A stretch of DNA of 56,309 nt from Polyangiaceae bacterium (lineage in GTDB: Bacteria > Myxococcota_A > Polyangia > Polyangiales > Polyangiaceae). The stretch is taken from positions 1-56,309 of the forward strand of contig JAICQO010000036.1 in NCBI GenBank assembly GCA_025937835.1. The letters run 5' to 3'. Made by a program: the position numbers and the translations under genes. Below are positions 1 through 56,309 of the stretch, piece after piece; the stretch's first letter is position 1, and each line of letters opens with the position of its first letter. The notes beneath the pieces were generated by a model. The model was given only the letters and a program-made list of their open reading frames with translations. It searched no databases and was not told the origin of the DNA.

Positions 1-2
1 CG

Positions 3-884
3 TTCCGCGGCCTGCGCCGGATGACGTTGAACAACATGGTCGAGGATCCGTCTTTTCTCGCCGAACGCCTCGCTTACCGGGTGTTCCGCGAAGCGGGCCT
101 GCCCGCGCCGCGCTGCAACAACGCACTGCTCTACGTCAACGGCGAGTACTGGGGCGTGTACGCGAACGTCGAGGCCGAGGACAAGACGTTTTTGCGCCGC
201 TGGTTCAGTGACGACAGCGGCAACCTCTACGAAGAAGGCCAGACCGACTTCGTGCCGGGCGCCGAGGCGCTGTTCGACCTCGAGACCAACGAGACCCAGA
301 ACGACCGCAGCGACCTCGCCGGCTTGATCGCGGCCTTCCAAGACGCGGAGCCCGAGACCTTCCTCGAGGACCTCGGGACAGCGCTCGACACGGAGCATTT
401 CCTTCGCTTCACCGCGGCCGAGCTGCTCGTGAACCAGTGGGACATGTACGCGTACACCATGTTCTACCCGAACAACTTCCGGCTCTACTCCGACCCCGAA
501 AGCGGGCGCTTCGTGTTTTTGCCCTGGGGCATGGACATGTCGATGAAGCCGTTCCGCGACTCGGGCCGCAAGCACCTCCACCCCTTCGAAATCGCGCGAC
601 AGGGCGACCGCAGGAACACACAGGTCAGCGGCGGGCTGATGTTCCAGCGCTGCCTCGAGAGCGAGGACTGCAAGGCGCGCTACGCCGAGGCCGTGCTGGA
701 GCTGGTCGAGGTCTACGAGGACGCCGACCTCGAAGCGGCTGCCGAGCGCCACTACGAGCAGATCCGCGAGCACGTCGAGAGCGATCCGCGCTCGGAGTAC
801 GAGCCGGAAGAGTTCGAGCAGGGCTACGCCGCGTTGCTGAGCACGATTCGCGAGCGCGCGGCCGCAGTGCGCGCCGACCTGTAG
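3..884 (+). CDS. CotH-family kinase-like protein (5' end cut by window edge)
   Basis: The reading frame is open to the left edge (FRGLRRMTLNN...), so the ATG at 21 is internal and 293 residues are visible. CotH hallmarks include a conserved LYVNGEYWGVYANVE segment near residue 45 and, near residues 155-180, NNFRLYSDPESGRF followed by FLPWGMDMSM, which matches the usual Asn-rich/FLPWDxD core. The C-terminal 100 residues are charged and helical. CotH proteins have an atypical protein-kinase-like fold; the founding member phosphorylates Bacillus spore-coat proteins, and many bacterial relatives are secreted proteins of unknown substrate. The N-terminus, and so any signal peptide, lies outside the window. 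The stop codon is 2 bp from the convergent stop of the next lipoprotein gene. Family assignment is fairly secure; substrate and activity are unknown. Confidence 0.8.
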   Translation, partial: FRGLRRMTLNNMVEDPSFLAERLAYRVFREAGLPAPRCNNALLYVNGEYWGVYANVEAEDKTFLRRWFSDDSGNLYEEGQTDFVPGAEALFDLETNETQNDRSDLAGLIAAFQDAEPETFLEDLGTALDTEHFLRFTAAELLVNQWDMYAYTMFYPNNFRLYSDPESGRFVFLPWGMDMSMKPFRDSGRKHLHPFEIARQGDRRNTQVSGGLMFQRCLESEDCKARYAEAVLELVEVYEDADLEAAAERHYEQIREHVESDPRSEYEPEEFEQGYAALLSTIRERAAAVRADL

Positions 885-886
885 GC

Positions 887-1894
887 TCAATCGTCCAGCG
901 AGCAGCGGTAGTCGCAGCTCGCGTTTTCTGGCATGCGCGCGACGAACGAAATCACGGTGGCGCTGCAGCTCACGAGCGAGCCGACCTCGATCGTCTGGCC
1001 CTCGAGCGCGGGATCCGTGCAGTCGACGTCGCCGGTGCTCGAGGTGGCCTCGCATCGATAGCGAGCATTCTTGCTGTCGTTGTCGAGCACGACCTCGGCG
1101 CCCGCCACGTCTTGGTAGGTGAGCTCGTCATTGGCGCCCGGGCACCACGCGAAGCACGTGCCCGAGTCGCAACGGCCGCCGCAGGCGATGCGCCGCTGGG
1201 TCACCCGCCCCGGGTCTCCCGTGCACGGTGGCGGTATGGCTCCGCGCCCAGCCTGCGGCAAGGCAATTCCGGGCACATCAGCGGCGCCCGACGACGTCAT
1301 CGCGCCACACGCGCTGTTCTCGCACACGTATTCGATCAGATCTCCGTCCTGGCAGGTGTCTTCGAAGGTGCCGTTGCTCCCCGTGGTCGTCCCCCGCTTT
1401 TTGTAATCGGACCCGTCTGGGTCGACGCACACGCTCGCGACGCCTCCGCTGCCACCGGGTGAGCTGCCGCCGACGCTGCTCTTGCCGCCGAGGATCGCGC
1501 CGCCCACGCCGATCGCACCCCCGAATGTGCCTCCGGTCGCAAACCCGCCCCCGGGAAACGCACCGCCGGCACCGCTCGAGCTCGAGCTCATGCCGCCGGC
1601 CGGCGCTCCGCCGACCGCGATCGCGCCACCCGCGCTCGTGCCTCCGACGCCGATCTTGCCGCCCGCGGGCGCTCCGCCGGTGACCGTCGCCCTGCCCCCC
1701 GTGCTCGTGGCGCCGCTCCCGCCGGCGCCGTCGTCACCGGAAGAGCCATTACCTGCACTCGATGAGCCTCCCGTTTCTTCTTCAGAGCCGTCACCACCGG
1801 CGTTGTCCTCGAACAAGTCGGAGCTCTTACCGCTGCAGGCCGTCGCGAACGTGAACACGCAAATCCAGGCAGACTCTCGCCAAAAACGGGTCAT
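887..1894 (-). CDS. Secreted lipoprotein with Gly-rich linker and Cys-rich C-terminal domain
   Basis: A 335-residue predicted lipoprotein. It has a signal peptide ending in a lipobox (FATAC, Cys20), then an acidic stretch, then about 110 residues of Gly/Ser/Ala-rich low-complexity linker (roughly residues 35-150). The C-terminal 170 residues contain many Cys, probably disulphide-bonded outside the cytoplasm. I recognise no catalytic family. The residues just after the lipid-anchored Cys (CSGKSSDLF) resemble those of the 12811-14397 lipoprotein (CSSDKSELF), so the two may share an export or sorting rule. It is convergent with the CotH gene and has its own AT-rich upstream region. Function unknown; lipoprotein status is confident. 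Confidence 0.75.
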   Translation of the reverse strand: MTRFWRESAWICVFTFATACSGKSSDLFEDNAGGDGSEEETGGSSSAGNGSSGDDGAGGSGATSTGGRATVTGGAPAGGKIGVGGTSAGGAIAVGGAPAGGMSSSSSGAGGAFPGGGFATGGTFGGAIGVGGAILGGKSSVGGSSPGGSGGVASVCVDPDGSDYKKRGTTTGSNGTFEDTCQDGDLIEYVCENSACGAMTSSGAADVPGIALPQAGRGAIPPPCTGDPGRVTQRRIACGGRCDSGTCFAWCPGANDELTYQDVAGAEVVLDNDSKNARYRCEATSSTGDVDCTDPALEGQTIEVGSLVSCSATVISFVARMPENASCDYRCSLDD

Positions 1895-1949
1895 CGCCCC
1901 CAGCCGTAGCAGGCTTCATGCCACGTTTCGAGCAGCGGCCGGAACGCAC

Positions 1950-1975
1950 AAGTATCTTAATTTATTGCGCAATTG
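1950..1975 (-). promoter_or_regulatory. AT-rich promoter-like stretch with a 10-bp palindrome
   Basis: In otherwise very GC-rich DNA, this short AT-rich run lies 55-80 bp upstream of the 1894 start codon on the minus strand. It contains the perfect palindrome ATTGCGCAAT at 1964-1973. I see no textbook -35/-10 pair with 16-18 bp spacing, so this is a promoter/operator candidate based on composition and position only. Confidence 0.3.
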
Positions 1976-2004
1976 ACCAGCGGCTAGCTCGGCGCCGACG
2001 AGAC

Positions 2005-2023
2005 TGTGCCAGCCTCTGGCACA
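2005..2023 (-). terminator. Perfect 8-bp stem-loop after the L-domain lipoprotein gene
   Basis: TGTGCCAG and CTGGCACA pair perfectly around a 3-nt loop (CCT on the plus strand). The element begins 20 nt past the stop codon of the 2044-3606 gene. There is no T-run on either strand, so it could be a U-less terminator or an mRNA 3'-end stabiliser. It could equally be a dyad operator, since it is also upstream of the 887-1894 gene. Confidence 0.35.
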
Positions 2024-2043
2024 ATTCGCGACGGGGCAGACGC

Positions 2044-3606
2044 TTAGCTCGGAGTGGACCGGCAGACGGCGGGCTGCGGACAAGGAGCGCAATCGCCGTT
2101 GCCCGCGGCCGTCACGCTCCCACTCCAACCGCGATCCCGGAGGCCAGAAACGAACGTGTCGATCGTGCACTGACAGAGCTTCGGGTTGTTGGCGATTTGG
2201 ACGCTTCCACCAGGGCTCACGCTCAGCACGTCGTGACGAAAGATGCCGGCGGCGTCCGAGTCGGCGATCGAGAGTGACCCGACGCTCACCGCCAGAGCGC
2301 CGATCTCGGCGGCGGCGGGCCACGCCACGCCCCGAAAGGCCAGCGTCTTCTCGACGCGAGTGAGCGCAGGGAACGCGCGCGCATCGCAGCGCCAGCCGCC
2401 GCAGCCGCTCACGGTCATGTTCCCCGCGACCTCTGCGAGATTCGGGAGCACGCGCGCGCTCGAGAGGGAAGCGTTCACGGAGCAGGCTTCACCGCCCTCG
2501 AGCGTGAAGTCGCCGCCGACGCGGCTGACGCGGGGCAGCGCCTCGACCAGGTGGTTGCCGGCGCGGATCGTCAGGCTGCCGTCGATCGCGTCGAGGCCCT
2601 GGAGCAGCTGGTTGCCGATCAGCTCCCAGCGCGGCCAGTCGAGCAGCACCGAGCCGCTGACCCGCGAAAGCGCGGGCAATCCCACGACCTTGCTCGGCCG
2701 GGGATTGCCGGCGGTAGAGACGGTGACGTCGTGCGCCACGCGCAACGCCTGGAGCCCGAACTCGTAGCTCCACTGCCCGCTTCCCGTGTCGACGTCGTCG
2801 AGGTTTTCGACGAGCAACGACAGCGCTCCGGCGTCCTGGGTTCCAACCTCCGCCAACCGCGGAAGCTCGATGGCGGTGCTGCGCACGTCACTCCCACGCG
2901 GACCGTATCTGAACACGTTCGAGCGCAGCGTGACGTCGCCACCCACGCGAGTGAGGGCGGGCAGCGCGACACGCTCGGCGCGGTTTCCACGGATCGTCAG
3001 CTCCCCGGTGATGCTGGTGAGCGCCGGCATGCGGACCTTCACACCGAGCTCGTACAGGGCAGGCTCCCTGGGGTTCGCGCGCTCGCCGCCGTCAATTTCC
3101 AGGTTGCCGTCGATGGACGCAACGCAGCCGTAGCGGTCGGCGTGTTCCTGGCTGACGATCTCGAGCGTGCCGCCGGGGGGCGCGTAGTTTTCGACCGTCT
3201 GCACCCGCTGCACGACGATCTCGGAGCCAAAGCAGGCGGGATCCACGGCCTCGCCCCGCTCGGCCGCCGCCGCACACTCGCTGTCGACGTACACGGTAAC
3301 GACCTCGCCCGCCGCGTCCTCCGCGCGGAATCGGCCGGCCTGACACGGGCCGAAAAAGACGGCGTCGGAGACGTCGATGCGTTCCGCCTTCCACGATCCA
3401 TCGGCCTCTACCGTCGATGCGGACCCCGCCGACACCCACTTCGCCCCGTCCCAAGCGCGGATCCACACTGCGCGATCCAGCGCGCTCGGGGCCTTGCCCG
3501 AGATCGAGATCTCTGTGCGCCCCGCCTCGGACTCAGCGCCATCGTACGCGCCGCAGCCGCCGAGACACGTCGCGAGCTGCAACCAGAGCCACCAACGTTT
3601 CTGCAC
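2044..3606 (-). CDS. Lipoprotein with receptor-L-domain-like leucine-rich repeats
   Basis: 520 residues with a short signal peptide and lipobox (LGGC, Cys18). Residues about 30-120 form a small beta-rich domain that may bind a ligand (GKAPSALDRAVWIRAWDG region). From about residue 150 there is a run of imperfect repeats of the type LPALTRVGGDVTLRSN and VGGDFTLEGG, in which a predicted strand is followed by Leu/Pro-Ala-Leu spacing. This pattern resembles the receptor L-domain / leucine-rich solenoids of bacterial surface proteins. The C-terminus (residues 475-520) is Cys-rich (CQC...CAPC...C), like an LRR capping motif. It is probably an outer-membrane or surface lipoprotein used for binding. 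No enzyme motif is visible. Confidence 0.7.
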   Translation of the reverse strand: MQKRWWLWLQLATCLGGCGAYDGAESEAGRTEISISGKAPSALDRAVWIRAWDGAKWVSAGSASTVEADGSWKAERIDVSDAVFFGPCQAGRFRAEDAAGEVVTVYVDSECAAAAERGEAVDPACFGSEIVVQRVQTVENYAPPGGTLEIVSQEHADRYGCVASIDGNLEIDGGERANPREPALYELGVKVRMPALTSITGELTIRGNRAERVALPALTRVGGDVTLRSNVFRYGPRGSDVRSTAIELPRLAEVGTQDAGALSLLVENLDDVDTGSGQWSYEFGLQALRVAHDVTVSTAGNPRPSKVVGLPALSRVSGSVLLDWPRWELIGNQLLQGLDAIDGSLTIRAGNHLVEALPRVSRVGGDFTLEGGEACSVNASLSSARVLPNLAEVAGNMTVSGCGGWRCDARAFPALTRVEKTLAFRGVAWPAAAEIGALAVSVGSLSIADSDAAGIFRHDVLSVSPGGSVQIANNPKLCQCTIDTFVSGLRDRGWSGSVTAAGNGDCAPCPQPAVCRSTPS

Positions 3607-3701
3607 ACCTCGCTACATATGCAGGCGCCGTTCCACCCCGTTGCACCGGGAAAAACTGCCCGAGCCGCCCAACCCATTGCAGTGAGAGGGTTCCTTCGAT
3701 T

Positions 3702-4733
3702 CTAACTCTCCTCGAAAAGCAGCAGCGGCGTCGCGTTCACCGCCAGGACGCGCGCTCGCGCGAAATCGAGGCTGTGCAGCGCGCTGCGGAGCTCGTCGTG
3801 GCGCCCTGCCCCGATGCGGGCGCATAGCCACGCCGAGAAGTGAGCGAACGATTCGAGCGCGTCGAGATCCTGGTCGCCGAGCGCCGCGATGAAGCGCTCC
3901 CATTCCAGCGCCGACGGAGGCACCGAGCTTTCATCGACCGCAGGCCGAGCAGTCGCAGGCGCCGCCCGAAGCGCGTCACGGAGCGCCGTGGCTTCCACGC
4001 ACAAGGAGACGAGGCCCGGGCCGAGCTCGGGGTCCGCCGCGCGGGCGCGCTTTTCGAGGTCCAGAGCCGCTTGCGCGAGGCGCCGGGCGCCGAGGTTCCC
4101 GGCCATGCCGCGCAGCTTGTGCAGGCGAGCCGCCCAGTGCTCGAGCTTCCCCGGAGCGCCCGCTGCGCGCGCCTCCGCGCAAAAGTCGTCGAGCTCGTAC
4201 GTCAAACGCCCGAGCAGCGACCGGAACAGCTCGTGATCACCCGCCAGGCGTGCCTGGACGTCCGCCGTGTCGATCCCGTCGATCGCGGGCCAGTCGGCTC
4301 GAGCGGCGTTCGCAGGCGCGGGCGCCGGAGTCCGGAGCCGAAATCGTTCCGCGTGGCTCGCCACGCGCGCGATCAGGTCCTGCCGCACGAACGGCTTTTG
4401 CACGAAGTCGTCCATCTCCGCGGCGATGGCCTGGGCACGATCGCTCTCGAGCACACCCGCGCTGAGGGCGAGGATCGGCAAGCGCCGGTGGCCGAGCCGT
4501 CCGCGGATGATCCGCGTCGCTTGCTCGCCATCGAGCTCGGGCATTTGCAGGTCCATCAACACCACGTCGAGCTCGTCGCCTCGCGCTTGCACGAGCTCCA
4601 CTGCCTCGCGGCCGTTCGCGACGCCGAACACCCGGGCCCCCGCCCGCTCCAGGGTCTTGGTCAACAGCACGCGATTGATGGCGCTATCGTCGGCGATCAG
4701 CACCGAAATCCCGGTTAGCGACTGCTCGGTCAC
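3702..4733 (-). CDS. Response regulator with receiver (REC) and histidine-phosphotransfer (Hpt) domains
   Basis: 343 residues. The N-terminal receiver (about 8-125) has the acidic pair DD15-16, the phospho-acceptor Asp61 in LMDLQMPELDG, and Lys113 in QKPF. The second domain (about 155-260) is an Hpt helical bundle with the motif HKLRGMAGNLGA, His205 being the likely phosphorylated residue. The last 75 residues are helical and unassigned. It carries no DNA-binding or kinase domain, so it probably acts as a phosphorelay intermediate. It starts 7 bp downstream of the diguanylate cyclase gene, so the two are probably co-transcribed. The cognate histidine kinase is not adjacent; the hybrid kinases at 24.7-34.2 kb are the only candidates in the window. 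Confidence 0.88.
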   Translation of the reverse strand: MTEQSLTGISVLIADDSAINRVLLTKTLERAGARVFGVANGREAVELVQARGDELDVVLMDLQMPELDGEQATRIIRGRLGHRRLPILALSAGVLESDRAQAIAAEMDDFVQKPFVRQDLIARVASHAERFRLRTPAPAPANAARADWPAIDGIDTADVQARLAGDHELFRSLLGRLTYELDDFCAEARAAGAPGKLEHWAARLHKLRGMAGNLGARRLAQAALDLEKRARAADPELGPGLVSLCVEATALRDALRAAPATARPAVDESSVPPSALEWERFIAALGDQDLDALESFAHFSAWLCARIGAGRHDELRSALHSLDFARARVLAVNATPLLLFEES

Positions 4734-4740
4734 GGCGGCG

Positions 4741-5724
4741 CTAGCTCCCGAGGTCCCCCGGCTCGACGCGATTTCGGCCGCTCTTTTTGGCGCGGTACAG
4801 GGCCTTGTCCGCCGCCTCGATCAGCTCCTCGATGCCGTGCGGAGGCACGGACGGAAGTGGTGGTCCGCTACGGCGATCCGCGGCGTTCGGTTCGCCTCCG
4901 AGACAGGCTGCGCCGATGCTCACCGTGACGTGCGGAGCGACCTCGGACCCGGCGTGCGGGATCGACGACTCGATGATGGAGCGCCGGATCGAGTCGGCCA
5001 CGAGGCAGGCGCCGCTCAGCGACGTCTCGGCGAGAACTACCGCGAATTCTTCGCCGCCAAAGCGGGCGGCGAGGTCGGTCGGTCGCCGCGCTGCGCCGCG
5101 AACGGCGGCCGCCACTCGTTTCAAGCACCCGTCGCCAGCGGGGTGGCCGTAGCGGTCGTTGAAGAGCTTGAAGTAATCGACGTCGATCAGCAGCAAAGAC
5201 AGCGGGCGACCGCTGCGCTGGGCGCGCCGCCATTCGCGCTTCAGCGTCTCGTCGACGACGCGTCGATTGGCGAGGCCCGTCAGGCCGTCGGTCGAGGCCA
5301 GCGCGCGCAGCTGGTCGAGCTGATGCTTGAGCTGCAGGTGAAGCCGAACGCGTAACTCGACGCGCGGCGCGCTGATTGGCTTCGGTAGGAAATCCGCCGC
5401 GCCCAGGCCGAGGGCCCGGGTCTCGAACTCGAGATCGTCGTGAGACGTGACGAAGATCACCGGTACGTCTTGAAGCAGCGGCTCGAGCTTCAGGCGTTTA
5501 CAAAACTCGAAGCCGTTCTCTCCGGGCATCTCACTGTCGAGCAGGATAAGGTCGGGAGGTTTGTCGCGCGACAGGCGCATGGCGTCGGCGCCGCTGGTCG
5601 CGAAGCGCACGTGCTTGTAGGCGCCGAGCGCCGCCCGCAGGATCCGGATCGCCAGAGGGTCATCGTCGACGATCAGGATGTTCGCGTCCTCGAGCGCAGG
5701 GCTTGGCGCGGGGGCCAGGGTCAC
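4741..5724 (-). CDS. Receiver-GGDEF diguanylate cyclase
   Basis: 327 residues from a GTG start. The receiver domain (14-130) has phospho-acceptor Asp63 (LLDSEMPG) and Lys115 (LPKP). A helical linker (125-143) leads to a GGDEF domain (145-315) with the active-site motif GGEEF at 223-227. A classic RxxD product-inhibition site (R214-D217) lies exactly five residues before it. These residues predict an active enzyme making cyclic di-GMP from two GTP, activated by receiver phosphorylation and subject to feedback inhibition, like PleD/WspR. The REC-Hpt gene follows after 7 bp, suggesting a phosphorelay-controlled c-di-GMP switch. It is divergent from the aldonate operon. Confidence 0.9.
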   Translation of the reverse strand: MTLAPAPSPALEDANILIVDDDPLAIRILRAALGAYKHVRFATSGADAMRLSRDKPPDLILLDSEMPGENGFEFCKRLKLEPLLQDVPVIFVTSHDDLEFETRALGLGAADFLPKPISAPRVELRVRLHLQLKHQLDQLRALASTDGLTGLANRRVVDETLKREWRRAQRSGRPLSLLLIDVDYFKLFNDRYGHPAGDGCLKRVAAAVRGAARRPTDLAARFGGEEFAVVLAETSLSGACLVADSIRRSIIESSIPHAGSEVAPHVTVSIGAACLGGEPNAADRRSGPPLPSVPPHGIEELIEAADKALYRAKKSGRNRVEPGDLGS

Positions 5725-5837
5725 AGCTTCGGATCTACGTCCAGCTTCACTCCTGCATTAGGCGCGTCTTCCCACGCTACACGCTCGATTTCAGCGTGGA
5801 CAGACAGGCGGCCGCGCAGCTCCGCGGCTCGGTCATG

Positions 5838-5855
5838 CCCCTCACAATTGAGGGG
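5838..5855. promoter_or_regulatory. Perfect 7-bp inverted repeat (candidate operator) before the aldonate operon
   Basis: CCCCTCA and TGAGGGG flank a 4-nt spacer (CAAT) in the 207-bp divergent region between the diguanylate cyclase and the lactonase gene. The dyad is 77 bp upstream of the lactonase ATG. CTGACA at 5865-5870 (5 of 6 matches to a -35 box) follows 10 bp later, but I find only a poor -10. An operator for the aldonate operon is the simplest reading; a stem-loop terminator is the alternative, although no T-run follows. Confidence 0.4.
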
Positions 5856-5931
5856 TTCCCGGAGCTGACACGCGACGAGTCGGCCTTTTTCCTGCGGGAT
5901 CCGCGCACGAACTCTGGTACTGGCAGAGGCC

Positions 5932-7035
5932 ATGAAGTCGAGATGCTTCGGGGCCTTGCTGATGGTCGCCGGCTGTCGGACACCGGCACCGGCCCCCAGC
6001 GCCCCCGCGTCGCCGAGCCCGCCGCCGACCGCGCCGAGCGTTCCGCCCGCGAGCGCTCCCTCCGCCGAGCTCACCCCGACCGCGCCGCGCTTCGGCAACG
6101 TCGAGCGCTACGACGCCGGGCTTGACGCGATCGTGCCCGCAGACTGGAAGATGGAGCGCCTCGCACAGGGCTTCACCTGGGCCGAGGGACCGGCGTGGAT
6201 CCGCTCGGGCGGGTTCCTGCTGTTCACCGACGTTCCCGGCAACACGCTGCACAAGTGGTCGGAGCAAGGCGGCCTCGAGGTGTTCCTCCAGCCATCCGGG
6301 CTCGCGAACCCCGACCCGAAGCTGACACGCGAAGCCGGCCTGAACGGTCTGTTCCCGCTCGCCGACGGCAGCGTGCTCGCGGCAGATTCCGGGAGCCGCG
6401 AGGTGGTACGCCTCGACCTCACGACCAAGAAGAAGACCGTTCTCGCCGCCAAGTTCAACGGCAAGCGCTTCAGCAGCCCGAACGACGTGTGCCAGAGCGA
6501 ACAGGGCGTCACGTTCTTCACCGATCCGCCCTACGGGCTCGAGGGGATGAACGAATCGAAGGCCAAGGAGCTGGCGTTCAACGGCGTGTTCCGGATCACG
6601 AAGCAAGGCAAGGTCGAGCTGATCGACGACAAGCTCAGCTACCCGAATGGGATCGGCCTGTCCCCGGATCAGAAGACGCTGTACGTCGCCAACTGCGATC
6701 GCGAGCGGCCGATCTGGCTCGCCTATTCGCTCGACGCCGCGGGCAAGGTGCTCGGCCAGCGGATCTTCGCCGACGCGAAGGATCTCGCGACTCCAGACGC
6801 TGCGGGCGCGCCGGACGGGCTCACTGTCGCGAGTGACGGAACCGTGTTTGCCACCGGCCCGGGCGGGGTGCTGGTCCTGAGCGCCGAGGGCAAGCGCCTC
6901 GGCCGCATCTCCACCGGCAAGCCGATCGCGAACTGCAAGTTCGGTGACGACGGCAAGAGCTTGTATCTGACGAGCCACGATACGCTGGCGCGGATCCGCC
7001 TCAACGTGCTCGGCCAGGGCTTCGCTCCTCGCTAG
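5932..7035 (+). CDS. SMP-30/gluconolactonase-family lipoprotein (aldonolactonase)
   Basis: 367 residues with a very short lipoprotein signal (lipobox VAGC, Cys15), a Pro/Ala-rich linker to about residue 50, and then a six-bladed SMP-30/LRE-type propeller. Metal-ligand motifs typical of the family are present: Glu85 in WAEGPAW, Asn184 in SSPNDV, Asn239 in YPNGIG and Asp295 in APDGL. Family members hydrolyse sugar lactones such as gluconolactone or xylonolactone to aldonic acids. The lipobox places this one outside the cytoplasmic membrane. It leads a five-gene operon and is followed after 5 bp by a GntP-type permease, so it probably opens a lactone in the periplasm before uptake. Xylonolactone is inferred from the downstream enzymes; gluconolactone is possible. 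Confidence 0.85.
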   Translation: MKSRCFGALLMVAGCRTPAPAPSAPASPSPPPTAPSVPPASAPSAELTPTAPRFGNVERYDAGLDAIVPADWKMERLAQGFTWAEGPAWIRSGGFLLFTDVPGNTLHKWSEQGGLEVFLQPSGLANPDPKLTREAGLNGLFPLADGSVLAADSGSREVVRLDLTTKKKTVLAAKFNGKRFSSPNDVCQSEQGVTFFTDPPYGLEGMNESKAKELAFNGVFRITKQGKVELIDDKLSYPNGIGLSPDQKTLYVANCDRERPIWLAYSLDAAGKVLGQRIFADAKDLATPDAAGAPDGLTVASDGTVFATGPGGVLVLSAEGKRLGRISTGKPIANCKFGDDGKSLYLTSHDTLARIRLNVLGQGFAPR

Positions 7036-7040
7036 TCGCC

Positions 7041-8357
7041 GTGCAACTCTGGTTCGTCGCGCTGTCGATCGCCCTGCTCGTGATCCTGATCACGAAGGCG
7101 AAGCTGCATCCGTTCCTGGCGTTCCTGCTGACGTCCGCCTTGGCGGGCGCATTGCTCGGCATCCCGCTCTCGCACATCCCGGGGATCCTGGAAAAGGGGC
7201 TAGGGAGCACGCTCGGGCCGCTGCTCGGCATCATCTGCCTGGGCGCGATGTTCGGGAAGATCGTGGCCGAGAGCGGCGCGGCCCAGCGGATCGCGGCGGT
7301 GTTGATCCGCGCGTTCGGCACCTCGCGCATCACCTGGGCGCTGCTCTTGACCGGGTTCGTCGTGGGCTTGCCGTTGTTTTACAACGTGGGCTTCGTGCTG
7401 CTCGTGCCGCTGGTGTTCTCGATCGCGCAGCAGGCTGGGCTGCCGGCGATTTACCTCGGGGTGCCCCTCCTCGCGTCGCTGTCGATCACGCACGGCTTCT
7501 TGCCGCCGCACCCGGCGCCGACAGCGATGGTGCCGATGTTCGGCGCACGCATGGGTACGACGCTGCTCTACGGCGTGGTGGTGGCGACACCGGCGATGCT
7601 GCTGGCGGGGCCGCTGTTCGCGCGGGCCTTCCGCAACGCCACGCCGCGGCCGTTCACGATGTTCGCGCCGCCGCTGCGACCGGAGGCGGAGCTACCCGGG
7701 GCGCTCAATTGCTTCGCGACCACGCTGTTCCCGGTGGTGATGATCGCGATCTCGGCCGCGGTTCCTCCCGGGGTGGAGCCGGCCACGGCGGGCCGCGAGG
7801 CGCTCGGGTTTCTGACGAACCCGCTGGTGGTGATGCTGCTGGCTCTCGGGCTCGCAACCGTCACGCTCGGCACGTCCCGCGGGATGAAGCTGCCGGTCGT
7901 GATGGAGCACTACTCGAGCGCGGTCAAGGACGTGGCAGTGATCCTGCTAATCGTGGCCGGCGCCGGCACGCTGAAGCAGGTGCTGGTCGACAGCGGCGTG
8001 AGCAAGCAGATCACCGTCCTCTTGCAGGGCATCCCGCTGAACCCGCTGCTGCTCGGCTGGATGATCGCCGCGGTGATCCGGGTCTCGCTGGGCTCGGCGA
8101 CCGTGGCGGGGCTGACCGCCGCGGGCATCATGGCCCCCGTCGTCGCGGCCACGGGCGTGGACGGCAATCTGATGGTGCTCGCGATCGGCGCCGGCAGCCT
8201 GATGCTGTCGCACGTGAACGACTCCGGCTTTTGGATGTGCAAAGAATATTTCAATCTATCGCTGCGCGAAACCCTGCTTTCGTGGACGCTGATGGAGGGC
8301 ATCGTCGGCGTGAGCGGGATTGTCTCGGTGTTGATCCTCGACGCCGTGTTGCACTGA
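7041..8357 (+). CDS. GntP-family gluconate/aldonate:H+ symporter
   Basis: 438 residues from a GTG start, almost wholly hydrophobic with about 12-14 membrane segments. Family-typical stretches include the N-terminal LHPFLAFLLTSALAGALLGIP and SITHGFLPPHPAPTA near residue 155. In addition there are LGSATVAGLTAAGI near residue 352 and HVNDSGFWM near residue 393, matching the conserved HxNDSGFW signature of GntP transporters. Members import gluconate and related sugar acids with protons across the inner membrane. It sits between the lactonase and the catabolic enzymes, which supports uptake of the aldonate produced outside. Substrate choice among xylonate, gluconate, arabonate and galactonate cannot be read from the sequence. 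Confidence 0.9.
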   Translation: MQLWFVALSIALLVILITKAKLHPFLAFLLTSALAGALLGIPLSHIPGILEKGLGSTLGPLLGIICLGAMFGKIVAESGAAQRIAAVLIRAFGTSRITWALLLTGFVVGLPLFYNVGFVLLVPLVFSIAQQAGLPAIYLGVPLLASLSITHGFLPPHPAPTAMVPMFGARMGTTLLYGVVVATPAMLLAGPLFARAFRNATPRPFTMFAPPLRPEAELPGALNCFATTLFPVVMIAISAAVPPGVEPATAGREALGFLTNPLVVMLLALGLATVTLGTSRGMKLPVVMEHYSSAVKDVAVILLIVAGAGTLKQVLVDSGVSKQITVLLQGIPLNPLLLGWMIAAVIRVSLGSATVAGLTAAGIMAPVVAATGVDGNLMVLAIGAGSLMLSHVNDSGFWMCKEYFNLSLRETLLSWTLMEGIVGVSGIVSVLILDAVLH

Positions 8358-8381
8358 ACGAGAGAGCGGTAACCTAACGCC

Positions 8382-9200
8382 ATGTACTTGAGCCGACATC
8401 AGACTCCGCACGGTGCGCGCTGGGCGCTCGACGGCCAATTTTTGCCCGTGAGCTTCGACCTCGGCGTGCTGCTCGAGCAGCCCACGGCGACGCTGTCCGC
8501 GTTCCTCGCCGCGCTCCCACGCTCCGAAGCCGCGGAGGGAGCGCTGCTGCCGCCGGTCGAGGCGGATCAGGAAGTGTGGGCGGCGGGCGTCACGTACCTG
8601 CGCAGCCGCGAAGCGCGCGAGGCAGAATCGACGCAGAAGGACGTCTACACGCGCGTCTACGAGTCCAAGCGCCCGGAGCTGTTCTTCAAGTCCGTCGGCT
8701 GGCGCGTGGTGGGTCACGGAGCGCCGATCCGGATCCGCAAGGACAGCGCCTGGAACGTGCCGGAGCCGGAGCTCGTGCTCGTCATCAACTCGCGCGGCGA
8801 AATCATCGGGTACAGCGCCGGCAACGACGTCTCCTCGCGGGACATCGAGGGCGAGAACCCGCTGTACCTGCCGCAGGCCAAGGTCTACACCGGCTCGTGC
8901 GCGCTCGGCCCGGGTATCGTGCTCACGGCCCCGGCGACGCTGCGCGATCTGCCGGTGCAGATCGGTATCCAGCGCAACGGGCAGCGCGTCTTCGAGGGCG
9001 AGACGCGCACCTCGCGCATGAAGCGCACGCCCGAAGAGCTCGCGGGCTACCTGACGCTCGAGCTGTCGTTCCCGCGCGGCGTGCTGTTGTTCACGGGCAC
9101 GGGCATCGTGCCGCCCGCCGAGTTCACGATGCAGCGCGGCGACCTCGTGTCGATCCGCCTCGCCGAGCTCCTCTTGGAAAACGCCGTAGCCGCCGATTGA
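8382..9200 (+). CDS. Fumarylacetoacetate-hydrolase family dehydratase (likely 2-keto-3-deoxy-pentonate dehydratase)
   Basis: 272 residues with the C-terminal FAH fold. Expected metal ligands are visible: Glu128 and Glu130 in [10 protein letters not shown], and Asp149 and Asp154 in [32 protein letters not shown] follows, as in sugar-acid FAH enzymes. In the Weimberg-type pentose route the FAH member (XylX/KdxD) dehydrates 2-keto-3-deoxy-xylonate or -arabonate to 2,5-dioxopentanoate. That assignment fits here because the next gene is a dioxovalerate dehydrogenase and the operon also has an aldonate dehydratase. Other FAH enzymes (acylpyruvases, hydroxyheptadienedioate isomerases) are less consistent with these neighbours. 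Cytoplasmic. Confidence 0.82.
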
Positions 9201-9224
9201 CGCTGTAAAGGATAGGAGATCGCC

Positions 9225-10814
9225 TTGTCGCTAGAACCCGTGCTCGTCGCCGGCAGCTGGACGCCCGCCGTCGATCCTGCCGCAGAATTTTCCGCTCACG
9301 ATCCCAAGACCAAGGCCGCGCTTCCGGCGCGGTACCCGGTCTCGAGCGGCGCGGACGTCGAGCGCGTCTTCGCCGCGGCAGGCGAAGCCGTCGCTGCGCT
9401 GCGCTCGGTGTCGCACGACGCACGCGCGGAGTTTTTGGAGCGCTATGCCGAAAAGCTCGAAGGGCGCGCCAAGGAGCTGGTCGAGATCGCGGCGCGCGAG
9501 ACGGCGCTCCCCGCAGAGCCGCGCCTCGGCTCGGTCGAATTGCCGCGAACGGTCGGGCAGCTCCGTCAAGCCGCGGCCGCCGTGCGAGAACGCTCGTGGT
9601 GCCGGGCCACGATCGACAGCAAGGCCAACCTCCGGTCCCTTCACGCGCCGCTCGGCGGTCCGGTGCTGATCTTCGGCCCCAACAACTTCCCGTTCGCGTT
9701 CAACGCGGTCTCGGGAGGCGACTTCGCCGCCGCGATCGCCGCGGGAAATCCGGTGATCGCCAAGGGCCACCCCGCGCACCCCGGCACGACGAAGCTGCTC
9801 GCAGAATGCGGCGCCGAAGCCGCGCGGGCGTCGGGGATGCCGCCGGGGCTCTTCCAGCTCGTATACGGCGTCCCGAGCGAGCTCGGCGTCGAGATGGTCG
9901 CGGATCGGCGGCTCGGCGCGACGGCGTTCACGGGCAGCCGCGCCGCGGGGCTCCGGCTGAAAGAAGCCGCCGATCGCGCGGGCAAGCCGATTTACCTCGA
10001 GCTGTCGGCGAACAACCCGGTGTTCTTTTTACCGGGCGCGCTGGCCGAACGGGGCGCCGCGCTCGTCGGCGAATTGTTCGATAGCTGTGCGCTGGGAGCC
10101 GGCCAGTTCTGTACGCGCCCGGGCCTCAGCGTGCTCGTCGATGGTCCTGCCGCGGACGCGTTCGTGTCCGAGCTCAAAGCGCGCTTCGCGCAAGCGAGCC
10201 CTGGGACGCTGCTCGCCGCCGGCCTGGTGAGCGCGCTCGCGACGGATGTCGAGCAGCTCGTGCGCGGTGGCGCGCGGCTCCTTTCCGGCGGACGCGCGGC
10301 GGACAGCGAGCGCTACGCCTTCGAACCGACGCTGCTCGAGGTATCGGCGCGCGCCTTCGTCGAAAACCCGAGCCAGCTCGGCCGCGAGTGCTTCGGCACG
10401 CTCCACGTGGTGGTCCGCGCGCGCGACGCCGCGGAGCTGCTCGACGTCGCCCGCGCCTTGCCCGGAAATTTGACGGGCAGCCTCTACACCAGCGGCGCCG
10501 GCGACGACGACGCGCTGTACTCCGAGCTCGAGCCGCTCGTCCGCGACCGCGTCGGGCGCCTGCTCAACGACAAGATGCCGACGGGGGTCGCCGTGTCGTC
10601 GGGCATGAACCACGGTGGGCCGTATCCGTCGACCGGTCACCCCGGCTTCACCGCCGTGGGGATCCCGGCATCCTTCCTGCGTTTCACGGCCCTGCACTCG
10701 TACGACGCCGTGCGCCCCGCGCGCTTGCCGGAAGAGCTCCGAGACCGGAACCCCACGGGCAAAATGTGGCGCCTGCTCGACGGCGCCTGGTCGCAAGCCG
10801 ACGTCACGGGATGA
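9225..10814 (+). CDS. NADP-dependent 2,5-dioxovalerate (alpha-ketoglutarate semialdehyde) dehydrogenase
   Basis: 529 residues from a TTG start, with AGGAG (9215-9219) as a ribosome-binding site. It is an aldehyde dehydrogenase of the ketoglutarate-semialdehyde branch: cofactor loop GPNNFPFAFN (151-160), catalytic Glu259 (YLELSANNPVF), and nucleophile Cys296 in GAGQFCTRPGL. The GQFCTxPG form is characteristic of this subgroup. It oxidises 2,5-dioxopentanoate to 2-oxoglutarate, the last step of Weimberg-type sugar-acid breakdown, feeding the TCA cycle. It lies 24 bp after the FAH gene and 6 bp before the dehydratase. High confidence in the family, good confidence in the substrate from residues and context. 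Confidence 0.88.
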   Translation: MSLEPVLVAGSWTPAVDPAAEFSAHDPKTKAALPARYPVSSGADVERVFAAAGEAVAALRSVSHDARAEFLERYAEKLEGRAKELVEIAARETALPAEPRLGSVELPRTVGQLRQAAAAVRERSWCRATIDSKANLRSLHAPLGGPVLIFGPNNFPFAFNAVSGGDFAAAIAAGNPVIAKGHPAHPGTTKLLAECGAEAARASGMPPGLFQLVYGVPSELGVEMVADRRLGATAFTGSRAAGLRLKEAADRAGKPIYLELSANNPVFFLPGALAERGAALVGELFDSCALGAGQFCTRPGLSVLVDGPAADAFVSELKARFAQASPGTLLAAGLVSALATDVEQLVRGGARLLSGGRAADSERYAFEPTLLEVSARAFVENPSQLGRECFGTLHVVVRARDAAELLDVARALPGNLTGSLYTSGAGDDDALYSELEPLVRDRVGRLLNDKMPTGVAVSSGMNHGGPYPSTGHPGFTAVGIPASFLRFTALHSYDAVRPARLPEELRDRNPTGKMWRLLDGAWSQADVTG

Positions 10815-10820
10815 GCCCGA

Positions 10821-12809
10821 ATGCCGCTCGATGAATCGATCCTGGGCGGCGCCGACGGCTTCTCGCTGACGCGCACCCAAACCGCGGGGCCGCGCGGGGA
10901 GCTGCCGCTCACCGCCGAGATGTTGCTGTCCGAGCCGAGCGGCAACCTGTTCGGCATGACCCAGGACGTCGGGATGGGCGCCGATCCCGCCGACGTGAAC
11001 CGGGCTCAGTACCTGATCGTGAGCACCCAAGGCGGGCTGCGCGACGAGAGCGGCAAGCCCGTCGCGCTCGGGTATCACACCGGTCACTGGGAGATCGGGC
11101 TCTTGGTGCGAGCCGCGGCCGAGACGCTGCGCGCCGAAGGCGGGCTGCCGTTCGCCGCGTATTGCAGCGATCCCTGCGACGGCCGCACCCAGGGGACGAC
11201 CGGCATGTTCGACAGCCTGCCCTACCGCAACGACGCCGCGATCACGCTGCGGCGCTTGATCCGCTCGCTGCCGCGGCGCGCGGGCGTGATGGGCATCGCC
11301 ACCTGCGACAAGGGCTTGCCGGCGACGCTGCTCGCGCTGGCCGGCTCGAGCTCGCTGCCCGGCATCGTGGTTCCCGGCGGGGTCACCCTGCCTGCCACCG
11401 GAGCGGAGGACGCCGGCAAGGTGCAGTCGATCGGCGCGCGCTACGCGCACGGCTTGATCACGCTGCAAGAAGCGGCGACCCAGGGCTGTCGAGCTTGCGG
11501 CACGCCGGGCGGTGGTTGCCAGTTCCTCGGCACGGCCGCCACCTCGCAGGTCGTCGGCGAAGCATTCGGGCTCAGCCTGCCCCACAGCGCCCTCAGCCCC
11601 TCGGGTGAGCCGGTCTGGCTCGACCTCGCACGGCGCTCGGCGCGGGCGCTCGTGCGATTGTCGGAGCGCGGGCTCAGCCTGTCGAAGATTTTGACGCGAG
11701 CCGCGCTCGAGAACGCGATGCTCGTGCACGCGGCGTTCGGCGGCTCCACCAACTTACTGCTGCACATCCCGGCCATCGCTCACGCGGCCGGCCTCCCGCG
11801 CCCGACGGTAGCGGACTGGAAGCACGTGAACCGGCGCACGCCGCGGCTCGTCGATGCGCTGCCCAACGGACCGAGAAATCACCCGACAGTGCAGGTGTTT
11901 CTGGCGGGAGGTGTACCCGAGGTGATGCTGCGGCTGCGCGAGGCCGGGCTCTTGAACCTGGACGTGCTGACCGTGACGGGTGAGAAGCTCTCGACCGTGC
12001 TCGACTGGTGGCAAGACAGCGCACGCCGCAAGGCTTCCCGCGCCCGGCTCCGGGAAGCGGACCGAGTGGACCCCGAGCAGGTGATTTTCGGACTCGACGG
12101 CGCGCGCGCGGCCGGCTTGACCAGCACGGTGGTGTTCCCGACCGGGAACCTCGCGCCCGAGGGCTCGGTGGTGAAGTCGACCGCGATCGATCCCGCGGCC
12201 ATCGATCCCGACGGCGTGTACAGAAAGCGCGGCCCTGCCCGCGTGTTCGTGTCCGAGCGCGCGGCGATCGCGGCGATCAAGGGCCACACCGAGCGCCCCG
12301 TCCAGCCGAAAGACGTGGTCGTGCTGATCGGCGCAGGGCCGCTCGGGACGGGCATGGAAGAGACGTATCAGCTCACCTCGGCGCTCAAGTACCTGCCCTG
12401 GGGGCACACGGTCGCCGTCGTCACGGACGCGCGCTTCTCCGGCGTGTCCACGGGCGCGTGCATCGGCCACGTCGGTCCCGAGGCGCTGGCCGGCGGTGAG
12501 CTCGGCAAGCTGGTGGATGGCGACGTCATCGAGATCGAGATCGACAGGAACACGCTCGAAGGGCGCCTCGATCTGGTCGAGGCAGCCGGCGTTCGGCTCG
12601 AGCCGGGCGCGGCGGCGGCGTTGCTCGCTGCGCGTCCCATCCACCCCGAGCTTTCGCCGCATCGCGAGCTGCCGGACGACACCCGGCTGTGGGCGGCCTT
12701 GCAGCGGGCGAGCGGCGGGACCTGGGGAGGCTGCGTTTACGACGTCGATCGCATCATCGAGCTGTTGGACGCGGGGCGAGCCGCGCTGGATAAACCGCGC
12801 GACCCCTGA
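10821..12809 (+). CDS. IlvD/Edd-family aldonate (xylonate) dehydratase, YjhG/YagF type
   Basis: 662 residues, close to the usual length (about 655) of the YjhG/YagF subfamily of D-xylonate dehydratases. Shared segments recalled from E. coli YjhG are [13 protein letters not shown] near 24, FGMT near 44, [20 protein letters not shown] at 116-135, TCDKGLPAT at 161-169, [10 protein letters not shown] near 231 and [18 protein letters not shown]. Cys162 (CDK) and the 223-233 Cys cluster probably supply Fe-S ligands. The enzyme dehydrates an aldonate to its 2-keto-3-deoxy acid. In E. coli this enzyme type is paired with an aldolase; here it is paired with a FAH dehydratase and a dioxovalerate dehydrogenase. 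The stop codon is 1 bp from the stop of the convergent lipoprotein gene. Confidence 0.9.
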
Positions 12810-12810
12810 G

Positions 12811-14397
12811 CTAGCGCGTCGGCAAGAGCACGCCCGCGAAGTTGGCTCCGCCCGGGCTGACCTGGATGCAGTAGCCGCCCGCGCGCGGCTCGCCAAGCAC
12901 CACCCCATCGTCAATCTGGCACGCCGTGGGCACGCCGTTGACTCGCAGCTGCCGGTTGCCGTTGAACTCCCAGCAGACCACGCGGCGCTCCGTCTCGGTC
13001 GGGTCGTAGTCGTAGACCTCGTAGCAGTGTCCGCCGAGGCCCAGCGGCTCCATCCGGAAGCCGTCTTCGGCGAGCGTCGCCTGCTCGGGGTTGCTGCACA
13101 GGAGATCGCAGGGCGTGCGCACGCATTGACCGCCGAAGCAGTCCTGCTCGTCCCCGCACATCTTCCCGCAACCTCCGCAGTGAGCCTCGTCGGTCATCAA
13201 GGAGACGCAAGTCTGTTGGCAGTCGGTCAGACCCGCCGGGCAGCCACACATCGCGTCGATGCAGTTCAGGTTGTTCGGGCACTCGGTCTCGCAGCTCCCG
13301 CAGTGCTCCGGATCCGTGGAGGGATTGATGCACACGCCGTCGCACTCGAGATCGCCGGGGCGGCAGGTGCACTCGCCGGCGCCGCAGATCTTGCTCGCTT
13401 CACAGGAGTTGTTGCACTCGCCGCAGTGGTTCTGGTCAACGTCGAGATCGGCGCAGACTCCGTCGCAGTCGGTGGTGCCGGGCGGGCACACGCACTCCCC
13501 TTCTTCACAGACCTCGCCGTTCACGCAGGCCGTGCCGCAGCTGCCGCAGTGATCCACGCTGCTCGAGAGATCGGCGCAAACGCCGTCGCAGTTCTCGGTC
13601 TCCTCGGGGCAGATGCACTCGCCGTCCGTGCAGGTTCCACCCGTGCACGTCTGGTCGCAATCGCCGCAGTGTTTCTCGTCGCTCGTGGTGTCGACACACT
13701 CGGTGCCGCACTCGATTTCTTCGTCGGGGCAGCCGCAATCTCCGTCGACGCAGACGCCGCCCACGGCGCAGAGCTTTCCGCAGACTCCGCAGTTCGCGAC
13801 GTCGGTCTCGGTGTCCACGCACTCGGCGCCGCAGATCGTCTCGTCGTCGGGGCACAGACACTGTCCGTCGCTGCAATCGGCGCGAGGCGGACACTTCACC
13901 CCGCAGTCGCCGCAATTTTCCAGGTTGGTGAGGGTGTTGACGCAGCGACCGAAACACAGCGACTCGTCGTCCCGGCACGAGCACTCGCCTGCCTCGCAGC
14001 TCGCGCGTGCGGGACACGTCATCTGGCAGCCGCCACAGTGCGCTTCGCTGGTCAGCGGATCGATGCACTTGCCTTCGCACGACACGCCGCCGCTCTCGCA
14101 GACGGGCCCGCCCCCGCCCCCTGGAGAGAGCCCGCCGCTCGCGCCGCTGCCGCCGGAGCTGATCAGGCCGGCGCCGCCCTGAGGCGCGGCTTGGCTGCCG
14201 CCGGAGGCATCGGCGGAGCTGCCGCCGCTCCCGGGCGTGCCAGCGGTGACCGAGCCACCGGTCGCGGGCGGGGTTCCCGCGGCAGCACCGGACGAATCGA
14301 AGAGCTCGCTCTTGTCGGAGCTACAGCCGAACGCCGCGGTGCTCGCGCCAGCCAGCAACAGAGCGAGCACACCAAGCTTGCACGACCACGATCGCAT
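12811..14397 (-). CDS. Lipoprotein with eight tandem Cys-rich repeats
   Basis: 528 residues. There is a signal peptide with lipobox AFGC (Cys25), then KSELFD and a Gly/Ser-rich linker to about residue 98. Eight tandem repeats of about 40 residues follow, each of form CxxxCVxxxxxxxHCGxCxxxCxxxxxCxxGxCxCP (residues 107-425). A separate 100-residue C-terminal domain with a few Cys ends in a beta-strand-like VLLPTR. The repeats are EGF/disulphide-knot-like, so this should be a rigid extracellular stalk. Proteins of this kind are abundant in Sorangium-type genomes and I recall some carrying misleading tryptophan-synthase-alpha labels; there is no TIM barrel here. Function unknown; probably surface structure, binding or adhesion. 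Confidence 0.8.
   Translation of the reverse strand: MRSWSCKLGVLALLLAGASTAAFGCSSDKSELFDSSGAAAGTPPATGGSVTAGTPGSGGSSADASGGSQAAPQGGAGLISSGGSGASGGLSPGGGGGPVCESGGVSCEGKCIDPLTSEAHCGGCQMTCPARASCEAGECSCRDDESLCFGRCVNTLTNLENCGDCGVKCPPRADCSDGQCLCPDDETICGAECVDTETDVANCGVCGKLCAVGGVCVDGDCGCPDEEIECGTECVDTTSDEKHCGDCDQTCTGGTCTDGECICPEETENCDGVCADLSSSVDHCGSCGTACVNGEVCEEGECVCPPGTTDCDGVCADLDVDQNHCGECNNSCEASKICGAGECTCRPGDLECDGVCINPSTDPEHCGSCETECPNNLNCIDAMCGCPAGLTDCQQTCVSLMTDEAHCGGCGKMCGDEQDCFGGQCVRTPCDLLCSNPEQATLAEDGFRMEPLGLGGHCYEVYDYDPTETERRVVCWEFNGNRQLRVNGVPTACQIDDGVVLGEPRAGGYCIQVSPGGANFAGVLLPTR
13123..14079 (-). repeat. Coding region of eight Cys-rich tandem repeats
   Basis: About 120 bp per unit, eight units, in frame inside the lipoprotein gene. 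The units are strongly diverged in DNA while the Cys spacing is kept. This indicates old duplications under protein-level selection rather than recent slippage. Confidence 0.7.
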
Positions 14398-14635
14398 CTC
14401 GGTTTCTCTAAGGGCGTAAGCCGTCTACCACCGCGGGGTGGAGGGTCCACTATTTCACCCGTTGCCGCCAACGCGGTCAACGTTCACTCGAGTCGAAGAT
14501 TTTTCGGCAGTTCCCCGGCGGCTAGGCGGATGCGGCGCATGTGTGCAGCAGTGCGCTCCCCTGGCGCGCGGTTCGCGCCATTTCGCGCTGTAGATTGGCT
14601 TTTTCAGTCGTCATCGGCGGGGCTAGACCTACCGG

Positions 14636-15403
14636 ATGCGTTCGACTGCGATCGCGCTCTTGTTCGCGTTCGGGATCCGGGATTGTCGCGATACGAGCTC
14701 GCCCGCAACCGACCGGCCGGACCCGGACACGGCGAGCGCTGGTGCGCGGGCTCCGCAAACGCTCACCAGGAGCAGCGCTGGGCCGGTGCGGATCGAGGCG
14801 CTCGACCCGGCAGAAGACCCGCCGCTGTTCGTGATGCGCGGCGGACCGCGCGGGACCGCGCCGATCGTATTTCTGCACGGCATGTGCGGGCACGGCCTCG
14901 GGTACGCACAGTCGTTCCAGTTCAGCGCCGCGAAGAAAGGGCTGTTGATCGCGCCGCAGGCCGACGTGAAGTGCGGGCGCGGGCCGTGGGCCAAGTGGTC
15001 CGGCGACGTGAACGCTTTGCACGCGCGCATCGAGTCCGGGTTTCGGGCGCTGGGGCTCGAGCCGCTCGAGGACGTGCTCGTGATCGGCTACTCGCAAGGC
15101 GCGACGCGAGCCGAACAATTGGCGAGAAAATGGCCGGAGCGCTACACGCGCTTGATTTTGATGGGAGCACCGCAAGTCACGCGCGCGCGTGGGCTCGAGC
15201 GGCTGCGCGGGGCCGTGATGATGGCGGGCGAGCGCGATCGCAAGGACTTGATGAAGGCCGGCGCGCGTGCCCTCACTGCCGCGGGGATCCCCGCCGTGTT
15301 CCAGATCATCCCCGAAGCGACGCACGGCGCGATGGGGCCGACGCCGGAGAAGACCATGGGAGAAGCACTCGATTGGTTGTGGTCCAATCAGCGCGAGCGC
15401 TGA
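14636..15403 (+). CDS. Alpha/beta-hydrolase, probably exported
   Basis: 255 residues. A short hydrophobic N-terminus (IALLFAFGI) ending near a Cys may be a poor lipoprotein or secretion signal. The hydrolase core begins near residue 75 with IVFLHGMCGHGLG (oxyanion-hole HG). The nucleophile elbow GYSQG lies near residues 149-153, an acid residue is probably in the AGERDRKD region (196-203), and the catalytic His is in EATHGAMG near residues 224-231. It looks like a small carboxylesterase or phospholipase/thioesterase-type serine hydrolase. The gene is divergent from the Cys-repeat lipoprotein and convergent (11-bp gap) with the next lipoprotein. Substrate unknown. Confidence 0.78.
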   Translation: MRSTAIALLFAFGIRDCRDTSSPATDRPDPDTASAGARAPQTLTRSSAGPVRIEALDPAEDPPLFVMRGGPRGTAPIVFLHGMCGHGLGYAQSFQFSAAKKGLLIAPQADVKCGRGPWAKWSGDVNALHARIESGFRALGLEPLEDVLVIGYSQGATRAEQLARKWPERYTRLILMGAPQVTRARGLERLRGAVMMAGERDRKDLMKAGARALTAAGIPAVFQIIPEATHGAMGPTPEKTMGEALDWLWSNQRER

Positions 15404-15414
15404 GCGACGCTTCT

Positions 15415-16686
15415 TCAGTTCGCGTCGATTTCCCGAACACTGAACCACTTGTAGCGAGCCTCGGTGACGTCGGTGTTGCGAACGAACGCGGTGCCTCCAT
15501 CGACGATCACCATCTCCGACTCCCCGCCGCTCGGAGCGTGCTCGGAACAACCGGTCTCCACGGACCAATCGCCGTCGTCGACGGTCTGGTTCATCAGCAC
15601 CCAGTCGCCGCCGCCTTCGCCCTCGGTGAGATCGCGGTACGCCTCGAGCTGGACCGCGTCGCCGGACGGCAGGTTGTAGATCACGAATTTCCAGCCGATC
15701 CAGCGGTCGAACGGCAGCTCGCCGTCGGGCGGCCAGACCGTTTGCGGGTTCACGCGAGAGCGCGTGCTGCTCGCGGGGTGCTCGAGCTCTTTTTCGAAGT
15801 CGATCGCGCCGTCGTGGCGGAGCCGTGCGTAGTAAGTGTGCGCGTCGCAGGCGTTCGAGTCGGTGTGCCCGTCCTCGCCGCTGCGCACGCCGACGACGAG
15901 CCCCGCGTAGGCGGTCGCGGCGTCCTCGACTCGCCGGTAGTACACGGTGAGCTCCACGTTTTGCCAGGGCCCGCCCGAGCCGGGATACACGTAGATGCGC
16001 GGCTGGCTTCCGCCCATCACGAGCTCTCCGCTTTCGTTGACCTCGACAGAACCCTCGCCGCGCATGCCCGATAGTCCGAGCGGATCGTGATCGTCCGTGC
16101 GGCCGTCGATCTCGTAAGGCCCTTCGTTCCAGTGCTCGGACGTCCACTCGGATGCCGGGCTCGCCGAGGGGTAAAGCTCGGTGATGCCGAACGGATCGAC
16201 GCCGCCGCTCTCGCCGCCGGCGCCCGGATCCGAGTCACCCGCTCCGCCACCCGAGCCCGCGGTGCCGCCCTTGCCCGCGTCACCGCCGCTGCCTCCCTCC
16301 TCGGAGCCGCTACCTCCGTTGCCCGCGCTGTCTGGCGATGCCCCCGCGCCGGCCGCGGCCGCTCCGCCGCTCGACGCGCGGCCCCCCGTCGAACCGCACC
16401 TTCCGCCGCTGGTCGCGCCGCCGCCGCCGCGGCTCGGGCTGGCTCCGCCGCCCGCGGCCTGAGTTTGCCCGCCGCTGCCGCCGCTGTCTCCCGGGGCGCC
16501 TCCTCCGGGCTTGCCGCCGTTCTCGGCGCCGGAGCCACCCCCGCCCGCCCGCGCGCCGCCACCGCCACTCGTCGCCGGCGCCCCGGCGCTGGTCTCCGCG
16601 GCACCGCCGTCGTCGTCGCCGCAGGCAGAAAAAAGCGAAAAGCACAGGCCCAGGCAGGTAAAGCTCGAAATCCGGCGAGAGGGCAT
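15415..16686 (-). CDS. Lipoprotein with Gly-rich linker and putative jelly-roll domain
   Basis: 423 residues. Signal peptide with lipobox FSAC (Cys22), an acidic GDDDGG stretch, then an extreme Gly/Ala/Ser linker to about residue 165. The C-terminal 255 residues form a beta-rich domain with aromatic strands (PRIYVYPGSGGPWQNVELTV, RWIGWKFVIYNL, RYKWFSVREI). I read this as a concanavalin-A/LamG-like jelly roll that may bind or cleave polysaccharide, but no family signature is certain. The same architecture (lipobox, Gly-rich spacer, folded domain) recurs at 887, 16841 and 24041. Function inferred only as extracellular binding. Confidence 0.68.
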   Translation of the reverse strand: MPSRRISSFTCLGLCFSLFSACGDDDGGAAETSAGAPATSGGGGARAGGGGSGAENGGKPGGGAPGDSGGSGGQTQAAGGGASPSRGGGGATSGGRCGSTGGRASSGGAAAAGAGASPDSAGNGGSGSEEGGSGGDAGKGGTAGSGGGAGDSDPGAGGESGGVDPFGITELYPSASPASEWTSEHWNEGPYEIDGRTDDHDPLGLSGMRGEGSVEVNESGELVMGGSQPRIYVYPGSGGPWQNVELTVYYRRVEDAATAYAGLVVGVRSGEDGHTDSNACDAHTYYARLRHDGAIDFEKELEHPASSTRSRVNPQTVWPPDGELPFDRWIGWKFVIYNLPSGDAVQLEAYRDLTEGEGGGDWVLMNQTVDDGDWSVETGCSEHAPSGGESEMVIVDGGTAFVRNTDVTEARYKWFSVREIDAN

Positions 16687-16840
16687 ACCGCAGAGGAACC
16701 CCGAGCTTACCGAAAAAGCTCAACGTTTCCTTGCACGGCGCTGCCTGGAAGACGCCAGTGCTTGTGGCGACCGGGGACGTTCTGTAAGGAGCAGGGATCG
16801 CGCGATTGGTTGGGTGATCGCGAGCGACAGGAGCAGTAGC

Positions 16841-18997
16841 TTGAACGACTCAGTCGGTTGGTGGAGACGAACTCGGGGAGCGCTGACGGCAGCGGGCCTT
16901 TTGCTGTCGGTGGTGCTGTCTAGCGGCGGGTTTGCGGGGTGCGTCGTCAAGCAAGGCGACGACGACGCGACGGGCGGGACCAAAGCTCGTCCGACTCTGC
17001 CGGAGGCCGGCGAAACCGGCGCCGGCGCAGAGCCAGGCGAAGGCGGCGCTCCCTCGCGCGGCGGCACGTCGAATCAGGGTGGCGACGACCGCGGCGATGC
17101 CGGGAGCCCCTCGACGGGCGGGACGTCGAACGGCGGCGGCGGCACGGTTGGCGGAGCCCCGGGAGACGGCGGCGGCAGCGGCGGCGGTGGCGGTCTCGGC
17201 GACGGGTCCGGCGTCAAGGGCGCCGTGTCCGGGAGCTGGACCTATCTCGTGTACATGCTGGCCGACAACGATCTCGAGCGCTTCGCGCTCCAGGATCTCG
17301 AGGAGATGATGGTGGTCGGCAGCGGCGGCAAGCTGACGATTCTGGCGCAGGTCGATCGCGCCATCGGCGAGTCGAGCCTGCCGGTCGGCGGCCTCTCGGA
17401 CTTCACGACGACCAAGCGCGTGCGCGTGGACGAAAATGAGCTCGTCGAGCTCGAAGACATCGGCGAGACCAACATGGGTCAGAGCGCGACGCTCGCGGAC
17501 TTCTTGCAGTGGGGCATCGAGACTTCGCCGTCGGAACACTACGCGGTGGTCTTCTGGGATCACGGCGCGGCGTGGCCGCAGTTCGGGCTCGATTTCTCCG
17601 CGGGCACCGACGGCCTGAGCTTGCCCGAGCTGGTGAAGGGGCTCGACGACGGCGCCGCCGCCGGCAAGCTGCAGGGCCCGTTCGACTTCGTCGGCTTCGA
17701 CGCGTGCTTGATGGCAAACTGGGAGGTCGGCGTGGCGCTGCAGAACCGCGCCCGCTACCTGCTCGCGTCCGAAGAGGTGGAACCCGGTCACGGCTGGGAC
17801 CACAGCTCGATCGCTTTGCTCAAGCAGGGCGCCGAAGCGAGCGCGCTCGGCGAGGCGCTGATCGAGGGCTACCGCGATCAGGCGACCGACGCCGGCACGC
17901 TGGCCCGCGTCACGCTGTCACTCACCGATCTGTCGAAGATGCCGGCGGTGAACGCAGCCCTCGGAGCCCTCGGCACGGCGCTCGAAGCCGACATGGCCTC
18001 GCACGCCGTGGCAATCGGCAAGAGCCGAGCCGGCTCGCCGACGTTCGGACAGATCCCGGGCGCGTCGTCGTCCGAGATGACGGATCTCGCGATCTTTGCC
18101 CAGAAGCTCGGGGAGTTCGACTCGAGCCTGAGCAGCCAGGTGTCGGCGCTGCGCTCGGCGATCTCGAGCGCAGTGGTCGAAAAAACCGCAGGCACCGCGC
18201 AAGCCTCGAACCTCGGAGGGCTCTCGATCTATTTCCCCCCGACCTCCGACGGCTACCGCAACAACTACGACCAGCTCGAAGGGATCTCCGACTGGCGCAG
18301 TTTGTTGAGCTCGTTCTACACGGCGGCCAGCGAGAACACGAGCTCGTCGCCCGTGTTCACGAACCCCGACAAGCTCGCGGACGTGACCGTGCTCAGCGAC
18401 GGCCTCCTCGTAGAAGGTCAGCTGCAGCAGGGCTCGTACGAGAACCTGACTACGGCGCTCATCTATACGGGTCTGTTCGAAGGGGACAGCGGCATCTTCC
18501 TCGGCGAGGAGCAGGCCTCGGTTTCGGACACGGGGCTCGTCTCGGCCACCTGGGACAAGACCGTGTTGTTCCTGACTCAGGACGGCGTGTCGGACTTCGG
18601 CTACTACTCGATCGAAGCTGCGGGCGACGACGCGTTCACGCTCTCGGTGCCCCTCAAATACCGCGAGGGCGACGAGGAAATCGACGCAGTGCTGATGCTG
18701 GCCTTCGACCTCACGGGCACCGTGCTCACTCAGGGCCTGTACGCGCCGACCGAAGATTCGTGGGCCGAGCTCGTGCCCGCCGAAGGCTCCCGGGTCGCGC
18801 CCGTGGTTCCGATTCAGCTCGGGGACAGCGATGATCTAGAATGGTTGCCGCTGGCCACGGAGTTCGATGCGTCGACGCTCACCGAAATCGATCTCGAGTT
18901 CCTGGAGCTCGATGCGGGCACCGAGGTATTCGTGGCCCTCGTCGCGCAAGATTTCGCTGGAGAAGGCGACACCGTGAGCGCCGTGGGGAACCTATGA
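16841..18997 (+). CDS. Clostripain-family (peptidase C11) lipoprotein
   Basis: 718 residues from a TTG start at 16841, chosen because AGGAG at 16829-16833 sits 7 nt upstream and it gives a proper signal peptide; GTG at 16814 is an in-frame alternative. Lipobox FAGC (Cys34) precedes a Gly-rich linker to about residue 125. The C11 protease domain follows, with WTYLVYMLADNDLE near residue 133, the catalytic His241 in FWDHGAAW and Cys289 in GFDACLMA, then SEEVEPGHGWDHS. Clostripain-like enzymes are Cys endopeptidases with a preference for Arg/Lys. The last 250 residues form a beta-rich C-terminal module. Its TGA overlaps the ATG of the next lipoprotein gene by 4 bp, so the two are probably translated together. 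Probably a cell-surface protease. Confidence 0.87.
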   Translation: MNDSVGWWRRTRGALTAAGLLLSVVLSSGGFAGCVVKQGDDDATGGTKARPTLPEAGETGAGAEPGEGGAPSRGGTSNQGGDDRGDAGSPSTGGTSNGGGGTVGGAPGDGGGSGGGGGLGDGSGVKGAVSGSWTYLVYMLADNDLERFALQDLEEMMVVGSGGKLTILAQVDRAIGESSLPVGGLSDFTTTKRVRVDENELVELEDIGETNMGQSATLADFLQWGIETSPSEHYAVVFWDHGAAWPQFGLDFSAGTDGLSLPELVKGLDDGAAAGKLQGPFDFVGFDACLMANWEVGVALQNRARYLLASEEVEPGHGWDHSSIALLKQGAEASALGEALIEGYRDQATDAGTLARVTLSLTDLSKMPAVNAALGALGTALEADMASHAVAIGKSRAGSPTFGQIPGASSSEMTDLAIFAQKLGEFDSSLSSQVSALRSAISSAVVEKTAGTAQASNLGGLSIYFPPTSDGYRNNYDQLEGISDWRSLLSSFYTAASENTSSSPVFTNPDKLADVTVLSDGLLVEGQLQQGSYENLTTALIYTGLFEGDSGIFLGEEQASVSDTGLVSATWDKTVLFLTQDGVSDFGYYSIEAAGDDAFTLSVPLKYREGDEEIDAVLMLAFDLTGTVLTQGLYAPTEDSWAELVPAEGSRVAPVVPIQLGDSDDLEWLPLATEFDASTLTEIDLEFLELDAGTEVFVALVAQDFAGEGDTVSAVGNL

Positions 18998-19752
18998 ATC
19001 GAAGCCTTTCGAACTGGACGTACCGAGCGCTGGCCCTCGCGGCGCTCGCCGGTTGCACGAAACAGCCGAGCTCGAGCACACCCGCAAGCGCGGAGCCGCT
19101 CGCGGTGCCGCCGCCTCCGGCCACCGTCGCCACACCGGCGTCGACCGCGAGCGACAGCGCGGCCCTCGCGACCGCCGCACCCGATGCAAACCCGGCTACC
19201 GCGGGCTCCGCGACGCCGGCCCCCGAGCTCCCGAAAGGAACCTGGAGCGCGGTGGACGCCAAGACCAGCGTCGAGGGCTGCCTCGCCGCTGCGGCTCCGA
19301 ACGAGGAGCTCGGTAACCAGTTTCCAGCCGACACCCGCTCGAACCCGAGCGGCGTACGGCTCGAGACGGCGTCCGGGTACGTGCGCGTCGTACATAGTCT
19401 GAGCCACGCTTGCTGCCTGAAGAGCGACGCGCGGGTCGAGCGCTCGGGCGGCTTGGTCCGCGTCAGCGAACGCCTGAGCGGCACACCTTGTCGCTGCCGC
19501 TGCAGCTCGGCCCTGATCACGCGCTTGAAGCCCCAGGCGGGCGACACCGAAATCGCGGTTTCCCTCGAAGAAAACGCGAAGACGAGCGAGGTGTACCGCG
19601 GACCGCTGCCGAGCACGGGCCCTGCCGCGCCACGTCCGAACCTCGCCGGCAAACCCGAAGCTGGGCCGGAGAGCGGCGCCGCCAAGCCCCCCGTGCACGC
19701 GCCGGTGCTTCCCAAGACCGAAGCGCCGAAGAAGCAACAGGTCGGCCGGTAG
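18994..19752 (+). CDS. Cys-containing lipoprotein coupled to the C11 protease gene
   Basis: 252 residues. The ATG at 18994 overlaps the protease stop codon (ATGA). Signal peptide with lipobox LAGC, an Ala/Pro/Ser-rich linker, then a compact domain of about 110 residues with conserved-looking Cys (SHACCLKSDARVE and TPCRCRCSSAL), and a Pro/Lys-rich tail. No family is recognised. The tight coupling to the clostripain-like gene suggests an inhibitor, chaperone or partner of that protease; this is inference from gene order only. Confidence 0.72.
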   Translation: MNRSLSNWTYRALALAALAGCTKQPSSSTPASAEPLAVPPPPATVATPASTASDSAALATAAPDANPATAGSATPAPELPKGTWSAVDAKTSVEGCLAAAAPNEELGNQFPADTRSNPSGVRLETASGYVRVVHSLSHACCLKSDARVERSGGLVRVSERLSGTPCRCRCSSALITRLKPQAGDTEIAVSLEENAKTSEVYRGPLPSTGPAAPRPNLAGKPEAGPESGAAKPPVHAPVLPKTEAPKKQQVGR

Positions 19753-19815
19753 CGCTGGCGATCTCGAGCGAAGCTTGGGATCGCCCGGCTCCGGAAGGTA
19801 TGCTGCGGCCCCATC

Positions 19816-21933
19816 GTGCCTCCGGAAGCCGACGAGAAGCCGCCCGTCGCCGGGCCGTCGGTATTTGCCCGGCCGAAGCGGGCGCTGCCGAAAGATTCTC
19901 CGCTCACGCCGACGGGTCAGAGCTCGCCGGGCTGGAAGCGCCATTCCACTGCCGCGATGATCGCGATCGCCGGGTTGGCGGTCAGCATCGCGGCCGCCGC
20001 CGTGGCCAAGCGCGGAGAGGCCAATCGGAGCCGAGAGGCCTTCGAGCGGCGCGCGGGCGACCTGGCAGCGGTGGTGGCGCGCAACTTCCAGCTGACGCGC
20101 GAGGTCGTGCTTTCACTGCCCGCCTTCTTCGAGGCCTCGATCGTGGTGGAGCCGCGCGAGTTCACGACCTTCGTGCGACCGGCGCTGGAACGCCACCCGA
20201 GCCTCGCCGCGCTCGAGTGGGCGCCACTGGTGCGCGACGAAGACCGCGCATTCTTCGAGCAGAAGATCCGGGGAGAGGGCTATTCGAGCTTCGAGATCCG
20301 CGAGCCCGATGCGACCGGCGCCATGGTGCGTTCGCCGAAGCGACCGCTGTACCTGCCGCTCGCGTTCCTCGAGCCCGCGGTCGAAGAGGTGCGCGGGCTC
20401 GAGCTGATGTTCGAGCCCGTGCGAGCTCGTGAGATCCAGTCCGCGATCGACGAGGGGGAGCTGCACGTCTCGCTGCGCTTCCGCCTGGTCGAGGATCCCG
20501 AGGGCGTGCACTCGGTCGCCGTTTACGCGCCCGCCTACGACCCGATCCGCCCGCTCCACACGCCGGCCGAGCGCCGCGCCAGCTTGCTCGGCCTGGGTGT
20601 CGCGCTGTTCCGGCTGCGCCCGCTGATGGACAGCGCGCTATCGCGCGAGCCACGCGAGGGCATCGCGCTCGCGTTGATCGACGCCGAGGCGCCGAAGGCT
20701 CTACAGCTGCTCTACGAGACCGAGCCCGGGGTCGCCGCGCGCGTCCAAGGCTCGACCCTGAGTTATCGCGAGAGCTTCGATTTCGCGAACCGCCGCTACA
20801 CGGTGCTGACCGTGACGGAAGAGGCGAAAACCTACACCCATTGGTTGGTGTTCCTGTTCGGCGTCGGGCTGACCGGCATCGCCACGGCCGTCTATTTCAC
20901 GTTCGCGATGCTGCGCAACTTGCGGCGCAGCGTCGAGCGCAGCATCAACCTGGGCCAGTACACGCTCGAAGAGAAGATCGGCGAGGGTGGCATGGGCGTC
21001 GTGTACCGCGCCACGCACGCGCTGTTGCGGCGCCCGGCGGCGATCAAGCTGCTGCTCAAAGAGAGCGCGAGCGAAAACGATCTGGTGCGCTTCGAGCGCG
21101 AGGTCCAGCTGACGAGCCGCCTCGCGCACCCGAACACGATCTCGATCTTCGACTACGGCCGAACGGCGGACGGCGTCTTCTACTACGTCATGGAGTACCT
21201 CGACGGCGTGGACCTCGAGCGGCTGGTGCAGAAAGACGGCCCGCTCGACCCGGGTCGTGCCATCCACGTGCTCGCGCAGGTGGCCGGGGCGCTCGCCGAA
21301 GCCCACCTCTCGGGACTGATCCACCGCGACATCAAGCCCGCCAACATCGTGCTCACCGAGCGCCTCGACGAGCCCGACGTGGTCAAGGTCGTGGATTTCG
21401 GGCTCGTGAAGACGGTGGAGCAGGCCTCGGGCGACATCGGCATCACGCAGGTGAACTCGATCACGGGCACGCCGCTGTACCTGGCGCCGGAGGCCATTCA
21501 ATCGCCCCAGAGCGTGGACGGGCGTGCCGACATCTACGCGCTCGGGGCCGTCGCCTATTTCATCCTCACGGGTGAGCACGTGTTCGACGGCTCGACGGTC
21601 GTGCAGGTGCTGACCCGTCACATGCTGGAGCAGCCGGCGCCGCCGTCTGCGGTGCTCGGGCGGCCGATCGCGAAGGACCTCGAGGCCGTGATCCTGTCGT
21701 GCCTCGCCAAGGAGCGCAGCCAGCGGCCGGCGTCCGCTGCCGAGGTTCGCGACGCGCTGCTCGCCTGCGCCGACGCCGCGCGCTACGACGCCGAGGCCGC
21801 GCGTGGCTGGTGGCGCGAGCGCGGCGCGGTCCTCCGCACGACGGCCCGCGTCCAGACGCAAGGCGCGCCGCACGCAACGACGATGAAGGTCAACGTCTTC
21901 GACCGGCCCCTCGCGGATACGACTCCCGGATAG
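19816..21933 (+). CDS. CHASE-domain transmembrane Ser/Thr protein kinase
   Basis: 705 residues from a GTG start. A cytoplasmic N-tail leads to a membrane helix (about 45-64). An extracytoplasmic region of about 275 residues has CHASE features: ALEWAPLVRDEDRAFFE (132-148), RPLYLPLAFLEP near 176-187, and ELHVSLRFRLVEDPEGVHSVAVYAPAYDP near 215-243. A second membrane helix lies at about 342-366. A complete Hanks-type kinase follows: GEGGMG 389-394, Lys411, HRDIKPAN 503-510, DFG 527-529, APE 557-559. It should phosphorylate Ser/Thr in response to a small ligand sensed outside. CHASE domains are best known on histidine kinases and cyclases, so this pairing is notable. It is convergent with a sigma-associated membrane protein gene. 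Confidence 0.85.
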   Translation: MPPEADEKPPVAGPSVFARPKRALPKDSPLTPTGQSSPGWKRHSTAAMIAIAGLAVSIAAAAVAKRGEANRSREAFERRAGDLAAVVARNFQLTREVVLSLPAFFEASIVVEPREFTTFVRPALERHPSLAALEWAPLVRDEDRAFFEQKIRGEGYSSFEIREPDATGAMVRSPKRPLYLPLAFLEPAVEEVRGLELMFEPVRAREIQSAIDEGELHVSLRFRLVEDPEGVHSVAVYAPAYDPIRPLHTPAERRASLLGLGVALFRLRPLMDSALSREPREGIALALIDAEAPKALQLLYETEPGVAARVQGSTLSYRESFDFANRRYTVLTVTEEAKTYTHWLVFLFGVGLTGIATAVYFTFAMLRNLRRSVERSINLGQYTLEEKIGEGGMGVVYRATHALLRRPAAIKLLLKESASENDLVRFEREVQLTSRLAHPNTISIFDYGRTADGVFYYVMEYLDGVDLERLVQKDGPLDPGRAIHVLAQVAGALAEAHLSGLIHRDIKPANIVLTERLDEPDVVKVVDFGLVKTVEQASGDIGITQVNSITGTPLYLAPEAIQSPQSVDGRADIYALGAVAYFILTGEHVFDGSTVVQVLTRHMLEQPAPPSAVLGRPIAKDLEAVILSCLAKERSQRPASAAEVRDALLACADAARYDAEAARGWWRERGAVLRTTARVQTQGAPHATTMKVNVFDRPLADTTPG

Positions 21934-21939
21934 GACCTG

Positions 21940-22494
21940 TCAGCGCCCTCGCCGAAGCCGAAACGCGGTGGCGACGGCGGGGCCGGCCGCCAGAACGCCG
22001 TAGCCCAGCGCCAGGCCGATCATCCCCGAATAGCCGACACAGCTGCAGCCGAGCGCGCCCACGAGCAGCGTGATCGCCGAGGCGCTGAGCCAGTAGCCCG
22101 CTCCGCGGCGCTGGCGCATTCCGAGGGCTCCGACGTAGGCGCCCCCCAGCAGCCCTCCGGCGATGCAGGCCGGGATGCACCAGGACAGGCAGCTCTCGCC
22201 CGTGCAGTAATGGCCCATCCGGTTCGCGCACAACACGAGCAGCAGCGCCGCGCCGCCCGCGAGCGCCCCCGGTAGCACACCGCGGCCGAGCTCGCGGCCT
22301 CGCCACAGCGCGACCACGCCCAGCGCGAACAACAGCGGACCCACCACCACCACGGTGGAGACGCGCCCGCCGAACACCAGCGCCGCCAGCACCAGGATCA
22401 CGATCGGCACGAACTCGATCAGCGCTCGACGCAAGCGCGACCACTCGTAGGCGCGGCGCAGGCGGCGTTCGAAGACGGCTTCACTCGGCGCCAT
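21940..22494 (-). CDS. Cys-rich polytopic membrane protein overlapping the sigma factor gene
   Basis: 184 residues from the ATG at 22494, which lies 14 bp inside the 3' end of the sigma factor gene, so translation is probably coupled. A short basic cytoplasmic N-terminus (about 27 residues, RRLRRAYEWSRLRR) precedes about five or six membrane helices. Between helices 3 and 4 is a Cys cluster (CANRMGHYCTG then CLSWCIPACIAGG), and a later helix has GCSCVGYSG. A longer upstream reading frame exists but duplicates sigma-gene codons and is unlikely. Its position suggests a sigma regulator (anti-sigma-like), yet there is no zinc anti-sigma HxxxCxxC motif in the cytoplasmic part. Function unknown. 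Confidence 0.72.
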   Translation of the reverse strand: MAPSEAVFERRLRRAYEWSRLRRALIEFVPIVILVLAALVFGGRVSTVVVVGPLLFALGVVALWRGRELGRGVLPGALAGGAALLLVLCANRMGHYCTGESCLSWCIPACIAGGLLGGAYVGALGMRQRRGAGYWLSASAITLLVGALGCSCVGYSGMIGLALGYGVLAAGPAVATAFRLRRGR

Positions 22495-23011
22495 ACAGCC
22501 TCCGAAACGCCAGCCGCAGCCGCTCGATGGCGCGCTGGCGGCGCTTGCGCGACGCGGGGTCCCCGGCGGGCGCCTCGTCCCAGTAGGCGGCGACGAGCGC
22601 CACGCGGTCGGGCTCCGAGAGTTGACCGAGCGCCGCAAGCGCGGCCGCTTCGAGCTCCCGCTGCACGCTGGCGCGGTCCGGCTCGCCGGATCCGGGCGCC
22701 GGGACACGCTCGAGGTCGGCCTCGCCCACCTCGGCGCGTCGCTGGCGGGCGCGCAGCACGGTGCGGCACTCCCAGGCGGCGATCGCGAACGCCCAGCTCA
22801 AGGCAGACCGGCTCGGATCGTAGTCCGCTGCTCGAGTCAGCACCTTCTCGAGCGCGCGCTGAGCCGCGTCCTCGGCGTCGCCCTCGTTCTTCAGCAGAGA
22901 CGTGCACAGCGCGCGCAGCTTCGGCCACAGCTCGCGGAACACCTCGGGGAACGCAGAGCGATCGCCGTCCGCGAGCCGGGCCATGCTGAGGTCGAGTTCG
23001 GGCGAGGGCAT
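22481..23011 (-). CDS. ECF-like RNA polymerase sigma factor with atypical region 4
   Basis: 176 residues from the ATG at 23011; a GTG at 23098 would add 29 residues, and neither has a clear ribosome-binding site. Sigma region 2 is clear: ARLADGDRSAFPEVFRELWPKLRAL, then DAEDAAQRALEKVL, and a DYDPSRSALSWAFAIAAWECR segment binding the -10 region. Region 4 begins normally (ALGQLSEPDRVALVAAYW). It lacks the usual EIAxxLGxSxxTVKSR helix-turn-helix and goes almost directly to RKRRQRAIERLRLAFRRL, about six or seven residues shorter than a canonical ECF factor. It may recognise an unusual -35 element or rely on another protein. Overlaps the Cys-rich membrane protein gene. Confidence 0.82.
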   Translation of the reverse strand: MPSPELDLSMARLADGDRSAFPEVFRELWPKLRALCTSLLKNEGDAEDAAQRALEKVLTRAADYDPSRSALSWAFAIAAWECRTVLRARQRRAEVGEADLERVPAPGSGEPDRASVQRELEAAALAALGQLSEPDRVALVAAYWDEAPAGDPASRKRRQRAIERLRLAFRRLYGAE

Positions 23012-23141
23012 GCTGCGAGCGCCGGAGCGACTCGAAACGTAGCTCCCCCCGACGAGCCCGGCGAGATCCAGGACGGCCTGCAGGCTGGCGGGGGTCACGC
23101 GGGCCTAGGCGGCTCGCAGAGCGGCGTGACACGCCCGAGGC

Positions 23142-23972
23142 TCACTGACCGAGCTCCGGCGCTTCCGGCGCCAAAAACCCCGCAGCCAAGAGCACCTTTC
23201 GCCCGGTCTCCGAGCGGACCAGGTTCACCCACTCGAGCGCCAGCTCGGGCTGCACGGAGTCAGCAACGACCGCGATCGGGTACTCCGCGATCACGTTCAG
23301 CTCGGGCGGGATCGCCACGACGCGTACCTTCCCGCGCGCGGCATTGGCGTCGGTTCGATACACGATCCCCGCGTCGGCTTCGGCGAGGCTGATCTTGGCC
23401 AGCACCTGGCGCACGTTGAGCTCGCGCGACACCACTTTTTCCTCGACGCGCGCGCGGAAGTCGGCCCCGAGCTGCTGCCCCGCGCGCTCCAGGATTTGCA
23501 GCGTGTAGCGGCCGATCGGGACCTCTGGAGTTCCGATCACGAGCCGCGTCGCGAGCGGCAGCTCCGCGAACGACCGGAGCCCGACTGGGCCCTGGTTTGC
23601 GACGATCACGACCGGCTCGTTCCTCGCGAACGGCACGGGCGCCAGGATCCGCTTGGATTCGAACAGCACCCTGGCGTGTTCGGCGTCGGCGGAGGCGAAC
23701 ACGTCGGCGCGCGCGCCGTGCTCGATCTGCGTGCCGAGCTCCTGCGTGCCTGCAAAGTTGAACACGACGCGGACCCCCGCGTGCGCGCGTTCGAATTCGC
23801 GGCCAAGCTCGCTGAAGGTGCCGCGCAGCGAGGACGCCGCGAACACGCTGAGCTCGAGCGCCCGGGCGCTCTCCTTCTGCGCAGGCTCGGAGCGCTGGCA
23901 ACCGAGGCCGAGCAGCGCGCCCGAAAGCAGCGCCGCGAGCAGAGCACGACGGACGGCCGCACTCGGAGGCAT
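23142..23972 (-). CDS. modA: ModA-like molybdate-binding lipoprotein
   Basis: 276 residues. Lipoprotein signal with GLGC (Cys25). The mature part is a periplasmic-binding fold of the ModA group: LSVFAASSLRGTFSELGREF (oxyanion-binding Ser pair), VVFNFAGTQELGTQIEHGARADVFASAD, IGTPEVPIGRYTLQIL, and EADAGIVYRTDA. These are all typical of molybdate/tungstate receptors. The modB permease and modC ATPase genes are not next to it, so it is either an orphan receptor or works with a transporter encoded elsewhere. A rhodanese-MoeB protein linked to molybdopterin synthesis lies about 27 kb away in the same window, too far to infer co-regulation. It is divergent from a CxxCH lipoprotein gene. Confidence 0.88.
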   Translation of the reverse strand: MPPSAAVRRALLAALLSGALLGLGCQRSEPAQKESARALELSVFAASSLRGTFSELGREFERAHAGVRVVFNFAGTQELGTQIEHGARADVFASADAEHARVLFESKRILAPVPFARNEPVVIVANQGPVGLRSFAELPLATRLVIGTPEVPIGRYTLQILERAGQQLGADFRARVEEKVVSRELNVRQVLAKISLAEADAGIVYRTDANAARGKVRVVAIPPELNVIAEYPIAVVADSVQPELALEWVNLVRSETGRKVLLAAGFLAPEAPELGQ

Positions 23973-24008
23973 GGTTCGTCCTTAACACGGCGGCCGCGGG
24001 CAAACTGG

Positions 24009-24031
24009 CTAGCCCGCTGCGCCCGGGCTAG
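24009..24031. promoter_or_regulatory. Perfect 8-bp inverted repeat between modA and the CxxCH lipoprotein gene
   Basis: CTAGCCCG and CGGGCTAG flank a 7-nt spacer inside a 68-bp divergent region. The dyad ends 9 bp before the GTG start of the 24041 gene and 36 bp upstream of the modA start. It could be an operator covering both promoters. It does not resemble the ATAACG-type ModE site as I know it, so a molybdate link is not supported. Confidence 0.4.
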
Positions 24032-24040
24032 GCTCCCGCG

Positions 24041-24556
24041 GTGCGAGGGCGTTCGGCTGTCGTCGGTTGTCTGGGCTTCGTCCTCTCCTGCTCGGGCGAA
24101 GAAGCGGGCTCGCCCGGCGCCGCGGGTTCCGGCGGCGCAGAGAGCGCGGGCTCGGGCGGCTCGCCGATCGCCGCTCCGAGCGGTGGCGCGAACCCGAGCG
24201 GCGGCAGCTCCGGTTCGACGGGCGGCGAGCAGCACCTTCCCCCGGGCGGTGGCGGTCAGGGCGGCGGTCTCACGCCGCAGCCGTGCAGCCTGGTCGCTCC
24301 CACCGAGTGTCCGAGCCCGGACCTCGACTACGCCGCCGTGGAGCCGATTTTCCGCGAGCGCTGCGTCGTCTGCCACGCCGGGCTCCCGGGCGGCCCGTGG
24401 CCGCTCAACACCTACGGCCACGTCGCGACCTGGCGCGACACGATCCGCGCGGCGTTGCTCGGCTGCGCGATGCCGCCCGCCGACTCCGGCATGAGCATCC
24501 CGCCCGAGGAGAGTCAGCGCATCCTGGAGTGGATACGCTGTGGGATGCCACCATGA
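24041..24556 (+). CDS. Lipoprotein with a cytochrome-c-like CxxCH motif
   Basis: 171 residues from a GTG start. Lipobox LSCS (Cys17), a Gly/Ser-rich linker to about residue 85, then a compact domain of about 80 residues. This contains FRERCVVCHAG, a heme-binding CxxCH motif, and a downstream Met (CAMPPADSGM) that could be the sixth ligand. The layout (YAAVEPIFRERCVVCH ... MPP ... ILEWIRCGMPP) matches small cytochrome-c-like domains of surface proteins in delta-proteobacteria and planctomycetes. Probably a membrane-anchored c-type cytochrome. The extra Cys near each end could form a disulphide. Confidence 0.78.
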   Translation: MRGRSAVVGCLGFVLSCSGEEAGSPGAAGSGGAESAGSGGSPIAAPSGGANPSGGSSGSTGGEQHLPPGGGGQGGGLTPQPCSLVAPTECPSPDLDYAAVEPIFRERCVVCHAGLPGGPWPLNTYGHVATWRDTIRAALLGCAMPPADSGMSIPPEESQRILEWIRCGMPP

Positions 24557-24607
24557 GCTCAATCGTCCAACCGACATAAGCACCTGAAATAACTCGGCTT
24601 ATTATTC

Positions 24608-24629
24608 ACTCGAGCTGGAGCTCTCGAGT
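24608..24629. promoter_or_regulatory. 7-bp inverted repeat upstream of the hybrid kinase
   Basis: ACTCGAG and CTCGAGT flank an 8-nt spacer in the 156-bp region before the 24713 kinase. An AT-rich TTATTATT lies just upstream at 24599-24606 and could be part of a promoter. With the stronger dyad at 24659-24689 it suggests a regulated leader; each alone is weak evidence. Confidence 0.3.
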
Positions 24630-24658
24630 CCTGGAATCCGGACCAACGCAAGTGGGTG

Positions 24659-24689
24659 AATTCGAAGAGTCGAGCTGGCCCTTCGAATT
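24659..24689. promoter_or_regulatory. Perfect 9-bp inverted repeat just upstream of the hybrid kinase
   Basis: AATTCGAAG and CTTCGAATT flank a 13-nt spacer, ending 23 bp before the GTG start of the 24713 kinase. AT-containing arms of this length are unlikely by chance in such GC-rich DNA. The spacer also repeats TCGAGCTGG found at 24610-24618, exactly 60 bp upstream. Candidate operator or mRNA hairpin that could mask the ribosome-binding region. Confidence 0.45.
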
Positions 24690-24712
24690 GCGGCGAGCGC
24701 GAGAGATAATGA

Positions 24713-27103
24713 GTGTCCATGCACTCCACGCCAGGGGCGCGGCTGGGCACAACGACGGCCGCCGACGACGCGAGGCTCGAGCTCGACGCCGTTCACGGAC
24801 AGCTGCTCGAGGCGCTGCCGTGCGCGGTGTTGCTGATCGAGCTCGACGGCCGCATCTCCTTCGCCAATGCCGAGGCCGAGCGGCTATTCGGCATGCCGCG
24901 CGAAAGGCTCACGAGCCTCGGTATCGACGAGCTCGTGCCCGAGCAGCTGCGCGAGCGGTACCGCGAGCTGCGCCGTAAGTTCGCGGGCGAGGCGGATTCG
25001 GAGTTTCGCGTGCTCCGCGGCGAGCGCGTCATGAAGGGCGCCGGCGGCCGAGAACTGGCGCTCGAAACCGCGATCAGCCGGCTAGAACTGGGCGGACGCC
25101 GCGTCCTGCTCTCGAGCAGCATGGACCTGTCCGACAAGAAGCGCGTCGAACGCCAGACCATCGAACAGCTGCACTCGATGTTCGAGAAGGCCGACCACGG
25201 CATCTTCATGATCCAGGTCGCGCCCGAAGGTGATTTCCTGTTCGAGGCCTTCAACCCCACGACGGAGCGCTGGACCGGGGTCACGAGCGAGCGCGCGCAC
25301 GGGCGGAGACCGGACGAAATCATGCCGCGCGAGGAGGCGGCGAGGCTCGTCGAAAACTACCAGCGCTGTGTCGACACTCGCTCCGTCGTCAGTTACGAAG
25401 AGAGTCCGGGCGCGCCGTCGGGTCACCGCGTGTTCCGAACGACGTTGATCCCGATCCTGAACGATCACGGGCTGGTGCACCGCATCATCGGCCTGGCCCA
25501 CGACGTCACGCAGCAGAAGCAGGTCGAATCCGCGCTGGTCGAGGCGCAGAAGGCGCTCTGGGATCAGACCCGCGAAACGGAGCAGCGGTTTTCGAAGATC
25601 TTCCGGGTAAGCCCGCAGCCGGTATTGATCACTCGCCGCGCCGACTCGGTCGTCGTCGAGGTGAACCAAGCGTTCGAGCAGACCTTCGGCATCCCCCGCG
25701 CCGAAGCCCTGGGCCGTAGCACCTTCGAGCTCGCGCTGTGGATCGACCCCGACGACCGCGCGCGCGTGCTCGAGCTACTCGGGCGACAAGGCTTCTTCCG
25801 CGACGTCGAGGTTCGGGGCAAGGCGCGCGACGGACGCGTCCTCGGTTTGCTGCTCAGCGGTGAGCCGATCGAGCTCGACCGCACGCCCTGCATCGTGACG
25901 TTCCTGCGTGACCTCACCGACCAGCAGCAAGCCGAAAAGGCCCGCATGGAGCTCGAGCGCCGCGCGCTCCAGGCGCAAAAGCTGGAAGCTCTGGGCACGC
26001 TCGCGGGCGGCATCGCTCACGACTTCAACAATATCCTCGGCGCGATCGTGGCCTACGCCGAGCTCGTGCGCCTCGACGCGGACGACCCCGAGCAGGTCAA
26101 GAACCACGTCGTCGAGCTGCAGCGCGCGAGCAGTCGCGCCAAGGAGCTGATCCAGCAAATCTTGGGTTTCGGTCGCCAGCAGAAGCAGGAGCGCCGTCCG
26201 ATCCGGATCGAGGTCGCGATCCGCGAGGCGGTGAAGCTGTTGCGCTCCACGCTGCCGAGCACGATCCAGATCGACGTGCAGATCGCGTGCGAGTCGCCGA
26301 TCGTACTCGCGGATCTGACACAGATCCACCAGGTGTTGCTGAACCTCGGCACGAACGCGGCGCACGCCATGGCCGATCGCAACGGGCAGCTGACGATCCG
26401 CCTCGACGCGCTCGAGGTGGATCAGGAGCTCGCCGAGCGCCGCCCGGGGCTCCAGCTCCGCAGGTACGCGCGCCTGTCGGTCGCCGACAACGGCCACGGG
26501 ATGAGCCCGGAGACGCTGAAGCGGATCTACGAGCCGTTCTTCACGACCAAGACGCCGGGCGAAGGCACGGGCCTCGGGCTCGCCGTGATCCACGGCATCG
26601 TCCAGGAGCACGAAGGGTTGATAGCCGTCGAGAGCGAGCTCGGGAAGGGTACCCGCTTCGAGCTGTTCTTCCCTGAGCACTCGGCGGACCTCGCCGACGA
26701 GCGCCAACCGCCGGCAGAGTTCTCACGCGGCAACGGCGAGAGCGTGTTGTTCGTGGACGACGAGGTCGTGCTGTGTTCTTCCGTGGCGCGTCTGCTCGAG
26801 CGGCTGGGCTACCGGGTGACCGCCTGCTCCAAGCCGCGCGAGGCCCTCGCGCTGTTGCGCGAAGACCCGCGCGCCTTCGACGTGGTGCTGACCGATTTGA
26901 CGATGCCGCAGCTCACGGGGCTCGACCTCGCGCGCGAGGTCCACGACCTGGATCCGCACAAGCCGGTGCTGGTGATGACCGGGTTCAGCGGCACCTGGAG
27001 CTCGGACTCGCTGCGCTCCATCGGGATCTACGACCTGGTCCCGAAGCCCCTCAGCGCGCAGGCGCTCGCGGCCGCCGTGGCCGCTGCGCTCGCGGGCAAA
27101 TGA
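24713..27103 (+). CDS. Hybrid histidine kinase: three PAS domains, HisKA, HATPase, receiver
   Basis: 796 residues from GTG (an ATG two codons later is equally possible). No membrane segment, so cytoplasmic. PAS 1 spans about 25-140, PAS 2 about 152-270 (ending LAHDVTQQKQ) and PAS 3 about 290-405. The dimerisation helix has phospho-acceptor His436 in GGIAHDFNNILG, the HDFNN class of kinases. The ATPase domain has an N-box Asn544, DNGHG 592-596 and GEGTGLGLA near 617-624. A C-terminal receiver has Asp728 (LTDLTMP) and a KP motif near 780. Phosphate should pass from His436 to Asp728 and on to an Hpt protein. It is convergent with a small lipoprotein gene and leads the kinase-rich block. Confidence 0.93.
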   Translation: MSMHSTPGARLGTTTAADDARLELDAVHGQLLEALPCAVLLIELDGRISFANAEAERLFGMPRERLTSLGIDELVPEQLRERYRELRRKFAGEADSEFRVLRGERVMKGAGGRELALETAISRLELGGRRVLLSSSMDLSDKKRVERQTIEQLHSMFEKADHGIFMIQVAPEGDFLFEAFNPTTERWTGVTSERAHGRRPDEIMPREEAARLVENYQRCVDTRSVVSYEESPGAPSGHRVFRTTLIPILNDHGLVHRIIGLAHDVTQQKQVESALVEAQKALWDQTRETEQRFSKIFRVSPQPVLITRRADSVVVEVNQAFEQTFGIPRAEALGRSTFELALWIDPDDRARVLELLGRQGFFRDVEVRGKARDGRVLGLLLSGEPIELDRTPCIVTFLRDLTDQQQAEKARMELERRALQAQKLEALGTLAGGIAHDFNNILGAIVAYAELVRLDADDPEQVKNHVVELQRASSRAKELIQQILGFGRQQKQERRPIRIEVAIREAVKLLRSTLPSTIQIDVQIACESPIVLADLTQIHQVLLNLGTNAAHAMADRNGQLTIRLDALEVDQELAERRPGLQLRRYARLSVADNGHGMSPETLKRIYEPFFTTKTPGEGTGLGLAVIHGIVQEHEGLIAVESELGKGTRFELFFPEHSADLADERQPPAEFSRGNGESVLFVDDEVVLCSSVARLLERLGYRVTACSKPREALALLREDPRAFDVVLTDLTMPQLTGLDLAREVHDLDPHKPVLVMTGFSGTWSSDSLRSIGIYDLVPKPLSAQALAAAVAAALAGK

Positions 27104-27105
27104 GC

Positions 27106-27468
27106 TCAGTCCGCGCCCGGGCCCGGCTGTTGCCCGAGCTTCAGACGCTCCGTCAGAGCGTTGCTGAGCTCTGCATCGCCCGAGCCGCGCAGCGCCCCGC
27201 TCGCCTCGGCCGCGCTCGGCTGCACGAGCTCCGAACCGCCAAGCGCTGGTTCGACCTCCGTCGCACTGCCGGGCTCGAGGAACGCATCGACCGAGCCCCG
27301 CGCCGCACGGACCTGGGTTTTTTCGCGCGGAGCGCTCGGCGTCTGAAGAACGCTGGCTGGCGGCGGCGTCAGCTCGGCGCAGCCGAACGATTGAACCCCG
27401 CCCAACAGGGTGAAGACCCACGCCGCCCGCGCGGCGACCGACGCGCCGCTCGTGAATGACGAAAGCAT
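27106..27468 (-). CDS. Small Pro/Ala-rich lipoprotein
   Basis: 120 residues from the ATG at 27468, chosen because AGGAG lies 8 nt upstream and it gives a plausible signal peptide. The lipobox is SFGC (Cys30), and the mature part of about 90 residues is disordered-looking and rich in Pro, Ala, Ser, Glu and Gly. A longer upstream reading frame lacks these features. No family recognised. It sits in reverse orientation between two sensor kinase genes. Confidence 0.55.
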   Translation of the reverse strand: MLSSFTSGASVAARAAWVFTLLGGVQSFGCAELTPPPASVLQTPSAPREKTQVRAARGSVDAFLEPGSATEVEPALGGSELVQPSAAEASGALRGSGDAELSNALTERLKLGQQPGPGAD

Positions 27469-27621
27469 CCGTGGATCTCCTGCGCTCGAATCGAGCAAGG
27501 TGCATGCCCGTGTTTGCCCGAGCTCGCCGCGCCAAGAACCGTCGTCGAACCGGCGGCGCACCGCGCCGAAGCGACGAACCAGACGCGAGGCATACGCGCC
27601 GCGCGAACCCGCCTCGGACGG

Positions 27622-27651
27622 GGCTATTTGCTACGCGAATTGCGGCTATTT
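27622..27651. promoter_or_regulatory. Two GGCTATTT direct repeats 22 bp apart
   Basis: GGCTATTT occurs at 27622-27629 and 27644-27651, on one DNA face about two helical turns apart, 88 bp before the MEDS-kinase ATG. TGTCAA at 27656-27661 (TTGACA on the minus strand) follows, but has no good -10 partner. Candidate regulator sites in the 270-bp divergent region 27469-27738. Confidence 0.3.
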
Positions 27652-27738
27652 CCCGTGTCAACACGCAGCGACGACGGTACCCTCGAGGCTCTGTCGCGAG
27701 CTTCGTTCGCCGTCGAAACGCGACACGAGAGGATCCCG

Positions 27739-30700
27739 ATGTTGGAGAACATGGCCCGTGCGCGCGCGGGCTCGAAAGAACACGAGCACGAAGCTCGCGA
27801 TGCTTGCCAGCATCGGGTGCATTTCTACCAGGACGATTCGATCCTGGAGGCCCTGAGCAGCTTCGTCGCCGAGGGGCTCGACGCGGGAGAGCGCGTGCTG
27901 GTGGTGGCGACCGAGCAGCGGCTGGACAAACTCCACGCTGCCCTGGAGAGCCGCGGAATCGCCCGCGAGAACGCGGCGCGACGCGGTCTGCTCTGTCTGG
28001 AGGCGCGCGCTCTCTTGAAGACGTTCATGGTCGGCAGGCTGCCGGACTCGGAACGCTTCTTCGCGAGCGTCGAAAAGCTCATCGCGGTCCCCGAGCCACG
28101 GCCGCTGCGCGTGTACGGCGAAATGGTCGACATTTTGTGCGCCGACGGACATCCGGCTGCAGCGCTCTTGCTGGAAGAGCTGTGGACAGAGCTCCAGAAG
28201 CGGCACCCCTTCACCCTCTTGTGCGCCTATGACCTCGCCCGGTTCGAGGGAGAGCCCGAGCTCCTGAGAGAGACCTGCGAAGCCCACACGCACCTCGAGG
28301 GCTTGCCGGATCCGCACACTACCGTCGCGGACAGCGGCATTTTCGCCGAGCCCGGGGCGGCGGAGCTTTCGGCTCTCGCCACCGAGATCGCTCGGCGCAA
28401 AGCGATCGAGTGGGCGCTGCGCCGGGCGCTCCGCGACGCGCGAAACTCGGAGGACGCAGCGCAGAGCGCCGCCCGGCAGCTCGAGCTCGTGACCGATGCG
28501 CTCCCGGTGCTCGTCTCGTACGTCGATCGCGAGCACTGCTACCGATTCGTGAACCAGAACTACCAGCGCTGGTTCGGGATCGCGCGCCCCGCGGTGCTCG
28601 GTCGCCACGCGCGCGACGTGCTCGGGCAGGCCGCCTACGAGCAGCTGCTGCCGTACTTCGAGGTCGCGCTCGCCGGCAGCAACGCCAACTTCCGAAGCAA
28701 GATCGAGTACGCGGGCGCCGGGCCGCGCGACATCGAGGCCTCCTACATCCCTCACTTCGGCGAAGACGGCCGAGTCCACGGCTTCGTCGCGCTGGTGGCC
28801 GACATCAGCGACCGGCGGCGGCTGGAAGAAGCGCGCGAGGTCGTGGCGCGACGGGCCGAACGGCTGCTGCGCATCACGGGCGCGATCGCCGACGCCGTCA
28901 CTCCCGAGCAGGTCGTCGAGGCCGTGGTCGATCAAGTTGCGAGCGCGCTCCAGGCCTCGAGCGCGGCGCTCTGGCTTTTGGACGGCGACCGCGTCGCTCG
29001 GCTGGTGCGCGCCGTCGGGTACCGCGACGACGCGCTGAAGGGTTACGACCGAACGCCGCTCGAGACCTTGCAAGGTTTCCCCGCCCTCGACTGCATCCGC
29101 CTCGGGGCGCCGGTCTGGCTGTCTTCCCAGCGCGACTTGCTGGCGCGCTATCCGCACCTCGCTCCGAGCATCACCGTCGGCAGAAACTACCGGATCTCGT
29201 GCCTGCCGATCGTGGTCGATGGGTCAACGCTCGGCGCCGTCGGGTTCACCTTCGAGCAGGCCTCGCCCGTCGACGAAGAGGAGCGCAATTTCCTGCAGCT
29301 CGTGGCGCGCTACACGGGCCAGGCGCTCGAGCGCTTGCGCTTGCTCGAGCTCGAGCGTCAGATGCGCACCAGCGCAGAAGCCGCAGCGGCGCGGCTCGAG
29401 GTCCTGAGCGCCGCCTCGCGGGCGTTCTCCGAACACGCCGCCGCGGACGTCCCGCACCTGCTCGACGTGGTCGCCCGTCAGCTCTCGGAAGGGTTCGCGG
29501 ACGGCTGCGCGGTGTTCCTGGTCTCGGACGACGCACGGACCCTCGAGCTCGGCGGGATCCGCCACCGCGACCCCGAGCTGTTCGAGGTGCTGCACCGGGC
29601 GCTCGGCGATACGCCGATGCGCGTCGGCGAAGGCTTGAGCGGCCGGGTCGTGAGCACCGGCGAGCCGGTGTTGATGAGCCGCGTGGACCAGTCGCTGCTC
29701 GAGCGGTTCGCGCCCGGCTCGCGCCATGCCTGGATGCGCGCCGTCGCCGCGGGCAGCGTGATCGTCGTTCCCCTGCCCGTCCGCGGGAAGGTCATCGGAA
29801 CGCTCGCGGTCGTGAGGGGCAGCGACTCGCCGGCGTTCGAAGCCGCCGATCTGCGCCTCGTGACCGAGCTCGGCGAGCGAGCGGCCGTGGCCATCGAGAC
29901 CTCGCGGCTCTACCGCGAAAACCGCGTGGGCCGCGCCCGCGCCGAGTTGCTCTACGACATGGCGGAAGCCGTGATCGCGGCGGAAGACCTGGAGACCGTG
30001 TTGTCGGCCTCGCTCGACGCGATCGGGCGCGCGCTGGACGCTTCACGCGCGGCAATCCTGACCTTCGATCCGGAAGGCGTGATGCGCTTTCGCTCGTCGC
30101 GCGGGCTGTCCGAGGTGTACCGGCGCGCGGTCGAGGGGCACTCGCCCTGGCCCAGAGACGCCAGAAACCCCGAGGCCATCCAGGTGCCCGACGTCGTGTC
30201 CGAGCCGTCGCTCTCCGCGTTCGGCGAGCTGTTCCGGGAGGAAGGGATCCGCTCCCTGGCCTTCATCCCGCTGGTCGCGGGTGACCGATTGATCGGAAAG
30301 TTCATGGTCTACTACGGCGCACCGCGCACGCTGTCCGAGGTCGAGCTGGCCCTCGCGCGCGGCATCGCCAACCACGTGGCGAGCGCATTGGTTCGCTTCT
30401 CGACCCTCGAGGAGCTCCAGAAGACCGTGCGCTTCAACGAAATGTTCACAGGCATCTTGGGGCACGATCTCAGGAACCCGCTCGGGGCGATCCTGACGGC
30501 CGCGCAGGTGGCGCAAAACCGGGACACGGAGGAGCGCCTCAGCAAACCTCTGGCGCGGATCCTGAGCAGCGGCGCGCGCATGGCCAAGATGATCGACCAG
30601 CTGCTCGATTTCACGCGGGTTCGAGTCGGCAGCGGTATGCCGCTGCGGCCGACCATGCTGCAGATCGGCGGCGTCCTGCGCCAGGTGATCGACGAGCTGG

Positions 30701-31116
30701 AGACCGGGTATCCGACAGCGCGGGTCGAGATCGAGGTGATCGGCGACGACGACCGGGGCAGCTGGGACGGCGATCGGCTGTCGCAGGTGTTCTCGAACCT
30801 GGTGGCCAACGCGATCCAACACGGAGAACCGCAGCACGGCGTGCGCGTTCGGCTCGGCTTGACGTCGAACGAGGCGGTCCGGATCGACGTACACAACCAG
30901 GGAGTGATTGCCGAAGAGCTGATCGGCCGCATCTTCGAGCCGTTGACCGGCAGTCAGCAGAAGCGCGATCGCTCGCAGGGGCTCGGCCTCGGTCTCTACA
31001 TCAGCAGCGAGATCGTGAAGGCGCACCGGGGTCGCATCGACGTGAGCTCGAGCCCGGCCCACGGCACGTCGTTCAGCGTCCATCTGCCGCGCGCAGCGCT
31101 CGAAGGTACGGCGTGA
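27739..31116 (+). CDS. MEDS-PAS-GAF sensor histidine kinase
   Basis: 1125 residues from the ATG at 27739, preceded by GAGAGGA. Domains in order: MEDS (about 25-190, HRVHFYQDDSILEALSSFV, VVATEQRLDKL), a PAS domain (about 245-360), and three GAF-like domains (about 375-540, 550-725, 735-885). HisKA follows with His909 in GHDLRNPLG, then a HATPase with Asn1020/Asn1024 and GLGLGLYI near 1081-1088. The G1 box reads HNQG instead of DxGxG, as in some related kinases. MEDS domains are sensory modules found in DcmR and methanogen regulators. No membrane segment, so a cytoplasmic sensor integrating small-molecule or redox signals. Its TGA overlaps the next receiver gene's GTG by 4 bp, identifying a likely partner. 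Confidence 0.9.
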   Translation: MLENMARARAGSKEHEHEARDACQHRVHFYQDDSILEALSSFVAEGLDAGERVLVVATEQRLDKLHAALESRGIARENAARRGLLCLEARALLKTFMVGRLPDSERFFASVEKLIAVPEPRPLRVYGEMVDILCADGHPAAALLLEELWTELQKRHPFTLLCAYDLARFEGEPELLRETCEAHTHLEGLPDPHTTVADSGIFAEPGAAELSALATEIARRKAIEWALRRALRDARNSEDAAQSAARQLELVTDALPVLVSYVDREHCYRFVNQNYQRWFGIARPAVLGRHARDVLGQAAYEQLLPYFEVALAGSNANFRSKIEYAGAGPRDIEASYIPHFGEDGRVHGFVALVADISDRRRLEEAREVVARRAERLLRITGAIADAVTPEQVVEAVVDQVASALQASSAALWLLDGDRVARLVRAVGYRDDALKGYDRTPLETLQGFPALDCIRLGAPVWLSSQRDLLARYPHLAPSITVGRNYRISCLPIVVDGSTLGAVGFTFEQASPVDEEERNFLQLVARYTGQALERLRLLELERQMRTSAEAAAARLEVLSAASRAFSEHAAADVPHLLDVVARQLSEGFADGCAVFLVSDDARTLELGGIRHRDPELFEVLHRALGDTPMRVGEGLSGRVVSTGEPVLMSRVDQSLLERFAPGSRHAWMRAVAAGSVIVVPLPVRGKVIGTLAVVRGSDSPAFEAADLRLVTELGERAAVAIETSRLYRENRVGRARAELLYDMAEAVIAAEDLETVLSASLDAIGRALDASRAAILTFDPEGVMRFRSSRGLSEVYRRAVEGHSPWPRDARNPEAIQVPDVVSEPSLSAFGELFREEGIRSLAFIPLVAGDRLIGKFMVYYGAPRTLSEVELALARGIANHVASALVRFSTLEELQKTVRFNEMFTGILGHDLRNPLGAILTAAQVAQNRDTEERLSKPLARILSSGARMAKMIDQLLDFTRVRVGSGMPLRPTMLQIGGVLRQVIDELETGYPTARVEIEVIGDDDRGSWDGDRLSQVFSNLVANAIQHGEPQHGVRVRLGLTSNEAVRIDVHNQGVIAEELIGRIFEPLTGSQQKRDRSQGLGLGLYISSEIVKAHRGRIDVSSSPAHGTSFSVHLPRAALEGTA

Positions 31117-31463
31117 AGCGCGTGCTGATCGTCGAAGACGAGCGGGATCTGCTCGACTCGCTCCAGGAGTTCTTCGAAGACGAAGGGTTCGCGGTGCAGA
31201 CCGCGAACAACGGCGCCGAAGCGCTTTCGCTGCTCGACGCGGAAGAGCTCCCGCAGGTGGTGTTGCTCGATCTGACGATGCCCGTCCTGGACGGAAACGA
31301 GCTCTACGCGCGAATGCGCTCCGAGCCGCGCCTGGCAGGCATTCCGGTGATCGTCTCGACCTCCGACCCCTCGCGGGCACCCAGTGGGGTGCTGATCATG
31401 AAGAAACCCGTCAATCTGAACAGTTTACTCGGCGCCGTTCAGAGCCATTGCCAGAGCGGGTGA
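31113..31463 (+). CDS. Single-domain response regulator
   Basis: 116 residues from a GTG that overlaps the kinase stop codon (GTGA), so translation is coupled. A complete receiver: acidic pair at 8-9, phospho-acceptor Asp53 (LLDLTMPVLDG), Thr/Ser around residue 83, and Lys98 in KKP. It has no output domain, so it acts through protein contacts or as a phosphate shuttle to an Hpt protein such as the one encoded at 3702. The upstream MEDS kinase is its probable phosphodonor. Confidence 0.92.
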   Translation: MKRVLIVEDERDLLDSLQEFFEDEGFAVQTANNGAEALSLLDAEELPQVVLLDLTMPVLDGNELYARMRSEPRLAGIPVIVSTSDPSRAPSGVLIMKKPVNLNSLLGAVQSHCQSG

Positions 31464-31520
31464 GGCAGTTCGCCACGGGGGCTTCGCTCCGCGAGCACCC
31501 GCGATAGAATCGCCGACCCT

Positions 31521-34190
31521 TTGTCCGAAGCCCCGTCCGCCGCTCGCCTCCCTTCCCTGTCCTGGGACGAGTCTCGGCTGCTGATCGACAGCGTCGAAGA
31601 CTACGCGATCTTCATGCTCGACACCGACGGCAACGTCGCGACCTGGAACCTCGGCGCCGAGAAGATCAAGGGTTATACAGCCCAGGAGATCGTCGGTCGC
31701 CATTTCTCGACGTTCTACCCCGAGGAGGCTCGGAGCGCGGACCGGCCGGAACACGCGCTCGAGACCGTGCGCACGGTCGGACGCTACGAGGACGAGGGCT
31801 GGCGCGTGCGCAAAGACGGCACGCGCTTCTGGGCCAACGTGGTGATCACGGCCCTGCGGGATTCCGACGGCCGGCTGCGGGGCTTCGGCAAAGTGACGCG
31901 CGATCTCACCTCGCGCCGCCAGGCGGAGCAAACCGAGCTCGCTTTGATGCGCGAACAGGCAGCTCGCCTGGCCGCAGAGGCCGCGGAAACTCGCGTACGC
32001 GACAGCGAAGAACGGTACCGCGCGCTGAGCGAGCGCCTGGAGCTGATCCTGGAGGGCGTGGCCGACGGGATCACGGTTCAGGACACGACCGGCAGGCTGC
32101 TGTTCGCGAACACCGCCGCAGCCCGCGCCTGCGGCTTCTCCTCTCGCGCGGAGTTCCTGGCCGCTTCTCCGGCCGAGATCGTGGCCCGCTTCGAGATGCT
32201 CGACGAGACCGGCGCAGCGATCGACGCCTCCCAGTTGCCGGGCCGGCGCGTGCTACGCGGTGATCCTCCCCAAGCGGCCGTGATCCGCGTGCGCGAGCGC
32301 TCGTCGGGGCGCGAGTCGTGGTCGCGGATTCGCGCCAGCGCGGTGCTGGGACGCGACGGCCAGCCCGAGCTCGCGATCAACGTCTGGCACGACGTCACGG
32401 CCGAGCACCGCGAGCAGCGGGATCAAGCCTACCTCGCCAAGGCCAGCGCAGCGCTGTCCTCGTCGCTCGACTACGAGGCCATGCTGTCCACGTTCGCGCA
32501 CCTGCTCGTGCCCGGCCTGGCCGACTGGTGCACTGTCCACCTGCTCGAGGGCGAGCGGCTGAAGAACGTGGCCATCGCTCACACCGATCCGGCTCGCGTC
32601 GCGCTCGCGCAGCGGGTCGAGAGCCGTTACCCCCCGGACCCGGGCGGCGACGGCGGGATCTGGAAGGTACTGCGGACGGCGCGCTCCGAGCTCCACGAGC
32701 TGCTCTCGGACGCGCAACTGCAAGGCGGCGCTCGCGACGCCGAACACCTCGAGATCTTGCGCAGCATCGGGCTGCGTTCGGTCCTGATCGTGCCGATCCG
32801 GATCCGAGACACGGTGTCCGGGGCGATCACGCTGGTCAACGCCGAATCCGGCAGAACCTACGACCAGCGCGACGTGGTCCTCGGCGAAGAGCTCGGCCGG
32901 CGCGTTGGCGTGGCGATCGAGAACGCGCGCCTCTACCAGGCGTCGCAAGAGGCCACGCGCCGAGCAGAAAAGGCAGCCGCGCGCGCCCGCGAGGCCAGCC
33001 GGATCAAGGACGAGTTCTTGGCGACCGTCTCGCACGAGCTCAGGACGCCGCTCAACGCGATCGTCGGCTGGGCGTCGTTGCTGAAGAACCACGACACGGC
33101 TCCGGCCATCGCCAAGGGCATCGAGGTCATCTATCGGAACGCGCAGGCCCAGAGCAAGCTGATCGAAGACATCCTGGACGTGTCCCGGATCATCACCGGC
33201 AAGCTGCGGCTCGAGCTCAAGACCACGGACCTGATGACGATCGTCAAGGACGCGATCGAGGTGATCCGGCCTTCTGCCACGGCGAAGCGGATCACCATCG
33301 AGATCGCCGACGGCGAGGCGAGCTGGCGGATCGTCGGAGATCCGGAGCGGCTGCAGCAGGTGGTGTGGAACCTGCTCTCGAACGCGGTGAAATTCACCGA
33401 ACCCGGCGGGGCGGTCCGCGTGGACGTCGAGCAAGGGCAGAGCAGCCTGGTGCTGTCGGTGACGGATACGGGTCGCGGTATCGAGCCCGAGTTTTTGCCG
33501 TACGTGTTCGATCGTTTCAAGCAGGCAGACAGCTCGACCACACGCCGCGTCGGCGGCCTGGGGCTCGGGCTCGCGATCGTGAGCCACATCGTCGAGCTGC
33601 ACGGTGGGCAGGTTCACGCCTACAGCCAGGGGGCGGGCACCGGTGCGCGGTTCTCGATCACGCTGCCGGTCCGCGCCGTCACCGCCGAGAGCGAGCACGC
33701 CGAGCGCCCGACGCTGCCGGCCGTCGAGGTGAGAGAGCAGCCCGCGGCCGGCTCGCTCCGGGGCATCCGGGTCGTGGTCATCGACGATGAGCCGGACGCG
33801 CGCGATTTGCTCAAGGCCGTGCTCAGCCAGGCGGGTGCGCTGGTCGAAGTCGCTGCCTCGGCAACGGAGGGCTACGCGCTCGTGCAACGTGCACCGCCGG
33901 ACGTGCTGGTGAGCGACCTCGGGATGCCGGACATCGACGGCTACACCTTGATCCGCCGCATCCGCCTGCTCGACGAGTCGCAAGGGGGTCGGGTGCCGGC
34001 CCTGGCGCTGTCGGCCTATACGCGCATCGAAGATCGGGCGAAGGCCCTGGCCTCCGGCTTCACACGCCACGTGGCCAAGCCCGTGAATCCCGGCGATCTG
34101 GTGACCGCGGTGGCAGAGCTCGCGAGTTTTTCCGGGGCGACCGCTTCGAGGGCTGAACAAAAGCCGCCACAGGGGCCAGGTGGCGTTTGA
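31521..34190 (+). CDS. Hybrid histidine kinase: PAS-PAS-GAF-HisKA-HATPase-receiver
   Basis: 889 residues from a TTG start. PAS 1 (about 20-130: SVEDYAIFMLD, WNLGAEKIKGYT), a coiled-coil linker (135-170), PAS 2 (about 170-295) and a GAF domain (about 305-475). HisKA has His505 in VSHELRTPLN. The HATPase has Asn616/Asn620, DTGRG 649-653 and GGLGLGLA near 678-685. The receiver has Asp799 (VSDLGMPDIDG) and a KP motif. There is no membrane segment. It ends 3 bp after the -35 box of the promoter serving rpsT begins, so the end of this gene also carries promoter DNA. It lies 57 bp after the single-domain receiver gene and may belong to the same signalling unit. Confidence 0.92.
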   Translation: MSEAPSAARLPSLSWDESRLLIDSVEDYAIFMLDTDGNVATWNLGAEKIKGYTAQEIVGRHFSTFYPEEARSADRPEHALETVRTVGRYEDEGWRVRKDGTRFWANVVITALRDSDGRLRGFGKVTRDLTSRRQAEQTELALMREQAARLAAEAAETRVRDSEERYRALSERLELILEGVADGITVQDTTGRLLFANTAAARACGFSSRAEFLAASPAEIVARFEMLDETGAAIDASQLPGRRVLRGDPPQAAVIRVRERSSGRESWSRIRASAVLGRDGQPELAINVWHDVTAEHREQRDQAYLAKASAALSSSLDYEAMLSTFAHLLVPGLADWCTVHLLEGERLKNVAIAHTDPARVALAQRVESRYPPDPGGDGGIWKVLRTARSELHELLSDAQLQGGARDAEHLEILRSIGLRSVLIVPIRIRDTVSGAITLVNAESGRTYDQRDVVLGEELGRRVGVAIENARLYQASQEATRRAEKAAARAREASRIKDEFLATVSHELRTPLNAIVGWASLLKNHDTAPAIAKGIEVIYRNAQAQSKLIEDILDVSRIITGKLRLELKTTDLMTIVKDAIEVIRPSATAKRITIEIADGEASWRIVGDPERLQQVVWNLLSNAVKFTEPGGAVRVDVEQGQSSLVLSVTDTGRGIEPEFLPYVFDRFKQADSSTTRRVGGLGLGLAIVSHIVELHGGQVHAYSQGAGTGARFSITLPVRAVTAESEHAERPTLPAVEVREQPAAGSLRGIRVVVIDDEPDARDLLKAVLSQAGALVEVAASATEGYALVQRAPPDVLVSDLGMPDIDGYTLIRRIRLLDESQGGRVPALALSAYTRIEDRAKALASGFTRHVAKPVNPGDLVTAVAELASFSGATASRAEQKPPQGPGGV

Positions 34191-34215
34191 CAAGCCCGCA
34201 GGGTTCCCGCATATT
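34187..34215 (+). promoter_or_regulatory. Sigma70-like promoter for the small ORF and rpsT
   Basis: A perfect TTGACA at 34187-34192 and CATATT at 34210-34215 (four of six matches to TATAAT) are separated by 17 bp. The -35 box overlaps the stop codon of the upstream kinase. Transcription should begin near 34222, giving a leader of about 50 nt before the 34273 ATG. This is the best housekeeping-type promoter I can see in the window and fits a ribosomal protein operon. Confidence 0.65.
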
Positions 34216-34272
34216 CCCGCCCCCGAAGCGGCCCCGGGTGACGGGCCGGCGCACGCAACGAGGTCCTTAGCG

Positions 34273-34443
34273 ATGGTTTCCTCAACCCGGCAAACTGAAC
34301 GACGACGAGCAACCCGCGCCAGCAGCGCTGGTCGCTCCAACAAGCGCGCTCGCGTCAAGGCGGGCACGCCCACGTTTCCGGTGCACCCCGCCGGGTACGA
34401 TCCCAAGGCGGCGGACGCGCGCAAAGCCAAGGAAACCAAGTAG
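34273..34443 (+). CDS. Small basic protein upstream of rpsT
   Basis: 56 residues from the ATG at 34273; an in-frame start at 34180 would lie upstream of the predicted promoter and inside the kinase gene, so it is rejected. The protein is strongly basic and looks disordered (RQTERRRATRASS, NKRARVKAG, then PTFPVHPAGYDPKAADARK). It ends 8 bp before rpsT, so it should be co-transcribed with it. No family recognised. It may be a lineage-specific ribosome-associated or nucleic-acid-binding protein; that is inference from charge and position. Confidence 0.6.
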   Translation: MVSSTRQTERRRATRASSAGRSNKRARVKAGTPTFPVHPAGYDPKAADARKAKETK

Positions 34444-34451
34444 GCTGAATC

Positions 34452-34730
34452 ATGGCGAATCACGCTTCCGCAGATAAGCGCAACCGGCAACGAATCGTCC
34501 GCACCACCCGCACCCGCGCGGTCAAGAGTGCGGTGCGCACCGCAGTGAAGAAGGCGCGCAGCGCGATCCAGGGCGGCGACGCCAAGGCCGCGGCCGCGCC
34601 CGTGAAGGAAGCCAGCAAGGCGCTGGCCCGCGCTGCGAGCAAAGGTGTGATCCCCGCCCGCTCGGCCTCGCGCGTGACGGCTCGCATCCAGGCCGCGCTC
34701 GCGAAGGCCGCCCAGCCCGCGAGCAAGTGA
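34452..34730 (+). CDS. rpsT: Small-subunit ribosomal protein bS20
   Basis: 92 residues, normal length for S20. The N-terminus MANHASADKRNRQ and the alternating basic/Ala-rich helices (TRAVKSAVRTAVKKARSAI, GVIPARSASRVTARI) are characteristic. It binds 16S rRNA early in 30S assembly. It follows a small basic ORF by 8 bp, with both probably driven by the promoter at 34187. A hairpin after the stop may end the transcript. Confidence 0.96.
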   Translation: MANHASADKRNRQRIVRTTRTRAVKSAVRTAVKKARSAIQGGDAKAAAAPVKEASKALARAASKGVIPARSASRVTARIQAALAKAAQPASK

Positions 34731-34734
34731 GTCG

Positions 34735-34756
34735 CTGGGCGGCATCCGCCGCCTGG
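34735..34756 (+). terminator. Stem-loop just after rpsT
   Basis: GGCGGC (34738-34743) pairs with GCCGCC (34748-34753) around a 4-nt loop, extendable by G-U and C-G pairs to a 9-step stem. It begins 5-8 nt past the rpsT stop. No T-run follows, so termination ability is uncertain. Confidence 0.35.
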
Positions 34757-34774
34757 CATCGGCTCGGGCAGGGA

Positions 34775-34798
34775 ACCGGACCTACGGTCGGATCCGGT
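34775..34798. promoter_or_regulatory. 6-bp inverted repeat upstream of the Ser/Thr kinase
   Basis: ACCGGA and TCCGGT flank 12 nt that can form a smaller GACC/GGTC hairpin. It lies 48 bp before the GTG at 34846. Could be an operator or leader structure; evidence is symmetry and position only. Confidence 0.25.
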
Positions 34799-34845
34799 AA
34801 AATGTGCCGCGGCGCCGGTTTCGCGCGCTGCTACTCTGTTCGGCA

Positions 34846-36207
34846 GTGGCTGAAGCGGAGGAAAGCGAGCAGCGCTCGTCGCTGGATGGGCTCGTCGGCA
34901 GCGTCGTCGCCGAAAAGTACCGCATCGATCGCCTGATCGGCCGCGGCGGGATGGGCGCCGTGTTCCAGGCCACGAACCTGACGATCGGCAAGCGCGTCGC
35001 GCTGAAGTTCCTCGACCGCGATGCGACGCGCGACCGGGACGCGTTCGAGCGCTTCCAGCGCGAAGCGCGGGCCGCGAGCGTGGTCGAGAGCGCGCACATC
35101 GTGCAGCTGTTCGACTCCGGCACCGCCGAGGACGGGCGCCCGTTCCTGGTGATGGAGCTGCTCGCGGGCGAAGATCTGCGTTCGCGGCTGAAGCGCGAGC
35201 AGAAGCTGCCGGTCGAGCTCGCCGTCGGCGTCCTGAAGCAAATCCTGCGGGCGCTGGTGCGCGCGCACGCGGCCGGGATCGTGCATCGCGATCTGAAGCC
35301 CGACAACGTGTTCCTGTGCGAGCGCGACGACGGCGCGTTGTTCGTGAAAATCGTGGACTTCGGGATCTCGAAGCTGACCGCGGCGAGCACGGTCGACACG
35401 CTGACCCGGCGCGGCACCGTGCTCGGGACGGCCTACTACATGTCGCCGGAGCAAGCGCAGGCGTTCTCCGACGTGGACGGTCGTACGGATCTGTTCAGCG
35501 CTGGCGCGATCCTGTTCGAGTCACTGAGCGGCCGCCCGCCGCACACCGGTCCCACCTACGAATCGGTGCTGGTGGCGATCTGCACCAAGGACGCGCCGGA
35601 TCTACGCGAGCTCGAGCCGGCCGTGCCCGAAGAGCTCGCGCAGATCGTGGCTCGCGCGCTTTCACGCGAGCGGGAGCAGCGCTTCCAGCGCGCCGAAGAG
35701 TTCCTGGCGGCGCTGACCACGCTCATGCCGACGCCGCTCGATCAGATCGACTCGTCCGCTCGTCCACGGACGAGCCTCGAAGCCGTGGCTCCGGACGCGC
35801 CGGCTCTCAGCAGCACCTCGCGCACCCAGATCGGGTTGCAGCGCGCGCGTTCGTGGGTCGCGGGAGGAGCGGCGGTGTTGCTCGGCTTCGCACTGACGGC
35901 GTTCTGGATGGGGCAACGGCGCGCGCCCGCGGCCGTGTCGAACGAGACGGTGCGCACGGCGGCAGCAGCCGTGGCGCCGGCCCGCGCGCTGTCACCGGCA
36001 GCGAAAACTCGGGAGCCGAGCCCCGCCCCCACCGCCTCCGCGTTGCCGGTCGCCGCCGAATCGACGAAGGCGGCCGCGAGCGCGGCTCCTTCGAGCAGTG
36101 CCACGACGCCGGGCCCGCGCAAACCCAAGCGGCCCGCGCCGTCCCCGCACGAGCGCCCCCGTCCGTCCGTGGCGCCCGGCCTGGAGCTCAGCACACAAGG
36201 GCCGTGA
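34846..36207 (+). CDS. Transmembrane Ser/Thr protein kinase
   Basis: 453 residues from the GTG at 34846; a GTG at 34804 would add 14 residues of unlikely sequence. A complete Hanks-type kinase fills the N-terminal 290 residues: Gly loop IGRGGMGAVF (31-40), Lys54, HRDLKPDN 147-154, DFG 171-173, and SPE at 200-202 in place of APE. After a linker there is one membrane helix (about 337-355). A Pro/Ala-rich extracytoplasmic tail of about 95 residues follows, with no recognisable sensor fold. The next gene, 18 bp downstream, encodes a TPR/PEGA/barrel envelope protein that could be its partner or read-out. Typical of the large myxobacterial kinase family. Confidence 0.9.
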   Translation: MAEAEESEQRSSLDGLVGSVVAEKYRIDRLIGRGGMGAVFQATNLTIGKRVALKFLDRDATRDRDAFERFQREARAASVVESAHIVQLFDSGTAEDGRPFLVMELLAGEDLRSRLKREQKLPVELAVGVLKQILRALVRAHAAGIVHRDLKPDNVFLCERDDGALFVKIVDFGISKLTAASTVDTLTRRGTVLGTAYYMSPEQAQAFSDVDGRTDLFSAGAILFESLSGRPPHTGPTYESVLVAICTKDAPDLRELEPAVPEELAQIVARALSREREQRFQRAEEFLAALTTLMPTPLDQIDSSARPRTSLEAVAPDAPALSSTSRTQIGLQRARSWVAGGAAVLLGFALTAFWMGQRRAPAAVSNETVRTAAAAVAPARALSPAAKTREPSPAPTASALPVAAESTKAAASAAPSSSATTPGPRKPKRPAPSPHERPRPSVAPGLELSTQGP

Positions 36208-36225
36208 TCTGATAAGCGATAGTCG

Positions 36226-37713
36226 ATGGGTGCGACTCAGGCCTGGACCGCCGCGATCGCCGTGGCCTTCGCCGCGCTCTGCACCTTCGCCCCGCCCGCC
36301 CTCGCGGACGACGACGGAAGCGCAGCGACGGATGCCGCCACCCGCTCGGCGCGGCGCCATTTCCAAGCTGGCATCAAGCTCTACCGCGACGCGAATTACT
36401 CGGGAGCGCTGGCCGAGTTCGAGGCCGCTTACCGCGACAAACCCGGGCCCGGTTCGCTCCAAAACGTGGCGCTCAGCCAGAAGGCGCTGTTTCGTTACGC
36501 AGAAGCTTCGCACAGCTTGCGTCTGCTGCTCGAGCGTCACGCGGCCGAGCTCGACGAGCGAGAGCAGGCCGCAGTCCGCGAAGCGATCGCCGAGCTCGAG
36601 GGCCTCGTCGGCACGCTGCGGCTCGAGGTCGTGCCCGCCTCTGCCACGGTGAGCATCAACGGCCGCGAGGTCTCCGCGGAAGAGCAGAAAAACGGCGTCA
36701 AGCTCAACGTCGGCGAGCACGTGATCGTCGCCGAAGCACCCGGCTTTGCCCGGAGCTCGCAGGTCGTGAGGGTGGCCGGACAACAAGCCGTTCAAGCGCA
36801 GCTCAGCCTGCGGGCGACCTCCGGCTTTCTCCAGATCACGACCTCCGATCCCGCTGCAGCGATCGCCGTCGATGGCCAAGCGCGTGGCTATCAAAGCTGG
36901 AAGGGCCCGGTCACCCCGGACGTCGAACACCTGGTGCAGATCTATCGGCCCGGCTACGAGGCCTACGAACAATCTGTCCGGCTGAGCGTCGGCCAGACGT
37001 TGCGCATCGACGGCAAGCTCGGAGACCGCACCGACGAGGACGCGACGCCTCCGACCGCCCTGGACAAGCCTGCCGCACCGCCGCCGCCGCGCGAACCCAC
37101 CGGCCCGTACGGGCTCGTAGCACTCGGTGTGCTCAGCCTGAACAACGCGCCGCTCGATCTGCAATTGAGCCAGGCCAGCGAGGGCCGCTCTTTATCGACG
37201 CTCGGGCTCCGCGCGGGCTATCGCCTGTCCGAGCCGATCGCCGTCGAGGCAGCCGTGGATGTCGGGCATCTCCGGGGCTCGAATGCCTGTCAAAAACGAG
37301 AGGACGAGGAGGCTTGCTACGTCGAACGCGACTTCGCGCTGAGCTCGTTGCGCTTTGGTCCAAATCTTCGGCTATTCACGCGCGGCGAAATGCTGCGCTT
37401 CGCCGTCGGTCTCGGCGCGGGTGCCGTGGTGCACCGGCTGGAGCTCGACGCTGCGACGAGCAGTGATGGGGAATGGCTCAAGGGCGGCTCTGCGACGGGC
37501 ATCGATCCGTACTTCTCGTTCGAGCTCGGGGCCGCCTTCAACTATCGACACTTGCTCGCGGAACTTTCCGTCATGGCGTTCATCGAGGGTGCCGACAATC
37601 TGTCGGGTGACTTCGACGAGCACACGGAACAGGGCGTTTTCTCGGACGGCACACTTCCGATGCTGGGTCTCGGCCTCAAGCTCGGGTACAGTGCCTGGGC
37701 CCCGCGGCGCTGA
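36226..37713 (+). CDS. Envelope protein with TPR-like, PEGA and beta-barrel-like regions
   Basis: 495 residues. A signal peptide (ends ALA-DD near residue 28) is followed by a TPR-like helical region (about 40-125, HFQAGIKLYRDANYSGALAEFEAAY). Two PEGA-like beta domains follow (about 128-200 and 202-265: GTLRLEVVPASATVSINGRE and GFLQITTSDPAAAIAVDGQ). After a Pro-rich linker, the C-terminal 200 residues look like an outer-membrane barrel of alternating strands (GYRLSEPIAVEAAVDVG, MLRFAVGLGAGAVVHRLEL, PMLGLGLKLGYSAW). It probably links peptidoglycan or periplasmic partners to the outer membrane. It follows the Ser/Thr kinase gene closely and is likely in the same operon. Confidence 0.75.
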   Translation: MGATQAWTAAIAVAFAALCTFAPPALADDDGSAATDAATRSARRHFQAGIKLYRDANYSGALAEFEAAYRDKPGPGSLQNVALSQKALFRYAEASHSLRLLLERHAAELDEREQAAVREAIAELEGLVGTLRLEVVPASATVSINGREVSAEEQKNGVKLNVGEHVIVAEAPGFARSSQVVRVAGQQAVQAQLSLRATSGFLQITTSDPAAAIAVDGQARGYQSWKGPVTPDVEHLVQIYRPGYEAYEQSVRLSVGQTLRIDGKLGDRTDEDATPPTALDKPAAPPPPREPTGPYGLVALGVLSLNNAPLDLQLSQASEGRSLSTLGLRAGYRLSEPIAVEAAVDVGHLRGSNACQKREDEEACYVERDFALSSLRFGPNLRLFTRGEMLRFAVGLGAGAVVHRLELDAATSSDGEWLKGGSATGIDPYFSFELGAAFNYRHLLAELSVMAFIEGADNLSGDFDEHTEQGVFSDGTLPMLGLGLKLGYSAWAPRR

Positions 37714-37743
37714 GGAGCGGGCCGCGGCACGCATGGAGAAGCC

Positions 37744-39708
<1,965 letters not shown>

Positions 39709-39719
39709 AATACACGGCC

Positions 39720-40502
39720 ATGCGCGCGATCATCATCGGCGCCGGTAGAGGAAGCCGGCTCCAGCATCGGACCGACGAGGTCCCGAAAACCCTGGTGGAG
39801 GTCCTCGGGCGCCCGATGCTGGACTGGATCCTGGAGGCGCTCGCGGCCGGCGGCTTTCACCGTAAAGACGTGGTGTTCATCTCGGGCTACGCCGAACACG
39901 TGGTTCGCGCCCGCTACCCCGAGCTCACGTTCGTGCGCAACGAGCGCTGGGAGCACAACAACATCCTGGCCTCGCTGCTGTGCGCGCGCGAACACCTCCG
40001 CGAGGGCTTCGTCTCCACCTACGCCGACATCGTGTACGAGCCGGGGATCGTCGAGCGCCTGGTGGAAGCTCCCGAGGACCTGGTGCTCGGCTGCGACACC
40101 GAATACCGCGCGCGCTACGTCGGACGCACGCAGCACCCCGAGAGCGACGCCGAGAAGCTCAGCGCCGAGGGCCGGCGCGTCACGCGCATTTCCAGGAACA
40201 TCCCGCCCGAGCAGGCCACGGGCGAGTTCATCGGGGTGATGAAGGCGACCGCCGCCGGCACCGCCACGCTGATCGAGGGCTTCGAGCGCGCCGAGGCCCG
40301 CTTCCAGGGGCAGACCTACCGTGAGGGGCGCAGCTTCGAGCGCGCCTACCTGATCGACTTGCTGGCGGAGCTGCTCGAGGGCGGCACGGCCATGTACCGG
40401 GAGGACACCGCGGGGGGTTACATGGAGCTCGACACCCTGCAGGATTTGTCCATGTCCGAAAGTTGGTGGAACGCTTGGAAAGAAAGAGTCAGCCGAGCCT
40501 AG
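39720..40502 (+). CDS. LicC/PntC-like nucleotidyltransferase
   Basis: 260 residues from the ATG at 39720, 11 bp after acs; an upstream in-frame extension lies inside acs and is rejected. Nucleotidyltransferase fold: the binding loop is GAGRGSRL (7-14) instead of the sugar-type GGxGTRL, with PK at 22-23, ERWEHNNILASL (75-86) and metal Asp103 in YADIVYEP. This pattern (GxGxR, W-NN, A-D) fits the phosphocholine/aminoethylphosphonate cytidylyltransferase group better than glucose-1-phosphate enzymes. Its 3' end overlaps a HAD phosphatase gene by 40 bp. Probably makes a CDP-activated alcohol or phosphonate for a lipid or surface polymer; the substrate is inferred. Confidence 0.75.
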   Translation: MRAIIIGAGRGSRLQHRTDEVPKTLVEVLGRPMLDWILEALAAGGFHRKDVVFISGYAEHVVRARYPELTFVRNERWEHNNILASLLCAREHLREGFVSTYADIVYEPGIVERLVEAPEDLVLGCDTEYRARYVGRTQHPESDAEKLSAEGRRVTRISRNIPPEQATGEFIGVMKATAAGTATLIEGFERAEARFQGQTYREGRSFERAYLIDLLAELLEGGTAMYREDTAGGYMELDTLQDLSMSESWWNAWKERVSRA

Positions 40503-41257
40503 CCGCGCGCGATCTGCTGCACGCCCGGCTCGAGGCCGTGTTCTCCGAGTCCACGGACGGCGTGCTCGCGTTCGACGCCGACGGCACGCTCTGGTCGGGT
40601 GACGTCGGTGAAGACGTATTCCACCTGGCCGTGAAGAGCGAGCTGATCCTCGAGCACGCGCGGGACGAGCTCGGGCGGATCGCGGAGCAGTATCGGCTGT
40701 CGTCGGCGGGGAGCCCGAGCCAGATCGCGCTGCGGCTGTTCGACGCTTACCTGTCGGGCATCTACCCCGAGCGCGACGTGTGCTCGATGATGAGCTGGTG
40801 CTACGCCGGCTGGTCGCTGGACGACCTGCGGCACCACGCCCGGCGCGCGTTCGCGGAGACGCACCTCGCCGGGCGGCTGTTCCTCGGCTTCGAATCCGTG
40901 TTCGAGCAGGCGAGGAAGCGCGGGATCCGCGCGCTCGTGGTCTCGGCTTCACCGCAAACGGTGGTGGAAGAAGCCGCCGCGCACTGGGGCGTGCGACCCG
41001 AGGACATCATCGCCTGCCGGCCAGCGACCGAGGGGGACCGCATCCTGCCCGCGCTCGCGGCGCCCGTCCCCTACGCGGCAGAGAAGCCCGCGGCGTTGTC
41101 ACGCGCGACCGGCGGGCGCGCGGTGCTCGCGAGCTTCGGCGACAACGTGTTCGACATCGAGCTTTTGCGCGCCGCCCGGGTCGCGGTAGCGGTACGCCCG
41201 AAGCCCGGCCTGCGCGCCCGGCTCGCCGAGCTACCCGGCGTCGTCGTTCTCGAGTGA
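40463..41257 (+). CDS. HAD-superfamily (IB-like) phosphatase
   Basis: 264 residues from the TTG at 40463 (GTG three nt later is equivalent; a later start is also possible). HAD motif I is FDADGTLW (Asp38, Asp40), motif II VVSAS near 159, and a motif IV-like SFGDNVFDIELL near 235. The large helical cap suggests the phosphoserine-phosphatase/PHOSPHO1-like IB group, which act on small phosphomonoesters such as phosphocholine or phosphoserine. The 40-bp overlap with the nucleotidyltransferase gene argues for a shared pathway involving a phosphorylated small molecule. Confidence 0.75.
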   Translation: MVERLERKSQPSLAARDLLHARLEAVFSESTDGVLAFDADGTLWSGDVGEDVFHLAVKSELILEHARDELGRIAEQYRLSSAGSPSQIALRLFDAYLSGIYPERDVCSMMSWCYAGWSLDDLRHHARRAFAETHLAGRLFLGFESVFEQARKRGIRALVVSASPQTVVEEAAAHWGVRPEDIIACRPATEGDRILPALAAPVPYAAEKPAALSRATGGRAVLASFGDNVFDIELLRAARVAVAVRPKPGLRARLAELPGVVVLE

Positions 41258-41312
41258 TTCGGGGGGTCGGTTGAGCTTCGCGGGCAGCTTTGCTACCCGT
41301 TCTTCGCCTACG

Positions 41313-42056
41313 ATGCCCCTGCCCTACTCCCCGTCCTGGATCCGCGCTGCCGCCCGTTGCCTGAGCCTTTGCCTGATCTTCGCTGCTTGCGGCGGGGAAG
41401 AGGCCGGAACGCTGCGGCCCAAGGTCGTGGATCAGACGCCGGTGGAAGACGACGACGCGCACCTGCACGGGGTTCGCACCACGAGCGAGGTGGGCGGCAT
41501 GAACGAGGAGAAGGTCGATGCGACCTTCAAGAGCTCGCTCGGGGATTTGCAGAGCTGCCTCGAGCAGGGCTCGTCGCGCGTGGAGTTCCTGGGTGGCTCG
41601 GTGAACTTTTACCTGAAGATCGGCGCAGCGGGACGGGTCGAGCACGCGCACCTCGAGCAGTCGACGCTCGGTGACCGCACGACGGAGCGCTGCATGCTGG
41701 ACGCGCTGCGCGGAAAGCGCTGGCCCAAGCCGGTCGGTGGCGAGGTGGGCCTCGCGCGCAAGTCGTTCGACTTCGATGCGCCGAACGACGTGCGCCCGCC
41801 GACGGATTGGGACGAGAGCGAGGTCCGTGAGACGGTGGACAAGCTGCGCGGCCAGTTCAAGGACTGCAAGCGCGGCCGGCTGCGCGGTTTCTCCGCCACG
41901 GCCTACGTCGCCGCCGACGGCAGCGTGCTCGGCGCGAGCGTCACGCCGCCCGACGAAGAAGGCGAAGAGCACGTGGATTGCCTGACCGAGGTGATCCGGG
42001 AAGCGACGTTCCCCTCCCCCGGCAGCTGGCCGGCGAAGGTGAGCTTCTCGCTGTGA
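41313..42056 (+). CDS. Lipoprotein with two tandem AgmX/PglI-type C-terminal domains
   Basis: 247 residues from the ATG at 41313. Lipobox FAAC (Cys26), then an acidic spacer. The first AgmX_C-like unit (about 65-155) has LQSCLEQ, VNFYLKIGAAGRVEHA, STLGDRTTERCMLDALRGKRWPKP. The second (about 165-245) has FKDCKRG, ATAYVAADGSVLGASV, HVDCLTEVIREATFPSP. The same pattern (two Cys about 45-50 apart, G-x-V turn, C-terminal FPxP) in both indicates an internal duplication. Such domains occur in myxobacterial gliding-machinery proteins and resemble TonB C-termini. Its TGA overlaps the GTG of the SDR gene. Confidence 0.75.
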   Translation: MPLPYSPSWIRAAARCLSLCLIFAACGGEEAGTLRPKVVDQTPVEDDDAHLHGVRTTSEVGGMNEEKVDATFKSSLGDLQSCLEQGSSRVEFLGGSVNFYLKIGAAGRVEHAHLEQSTLGDRTTERCMLDALRGKRWPKPVGGEVGLARKSFDFDAPNDVRPPTDWDESEVRETVDKLRGQFKDCKRGRLRGFSATAYVAADGSVLGASVTPPDEEGEEHVDCLTEVIREATFPSPGSWPAKVSFSL

Positions 42057-42805
42057 CGGCGCTCGAGCTCCGCGGCCGCGCCGCGCTCGTCACGGGCGCA
42101 GCCAAGCGCGTGGGCAAGAGCATCGCGCTCGCGCTGGCGCAGCACGGCGTGCGGCTCGGTGTTCACTACAACTCGAGCCATGCAGAGGCGGAGGCGGCGC
42201 TCGCCGAGTTCCGTGCCGTGGGCGGCGACGGCGTGCTCCTCCCGGCGGATCTCCGCCGTCGCGACCGAGCGCGCGACCTCGTCGATCGCGCGCTCGAGGC
42301 CCTCGGAGGGCTCGATCTCTTGGTGTGCAGCGCCGCGAGCTTCGAGCGCGCGCCGCTCGAAGAGGTCGACGACGAGGCGTGGGACCGCACTCTCGGCCTG
42401 AACCTCGCCTCTCAGTTCGCGCTCGCCCAGCGCGCGCTGCCCGCGCTCCGAAAGAGCCACGGCTCGATCGTCTTCATCACCTGCTCGAGCGCGACCACGC
42501 CCTTCCGCAATCACCTGCCCTACGTCGTGGCCAAGGGCGCCCTCAAACAGCTGATGCGCACCCTGGCGCTGGAAGTCGCTCCCGACGTGCGAGTGAACGC
42601 CGTGGCGCCCGGCACCGTGCTCCCTCCCGACGAGCTCGACCCGGCCGTCGTGCAGCGCCTGGCCCAGAGCGTCCCCTTGCGCCGCACCGGCAGCGCCGAA
42701 GACATCGCGGACGCCGTGGTTTATCTCGCCCGCTCGCCGTTCGTCACCGGGCATGAAATTGCCGTAGATGGCGGCCGGGGCGTCGCCAAGGTGGAGCAGT
42801 TTTAA
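42053..42805 (+). CDS. Pteridine-reductase-like short-chain dehydrogenase
   Basis: 250 residues from a GTG that overlaps the upstream stop by 4 bp. Rossmann motif TGAAKRVGKSIA (14-25), CSAASFERAPLEE (92-104) in place of NNAG, Ser145/146, and YxxxK with Tyr157 and Lys161. TGxxKRxG plus a SF segment after the NAG position are typical of PTR1/FolM-type NADPH-dependent pteridine/folate reductases. Could also be a generic 3-oxoacyl reductase-like SDR. Cytoplasmic; pairing with a surface lipoprotein gene is probably not functional. Confidence 0.82.
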   Translation: MTALELRGRAALVTGAAKRVGKSIALALAQHGVRLGVHYNSSHAEAEAALAEFRAVGGDGVLLPADLRRRDRARDLVDRALEALGGLDLLVCSAASFERAPLEEVDDEAWDRTLGLNLASQFALAQRALPALRKSHGSIVFITCSSATTPFRNHLPYVVAKGALKQLMRTLALEVAPDVRVNAVAPGTVLPPDELDPAVVQRLAQSVPLRRTGSAEDIADAVVYLARSPFVTGHEIAVDGGRGVAKVEQF

Positions 42806-42851
42806 GGGGCTATCAGCGATAACGGCCGGCAGCTGATAGCCTCTCCCCACC

Positions 42852-43097
42852 ATGCACCGCGAAGAGCGCGAATTTTCGATCGTCCTCAATCTCTCGGCCG
42901 AATTCGACGAAGATTACGCGGGGGACGACGACGGCTTCGCCTGGCACGAGCGCTTCGAGCGCGAGCTGAAGCCGCGCCTCGTGGCCGCCGTGTTCGACGT
43001 CCTGCGCTCCGAGCCTTCGTGGCAAGCCGTGGCAGCACCGACCGGGCGCGACCCGGACCGGGCCGTGGAAATCGCGGTGCGACGCGTGAGCCGCTAG
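42852..43097 (+). CDS. Small acidic/aromatic hypothetical protein
   Basis: 81 residues, starting MHREEREFSIVLNLSAEFDEDYAG by position 42852 onwards, and ending in a basic RAVEIAVRRVSR. It has a regular alternation of strand- and helix-like segments (WHERFERELKPRLVAAVFDVL), so it looks like a real folded domain. No family is recognised. It is 46 bp after the SDR gene and convergent with the coiled-coil lipoprotein gene (7-bp gap). Confidence 0.6.
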   Translation: MHREEREFSIVLNLSAEFDEDYAGDDDGFAWHERFERELKPRLVAAVFDVLRSEPSWQAVAAPTGRDPDRAVEIAVRRVSR

Positions 43098-43104
43098 GGC
43101 TCCG

Positions 43105-44022
43105 TCAGCCCTTGCTTCCGCTGGTCGATCTCAGCGCCAGCACGTACGCCTTGGGCGCGCCGGACACCGGCTCGTCCAGCGGTTCGAGCCGGATCCGGCC
43201 GTCGAGGCCATGTTGCTTCAAGGTCGCGGCGAGCTGGGCGCGGCGTTCGTCGCCGAGCGTGGGAGACAGCTTGGAGTCGTGGTTTGCTTCGCGGAGGCTG
43301 CCGGACAACGACGGATCGGTGCTCGCGAGCCGAGCAGCGGCCACGAACAGCGGCATCAGGCCGGGACGCAGCGCGGCCGAGTCGTCCTCGAACAGCACGG
43401 CCTCGCCGATCGTGAGCTCGACGGCGTCGGCGCGACTCGCGACCTTCACCTTCTGATCGAGGCCGACGGCCGCAAGCGCTGCGCTGACGCCGCGGGCGAG
43501 AGCGCCGAGATCGGCCGTTGCCTTGGGTGGCGCCTCGGGCGGAGGCGCTGCGGCCGTTGGTGCCGGAGGGACCTCCGCGGCGGGCGGTGGCGGCATTTCC
43601 GTGCCCGGAGGATCGACCTCGGGCTTTGCGGGCGGCGTGGCGGCGGTCTCTTGAGCCGAGCTGAGCTCGCGCTCGAGCCGCGCCTTCTCGTCGGCGTACG
43701 AGCGCAGGTGCTCGCCGGTGCGCGACAGCTCACTGCGCAGCTGTTCCACGAGCGAAGCGTTCTCGTCGCGCTCCTTCTCGGCGATGCTGCTAGCGAGCTG
43801 CTGCTCGTCGAGCGCGCTCTGCCGGGCGTCGATTTCGGCTTGCCTGGCCTGAAGCGAGGCCTCGAGCTCCGCCAGGCGCTTCTGAGTGTTCTCGAGCTCG
43901 AGAGCGGCCCGGCGCCGTCCTTCGGCCTCGACCTGGGCCGCGGACTGAGCCTCCTCGTAGCGCGTCGCGGGGACGCAAGCCGTGAGGGCAAGGACGAGCG
44001 GGGCGTAGGCTTTGATTTCCAC
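43105..44022 (-). CDS. Coiled-coil lipoprotein
   Basis: 305 residues from the GTG at 44022; a GTG at 44076 would add 18 residues without a normal signal. Lipobox LTAC (near residue 16). A long coiled coil rich in Ala/Glu/Arg runs over about 25-135, a Pro/Ala linker over 135-175, and a C-terminal beta-alpha domain of about 125 residues contains VKVASRADAVELTIGEAVLFEDDSAAL. Its strand pattern and DERRAQLAATL resemble OmpA/MotB-like peptidoglycan-binding domains, but the key Asp/Arg pair is not certain. Divergent from a penicillin-binding protein gene, consistent with a cell-wall role. Confidence 0.7.
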   Translation of the reverse strand: MEIKAYAPLVLALTACVPATRYEEAQSAAQVEAEGRRRAALELENTQKRLAELEASLQARQAEIDARQSALDEQQLASSIAEKERDENASLVEQLRSELSRTGEHLRSYADEKARLERELSSAQETAATPPAKPEVDPPGTEMPPPPAAEVPPAPTAAAPPPEAPPKATADLGALARGVSAALAAVGLDQKVKVASRADAVELTIGEAVLFEDDSAALRPGLMPLFVAAARLASTDPSLSGSLREANHDSKLSPTLGDERRAQLAATLKQHGLDGRIRLEPLDEPVSGAPKAYVLALRSTSGSKG

Positions 44023-44056
44023 GGTCGGAGGATCGTAAGTCGGCGCGGATCGGCGG

Positions 44057-44122
44057 GGCCAAGTTCGCGCGGGCACGAGGCGGTTTCGTTAAGCTCTTCG
44101 ATAACCGGAGGGGAACTTGGCC
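44057..44122. promoter_or_regulatory. Widely spaced perfect 10-bp inverted repeat
   Basis: GGCCAAGTTC (44057-44066) and GAACTTGGCC (44113-44122) are exact complements, 46 nt apart, inside the 129-bp divergent region between the coiled-coil lipoprotein and the transpeptidase gene. The geometry suggests two regulator sites, possibly looped, controlling both genes. A chance 10-bp perfect match in such a short space is possible but not very likely. Confidence 0.45.
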
Positions 44123-44151
44123 GGTTTACTCCACTCCGATACGAGAGGCCA

Positions 44152-45345
44152 GTGCGACTCCGCCGCGCGCTCGCGTTCTGTCTCGTGCTCGCCGGGGGCC
44201 TCGGTGCGACGTGGAGCGCTCTCGCCGAACAACCGGCGTTTTCGACCAAGACCATCGACCTCTCGCGGCTCACGCTCGGCGCTCACTCGGTCGTCACGCG
44301 CACCGCCTCGGGCAGCGTCGTGGAGCTCACGCTCGCCCCCAAGCTCGAGGAAGCCTCGAAGAAGCTGCTGTCGCGCGCGCGGCCCGTCGAGGGCGCGATC
44401 GTCTTGCTCGACGTCGCGAGCGGCGACGTGTTGGCCTGGGCGGAGACGCGCGCGGGGGTGATCAGCGAGGCCCGCGCCCCGGCGGCCAGCGTCTTCAAGC
44501 TCGTCACGACCTCGGCGCTGCTCGAGACCACGAGCACGTTGCCGAGCGACACCGTCTGCATCTCCGGAGGCGAGCGCGGCATCGAGCGCCGCCACCTGGA
44601 GCGCCCGCCCGCGCGCGAGGCATCCTGCCGCCCGTTCTCGGAAGCCCTGGGCTACAGCCGCAACGCGGCCTTCGCACAGCTCGTCACGAAGAACCTCTTG
44701 CGGGCGGATCTGGTCTCGGTCGCCGACCGCATCGGCTTCAACCACGCCGTGCCGTTCGACTTTCCCGCGACCATCGGCACGCTCGAGGTGCCCTACAACG
44801 ATCTCGAGTTCGCGCGCGCCGCCACCGGCTTCCGCGGCAGCACGCTGTCGCCGCTCGGCGCCGCCTACATCGCGACCTCGATCGCCCGCGGCGGTACGCC
44901 GATCCGGCTGCGGTTGGTGCGCCGCACCGACGACTACGAGGCGCCGGACGGCCCGCAGGAGTTACCGCGCATGCTGAGCGCCACCACCGCCTGGCGTCTG
45001 TCTCGCATGATGGAGGTGACGGTGCACAGCGGCACGGCGCGCAGCGCCTTCACCGACCGCGAGGGCCGAAACCTGCTGCCGAACGTGCGCGTCGCGGGCA
45101 AGACCGGCACCCTGCGCCCGCTGTCCGGCACCACCACCACCAGCTGGTTCGTCGGGTTCGCGCCGAGCCGCAAGCCCGAAGTCGCGGTCAGCGTGCTGCT
45201 CAACAACGGCAAAATCTGGCACAACCGCGCGGCCGAGGTGGCCCGGGACGTGCTGCGCGCCTACTTCCGGGAGCGCGGTTTGCCGCACATCGCGGATCCG
45301 CTCGCGCCGGCGCCGCGCCCCGAGGCCGTCAGCTCTCTCCGATGA
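44152..45345 (+). CDS. Stand-alone penicillin-binding transpeptidase-domain protein
   Basis: 397 residues from the GTG at 44152 (GAGAGG just upstream). A hydrophobic N-terminal segment (about 7-25) serves as a signal or membrane anchor. Transpeptidase motifs: SVFK (Ser113, Lys116), SRN (169-171) and KTGT (317-320). It lacks the glycosyltransferase domain and the long N-terminal pedestal of PBP2/PBP3, so it is a compact D,D-transpeptidase-like protein. The AASVFK form also resembles class D beta-lactamases, but the SRN motif and size favour a PBP. It acts on peptidoglycan outside the membrane. Its last 17 bp overlap the convergent kinase gene. Confidence 0.85.
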   Translation: MRLRRALAFCLVLAGGLGATWSALAEQPAFSTKTIDLSRLTLGAHSVVTRTASGSVVELTLAPKLEEASKKLLSRARPVEGAIVLLDVASGDVLAWAETRAGVISEARAPAASVFKLVTTSALLETTSTLPSDTVCISGGERGIERRHLERPPAREASCRPFSEALGYSRNAAFAQLVTKNLLRADLVSVADRIGFNHAVPFDFPATIGTLEVPYNDLEFARAATGFRGSTLSPLGAAYIATSIARGGTPIRLRLVRRTDDYEAPDGPQELPRMLSATTAWRLSRMMEVTVHSGTARSAFTDREGRNLLPNVRVAGKTGTLRPLSGTTTTSWFVGFAPSRKPEVAVSVLLNNGKIWHNRAAEVARDVLRAYFRERGLPHIADPLAPAPRPEAVSSLR

Positions 45346-46906
45346 TCAACATCTTGAGCAACCACAAGAGCCCCACGCCCGCCATCGGACCCGCGACCCA
45401 CAGCATGCGCACGGGCCCGATCGAGATCGGCGCGCCGGCGATCGCCGCGTAGGCAAAATCTGCGATCATCAGCAGCACCGACAGCGCGATCAGCTGCAGG
45501 GGCTGCTTGAGGCTGGTCATCGCGTCGCGCGCGGCCCCTTGCTCGGCCCTTTGCACGGTCCTTTGCTCGAGCCTCTGCGCCGGCACGCTCGTCGCGGGGA
45601 ACGGCGACGGACGCCGCCGCGACTGAACCGGCGGCGACATGTCCACCTCGAGCGCCGTGCTCACGGGCTCGACCAGCTTCACCTCGCGGATCCCGGCCAG
45701 CTCGTTGCCCATCAGCGGGAGCTCCGAGCGCCGCACGTGGATGGTGCGCTTCGGCTGCTGCTGGCTGGGCGGAAGGCTCTGCTCGAGCTCGAGCTCCGGG
45801 AACGCGCCCTCGAATTCGAACTGTAGCTCGGCCAACATGGCGCTGGAGAGCAGCTGCCCTCCCGGCAACGTGGTCTCGAGCTCCATCTCCATCGGCGGCG
45901 GAACGACCGACTCGAGCGCCGAGGGCGCGACCCCGAAGCGCGGCGTGTGCATGCCCGTCTCGGCTTCCAGGATGTCCCAGAACTCCCCGATCCGAGCGAA
46001 GCGTTGCTGCGGATCCACCGCCAGCGCGCGCCGGAACGCCGCCTCGACCGCGTCCGAGACCACGAGCCCGAACGACCGCGGCGTCGGCCGCCTGTGCTCG
46101 TCGATGCAGGCCTCGAGCACGGTGTGCATGTCGCCCTCGAGCGGCTGCTGGCCGGTCATGGTCTCGACCAGCGTGAGCGCGAGGCCCCACACGTCCGTCC
46201 ACGACCCGGTCTGACCGAAGCGCTTCGGCAACCATTGCTCCGGCGCTCCGTACGCTGGCGTGAACGCCGCGAGCGTGTCCTGCACGGACGACACCTGACC
46301 GGCGATCTGCGCCGCCTCGGTCTTGACCTTGCTGATCCCGAAATCCAGGATCTTGACCAGCTCCTGACCGTGGATCCGCGCGATGAAGACGTTGTCCGGC
46401 TTCATGTCGCGGTGGATCACGGCGACCGTGCCCTCGGGCGTCGGAAAGGCATGCGCGCGCTCCAGCGCTCGCGCCACGGGCCCGAGCAAGCGCACCACAC
46501 GCGGCAGCGAGAGCGGTTGTTTCCCCGCTGCGCGGCGGCGACGCACCACCTCGGTCAGCGACTCACCGTCGAGCCACTCGAGCGCGATGAACGGCACGAA
46601 GTCGGAGCGCGGGCTATCGAGGGTGCCGACGTGCAGCGGCCGCACGATCGGCGGCATCAGCGCCGAGAGCCGGAACAAAAGCTCGCCCTCTTCCTGGAAC
46701 TTGCGGAGGAAGCTTTCCTTCTGCTCGCTCTTTAGGCGGTTCGGCACCTTCAAGCACTTGAGCGCCACCGCGGCGCGGAACCCCTCGTGATGGGCGCGGT
46801 ACACGACCGCGAAGCCCCCCTCGGCCACCACGGCCACGACCCGAAAGACATCCGCTTGCACGGAGCCGACGATCCCGAAAACGTCGTCCTCCACGACAGC
46901 GGTCAC
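45329..46906 (-). CDS. Ser/Thr protein kinase with two C-terminal membrane helices
   Basis: 525 residues from a GTG. A Hanks-type kinase spans about 18-310: loop AEGGFAVVY (28-36), Lys50, HRDMKPDN 165-172, DFG 188-190, APE 221-223. A low-complexity linker rich in Glu, Gln and Pro follows, then two membrane helices at the C-terminus (about 468-490 and 498-520). There is no extracytoplasmic domain, so any signal is sensed inside the cell or in the membrane. It lies 98 bp downstream of the DUF2330 gene on the same strand and overlaps the transpeptidase gene end by 17 bp. All catalytic residues are present. Confidence 0.88.
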   Translation of the reverse strand: MTAVVEDDVFGIVGSVQADVFRVVAVVAEGGFAVVYRAHHEGFRAAVALKCLKVPNRLKSEQKESFLRKFQEEGELLFRLSALMPPIVRPLHVGTLDSPRSDFVPFIALEWLDGESLTEVVRRRRAAGKQPLSLPRVVRLLGPVARALERAHAFPTPEGTVAVIHRDMKPDNVFIARIHGQELVKILDFGISKVKTEAAQIAGQVSSVQDTLAAFTPAYGAPEQWLPKRFGQTGSWTDVWGLALTLVETMTGQQPLEGDMHTVLEACIDEHRRPTPRSFGLVVSDAVEAAFRRALAVDPQQRFARIGEFWDILEAETGMHTPRFGVAPSALESVVPPPMEMELETTLPGGQLLSSAMLAELQFEFEGAFPELELEQSLPPSQQQPKRTIHVRRSELPLMGNELAGIREVKLVEPVSTALEVDMSPPVQSRRRPSPFPATSVPAQRLEQRTVQRAEQGAARDAMTSLKQPLQLIALSVLLMIADFAYAAIAGAPISIGPVRMLWVAGPMAGVGLLWLLKMLIIGES

Positions 46907-47004
46907 GATACACCGGATCCCGCGCCGGAACTAATGCTGGCCCGGGTCATCCGACAAAGTCCGCAGTTCCGCGCAGCGGTCAGGGCCCTGGGCGGCGATT
47001 TGAC

Positions 47005-48750
47005 TCAGCCTTTGGCTGCCGTCTTGCGCCTGCGACGCAGACCGACGAGCGCCGCAAACGCGAGCAGCGCCGGAACGAGCGGGCGATTGTCGCGCGCTCC
47101 GCCCGGCACACGGCAGCCGCACTTGCCGCTGTCCGCGGCAGGCGCAGTGCCGGCGTCCGGCGCACCCGCGTCGGGCGCCGCAGCCTGTTGCTGTGGGGCA
47201 CCGAGCCCGAGCGAGGCAATCTCGGTGATCACCACCTTGTCGGGTTTGATCTGGGTGCGGCTCTTGCGCGCCAGATCTTCGGCGATCCACGTCTTGCGCA
47301 GGCCGCGGTAGTCGGGCGGGCTCTTGCCCCAGCGTCCGCGCTCGGGGTTCTGGCATTGGATCTTCGGCACCCAGGGGTGAAAGTTGTTGTACCGCGTCTG
47401 GAAGCGGCTGATCGGCGCCGACTTGGCCTCGGTCGTCACCTGCTTCTTCATACCCTCCGGGATGGCCACGCCAGCTTCGATCTTGTCGGAGGCGGGCCCG
47501 AGCTTGGGATCTTCCGGCAGCGCCGCCGCGTCGTGCCGATAGTGGAGCCGCGAGATCACGTACTTGTGCCGCTCGAGCAGCGCCTTGCGCGTGGCGATCG
47601 TCTGCCGCTCTTCGTCCTTCAGCTTCTTCCGCTCCCTGCGCTCCTTCGGCTTCAGCTCCTTGAGCTCGGCCTTCTCCGCTTCTTTCTCTTCTTTCGTGAG
47701 CTCCGGCGGCTTCGGGTTCCGCTCGTCCTCGGGCAGCGACTGCTCGAAGAAGTCGGCGCCCAGGCTGAGCAGCTCGTGCACCATGATCGGCTCGGTGGCG
47801 CACGGCTGGCCGCAGCCGCTGCTCGGCCAGGCGAACTCCATCAAGAACGTCTTCGGGAACTTCTGCGCCATGATGTCCATCAAGGCGTTGTAGAACTCGC
47901 CCATCCGCTCCTTGACGGCGAAGTCCACCTCGATGTTGGTGGGCGGATACATGCTCTTGTAGTTCTTGGTCTCGTAGCGCGAGTCGGGATCGAGCACGTA
48001 GATCACGAGCTCCTGCTTGCCCGGTGAGTTCAGCTGGCTCGGCTTGGTGATCAGCGTGTCGAACGGCCGCTCCGTCACGAAGCGGATCGGCGACAGCTGC
48101 GCGCGGTCCGCGCCGATGAGCTCGATGCGCTTCGGGTCCACCTCGGCCACGACCACGCGGTTGCCCGCCGCCACGTAGGGCTGAATCGCCGCCGCCGCGC
48201 CGTCGGGCGCCTTGTAACCCTTGCCCGACAGCCAGCCGACCACGTCCTGCCCGGCCGGCAGCAGCGTGAACGTGTATTCGCCGTCCTTCTTCTTGGCTTG
48301 AACGTCGACGAACAGCTCCTTGGCCACCTTCTTGCCGGAGGTGATGCTGCCGCCGCCGAGGAAGCCGCCGCCCTCGACCTTCAGCACGCGCTCCCACTCT
48401 TGTTGCGGGGGACCGGGCTCACACGGATCCTGCTCCCAGAACTCGTGGAAGCGAGGCGCGCTCAGCGCGTCCAGCCGGTCGATGAATTCTCGCTTGAGCG
48501 TCACCACCTTGTCGGCCGTCACGTCCGACGGCACGATCAGCACCACTGCAAATGGCTCGAGCGGCCCCTCGAAGTCCGGCATCACGGTCACCGCCGTGGC
48601 GTCGCCGCGCTTCATCACGGCAACCTGCGTGGTGTACGACTTGATGGGGCCAGCCTTGCCCGCAAAAAAGCCGTTCAACGCCGAGGCGTCGGGCGCGGCG
48701 GTCAGACAGGCCAGGGCCAGGGCAGAAACCAGAGAGCGATACAGCTTCAT
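47005..48750 (-). CDS. DUF2330 secreted protein with MYXO-CTERM-like tail
   Basis: 581 residues from the ATG at 48750. Secretory signal peptide ending near ASA-LN. A DUF2330-type beta-rich domain follows (AVMKRGDATAVTVMPDFEGP, FAVVLIVPSDVTADKVVTL, PIRFVTERPFDTLITKPSQL). A lysine/glutamate-rich helical segment of about 50 residues interrupts it at 350-400. The C-terminus has Asp/Ala-rich spacing, a GKCGCRVPG Cys pair, a hydrophobic helix and RRRRKTAAKG. This is the signature of a MYXO-CTERM sorting signal, so the protein is predicted to be anchored or processed at the cell surface. Function of DUF2330 is not established. Confidence 0.82.
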   Translation of the reverse strand: MKLYRSLVSALALACLTAAPDASALNGFFAGKAGPIKSYTTQVAVMKRGDATAVTVMPDFEGPLEPFAVVLIVPSDVTADKVVTLKREFIDRLDALSAPRFHEFWEQDPCEPGPPQQEWERVLKVEGGGFLGGGSITSGKKVAKELFVDVQAKKKDGEYTFTLLPAGQDVVGWLSGKGYKAPDGAAAAIQPYVAAGNRVVVAEVDPKRIELIGADRAQLSPIRFVTERPFDTLITKPSQLNSPGKQELVIYVLDPDSRYETKNYKSMYPPTNIEVDFAVKERMGEFYNALMDIMAQKFPKTFLMEFAWPSSGCGQPCATEPIMVHELLSLGADFFEQSLPEDERNPKPPELTKEEKEAEKAELKELKPKERRERKKLKDEERQTIATRKALLERHKYVISRLHYRHDAAALPEDPKLGPASDKIEAGVAIPEGMKKQVTTEAKSAPISRFQTRYNNFHPWVPKIQCQNPERGRWGKSPPDYRGLRKTWIAEDLARKSRTQIKPDKVVITEIASLGLGAPQQQAAAPDAGAPDAGTAPAADSGKCGCRVPGGARDNRPLVPALLAFAALVGLRRRRKTAAKG

Positions 48751-48830
48751 CGGAGGGGCGTCACCGTAGACGAGAACGGTCACCCTTGAAAGTCGCTCAT
48801 AACCCTGCGATCCCCACTGGGGCAGCCCGC

Positions 48831-49454
48831 ATGCTTCTTTCTCCTTGGGACCGCCTCGATCGCGCGTTGATCCGCCGCGCGCTCTCGGGTCACTCGAATC
48901 TTCTGGTCACACCGGCAGCGGCCGAAAGAACCGCGGCGGTGAGTCTGCTGCTGGTCCCCGCCGCCGCCCAGGGCGTCGAGGTGCTGATGATCCGCCGCGC
49001 CAGCCGGGACGGCGACCCCTGGTCGCAGCACATGGCGCTGCCGGGCGGCTTCCGGAACCAGAGCGACGCGGACCTGTTTCAGACGGCCCTGCGCGAGACG
49101 CGCGAAGAGGTCGCAGTAGACCTCTCACGGGACAGCGAGCTGCTCGGCGTGTTGCCCGACGTGAACCCCGCCGTCGGCAACCTGATGGTGCGCCCGTTCG
49201 TGTTCGCGCGCGACTCTCGCCCGTCGATCGAGCTGAGCTCGGAGGTCTCTGCCGTGGCCTGGGCGAACCTCGGCTCGATCGCCCGAAACGAGGCGCCCGC
49301 AGAGTTCGAGCTCCGGCGCGGGGCCACGCTCCATCGCTTCCCGGGTTTCCGCGTCGGCGAAAACGTGGTCTGGGGCATGACCTATCGCGTGCTGACGGAA
49401 CTGGTCGAGCGGGCCGCGCGCGCCTTTTCGGAGCCGATTCCAAAGCAGGAGTGA
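48831..49454 (+). CDS. nudL: NudL-like Nudix hydrolase (probable CoA pyrophosphatase)
   Basis: 207 residues from the ATG at 48831 (an in-frame TTG at 48786 lacks support). The Nudix box is GGFRNQSDADLFQTALRETREE, where G-x5-D-x8-RETREE has the spacing I recall for NudL-type enzymes, not the classic G-x5-E-x7. Upstream HMALPGGF and downstream GVLPDVNP, EVSAVAWANL and VWGMTYRVLTEL also match E. coli NudL. NudL-type enzymes cleave CoA and its derivatives to phosphopantetheine and 3',5'-ADP. Cytoplasmic and metal-dependent. Divergent from the DUF2330 gene. Confidence 0.82.
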   Translation: MLLSPWDRLDRALIRRALSGHSNLLVTPAAAERTAAVSLLLVPAAAQGVEVLMIRRASRDGDPWSQHMALPGGFRNQSDADLFQTALRETREEVAVDLSRDSELLGVLPDVNPAVGNLMVRPFVFARDSRPSIELSSEVSAVAWANLGSIARNEAPAEFELRRGATLHRFPGFRVGENVVWGMTYRVLTELVERAARAFSEPIPKQE

Positions 49455-49506
49455 ACGACTGGCGGGAGCCGCGGCGAGAGACTAGTGTCCGCCGCGACCT
49501 GCCCCA

Positions 49507-50514
49507 ATGACCAGCACGACCGAGGCCAGAGCTGCGCTCCCGACCGGAATTCCGGGTCGGATTTCGGCGCTGCTCGAGCGCTTCGCGCCGCACGACTGGT
49601 TGGTGCTCGGCTACCTCGCCTGCGTCAACGTCGGCGTGCTTCAGGGCGTGCCTGGCCCGACTCGCGATGTGGGCATCGTCAAGGTCCTCGGGCTGTTCCT
49701 GTGGGTCGCCATCGGCGTCTCGGTGGTTCGCGCCGAGCTCGTCCGCCCGCACTGGCTGAACGGGCTGCTTTACCGCTGCACCATCTACCTGCCGGTCCAG
49801 CTCAGCTACTTCTTTTTCCGCGACCTGTTGCCGGTCATCAACCCCGGCTCTTTCGACACCGAGCTTTACTCGCTCGACCTGTGGTTGTTCGGCATCGAGC
49901 CCGCCGTGGCCCTCGACCGATTCGTGACGTCCGCGACCACCGAATGGTTCGCGTTCTTCTACTTCGGGTACTTCTTCGTGCTCGCGCTGCACGTGATCCC
50001 GATCCTCTTTTTCGGTGAGAACCAGCGCGTGCTCGGCGAGTTCGCGCTCGGCATGCTCGCGGTCGTGTGCATCGGGCAGACCATCTACATGCTCGTCCCA
50101 GGCTGGGGCCCGTACCGCGCCATGTCCGACTCGTTCCAGCACCAGTTCCCACCCGGTTCGTGGATCGAGGCCGTGCGCGGCGCGGTCGATTCCGGCGGCG
50201 CGCTGAAAGACATCTTCCCCTCGCTGCACACGGCCCTGCCGGCGTTCATCGCGCTGTTCTCGTTCAGGAACCGCGCGCTGGCCCCGTTCCGCTACACCTG
50301 GCCGATCGTGCTATTTTCGAGCGTCAACATCATCGGGGCCACGCTGTTCCTGCGCTGGCACTACCTGGTGGACGTCGCGGCGGGCCTGTTGCTCTCGTCG
50401 CTGACGATCTGGCTCGTGCCGATGCTGATCGAGCGGGATCTCGAGCGGCGCCACCGCCGCGGCCTCGACCTACTCTGGCCAGAGTATTCGGCAGACCGCG
50501 GCGGAAAAGCCTGA
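49507..50514 (+). CDS. Membrane PAP2/Aur1-like phosphatase or phosphotransferase
   Basis: 335 residues with about six membrane helices. PAP2-type catalytic motifs are PSLH (238-241) and HYLVD (285-289), with GPYR at 201-204. This layout matches the inositol-phosphorylceramide synthase (Aur1)-like branch of the PAP2 family, which transfer or hydrolyse lipid phosphates at the membrane. Myxobacteria make sphingolipids and ether lipids, so a role in lipid head-group exchange is plausible but unproven. A simple phosphatidate or undecaprenyl-pyrophosphate phosphatase is the alternative. Convergent (12-bp gap) with a lipoprotein gene. Confidence 0.8.
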   Translation: MTSTTEARAALPTGIPGRISALLERFAPHDWLVLGYLACVNVGVLQGVPGPTRDVGIVKVLGLFLWVAIGVSVVRAELVRPHWLNGLLYRCTIYLPVQLSYFFFRDLLPVINPGSFDTELYSLDLWLFGIEPAVALDRFVTSATTEWFAFFYFGYFFVLALHVIPILFFGENQRVLGEFALGMLAVVCIGQTIYMLVPGWGPYRAMSDSFQHQFPPGSWIEAVRGAVDSGGALKDIFPSLHTALPAFIALFSFRNRALAPFRYTWPIVLFSSVNIIGATLFLRWHYLVDVAAGLLLSSLTIWLVPMLIERDLERRHRRGLDLLWPEYSADRGGKA

Positions 50515-50526
50515 GCGCCTAGCGCT

Positions 50527-51186
50527 CTACTTCTCGTAAACCTGCGCGCCGGCCATACCCTGACCCGCGCTGGCGCGCACGACGACCTTCATCGGCGCGC
50601 CGATCTGCAGCGCCCACTTGAAGCAGTTCGGAGCCGCGCCGACCACCGCGGTCGAGGCCGTCGTCTGATCGGCTGCCATCACGGGCGACGCGAGGCCCGG
50701 GATCGGCATCACCGGCACGAGCTCGATGTCGAGGTTCTGGATCGTGGGCGCGCCGACGCCGATGATCGTGTAACACTTGCCCGGGTTCATCTGAACCTGC
50801 CCCTCCAGCGTCTGACCCTGCTGGAAGTTACCGGCGATCGCCGCGCCCACGGGCTTCGCACCCGGCGCGTACTGCTGGATCAGCGGCGTGAGCAGCGGAA
50901 CGATCATGCTCGCGTCGACGGGCGCGGCCGGCGTGCCCGGCGCGGAGGTCGCGACCGGGGGCGCCGCAACGGTCGGAGCTGCCGTCGCCGTCGGAGCCGC
51001 CGTCGCCGTCGGCTGCCCGTAGGGCGTGCCTTGCATTGGCTGGCACATCTGCCCGTCGAAGTACTGCCCCGCCGGGCACTGGCTCTGCAGCGGCTGGTTG
51101 GCGGGCTTGTCGTCCCCACCGCAGCCAACCATGCCAAGCGCCAACAGCGCGATCGTCGTGTACCCAGCGAATCGAGTCTGAAGCAT
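50527..51186 (-). CDS. Ala/Thr/Pro-rich lipoprotein
   Basis: 219 residues. Lipobox MVGC (Cys22), a short Cys pair region (CPAGQYFDGQMCQPM), then a Thr/Ala/Pro repeat linker (PTATAAPTATAAPTV) to about residue 95. The remaining 120 residues form a beta-rich domain with Cys (KCYTIIGVG, NCFKWAL) and no known motif. A hairpin (51205-51220) and a -10-like TATAGA lie just upstream. Function unknown; surface-exposed by prediction. Confidence 0.65.
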   Translation of the reverse strand: MLQTRFAGYTTIALLALGMVGCGGDDKPANQPLQSQCPAGQYFDGQMCQPMQGTPYGQPTATAAPTATAAPTVAAPPVATSAPGTPAAPVDASMIVPLLTPLIQQYAPGAKPVGAAIAGNFQQGQTLEGQVQMNPGKCYTIIGVGAPTIQNLDIELVPVMPIPGLASPVMAADQTTASTAVVGAAPNCFKWALQIGAPMKVVVRASAGQGMAGAQVYEK

Positions 51187-51204
51187 CGTTCTGCTACTCC
51201 GTGT

Positions 51205-51238
51205 CCCGGCCCGAGCCGGGCCGCCCAGGGAGTCTATA
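51205..51238 (-). promoter_or_regulatory. Hairpin and -10-like box before the 51186 lipoprotein gene
   Basis: CCCGGC (51205-51210) and GCCGGG (51215-51220) form a 6-bp stem with a CCGA loop. Upstream on the minus strand, TATAGA (51233-51238) is a plausible -10 box about 47-52 bp from the start codon; no good -35 at 17 bp. The hairpin could also end the rhodanese-MoeB transcript, whose stop is 66 bp away. Confidence 0.3.
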
Positions 51239-51285
51239 ACAGCCGAGCGCGTTTCAAACCCCGATTTTCAGGCCGGATTTACCGC

Positions 51286-52464
51286 TCAATGTGCGGGGCC
51301 CGCGCAGAAGCCCTCGTAGTCGATGTAGCTCGTGATGGTGGGGTTCTCGCCGCAAGCGGGGCACTGGGGGTCGCGGCGCAGCTTCAACGTGCGGAAGGTC
51401 ATCTTCAACGAGTCGTAGGTCAAGAGGCGCCCGACGAGCGGCTCGCCCTGCCCCAGCAACAGCTTGATCGCCTCGGTCGCCTGCGCGATGCCGATCATGC
51501 CCGGCAAGATCCCGAGCACGCCCGCTTCCGCGCAAGATGGCGCGAGGTGCGCGGGCGGCGGCTCCGGATACAGGCAGCGGTAGCAGGGACCGACCCACGG
51601 CTGGAACGTCGTCACCTGGCCGTCGAAGCGGAAAATCGAGCCGTGGATGACCGGGATCTTGTGGAACAGCGACGCGTCGTTGACCAGGTAGCGCGTCGGG
51701 AAGTTGTCGCAGCCGTCGATGATCACGTCCCACTTGTCGCCGAAGATCCGATCGACGTTGGAGCTGTTCAGCCGCTCGGCGTACTTCACGACCTTCACGT
51801 CGGGGTTCAGGTCCGTGAGCGCCTTCTCGGCGCTGTCGACCTTCAACATGCCGAGCCGGGACGTCGCGTGCACGATCTGGCGCTGCAGGTTCGAAGCGTC
51901 GACCGTGTCTGCGTCGACGAGGCCGAGCGTCCCGACGCCGGCCGCGGCCAGGTACATCGTGGACGGCGCGCCGAGACCGCCCGCGCCGAGGAACAGCACG
52001 CGCGACTTGAGGAGCTTCTCCTGCCCACGCTCACCCACCTCGGGCAACAGCAGGTGGCGCGAGTAGCGATCCAGCTGCGCGGGCGTGAGATTCGCCGGCT
52101 CCTCGACGGGGTACTTCAGATCCTTCCAGCGCACGAAGCCGGGGTTCGCGCTGATCACGTTCGTGTAGCCGAGCTCCGCCAGGGTCTTCGCGGCGAAGGC
52201 GCTGCGCGTGCCGCCGGCGCAGTACACGACGATCTCGGCGGACTTGTCGGGCAGCTTCTGCTCTGCCTGCATCTCCAGAAACCCGCGCGGAATGTGGACA
52301 GCGCCCGGCAAGAAGCCTTGCCGGTATTCGTCCTTCTCGCGCACATCCACCAACGTGGGGCGCTTGTCCGGCGGAGCCGACAGTCGTTCCTTCACCTGCT
52401 CGAGGCTGATGGTCTTGACTGAGTTTCGAACGTCCGCGAACAGGTCTGAGTACGTCTTCGGCAT
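51286..52464 (-). CDS. Rhodanese-MoeB/ThiF fusion (sulfur-carrier adenylyltransferase)
   Basis: 392 residues from the ATG at 52464. The N-terminal rhodanese (about 15-120) has the active Cys82 in CAGGTRSA. The C-terminal E1-like domain has nucleotide loop GAGGLGAP (160-167), the ATP/metal segment DADTVDASNLQRQ, Asp253 in GCDNFPTR, and zinc Cys pairs at 294/297 and 368/371. Such proteins adenylate and sulfurate a ubiquitin-like carrier (MoaD/ThiS type) for molybdopterin, thiamin or tRNA thiolation. Here the rhodanese precedes the E1 domain, whereas in eukaryotic MOCS3/Uba4 and actinobacterial MoeZ it follows it. No carrier gene is adjacent. Confidence 0.9.
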   Translation of the reverse strand: MPKTYSDLFADVRNSVKTISLEQVKERLSAPPDKRPTLVDVREKDEYRQGFLPGAVHIPRGFLEMQAEQKLPDKSAEIVVYCAGGTRSAFAAKTLAELGYTNVISANPGFVRWKDLKYPVEEPANLTPAQLDRYSRHLLLPEVGERGQEKLLKSRVLFLGAGGLGAPSTMYLAAAGVGTLGLVDADTVDASNLQRQIVHATSRLGMLKVDSAEKALTDLNPDVKVVKYAERLNSSNVDRIFGDKWDVIIDGCDNFPTRYLVNDASLFHKIPVIHGSIFRFDGQVTTFQPWVGPCYRCLYPEPPPAHLAPSCAEAGVLGILPGMIGIAQATEAIKLLLGQGEPLVGRLLTYDSLKMTFRTLKLRRDPQCPACGENPTITSYIDYEGFCAGPAH

Positions 52465-52518
52465 GGTCGGGGCTTTTCTAGCGGTCTGGTTGCGGATCGC
52501 AATCCCGCATTTTCCGAT

Positions 52519-52546
52519 GCGACAATTACGAGGCGGCCGGGATAAG
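52519..52546 (+). promoter_or_regulatory. Possible sigma70-like promoter of pilB
   Basis: GCGACA (52519-52524) and GATAAG (52541-52546) with a 16-bp spacer, each four of six matches to consensus. If used, transcription starts near 52553 and the leader before pilB is about 235 nt, including the hairpin at 52585. Weak but the best candidate. Confidence 0.35.
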
Positions 52547-52584
52547 TTTTCGTCGAAACGGCCGTTCGTCAACCCACCGTCCTC

Positions 52585-52606
52585 AGGGGCGGCACGCGCC
52601 GCCCCT
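52585..52606 (+). other. Very stable 9-bp hairpin in the pilB leader
   Basis: AGGGGCGGC and GCCGCCCCT pair perfectly around a 4-nt ACGC loop. There is no T-run after it on either strand, so it is not a classic terminator. In the pilB direction it would be 181 nt before the start codon and could act in mRNA stability or attenuation. Confidence 0.45.
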
Positions 52607-52786
52607 CCCCACGCGCTCTCCACCGTTTGCCGATCTAAGACAATCCGGGGCTTCGCGCCGGCTCATTGGCCGCCCCTCCCCGCGCAAGACTTGGTCAGGA
52701 AGGCGGGGTCCGGGCTTCGGGGGTGTTACCCTGGATAGCCTCTCGCTTGCGGGCCCCACGCGCGCCGCAACAACCGCGTCAACCTC

Positions 52787-54493
<1,707 letters not shown>

Positions 54494-54513
54494 GCGCCCG
54501 AAAGAACAGCTCG

Positions 54514-55635
54514 ATGACCCAATCCCAGGACGCGATCAAGGTCAACCTTCACCAGCTCCTGCGCGCCATGATCGAAAAGGGCGCGAGCGATATGCACGTC
54601 ACGACCGGCTCGCCGCCGCTCCTGCGCATCGACGGCGCGATCGTGCCGCTCAAGCTGCCGCCGCTCTCGCCGATGGAAACCAAGCAGCTCTGCTACTCGG
54701 TGCTGACCGAAGAGCAGAAGATCCAGTTCGAAAAGAACAAGGAGCTGGATCTGTCGTTCGGCGTGAAGAACCTGTCGCGCTTCCGCGCCAACATCTTCCT
54801 CCAGCGCGGCGCGGTCTCGGGCGCGTTCCGCTCGATCCCGTTCAAGATCCTGAGCTTCGACGAGCTCGGCCTGCCCGCCATCGTCTCGGAGATCGCCGGC
54901 AAGCCGCGCGGGCTGATCCTGGTGACCGGCCCTACCGGCTCGGGCAAGAGCACGACGCTCGCCTCGATCATCGACAAGATCAACAACGAGACGCGCCAGC
55001 ACATCGTCACCATCGAAGATCCGATCGAGTACCTGCACCCGCACAAGCGCTCGATCGTGAATCAGCGCGAGATCGGCAGCGACACCAGCACCTTCAAGCA
55101 GGCGCTCAAGTACGTGCTGCGCCAGGATCCCGACGTCGTGCTCGTGGGCGAGATGCGCGACCTCGAGACGATCGAGGCCGCGCTGACGATCGCCGAGACC
55201 GGCCACCTCGTGTTCGCGACCTTGCACACGAACTCGGCGATCCAGAGCATCAACCGCGTGATCGACGTCTTCCCCCCGCACCAGCAGTCTCAGGTCCGCG
55301 CCCAGCTCAGCTTCGTGCTCGAGGGCGTGCTGAGTCAGCTGCTTTTGCCGCGAGCGGGCGCGCCCGGCCGAGTCCTCGCGCTCGAGGTGCTGGTGCCGAA
55401 CGCCGCGATCCGAAACCTGATCCGCGAAGACAAGGTTCACCAGATCTACACGCAGATGCAGGTCGGCCAGCAGAAGCACGGCATGCAGACCCTGAATCAG
55501 TCCCTGTACTCGCTCTACGCGCGCCGGCTGATTTCCCTCGAAGAGGCGCTCGGCCGCTCCAGCGAGCCCGACGAGCTCCGTACCATGATCGAGGGCCGCG
55601 TCGCGGGCGGCCCGTCCGGCCAGTTCGCGGTCTGA
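54514..55635 (+). CDS. pilT: Type IV pilus retraction ATPase PilT
   Basis: 373 residues from the ATG at 54514; the longer in-frame extension overlaps pilB and is rejected. Walker A GPTGSGKS (139-146), Asp box TIEDPIEYLH, Walker B DPDVVLVGEMRD, and His box FATLHTNSA are present. The conserved AIRNLIREDKVHQIY motif near 297-312 is the PilT-specific AIRNLIRE element needed for retraction. It depolymerises pili to generate pulling force. It follows pilB closely, as in many myxobacteria; other pil genes are outside the window. Confidence 0.96.
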   Translation: MTQSQDAIKVNLHQLLRAMIEKGASDMHVTTGSPPLLRIDGAIVPLKLPPLSPMETKQLCYSVLTEEQKIQFEKNKELDLSFGVKNLSRFRANIFLQRGAVSGAFRSIPFKILSFDELGLPAIVSEIAGKPRGLILVTGPTGSGKSTTLASIIDKINNETRQHIVTIEDPIEYLHPHKRSIVNQREIGSDTSTFKQALKYVLRQDPDVVLVGEMRDLETIEAALTIAETGHLVFATLHTNSAIQSINRVIDVFPPHQQSQVRAQLSFVLEGVLSQLLLPRAGAPGRVLALEVLVPNAAIRNLIREDKVHQIYTQMQVGQQKHGMQTLNQSLYSLYARRLISLEEALGRSSEPDELRTMIEGRVAGGPSGQFAV

Positions 55636-55675
55636 CGCGCTCCCGCCGAGCTGCGCTCGCCGTTGAGCTGCGGAG

Positions 55676-56308
55676 CTACTTCAGCGCCTTGAGCGCGAGC
55701 GCGATGTCCGGGTGCTTCTTGAGCTTGCGGGCCTCGGCGACCAGGTACGGCTTGGCGCGCTTGTCGTGCGCCGCGGCCAGGGCGCGGGCGGCGAGCACGC
55801 GCAGCACCACGGGAGATTCGGGCGGCGGGGGCTCGAGCTTGGCGAGGCGCACGGCGGCGAGCGCGGCCTGGTTCGACGCGACGTCGACCAGGACGCCGAG
55901 CCAGCCGCTCATGGGGCCGAGCAGCGTGGGGTGCTTGGCGACGAGCTCGCGAGCGGGCTTCACCTGGTCCTTGTCGAGCAGCTCGTAGGTGCGCTCGATC
56001 ACGAGGCTCGCGGTGGGGGTCGCGTCCAGAGCCGACAACGACGCGGCGAGCGCCTCGTCGAGCTTGCCTTCGTAGCGACGGAGGCGCGCCAGGCGGGAGC
56101 GATACGAGGGCGCAGCGTTGTCGAGCGAGCGGCGTCCGAGCAAGGTGGACGCGAGCGAGAGGTTGCCCGTGTCGAGCGCGGCATCGACCGCGACCACGTC
56201 ACCCCAGGCCACGGCCGGCGTCGCGAGCTCCTGCAGTTGCTCGGCGTTCGGGTACTTCACGCCCATGAGCACGTTGGGAGCGACGGCGAGAGCCCGGAAC
56301 GGCGCGGC
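55676..56308 (-). CDS. TPR-like helical repeat protein (N-terminus outside window)
   Basis: The minus-strand frame is open through the right edge, so the GTG at 56272 is probably internal and about 210 residues are visible. Successive helical pairs (LAVAPNVLMGVKYP, LASTLLGRRSLD, YRSRLARLRRYEGKLDEAL, LVIERTYELLDKDQV, LAARALAAAHDKRAKPYLVAEARKL) match a TPR-type solenoid. No catalytic residues. Probably a scaffold or assembly protein; convergent with pilT (40-bp gap), so it need not be a pilus component. Confidence 0.6.
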   Translation of the reverse strand, partial: AAPFRALAVAPNVLMGVKYPNAEQLQELATPAVAWGDVVAVDAALDTGNLSLASTLLGRRSLDNAAPSYRSRLARLRRYEGKLDEALAASLSALDATPTASLVIERTYELLDKDQVKPARELVAKHPTLLGPMSGWLGVLVDVASNQAALAAVRLAKLEPPPPESPVVLRVLAARALAAAHDKRAKPYLVAEARKLKKHPDIALALKALK

Positions 56309-56309
56309 C

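Follow-up and report, generated by a model that had tools for sequence, protein, structure and literature searches.

A five-gene operon of a Polyangiaceae bacterium predicted to lead D-xylonolactone and D-xylonate into the Weimberg pathway

The five-gene run and its protein families

The window analysed here is the whole 56,309-nucleotide stretch of contig JAICQO010000036.1 (Polyangiaceae bacterium, assembly GCA_025937835.1). Five genes of the plus strand fill positions 5932-12809 of this window, and together with their immediate surroundings they are arranged as follows:

4741-5724, minus strand: GGDEF response regulator, the divergent upstream neighbour
5725-5931: divergent intergenic region, the expected site of the operon promoter
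5932-7035, plus strand: SMP-30/gluconolactonase-family (SGL) lactonase, predicted lipoprotein (Pfam SGL, 142 bits)
7041-8357, plus strand: GntP-family aldonate:H+ symporter, GTG start as called (Pfam/NCBIfam)
8382-9200, plus strand: FAH-family protein, predicted 2-keto-3-deoxy-D-pentonate (D-xylonate/D-arabinonate) dehydratase (FAA_hydrolase, 66 bits)
9225-10814, plus strand: aldehyde dehydrogenase (ALDH), predicted 2-oxoglutarate semialdehyde dehydrogenase, TTG start as called (Aldedh, 174 bits)
10821-12809, plus strand: YjhG/YagF-family IlvD/EDD dehydratase, predicted to act on D-xylonate (TIGR03432)
12811-14397, minus strand: Cys-rich MXAN_6577-like protein with six STIG1-type stretches, the convergent downstream neighbour (Pfam/NCBIfam)

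Gene content and order have been observed directly: all five open reading frames have been confirmed at these coordinates and assigned to families, which bears out the five-gene run at 5932-12809 proposed in an earlier, sequence-only reading of this DNA. Calculated from the ORF coordinates, the gaps between the genes amount to 5, 24, 24 and 6 bases, and the third-position GC of the five ORFs ranges from 0.86 to 0.93. Since the upstream neighbour is divergent and the downstream neighbour convergent, the co-directed run consists of exactly these five genes. The MXAN_6577-like family of the downstream neighbour points to a myxobacterial host. A promoter scan of the region 5725-5931 upstream of the operon has returned no sigma-70-like site, and neither a sugar-use regulator nor a glycosidase adjoins the operon among the annotated neighbours. 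According to the Pfam and NCBIfam assignments of all five proteins, the operon itself encodes no sugar dehydrogenase for the free sugar and no aldolase, as had also been claimed earlier. The five genes hence include neither the xylose dehydrogenase gene of a xylXABCD-type operon nor the 2-keto-3-deoxy-pentonate aldolase that stands beside the dehydratase in Dahms-type loci.

Further along the window, a protein of 828 aa that contains a clostripain (Peptidase_C11) domain is encoded at 16511-18997 (plus strand), and a protein combining a CHASE sensor domain with a Ser/Thr kinase domain, resembling a receptor-like eukaryotic-type kinase, at 19816-21933 (plus strand). Three large multi-sensor histidine kinases with PAS, GAF and MEDS domains follow one another at 24713-34190 (plus strand), and after this run lies a Ser/Thr kinase at 34804-36207. 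A short-chain dehydrogenase at 41978-42805 (plus strand) is found 29 kb from the operon; nothing indicates that it is a xylose dehydrogenase, although it may be one.

The lactonase begins with MKSRCFGALLMVAGC, which is followed by a Pro/Ala/Ser-rich stretch, and the lipobox VAGC at residues 12-15, read by eye, predicts a lipoprotein. Among solved structures, 3e5z and 3dr2 are closest to it, and E85, N184 and D295 are residues that we take to bind the metal; lactonases of the SGL family have a broad substrate range. The GntP permease passes TIGR00791 with 463 bits against a cut-off of 293. The dehydratase passes the curated model TIGR03432 (1077 bits, cut-off 808) and is 63% identical to YagF and 60% identical to YjhG of E. 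coli, both of which carry the name D-xylonate dehydratase. The alignment has shown C119, C162, C233, D163-K164 and S540 to be common to these three proteins; judged by IlvD/EDD structures, the cysteines presumably hold the cluster, D163-K164 would be the DK motif, and S540 the catalytic serine.

Among solved structures, the FAH-family protein is closest to 2q18, the 2-keto-3-deoxy-D-arabinonate dehydratase of S. solfataricus (177 bits), followed by 9kkt with 76 bits. Its residues E128, E130 and D149 align with positions 143, 145 and 164 of the S. solfataricus enzyme, which are given as metal ligands in a passage of PMC9795676, so that the ligands are kept; position 164 is Asp in the aligned 2q18 chain, whereas that passage writes Glu164. 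We have accordingly predicted the protein to be a D-2-keto-3-deoxypentonate dehydratase.

The ALDH has 1eyy and 3v4c as closest solved relatives, and its Cys296 (in GQFCT) and Glu259 (in LELSAN) are presumably the catalytic residues. It scores under the cut-off in all 25 NCBIfam models shown, out of 39 matching, with a best score of 108.5 bits against the cut-off of 750 for DioxValDhHalo and 96 against 770 for GucD, and thus stays below equivalog level. Consequently, its role is deduced from its subgroup and from the genes around it; it could be another kind of aldehyde dehydrogenase and is the weakest link of the pathway reading.

Recurrence and distribution of the FAH-ALDH-YjhG block

YjhG relatives have been collected from genome_contigs, and the 80 loci considered here are the best 80 of 563 confirmed, a sample that favours close relatives of the YjhG protein of this operon. 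At 1e-20, an FAH gene has been found in 38 of these best 80 of 563 loci and no FAH match in the other 42, and in 12 of the 80 less than 3 kb of sequence lies upstream of YjhG. ALDH at 1e-60 is present in 19 of the best 80 of 563, FAH and ALDH together in 16, and, at 1e-20, GntP in 16 and SGL in 8. The order FAH-ALDH-YjhG on one strand has been observed in 11 of the best 80 of 563 loci, which belong to Luteimonas, Pseudoxanthomonas, Rhodanobacter, a Verrucomicrobiae bacterium and two Planctomycetota MAGs, while six further loci of this sample carry FAH directly before YjhG. Paenibacillus loci (L057, L062, L070) also have the FAH-ALDH-YjhG order, but with an ALDH that is only ∼25% identical. All five gene types are found in 3 of the best 80 of 563 loci, all of them from Luteimonas (L023, L046, L053), and their lactonases bear lipobox-like signals, again read by eye. 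GH3 and GH43 genes, the latter with a beta-xylosidase-type C-terminal domain, lie near the block in L023, and GH3 and GH10 genes near that of Rhodanobacter (L021), which serves as a pointer to xylan-derived xylonate. With YagE and YjhH as queries, an aldolase of their type has been found at 1e-5 in none of the best 80 of 563 loci, a count that applies to these 80 and not to the whole family, and that may miss distant aldolases. Used as queries, these aldolases have themselves recovered the two E. coli loci contained in that database.

The same order is present in one of three loci examined in relatives, namely in the same-family genome G026 (L107), where the ALDH shows 42% identity over part of its length; YjhG is missing from the second locus (L106), where FAH and ALDH are present, and the third (L108) has FAH alone. 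A sugar-type ABC importer (Peripla_BP_4, ABC ATPase) follows the block of L107 in the place of GntP. A further block of this order resides on the Deinococcus peraridilitoris plasmid pDEIPE01. There, a TRAP transporter and FadR-type regulators occur instead of GntP, and transposase and integrase genes are near. The sequence-only reading had implied a peculiarity in the combination of a YjhG-type dehydratase with an FAH/dehydrogenase tail, which has not found support: as the block recurs in several phyla, the pairing of YjhG and FAH is not an oddity. A chance line-up of the operon genes has been rejected for the same conservation of gene order.

Of 59 related genomes, 13 contain a match to the FAH protein (P0003) at 1e-3, and in 4 of the 59, own genome included, it is a strong one (E < 1e-70); the genus has 7 further members, none of which has a match. 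Throughout a phylum sample of 282 genomes, in some of which at most nine first-look candidates were scored, the own genome is the only one with a match at 1e-40, so that close FAH homologues are rare in this sample. An FAH tree of 41 rows places the window protein in a 17-row group with an SH-aLRT of 91, below the 95 mark, together with rows of Chloroflexota, Planctomycetota, Verrucomicrobiota and Xanthomonadales. L106, a locus from the family of the window, falls into this group too; the exact position of the window protein within it is not settled. The patchy distribution is likely due to horizontal acquisition, and repeated loss may be an alternative source of it.

Route, substrate and source of the xylonate

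Taken together, we consider it probable that the five genes form an operon through which D-xylonate and D-xylonolactone enter the Weimberg pathway, in a cell whose xylose is oxidised outside the cytoplasm, most likely by its own PQQ-dependent enzyme. For the catalytic steps, the substrate and the source of the xylonate we infer the following sequence of events. D-xylose released from xylan would undergo this extracytoplasmic oxidation, for which the most likely enzyme is a PQQ-dependent aldose dehydrogenase of the cell itself, with its gene at another place in the genome; neighbouring cells would possibly contribute. The lipoprotein lactonase would open D-xylonolactone, and GntP would bring D-xylonate into the cell with protons. 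A YjhG-type dehydration of D-xylonate and a second dehydration by the FAH protein would then give the semialdehyde, which the ALDH would oxidise to 2-oxoglutarate. As the closest solved relative of the FAH protein is a D-2-keto-3-deoxypentonate dehydratase and its ligands are kept, the reading that we prefer is a conversion of D-xylono(lacto)nate to 2-oxoglutarate, and the five-step chemistry from lactone to 2-oxoglutarate, already outlined in the sequence-only reading, appears well supported by the families and the conserved neighbourhood.

Regarding the source of the xylonate, both other cells and a periplasmic dehydrogenase had been named, and either may apply. The own genome assembly (6.9 Mb, 227 contigs, 95.8% complete) has been searched for two sugar dehydrogenase families, Gcd and PF07995. 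A Gcd-type membrane glucose dehydrogenase (TIGR03074) has no match in this genome. The cut-off of PF07995, the family of PQQ aldose-dehydrogenase homologues, is passed by four proteins, of which two, at 464 and 432 bits, are strong matches. When translation is started at an internal ATG, the N termini of both strong proteins are lipobox-like. One of them (L002) has been compared with solved structures, among which the glucose dehydrogenase 7cdy and 2g8s come closest. Such homologues need not oxidise xylose, and six ORFs near the two strong genes include no sugar-metabolism family. PqqE is over cut-off in the own genome (506 vs 381 bits) and in none of 14 control genomes, and GH10 has six matches over cut-off, so that own periplasmic oxidation of xylose is possible.

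These matches bear directly on the reading of the operon as a scavenger's, according to which a cell without own xylose oxidation feeds on the lactone and aldonate that other organisms release. Such a cell would need a lipoprotein lactonase and a GntP importer, and both the operon without a dehydrogenase and the genome without a Gcd-type match are consistent with it. Against this stand the two strong lipobox-like PF07995 proteins, PqqE and the six GH10 matches, and the genome may also encode xylose dehydrogenases beyond the two families searched, such as further PQQ or flavin enzymes or cytoplasmic ones of the SDR and GFO type. Based on the PF07995 homologues, PqqE and GH10, we rate xylonate made by the cell itself no less likely than scavenged xylonate, and we regard a purely scavenging life as a possible but less probable alternative. 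Going further, one may postulate a horizontally moving, self-contained aldonolactone-feeding module without an own dehydrogenase, which seems doubtful to us. It would join a lactonase on the cell surface to a proton symporter and to a cytoplasmic dehydration route ending in 2-oxoglutarate, and would use oxidised sugars released by other xylan degraders. Besides the preferred Weimberg reading with own PQQ-dependent oxidation, a parallel isomerase route for xylose may exist, as a xylose isomerase fragment at C109:2945-3109 covers the first 55 positions only (77 bits, under cut-off) and reaches the end of the 3110-base contig. This is likely a truncated xylA, the remainder of which has not been found in the own assembly.

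As to the substrate, the stereochemistry of D-xylonate and D-arabinonate is such that both yield one and the same 2-keto-3-deoxy-D-pentonate (D-KDP). The D-KDP dehydratases (D-KdpDs) studied in PMC7374468 are all annotated there as FAH family and prefer D-KDP, and the L-KdpDs it describes belong to the DHDPS family. With FAH-family D-KdpDs and a common D-KDP product, the operon suits D-xylonate or D-arabinonate and not L-arabinonate, whose pathway has been rejected since the operon has no DHDPS-family member. A gene set meant for D-arabinonate, or for broader D-aldonates such as gluconate and galactonate, rather than mainly for D-xylonate would agree with the shared intermediate, with the naming of the closest solved FAH relative for D-arabinonate, with the gluconate-type family of GntP and with the breadth of SGL lactonases. 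We nevertheless hold it to be rather unlikely, because YjhG and YagF are named D-xylonate dehydratases, GH3, GH43 or GH10 genes accompany the block in L021 and L023, and by its chemistry a Weimberg tail is unable to bring a hexonate to 2-oxoglutarate.

Highly improbable is a function of the FAH protein as 2,4-diketo-acid hydrolase of a KDP oxidation/hydrolysis pathway: such FAH-family hydrolases exist, and the L-2,4-diketo-3-deoxyrhamnonate hydrolase 8gsr matches weakly (E 8e-4), but this match reaches 22 bits vs 177 to the Sulfolobus dehydratase, the 2-keto-3-deoxy-acid dehydrogenase that the pathway requires is missing from the operon, and its products would give the ALDH no obvious role. 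Aldol cleavage of the Dahms type has been rejected as well, the operon being without an aldolase.

Comparison with known pentonate systems

The Caulobacter crescentus operon, the classic one of the Weimberg pathway, combines the FAH-type XylX, the 2-oxoglutarate semialdehyde dehydrogenase (KGSADH) XylA, the IlvD/EDD dehydratase XylD and the lactonase XylC with a cytoplasmic xylose dehydrogenase, XylB, and is not known to include a GntP. The present operon is alike in the first four roles and differs by XylB there and GntP here. The name xylXABCD for the Caulobacter operon is found in PMC6475665.

A parallel in pathway terms has been described for Pseudomonas taiwanensis VLB120, in which Gcd in the periplasm, xylonolactonase, an importer (GntP or PVLB_18545), XAD, KDXD and KGSADH act in succession (PMC11252243). 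Likened by this pathway description, both systems would share periplasmic oxidation, lactone hydrolysis, xylonate import, two dehydrations and KGSADH. By the locus-tag numbers given there, gntP and the two lactonases are placed apart from the dehydratase cluster, whereas here all genes form one five-gene run, and the dehydratase and oxidase are named XAD/XylD and Gcd, in contrast to the YjhG-type dehydratase and the lack of a Gcd match found here. As P. taiwanensis oxidises xylose in the periplasm and its GntP can import xylonate according to the same source, the missing dehydrogenase of our operon is not without parallel. Clusters of xylD, xylX and xylA with an FAH-family XylX and a transporter have also been reported in PMC10107873 for P. 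putida isolates.

The E. coli loci yjhFGH and yagEFGH, which are Dahms-type, resemble the operon in their YjhG/YagF dehydratase, and yjhF, a GntP relative (38%), adjoins yjhG there as GntP accompanies the dehydratase here; they have the aldolase YjhH or YagE where the present operon has FAH dehydratase and ALDH. Also similar are the loci of Luteimonas, Pseudoxanthomonas and Rhodanobacter with the same enzymes, the same FAH-ALDH-YjhG order and an adjoining GntP. The latter is located after YjhG (before FAH in L076) and SGL on the other strand, and two Pseudoxanthomonas loci (L036, L056) have no ALDH match; a lipoprotein-like SGL is shared by the three Luteimonas loci, and glycosidases are near in two annotated loci.

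Our understanding of the Weimberg pathway is unchanged by the operon. Its enzymes offer alternatives for xylose-to-2-oxoglutarate engineering, and the recurrence of YjhG/YagF dehydratases, which stand beside aldolases in E. coli, in Weimberg-type FAH/ALDH blocks of several phyla helps to annotate the neighbours of YjhG correctly. The operon is essentially an ordinary example of the Weimberg route, and relative to the Pseudomonas systems it adds the five-gene packaging and the YjhG-type dehydratase.
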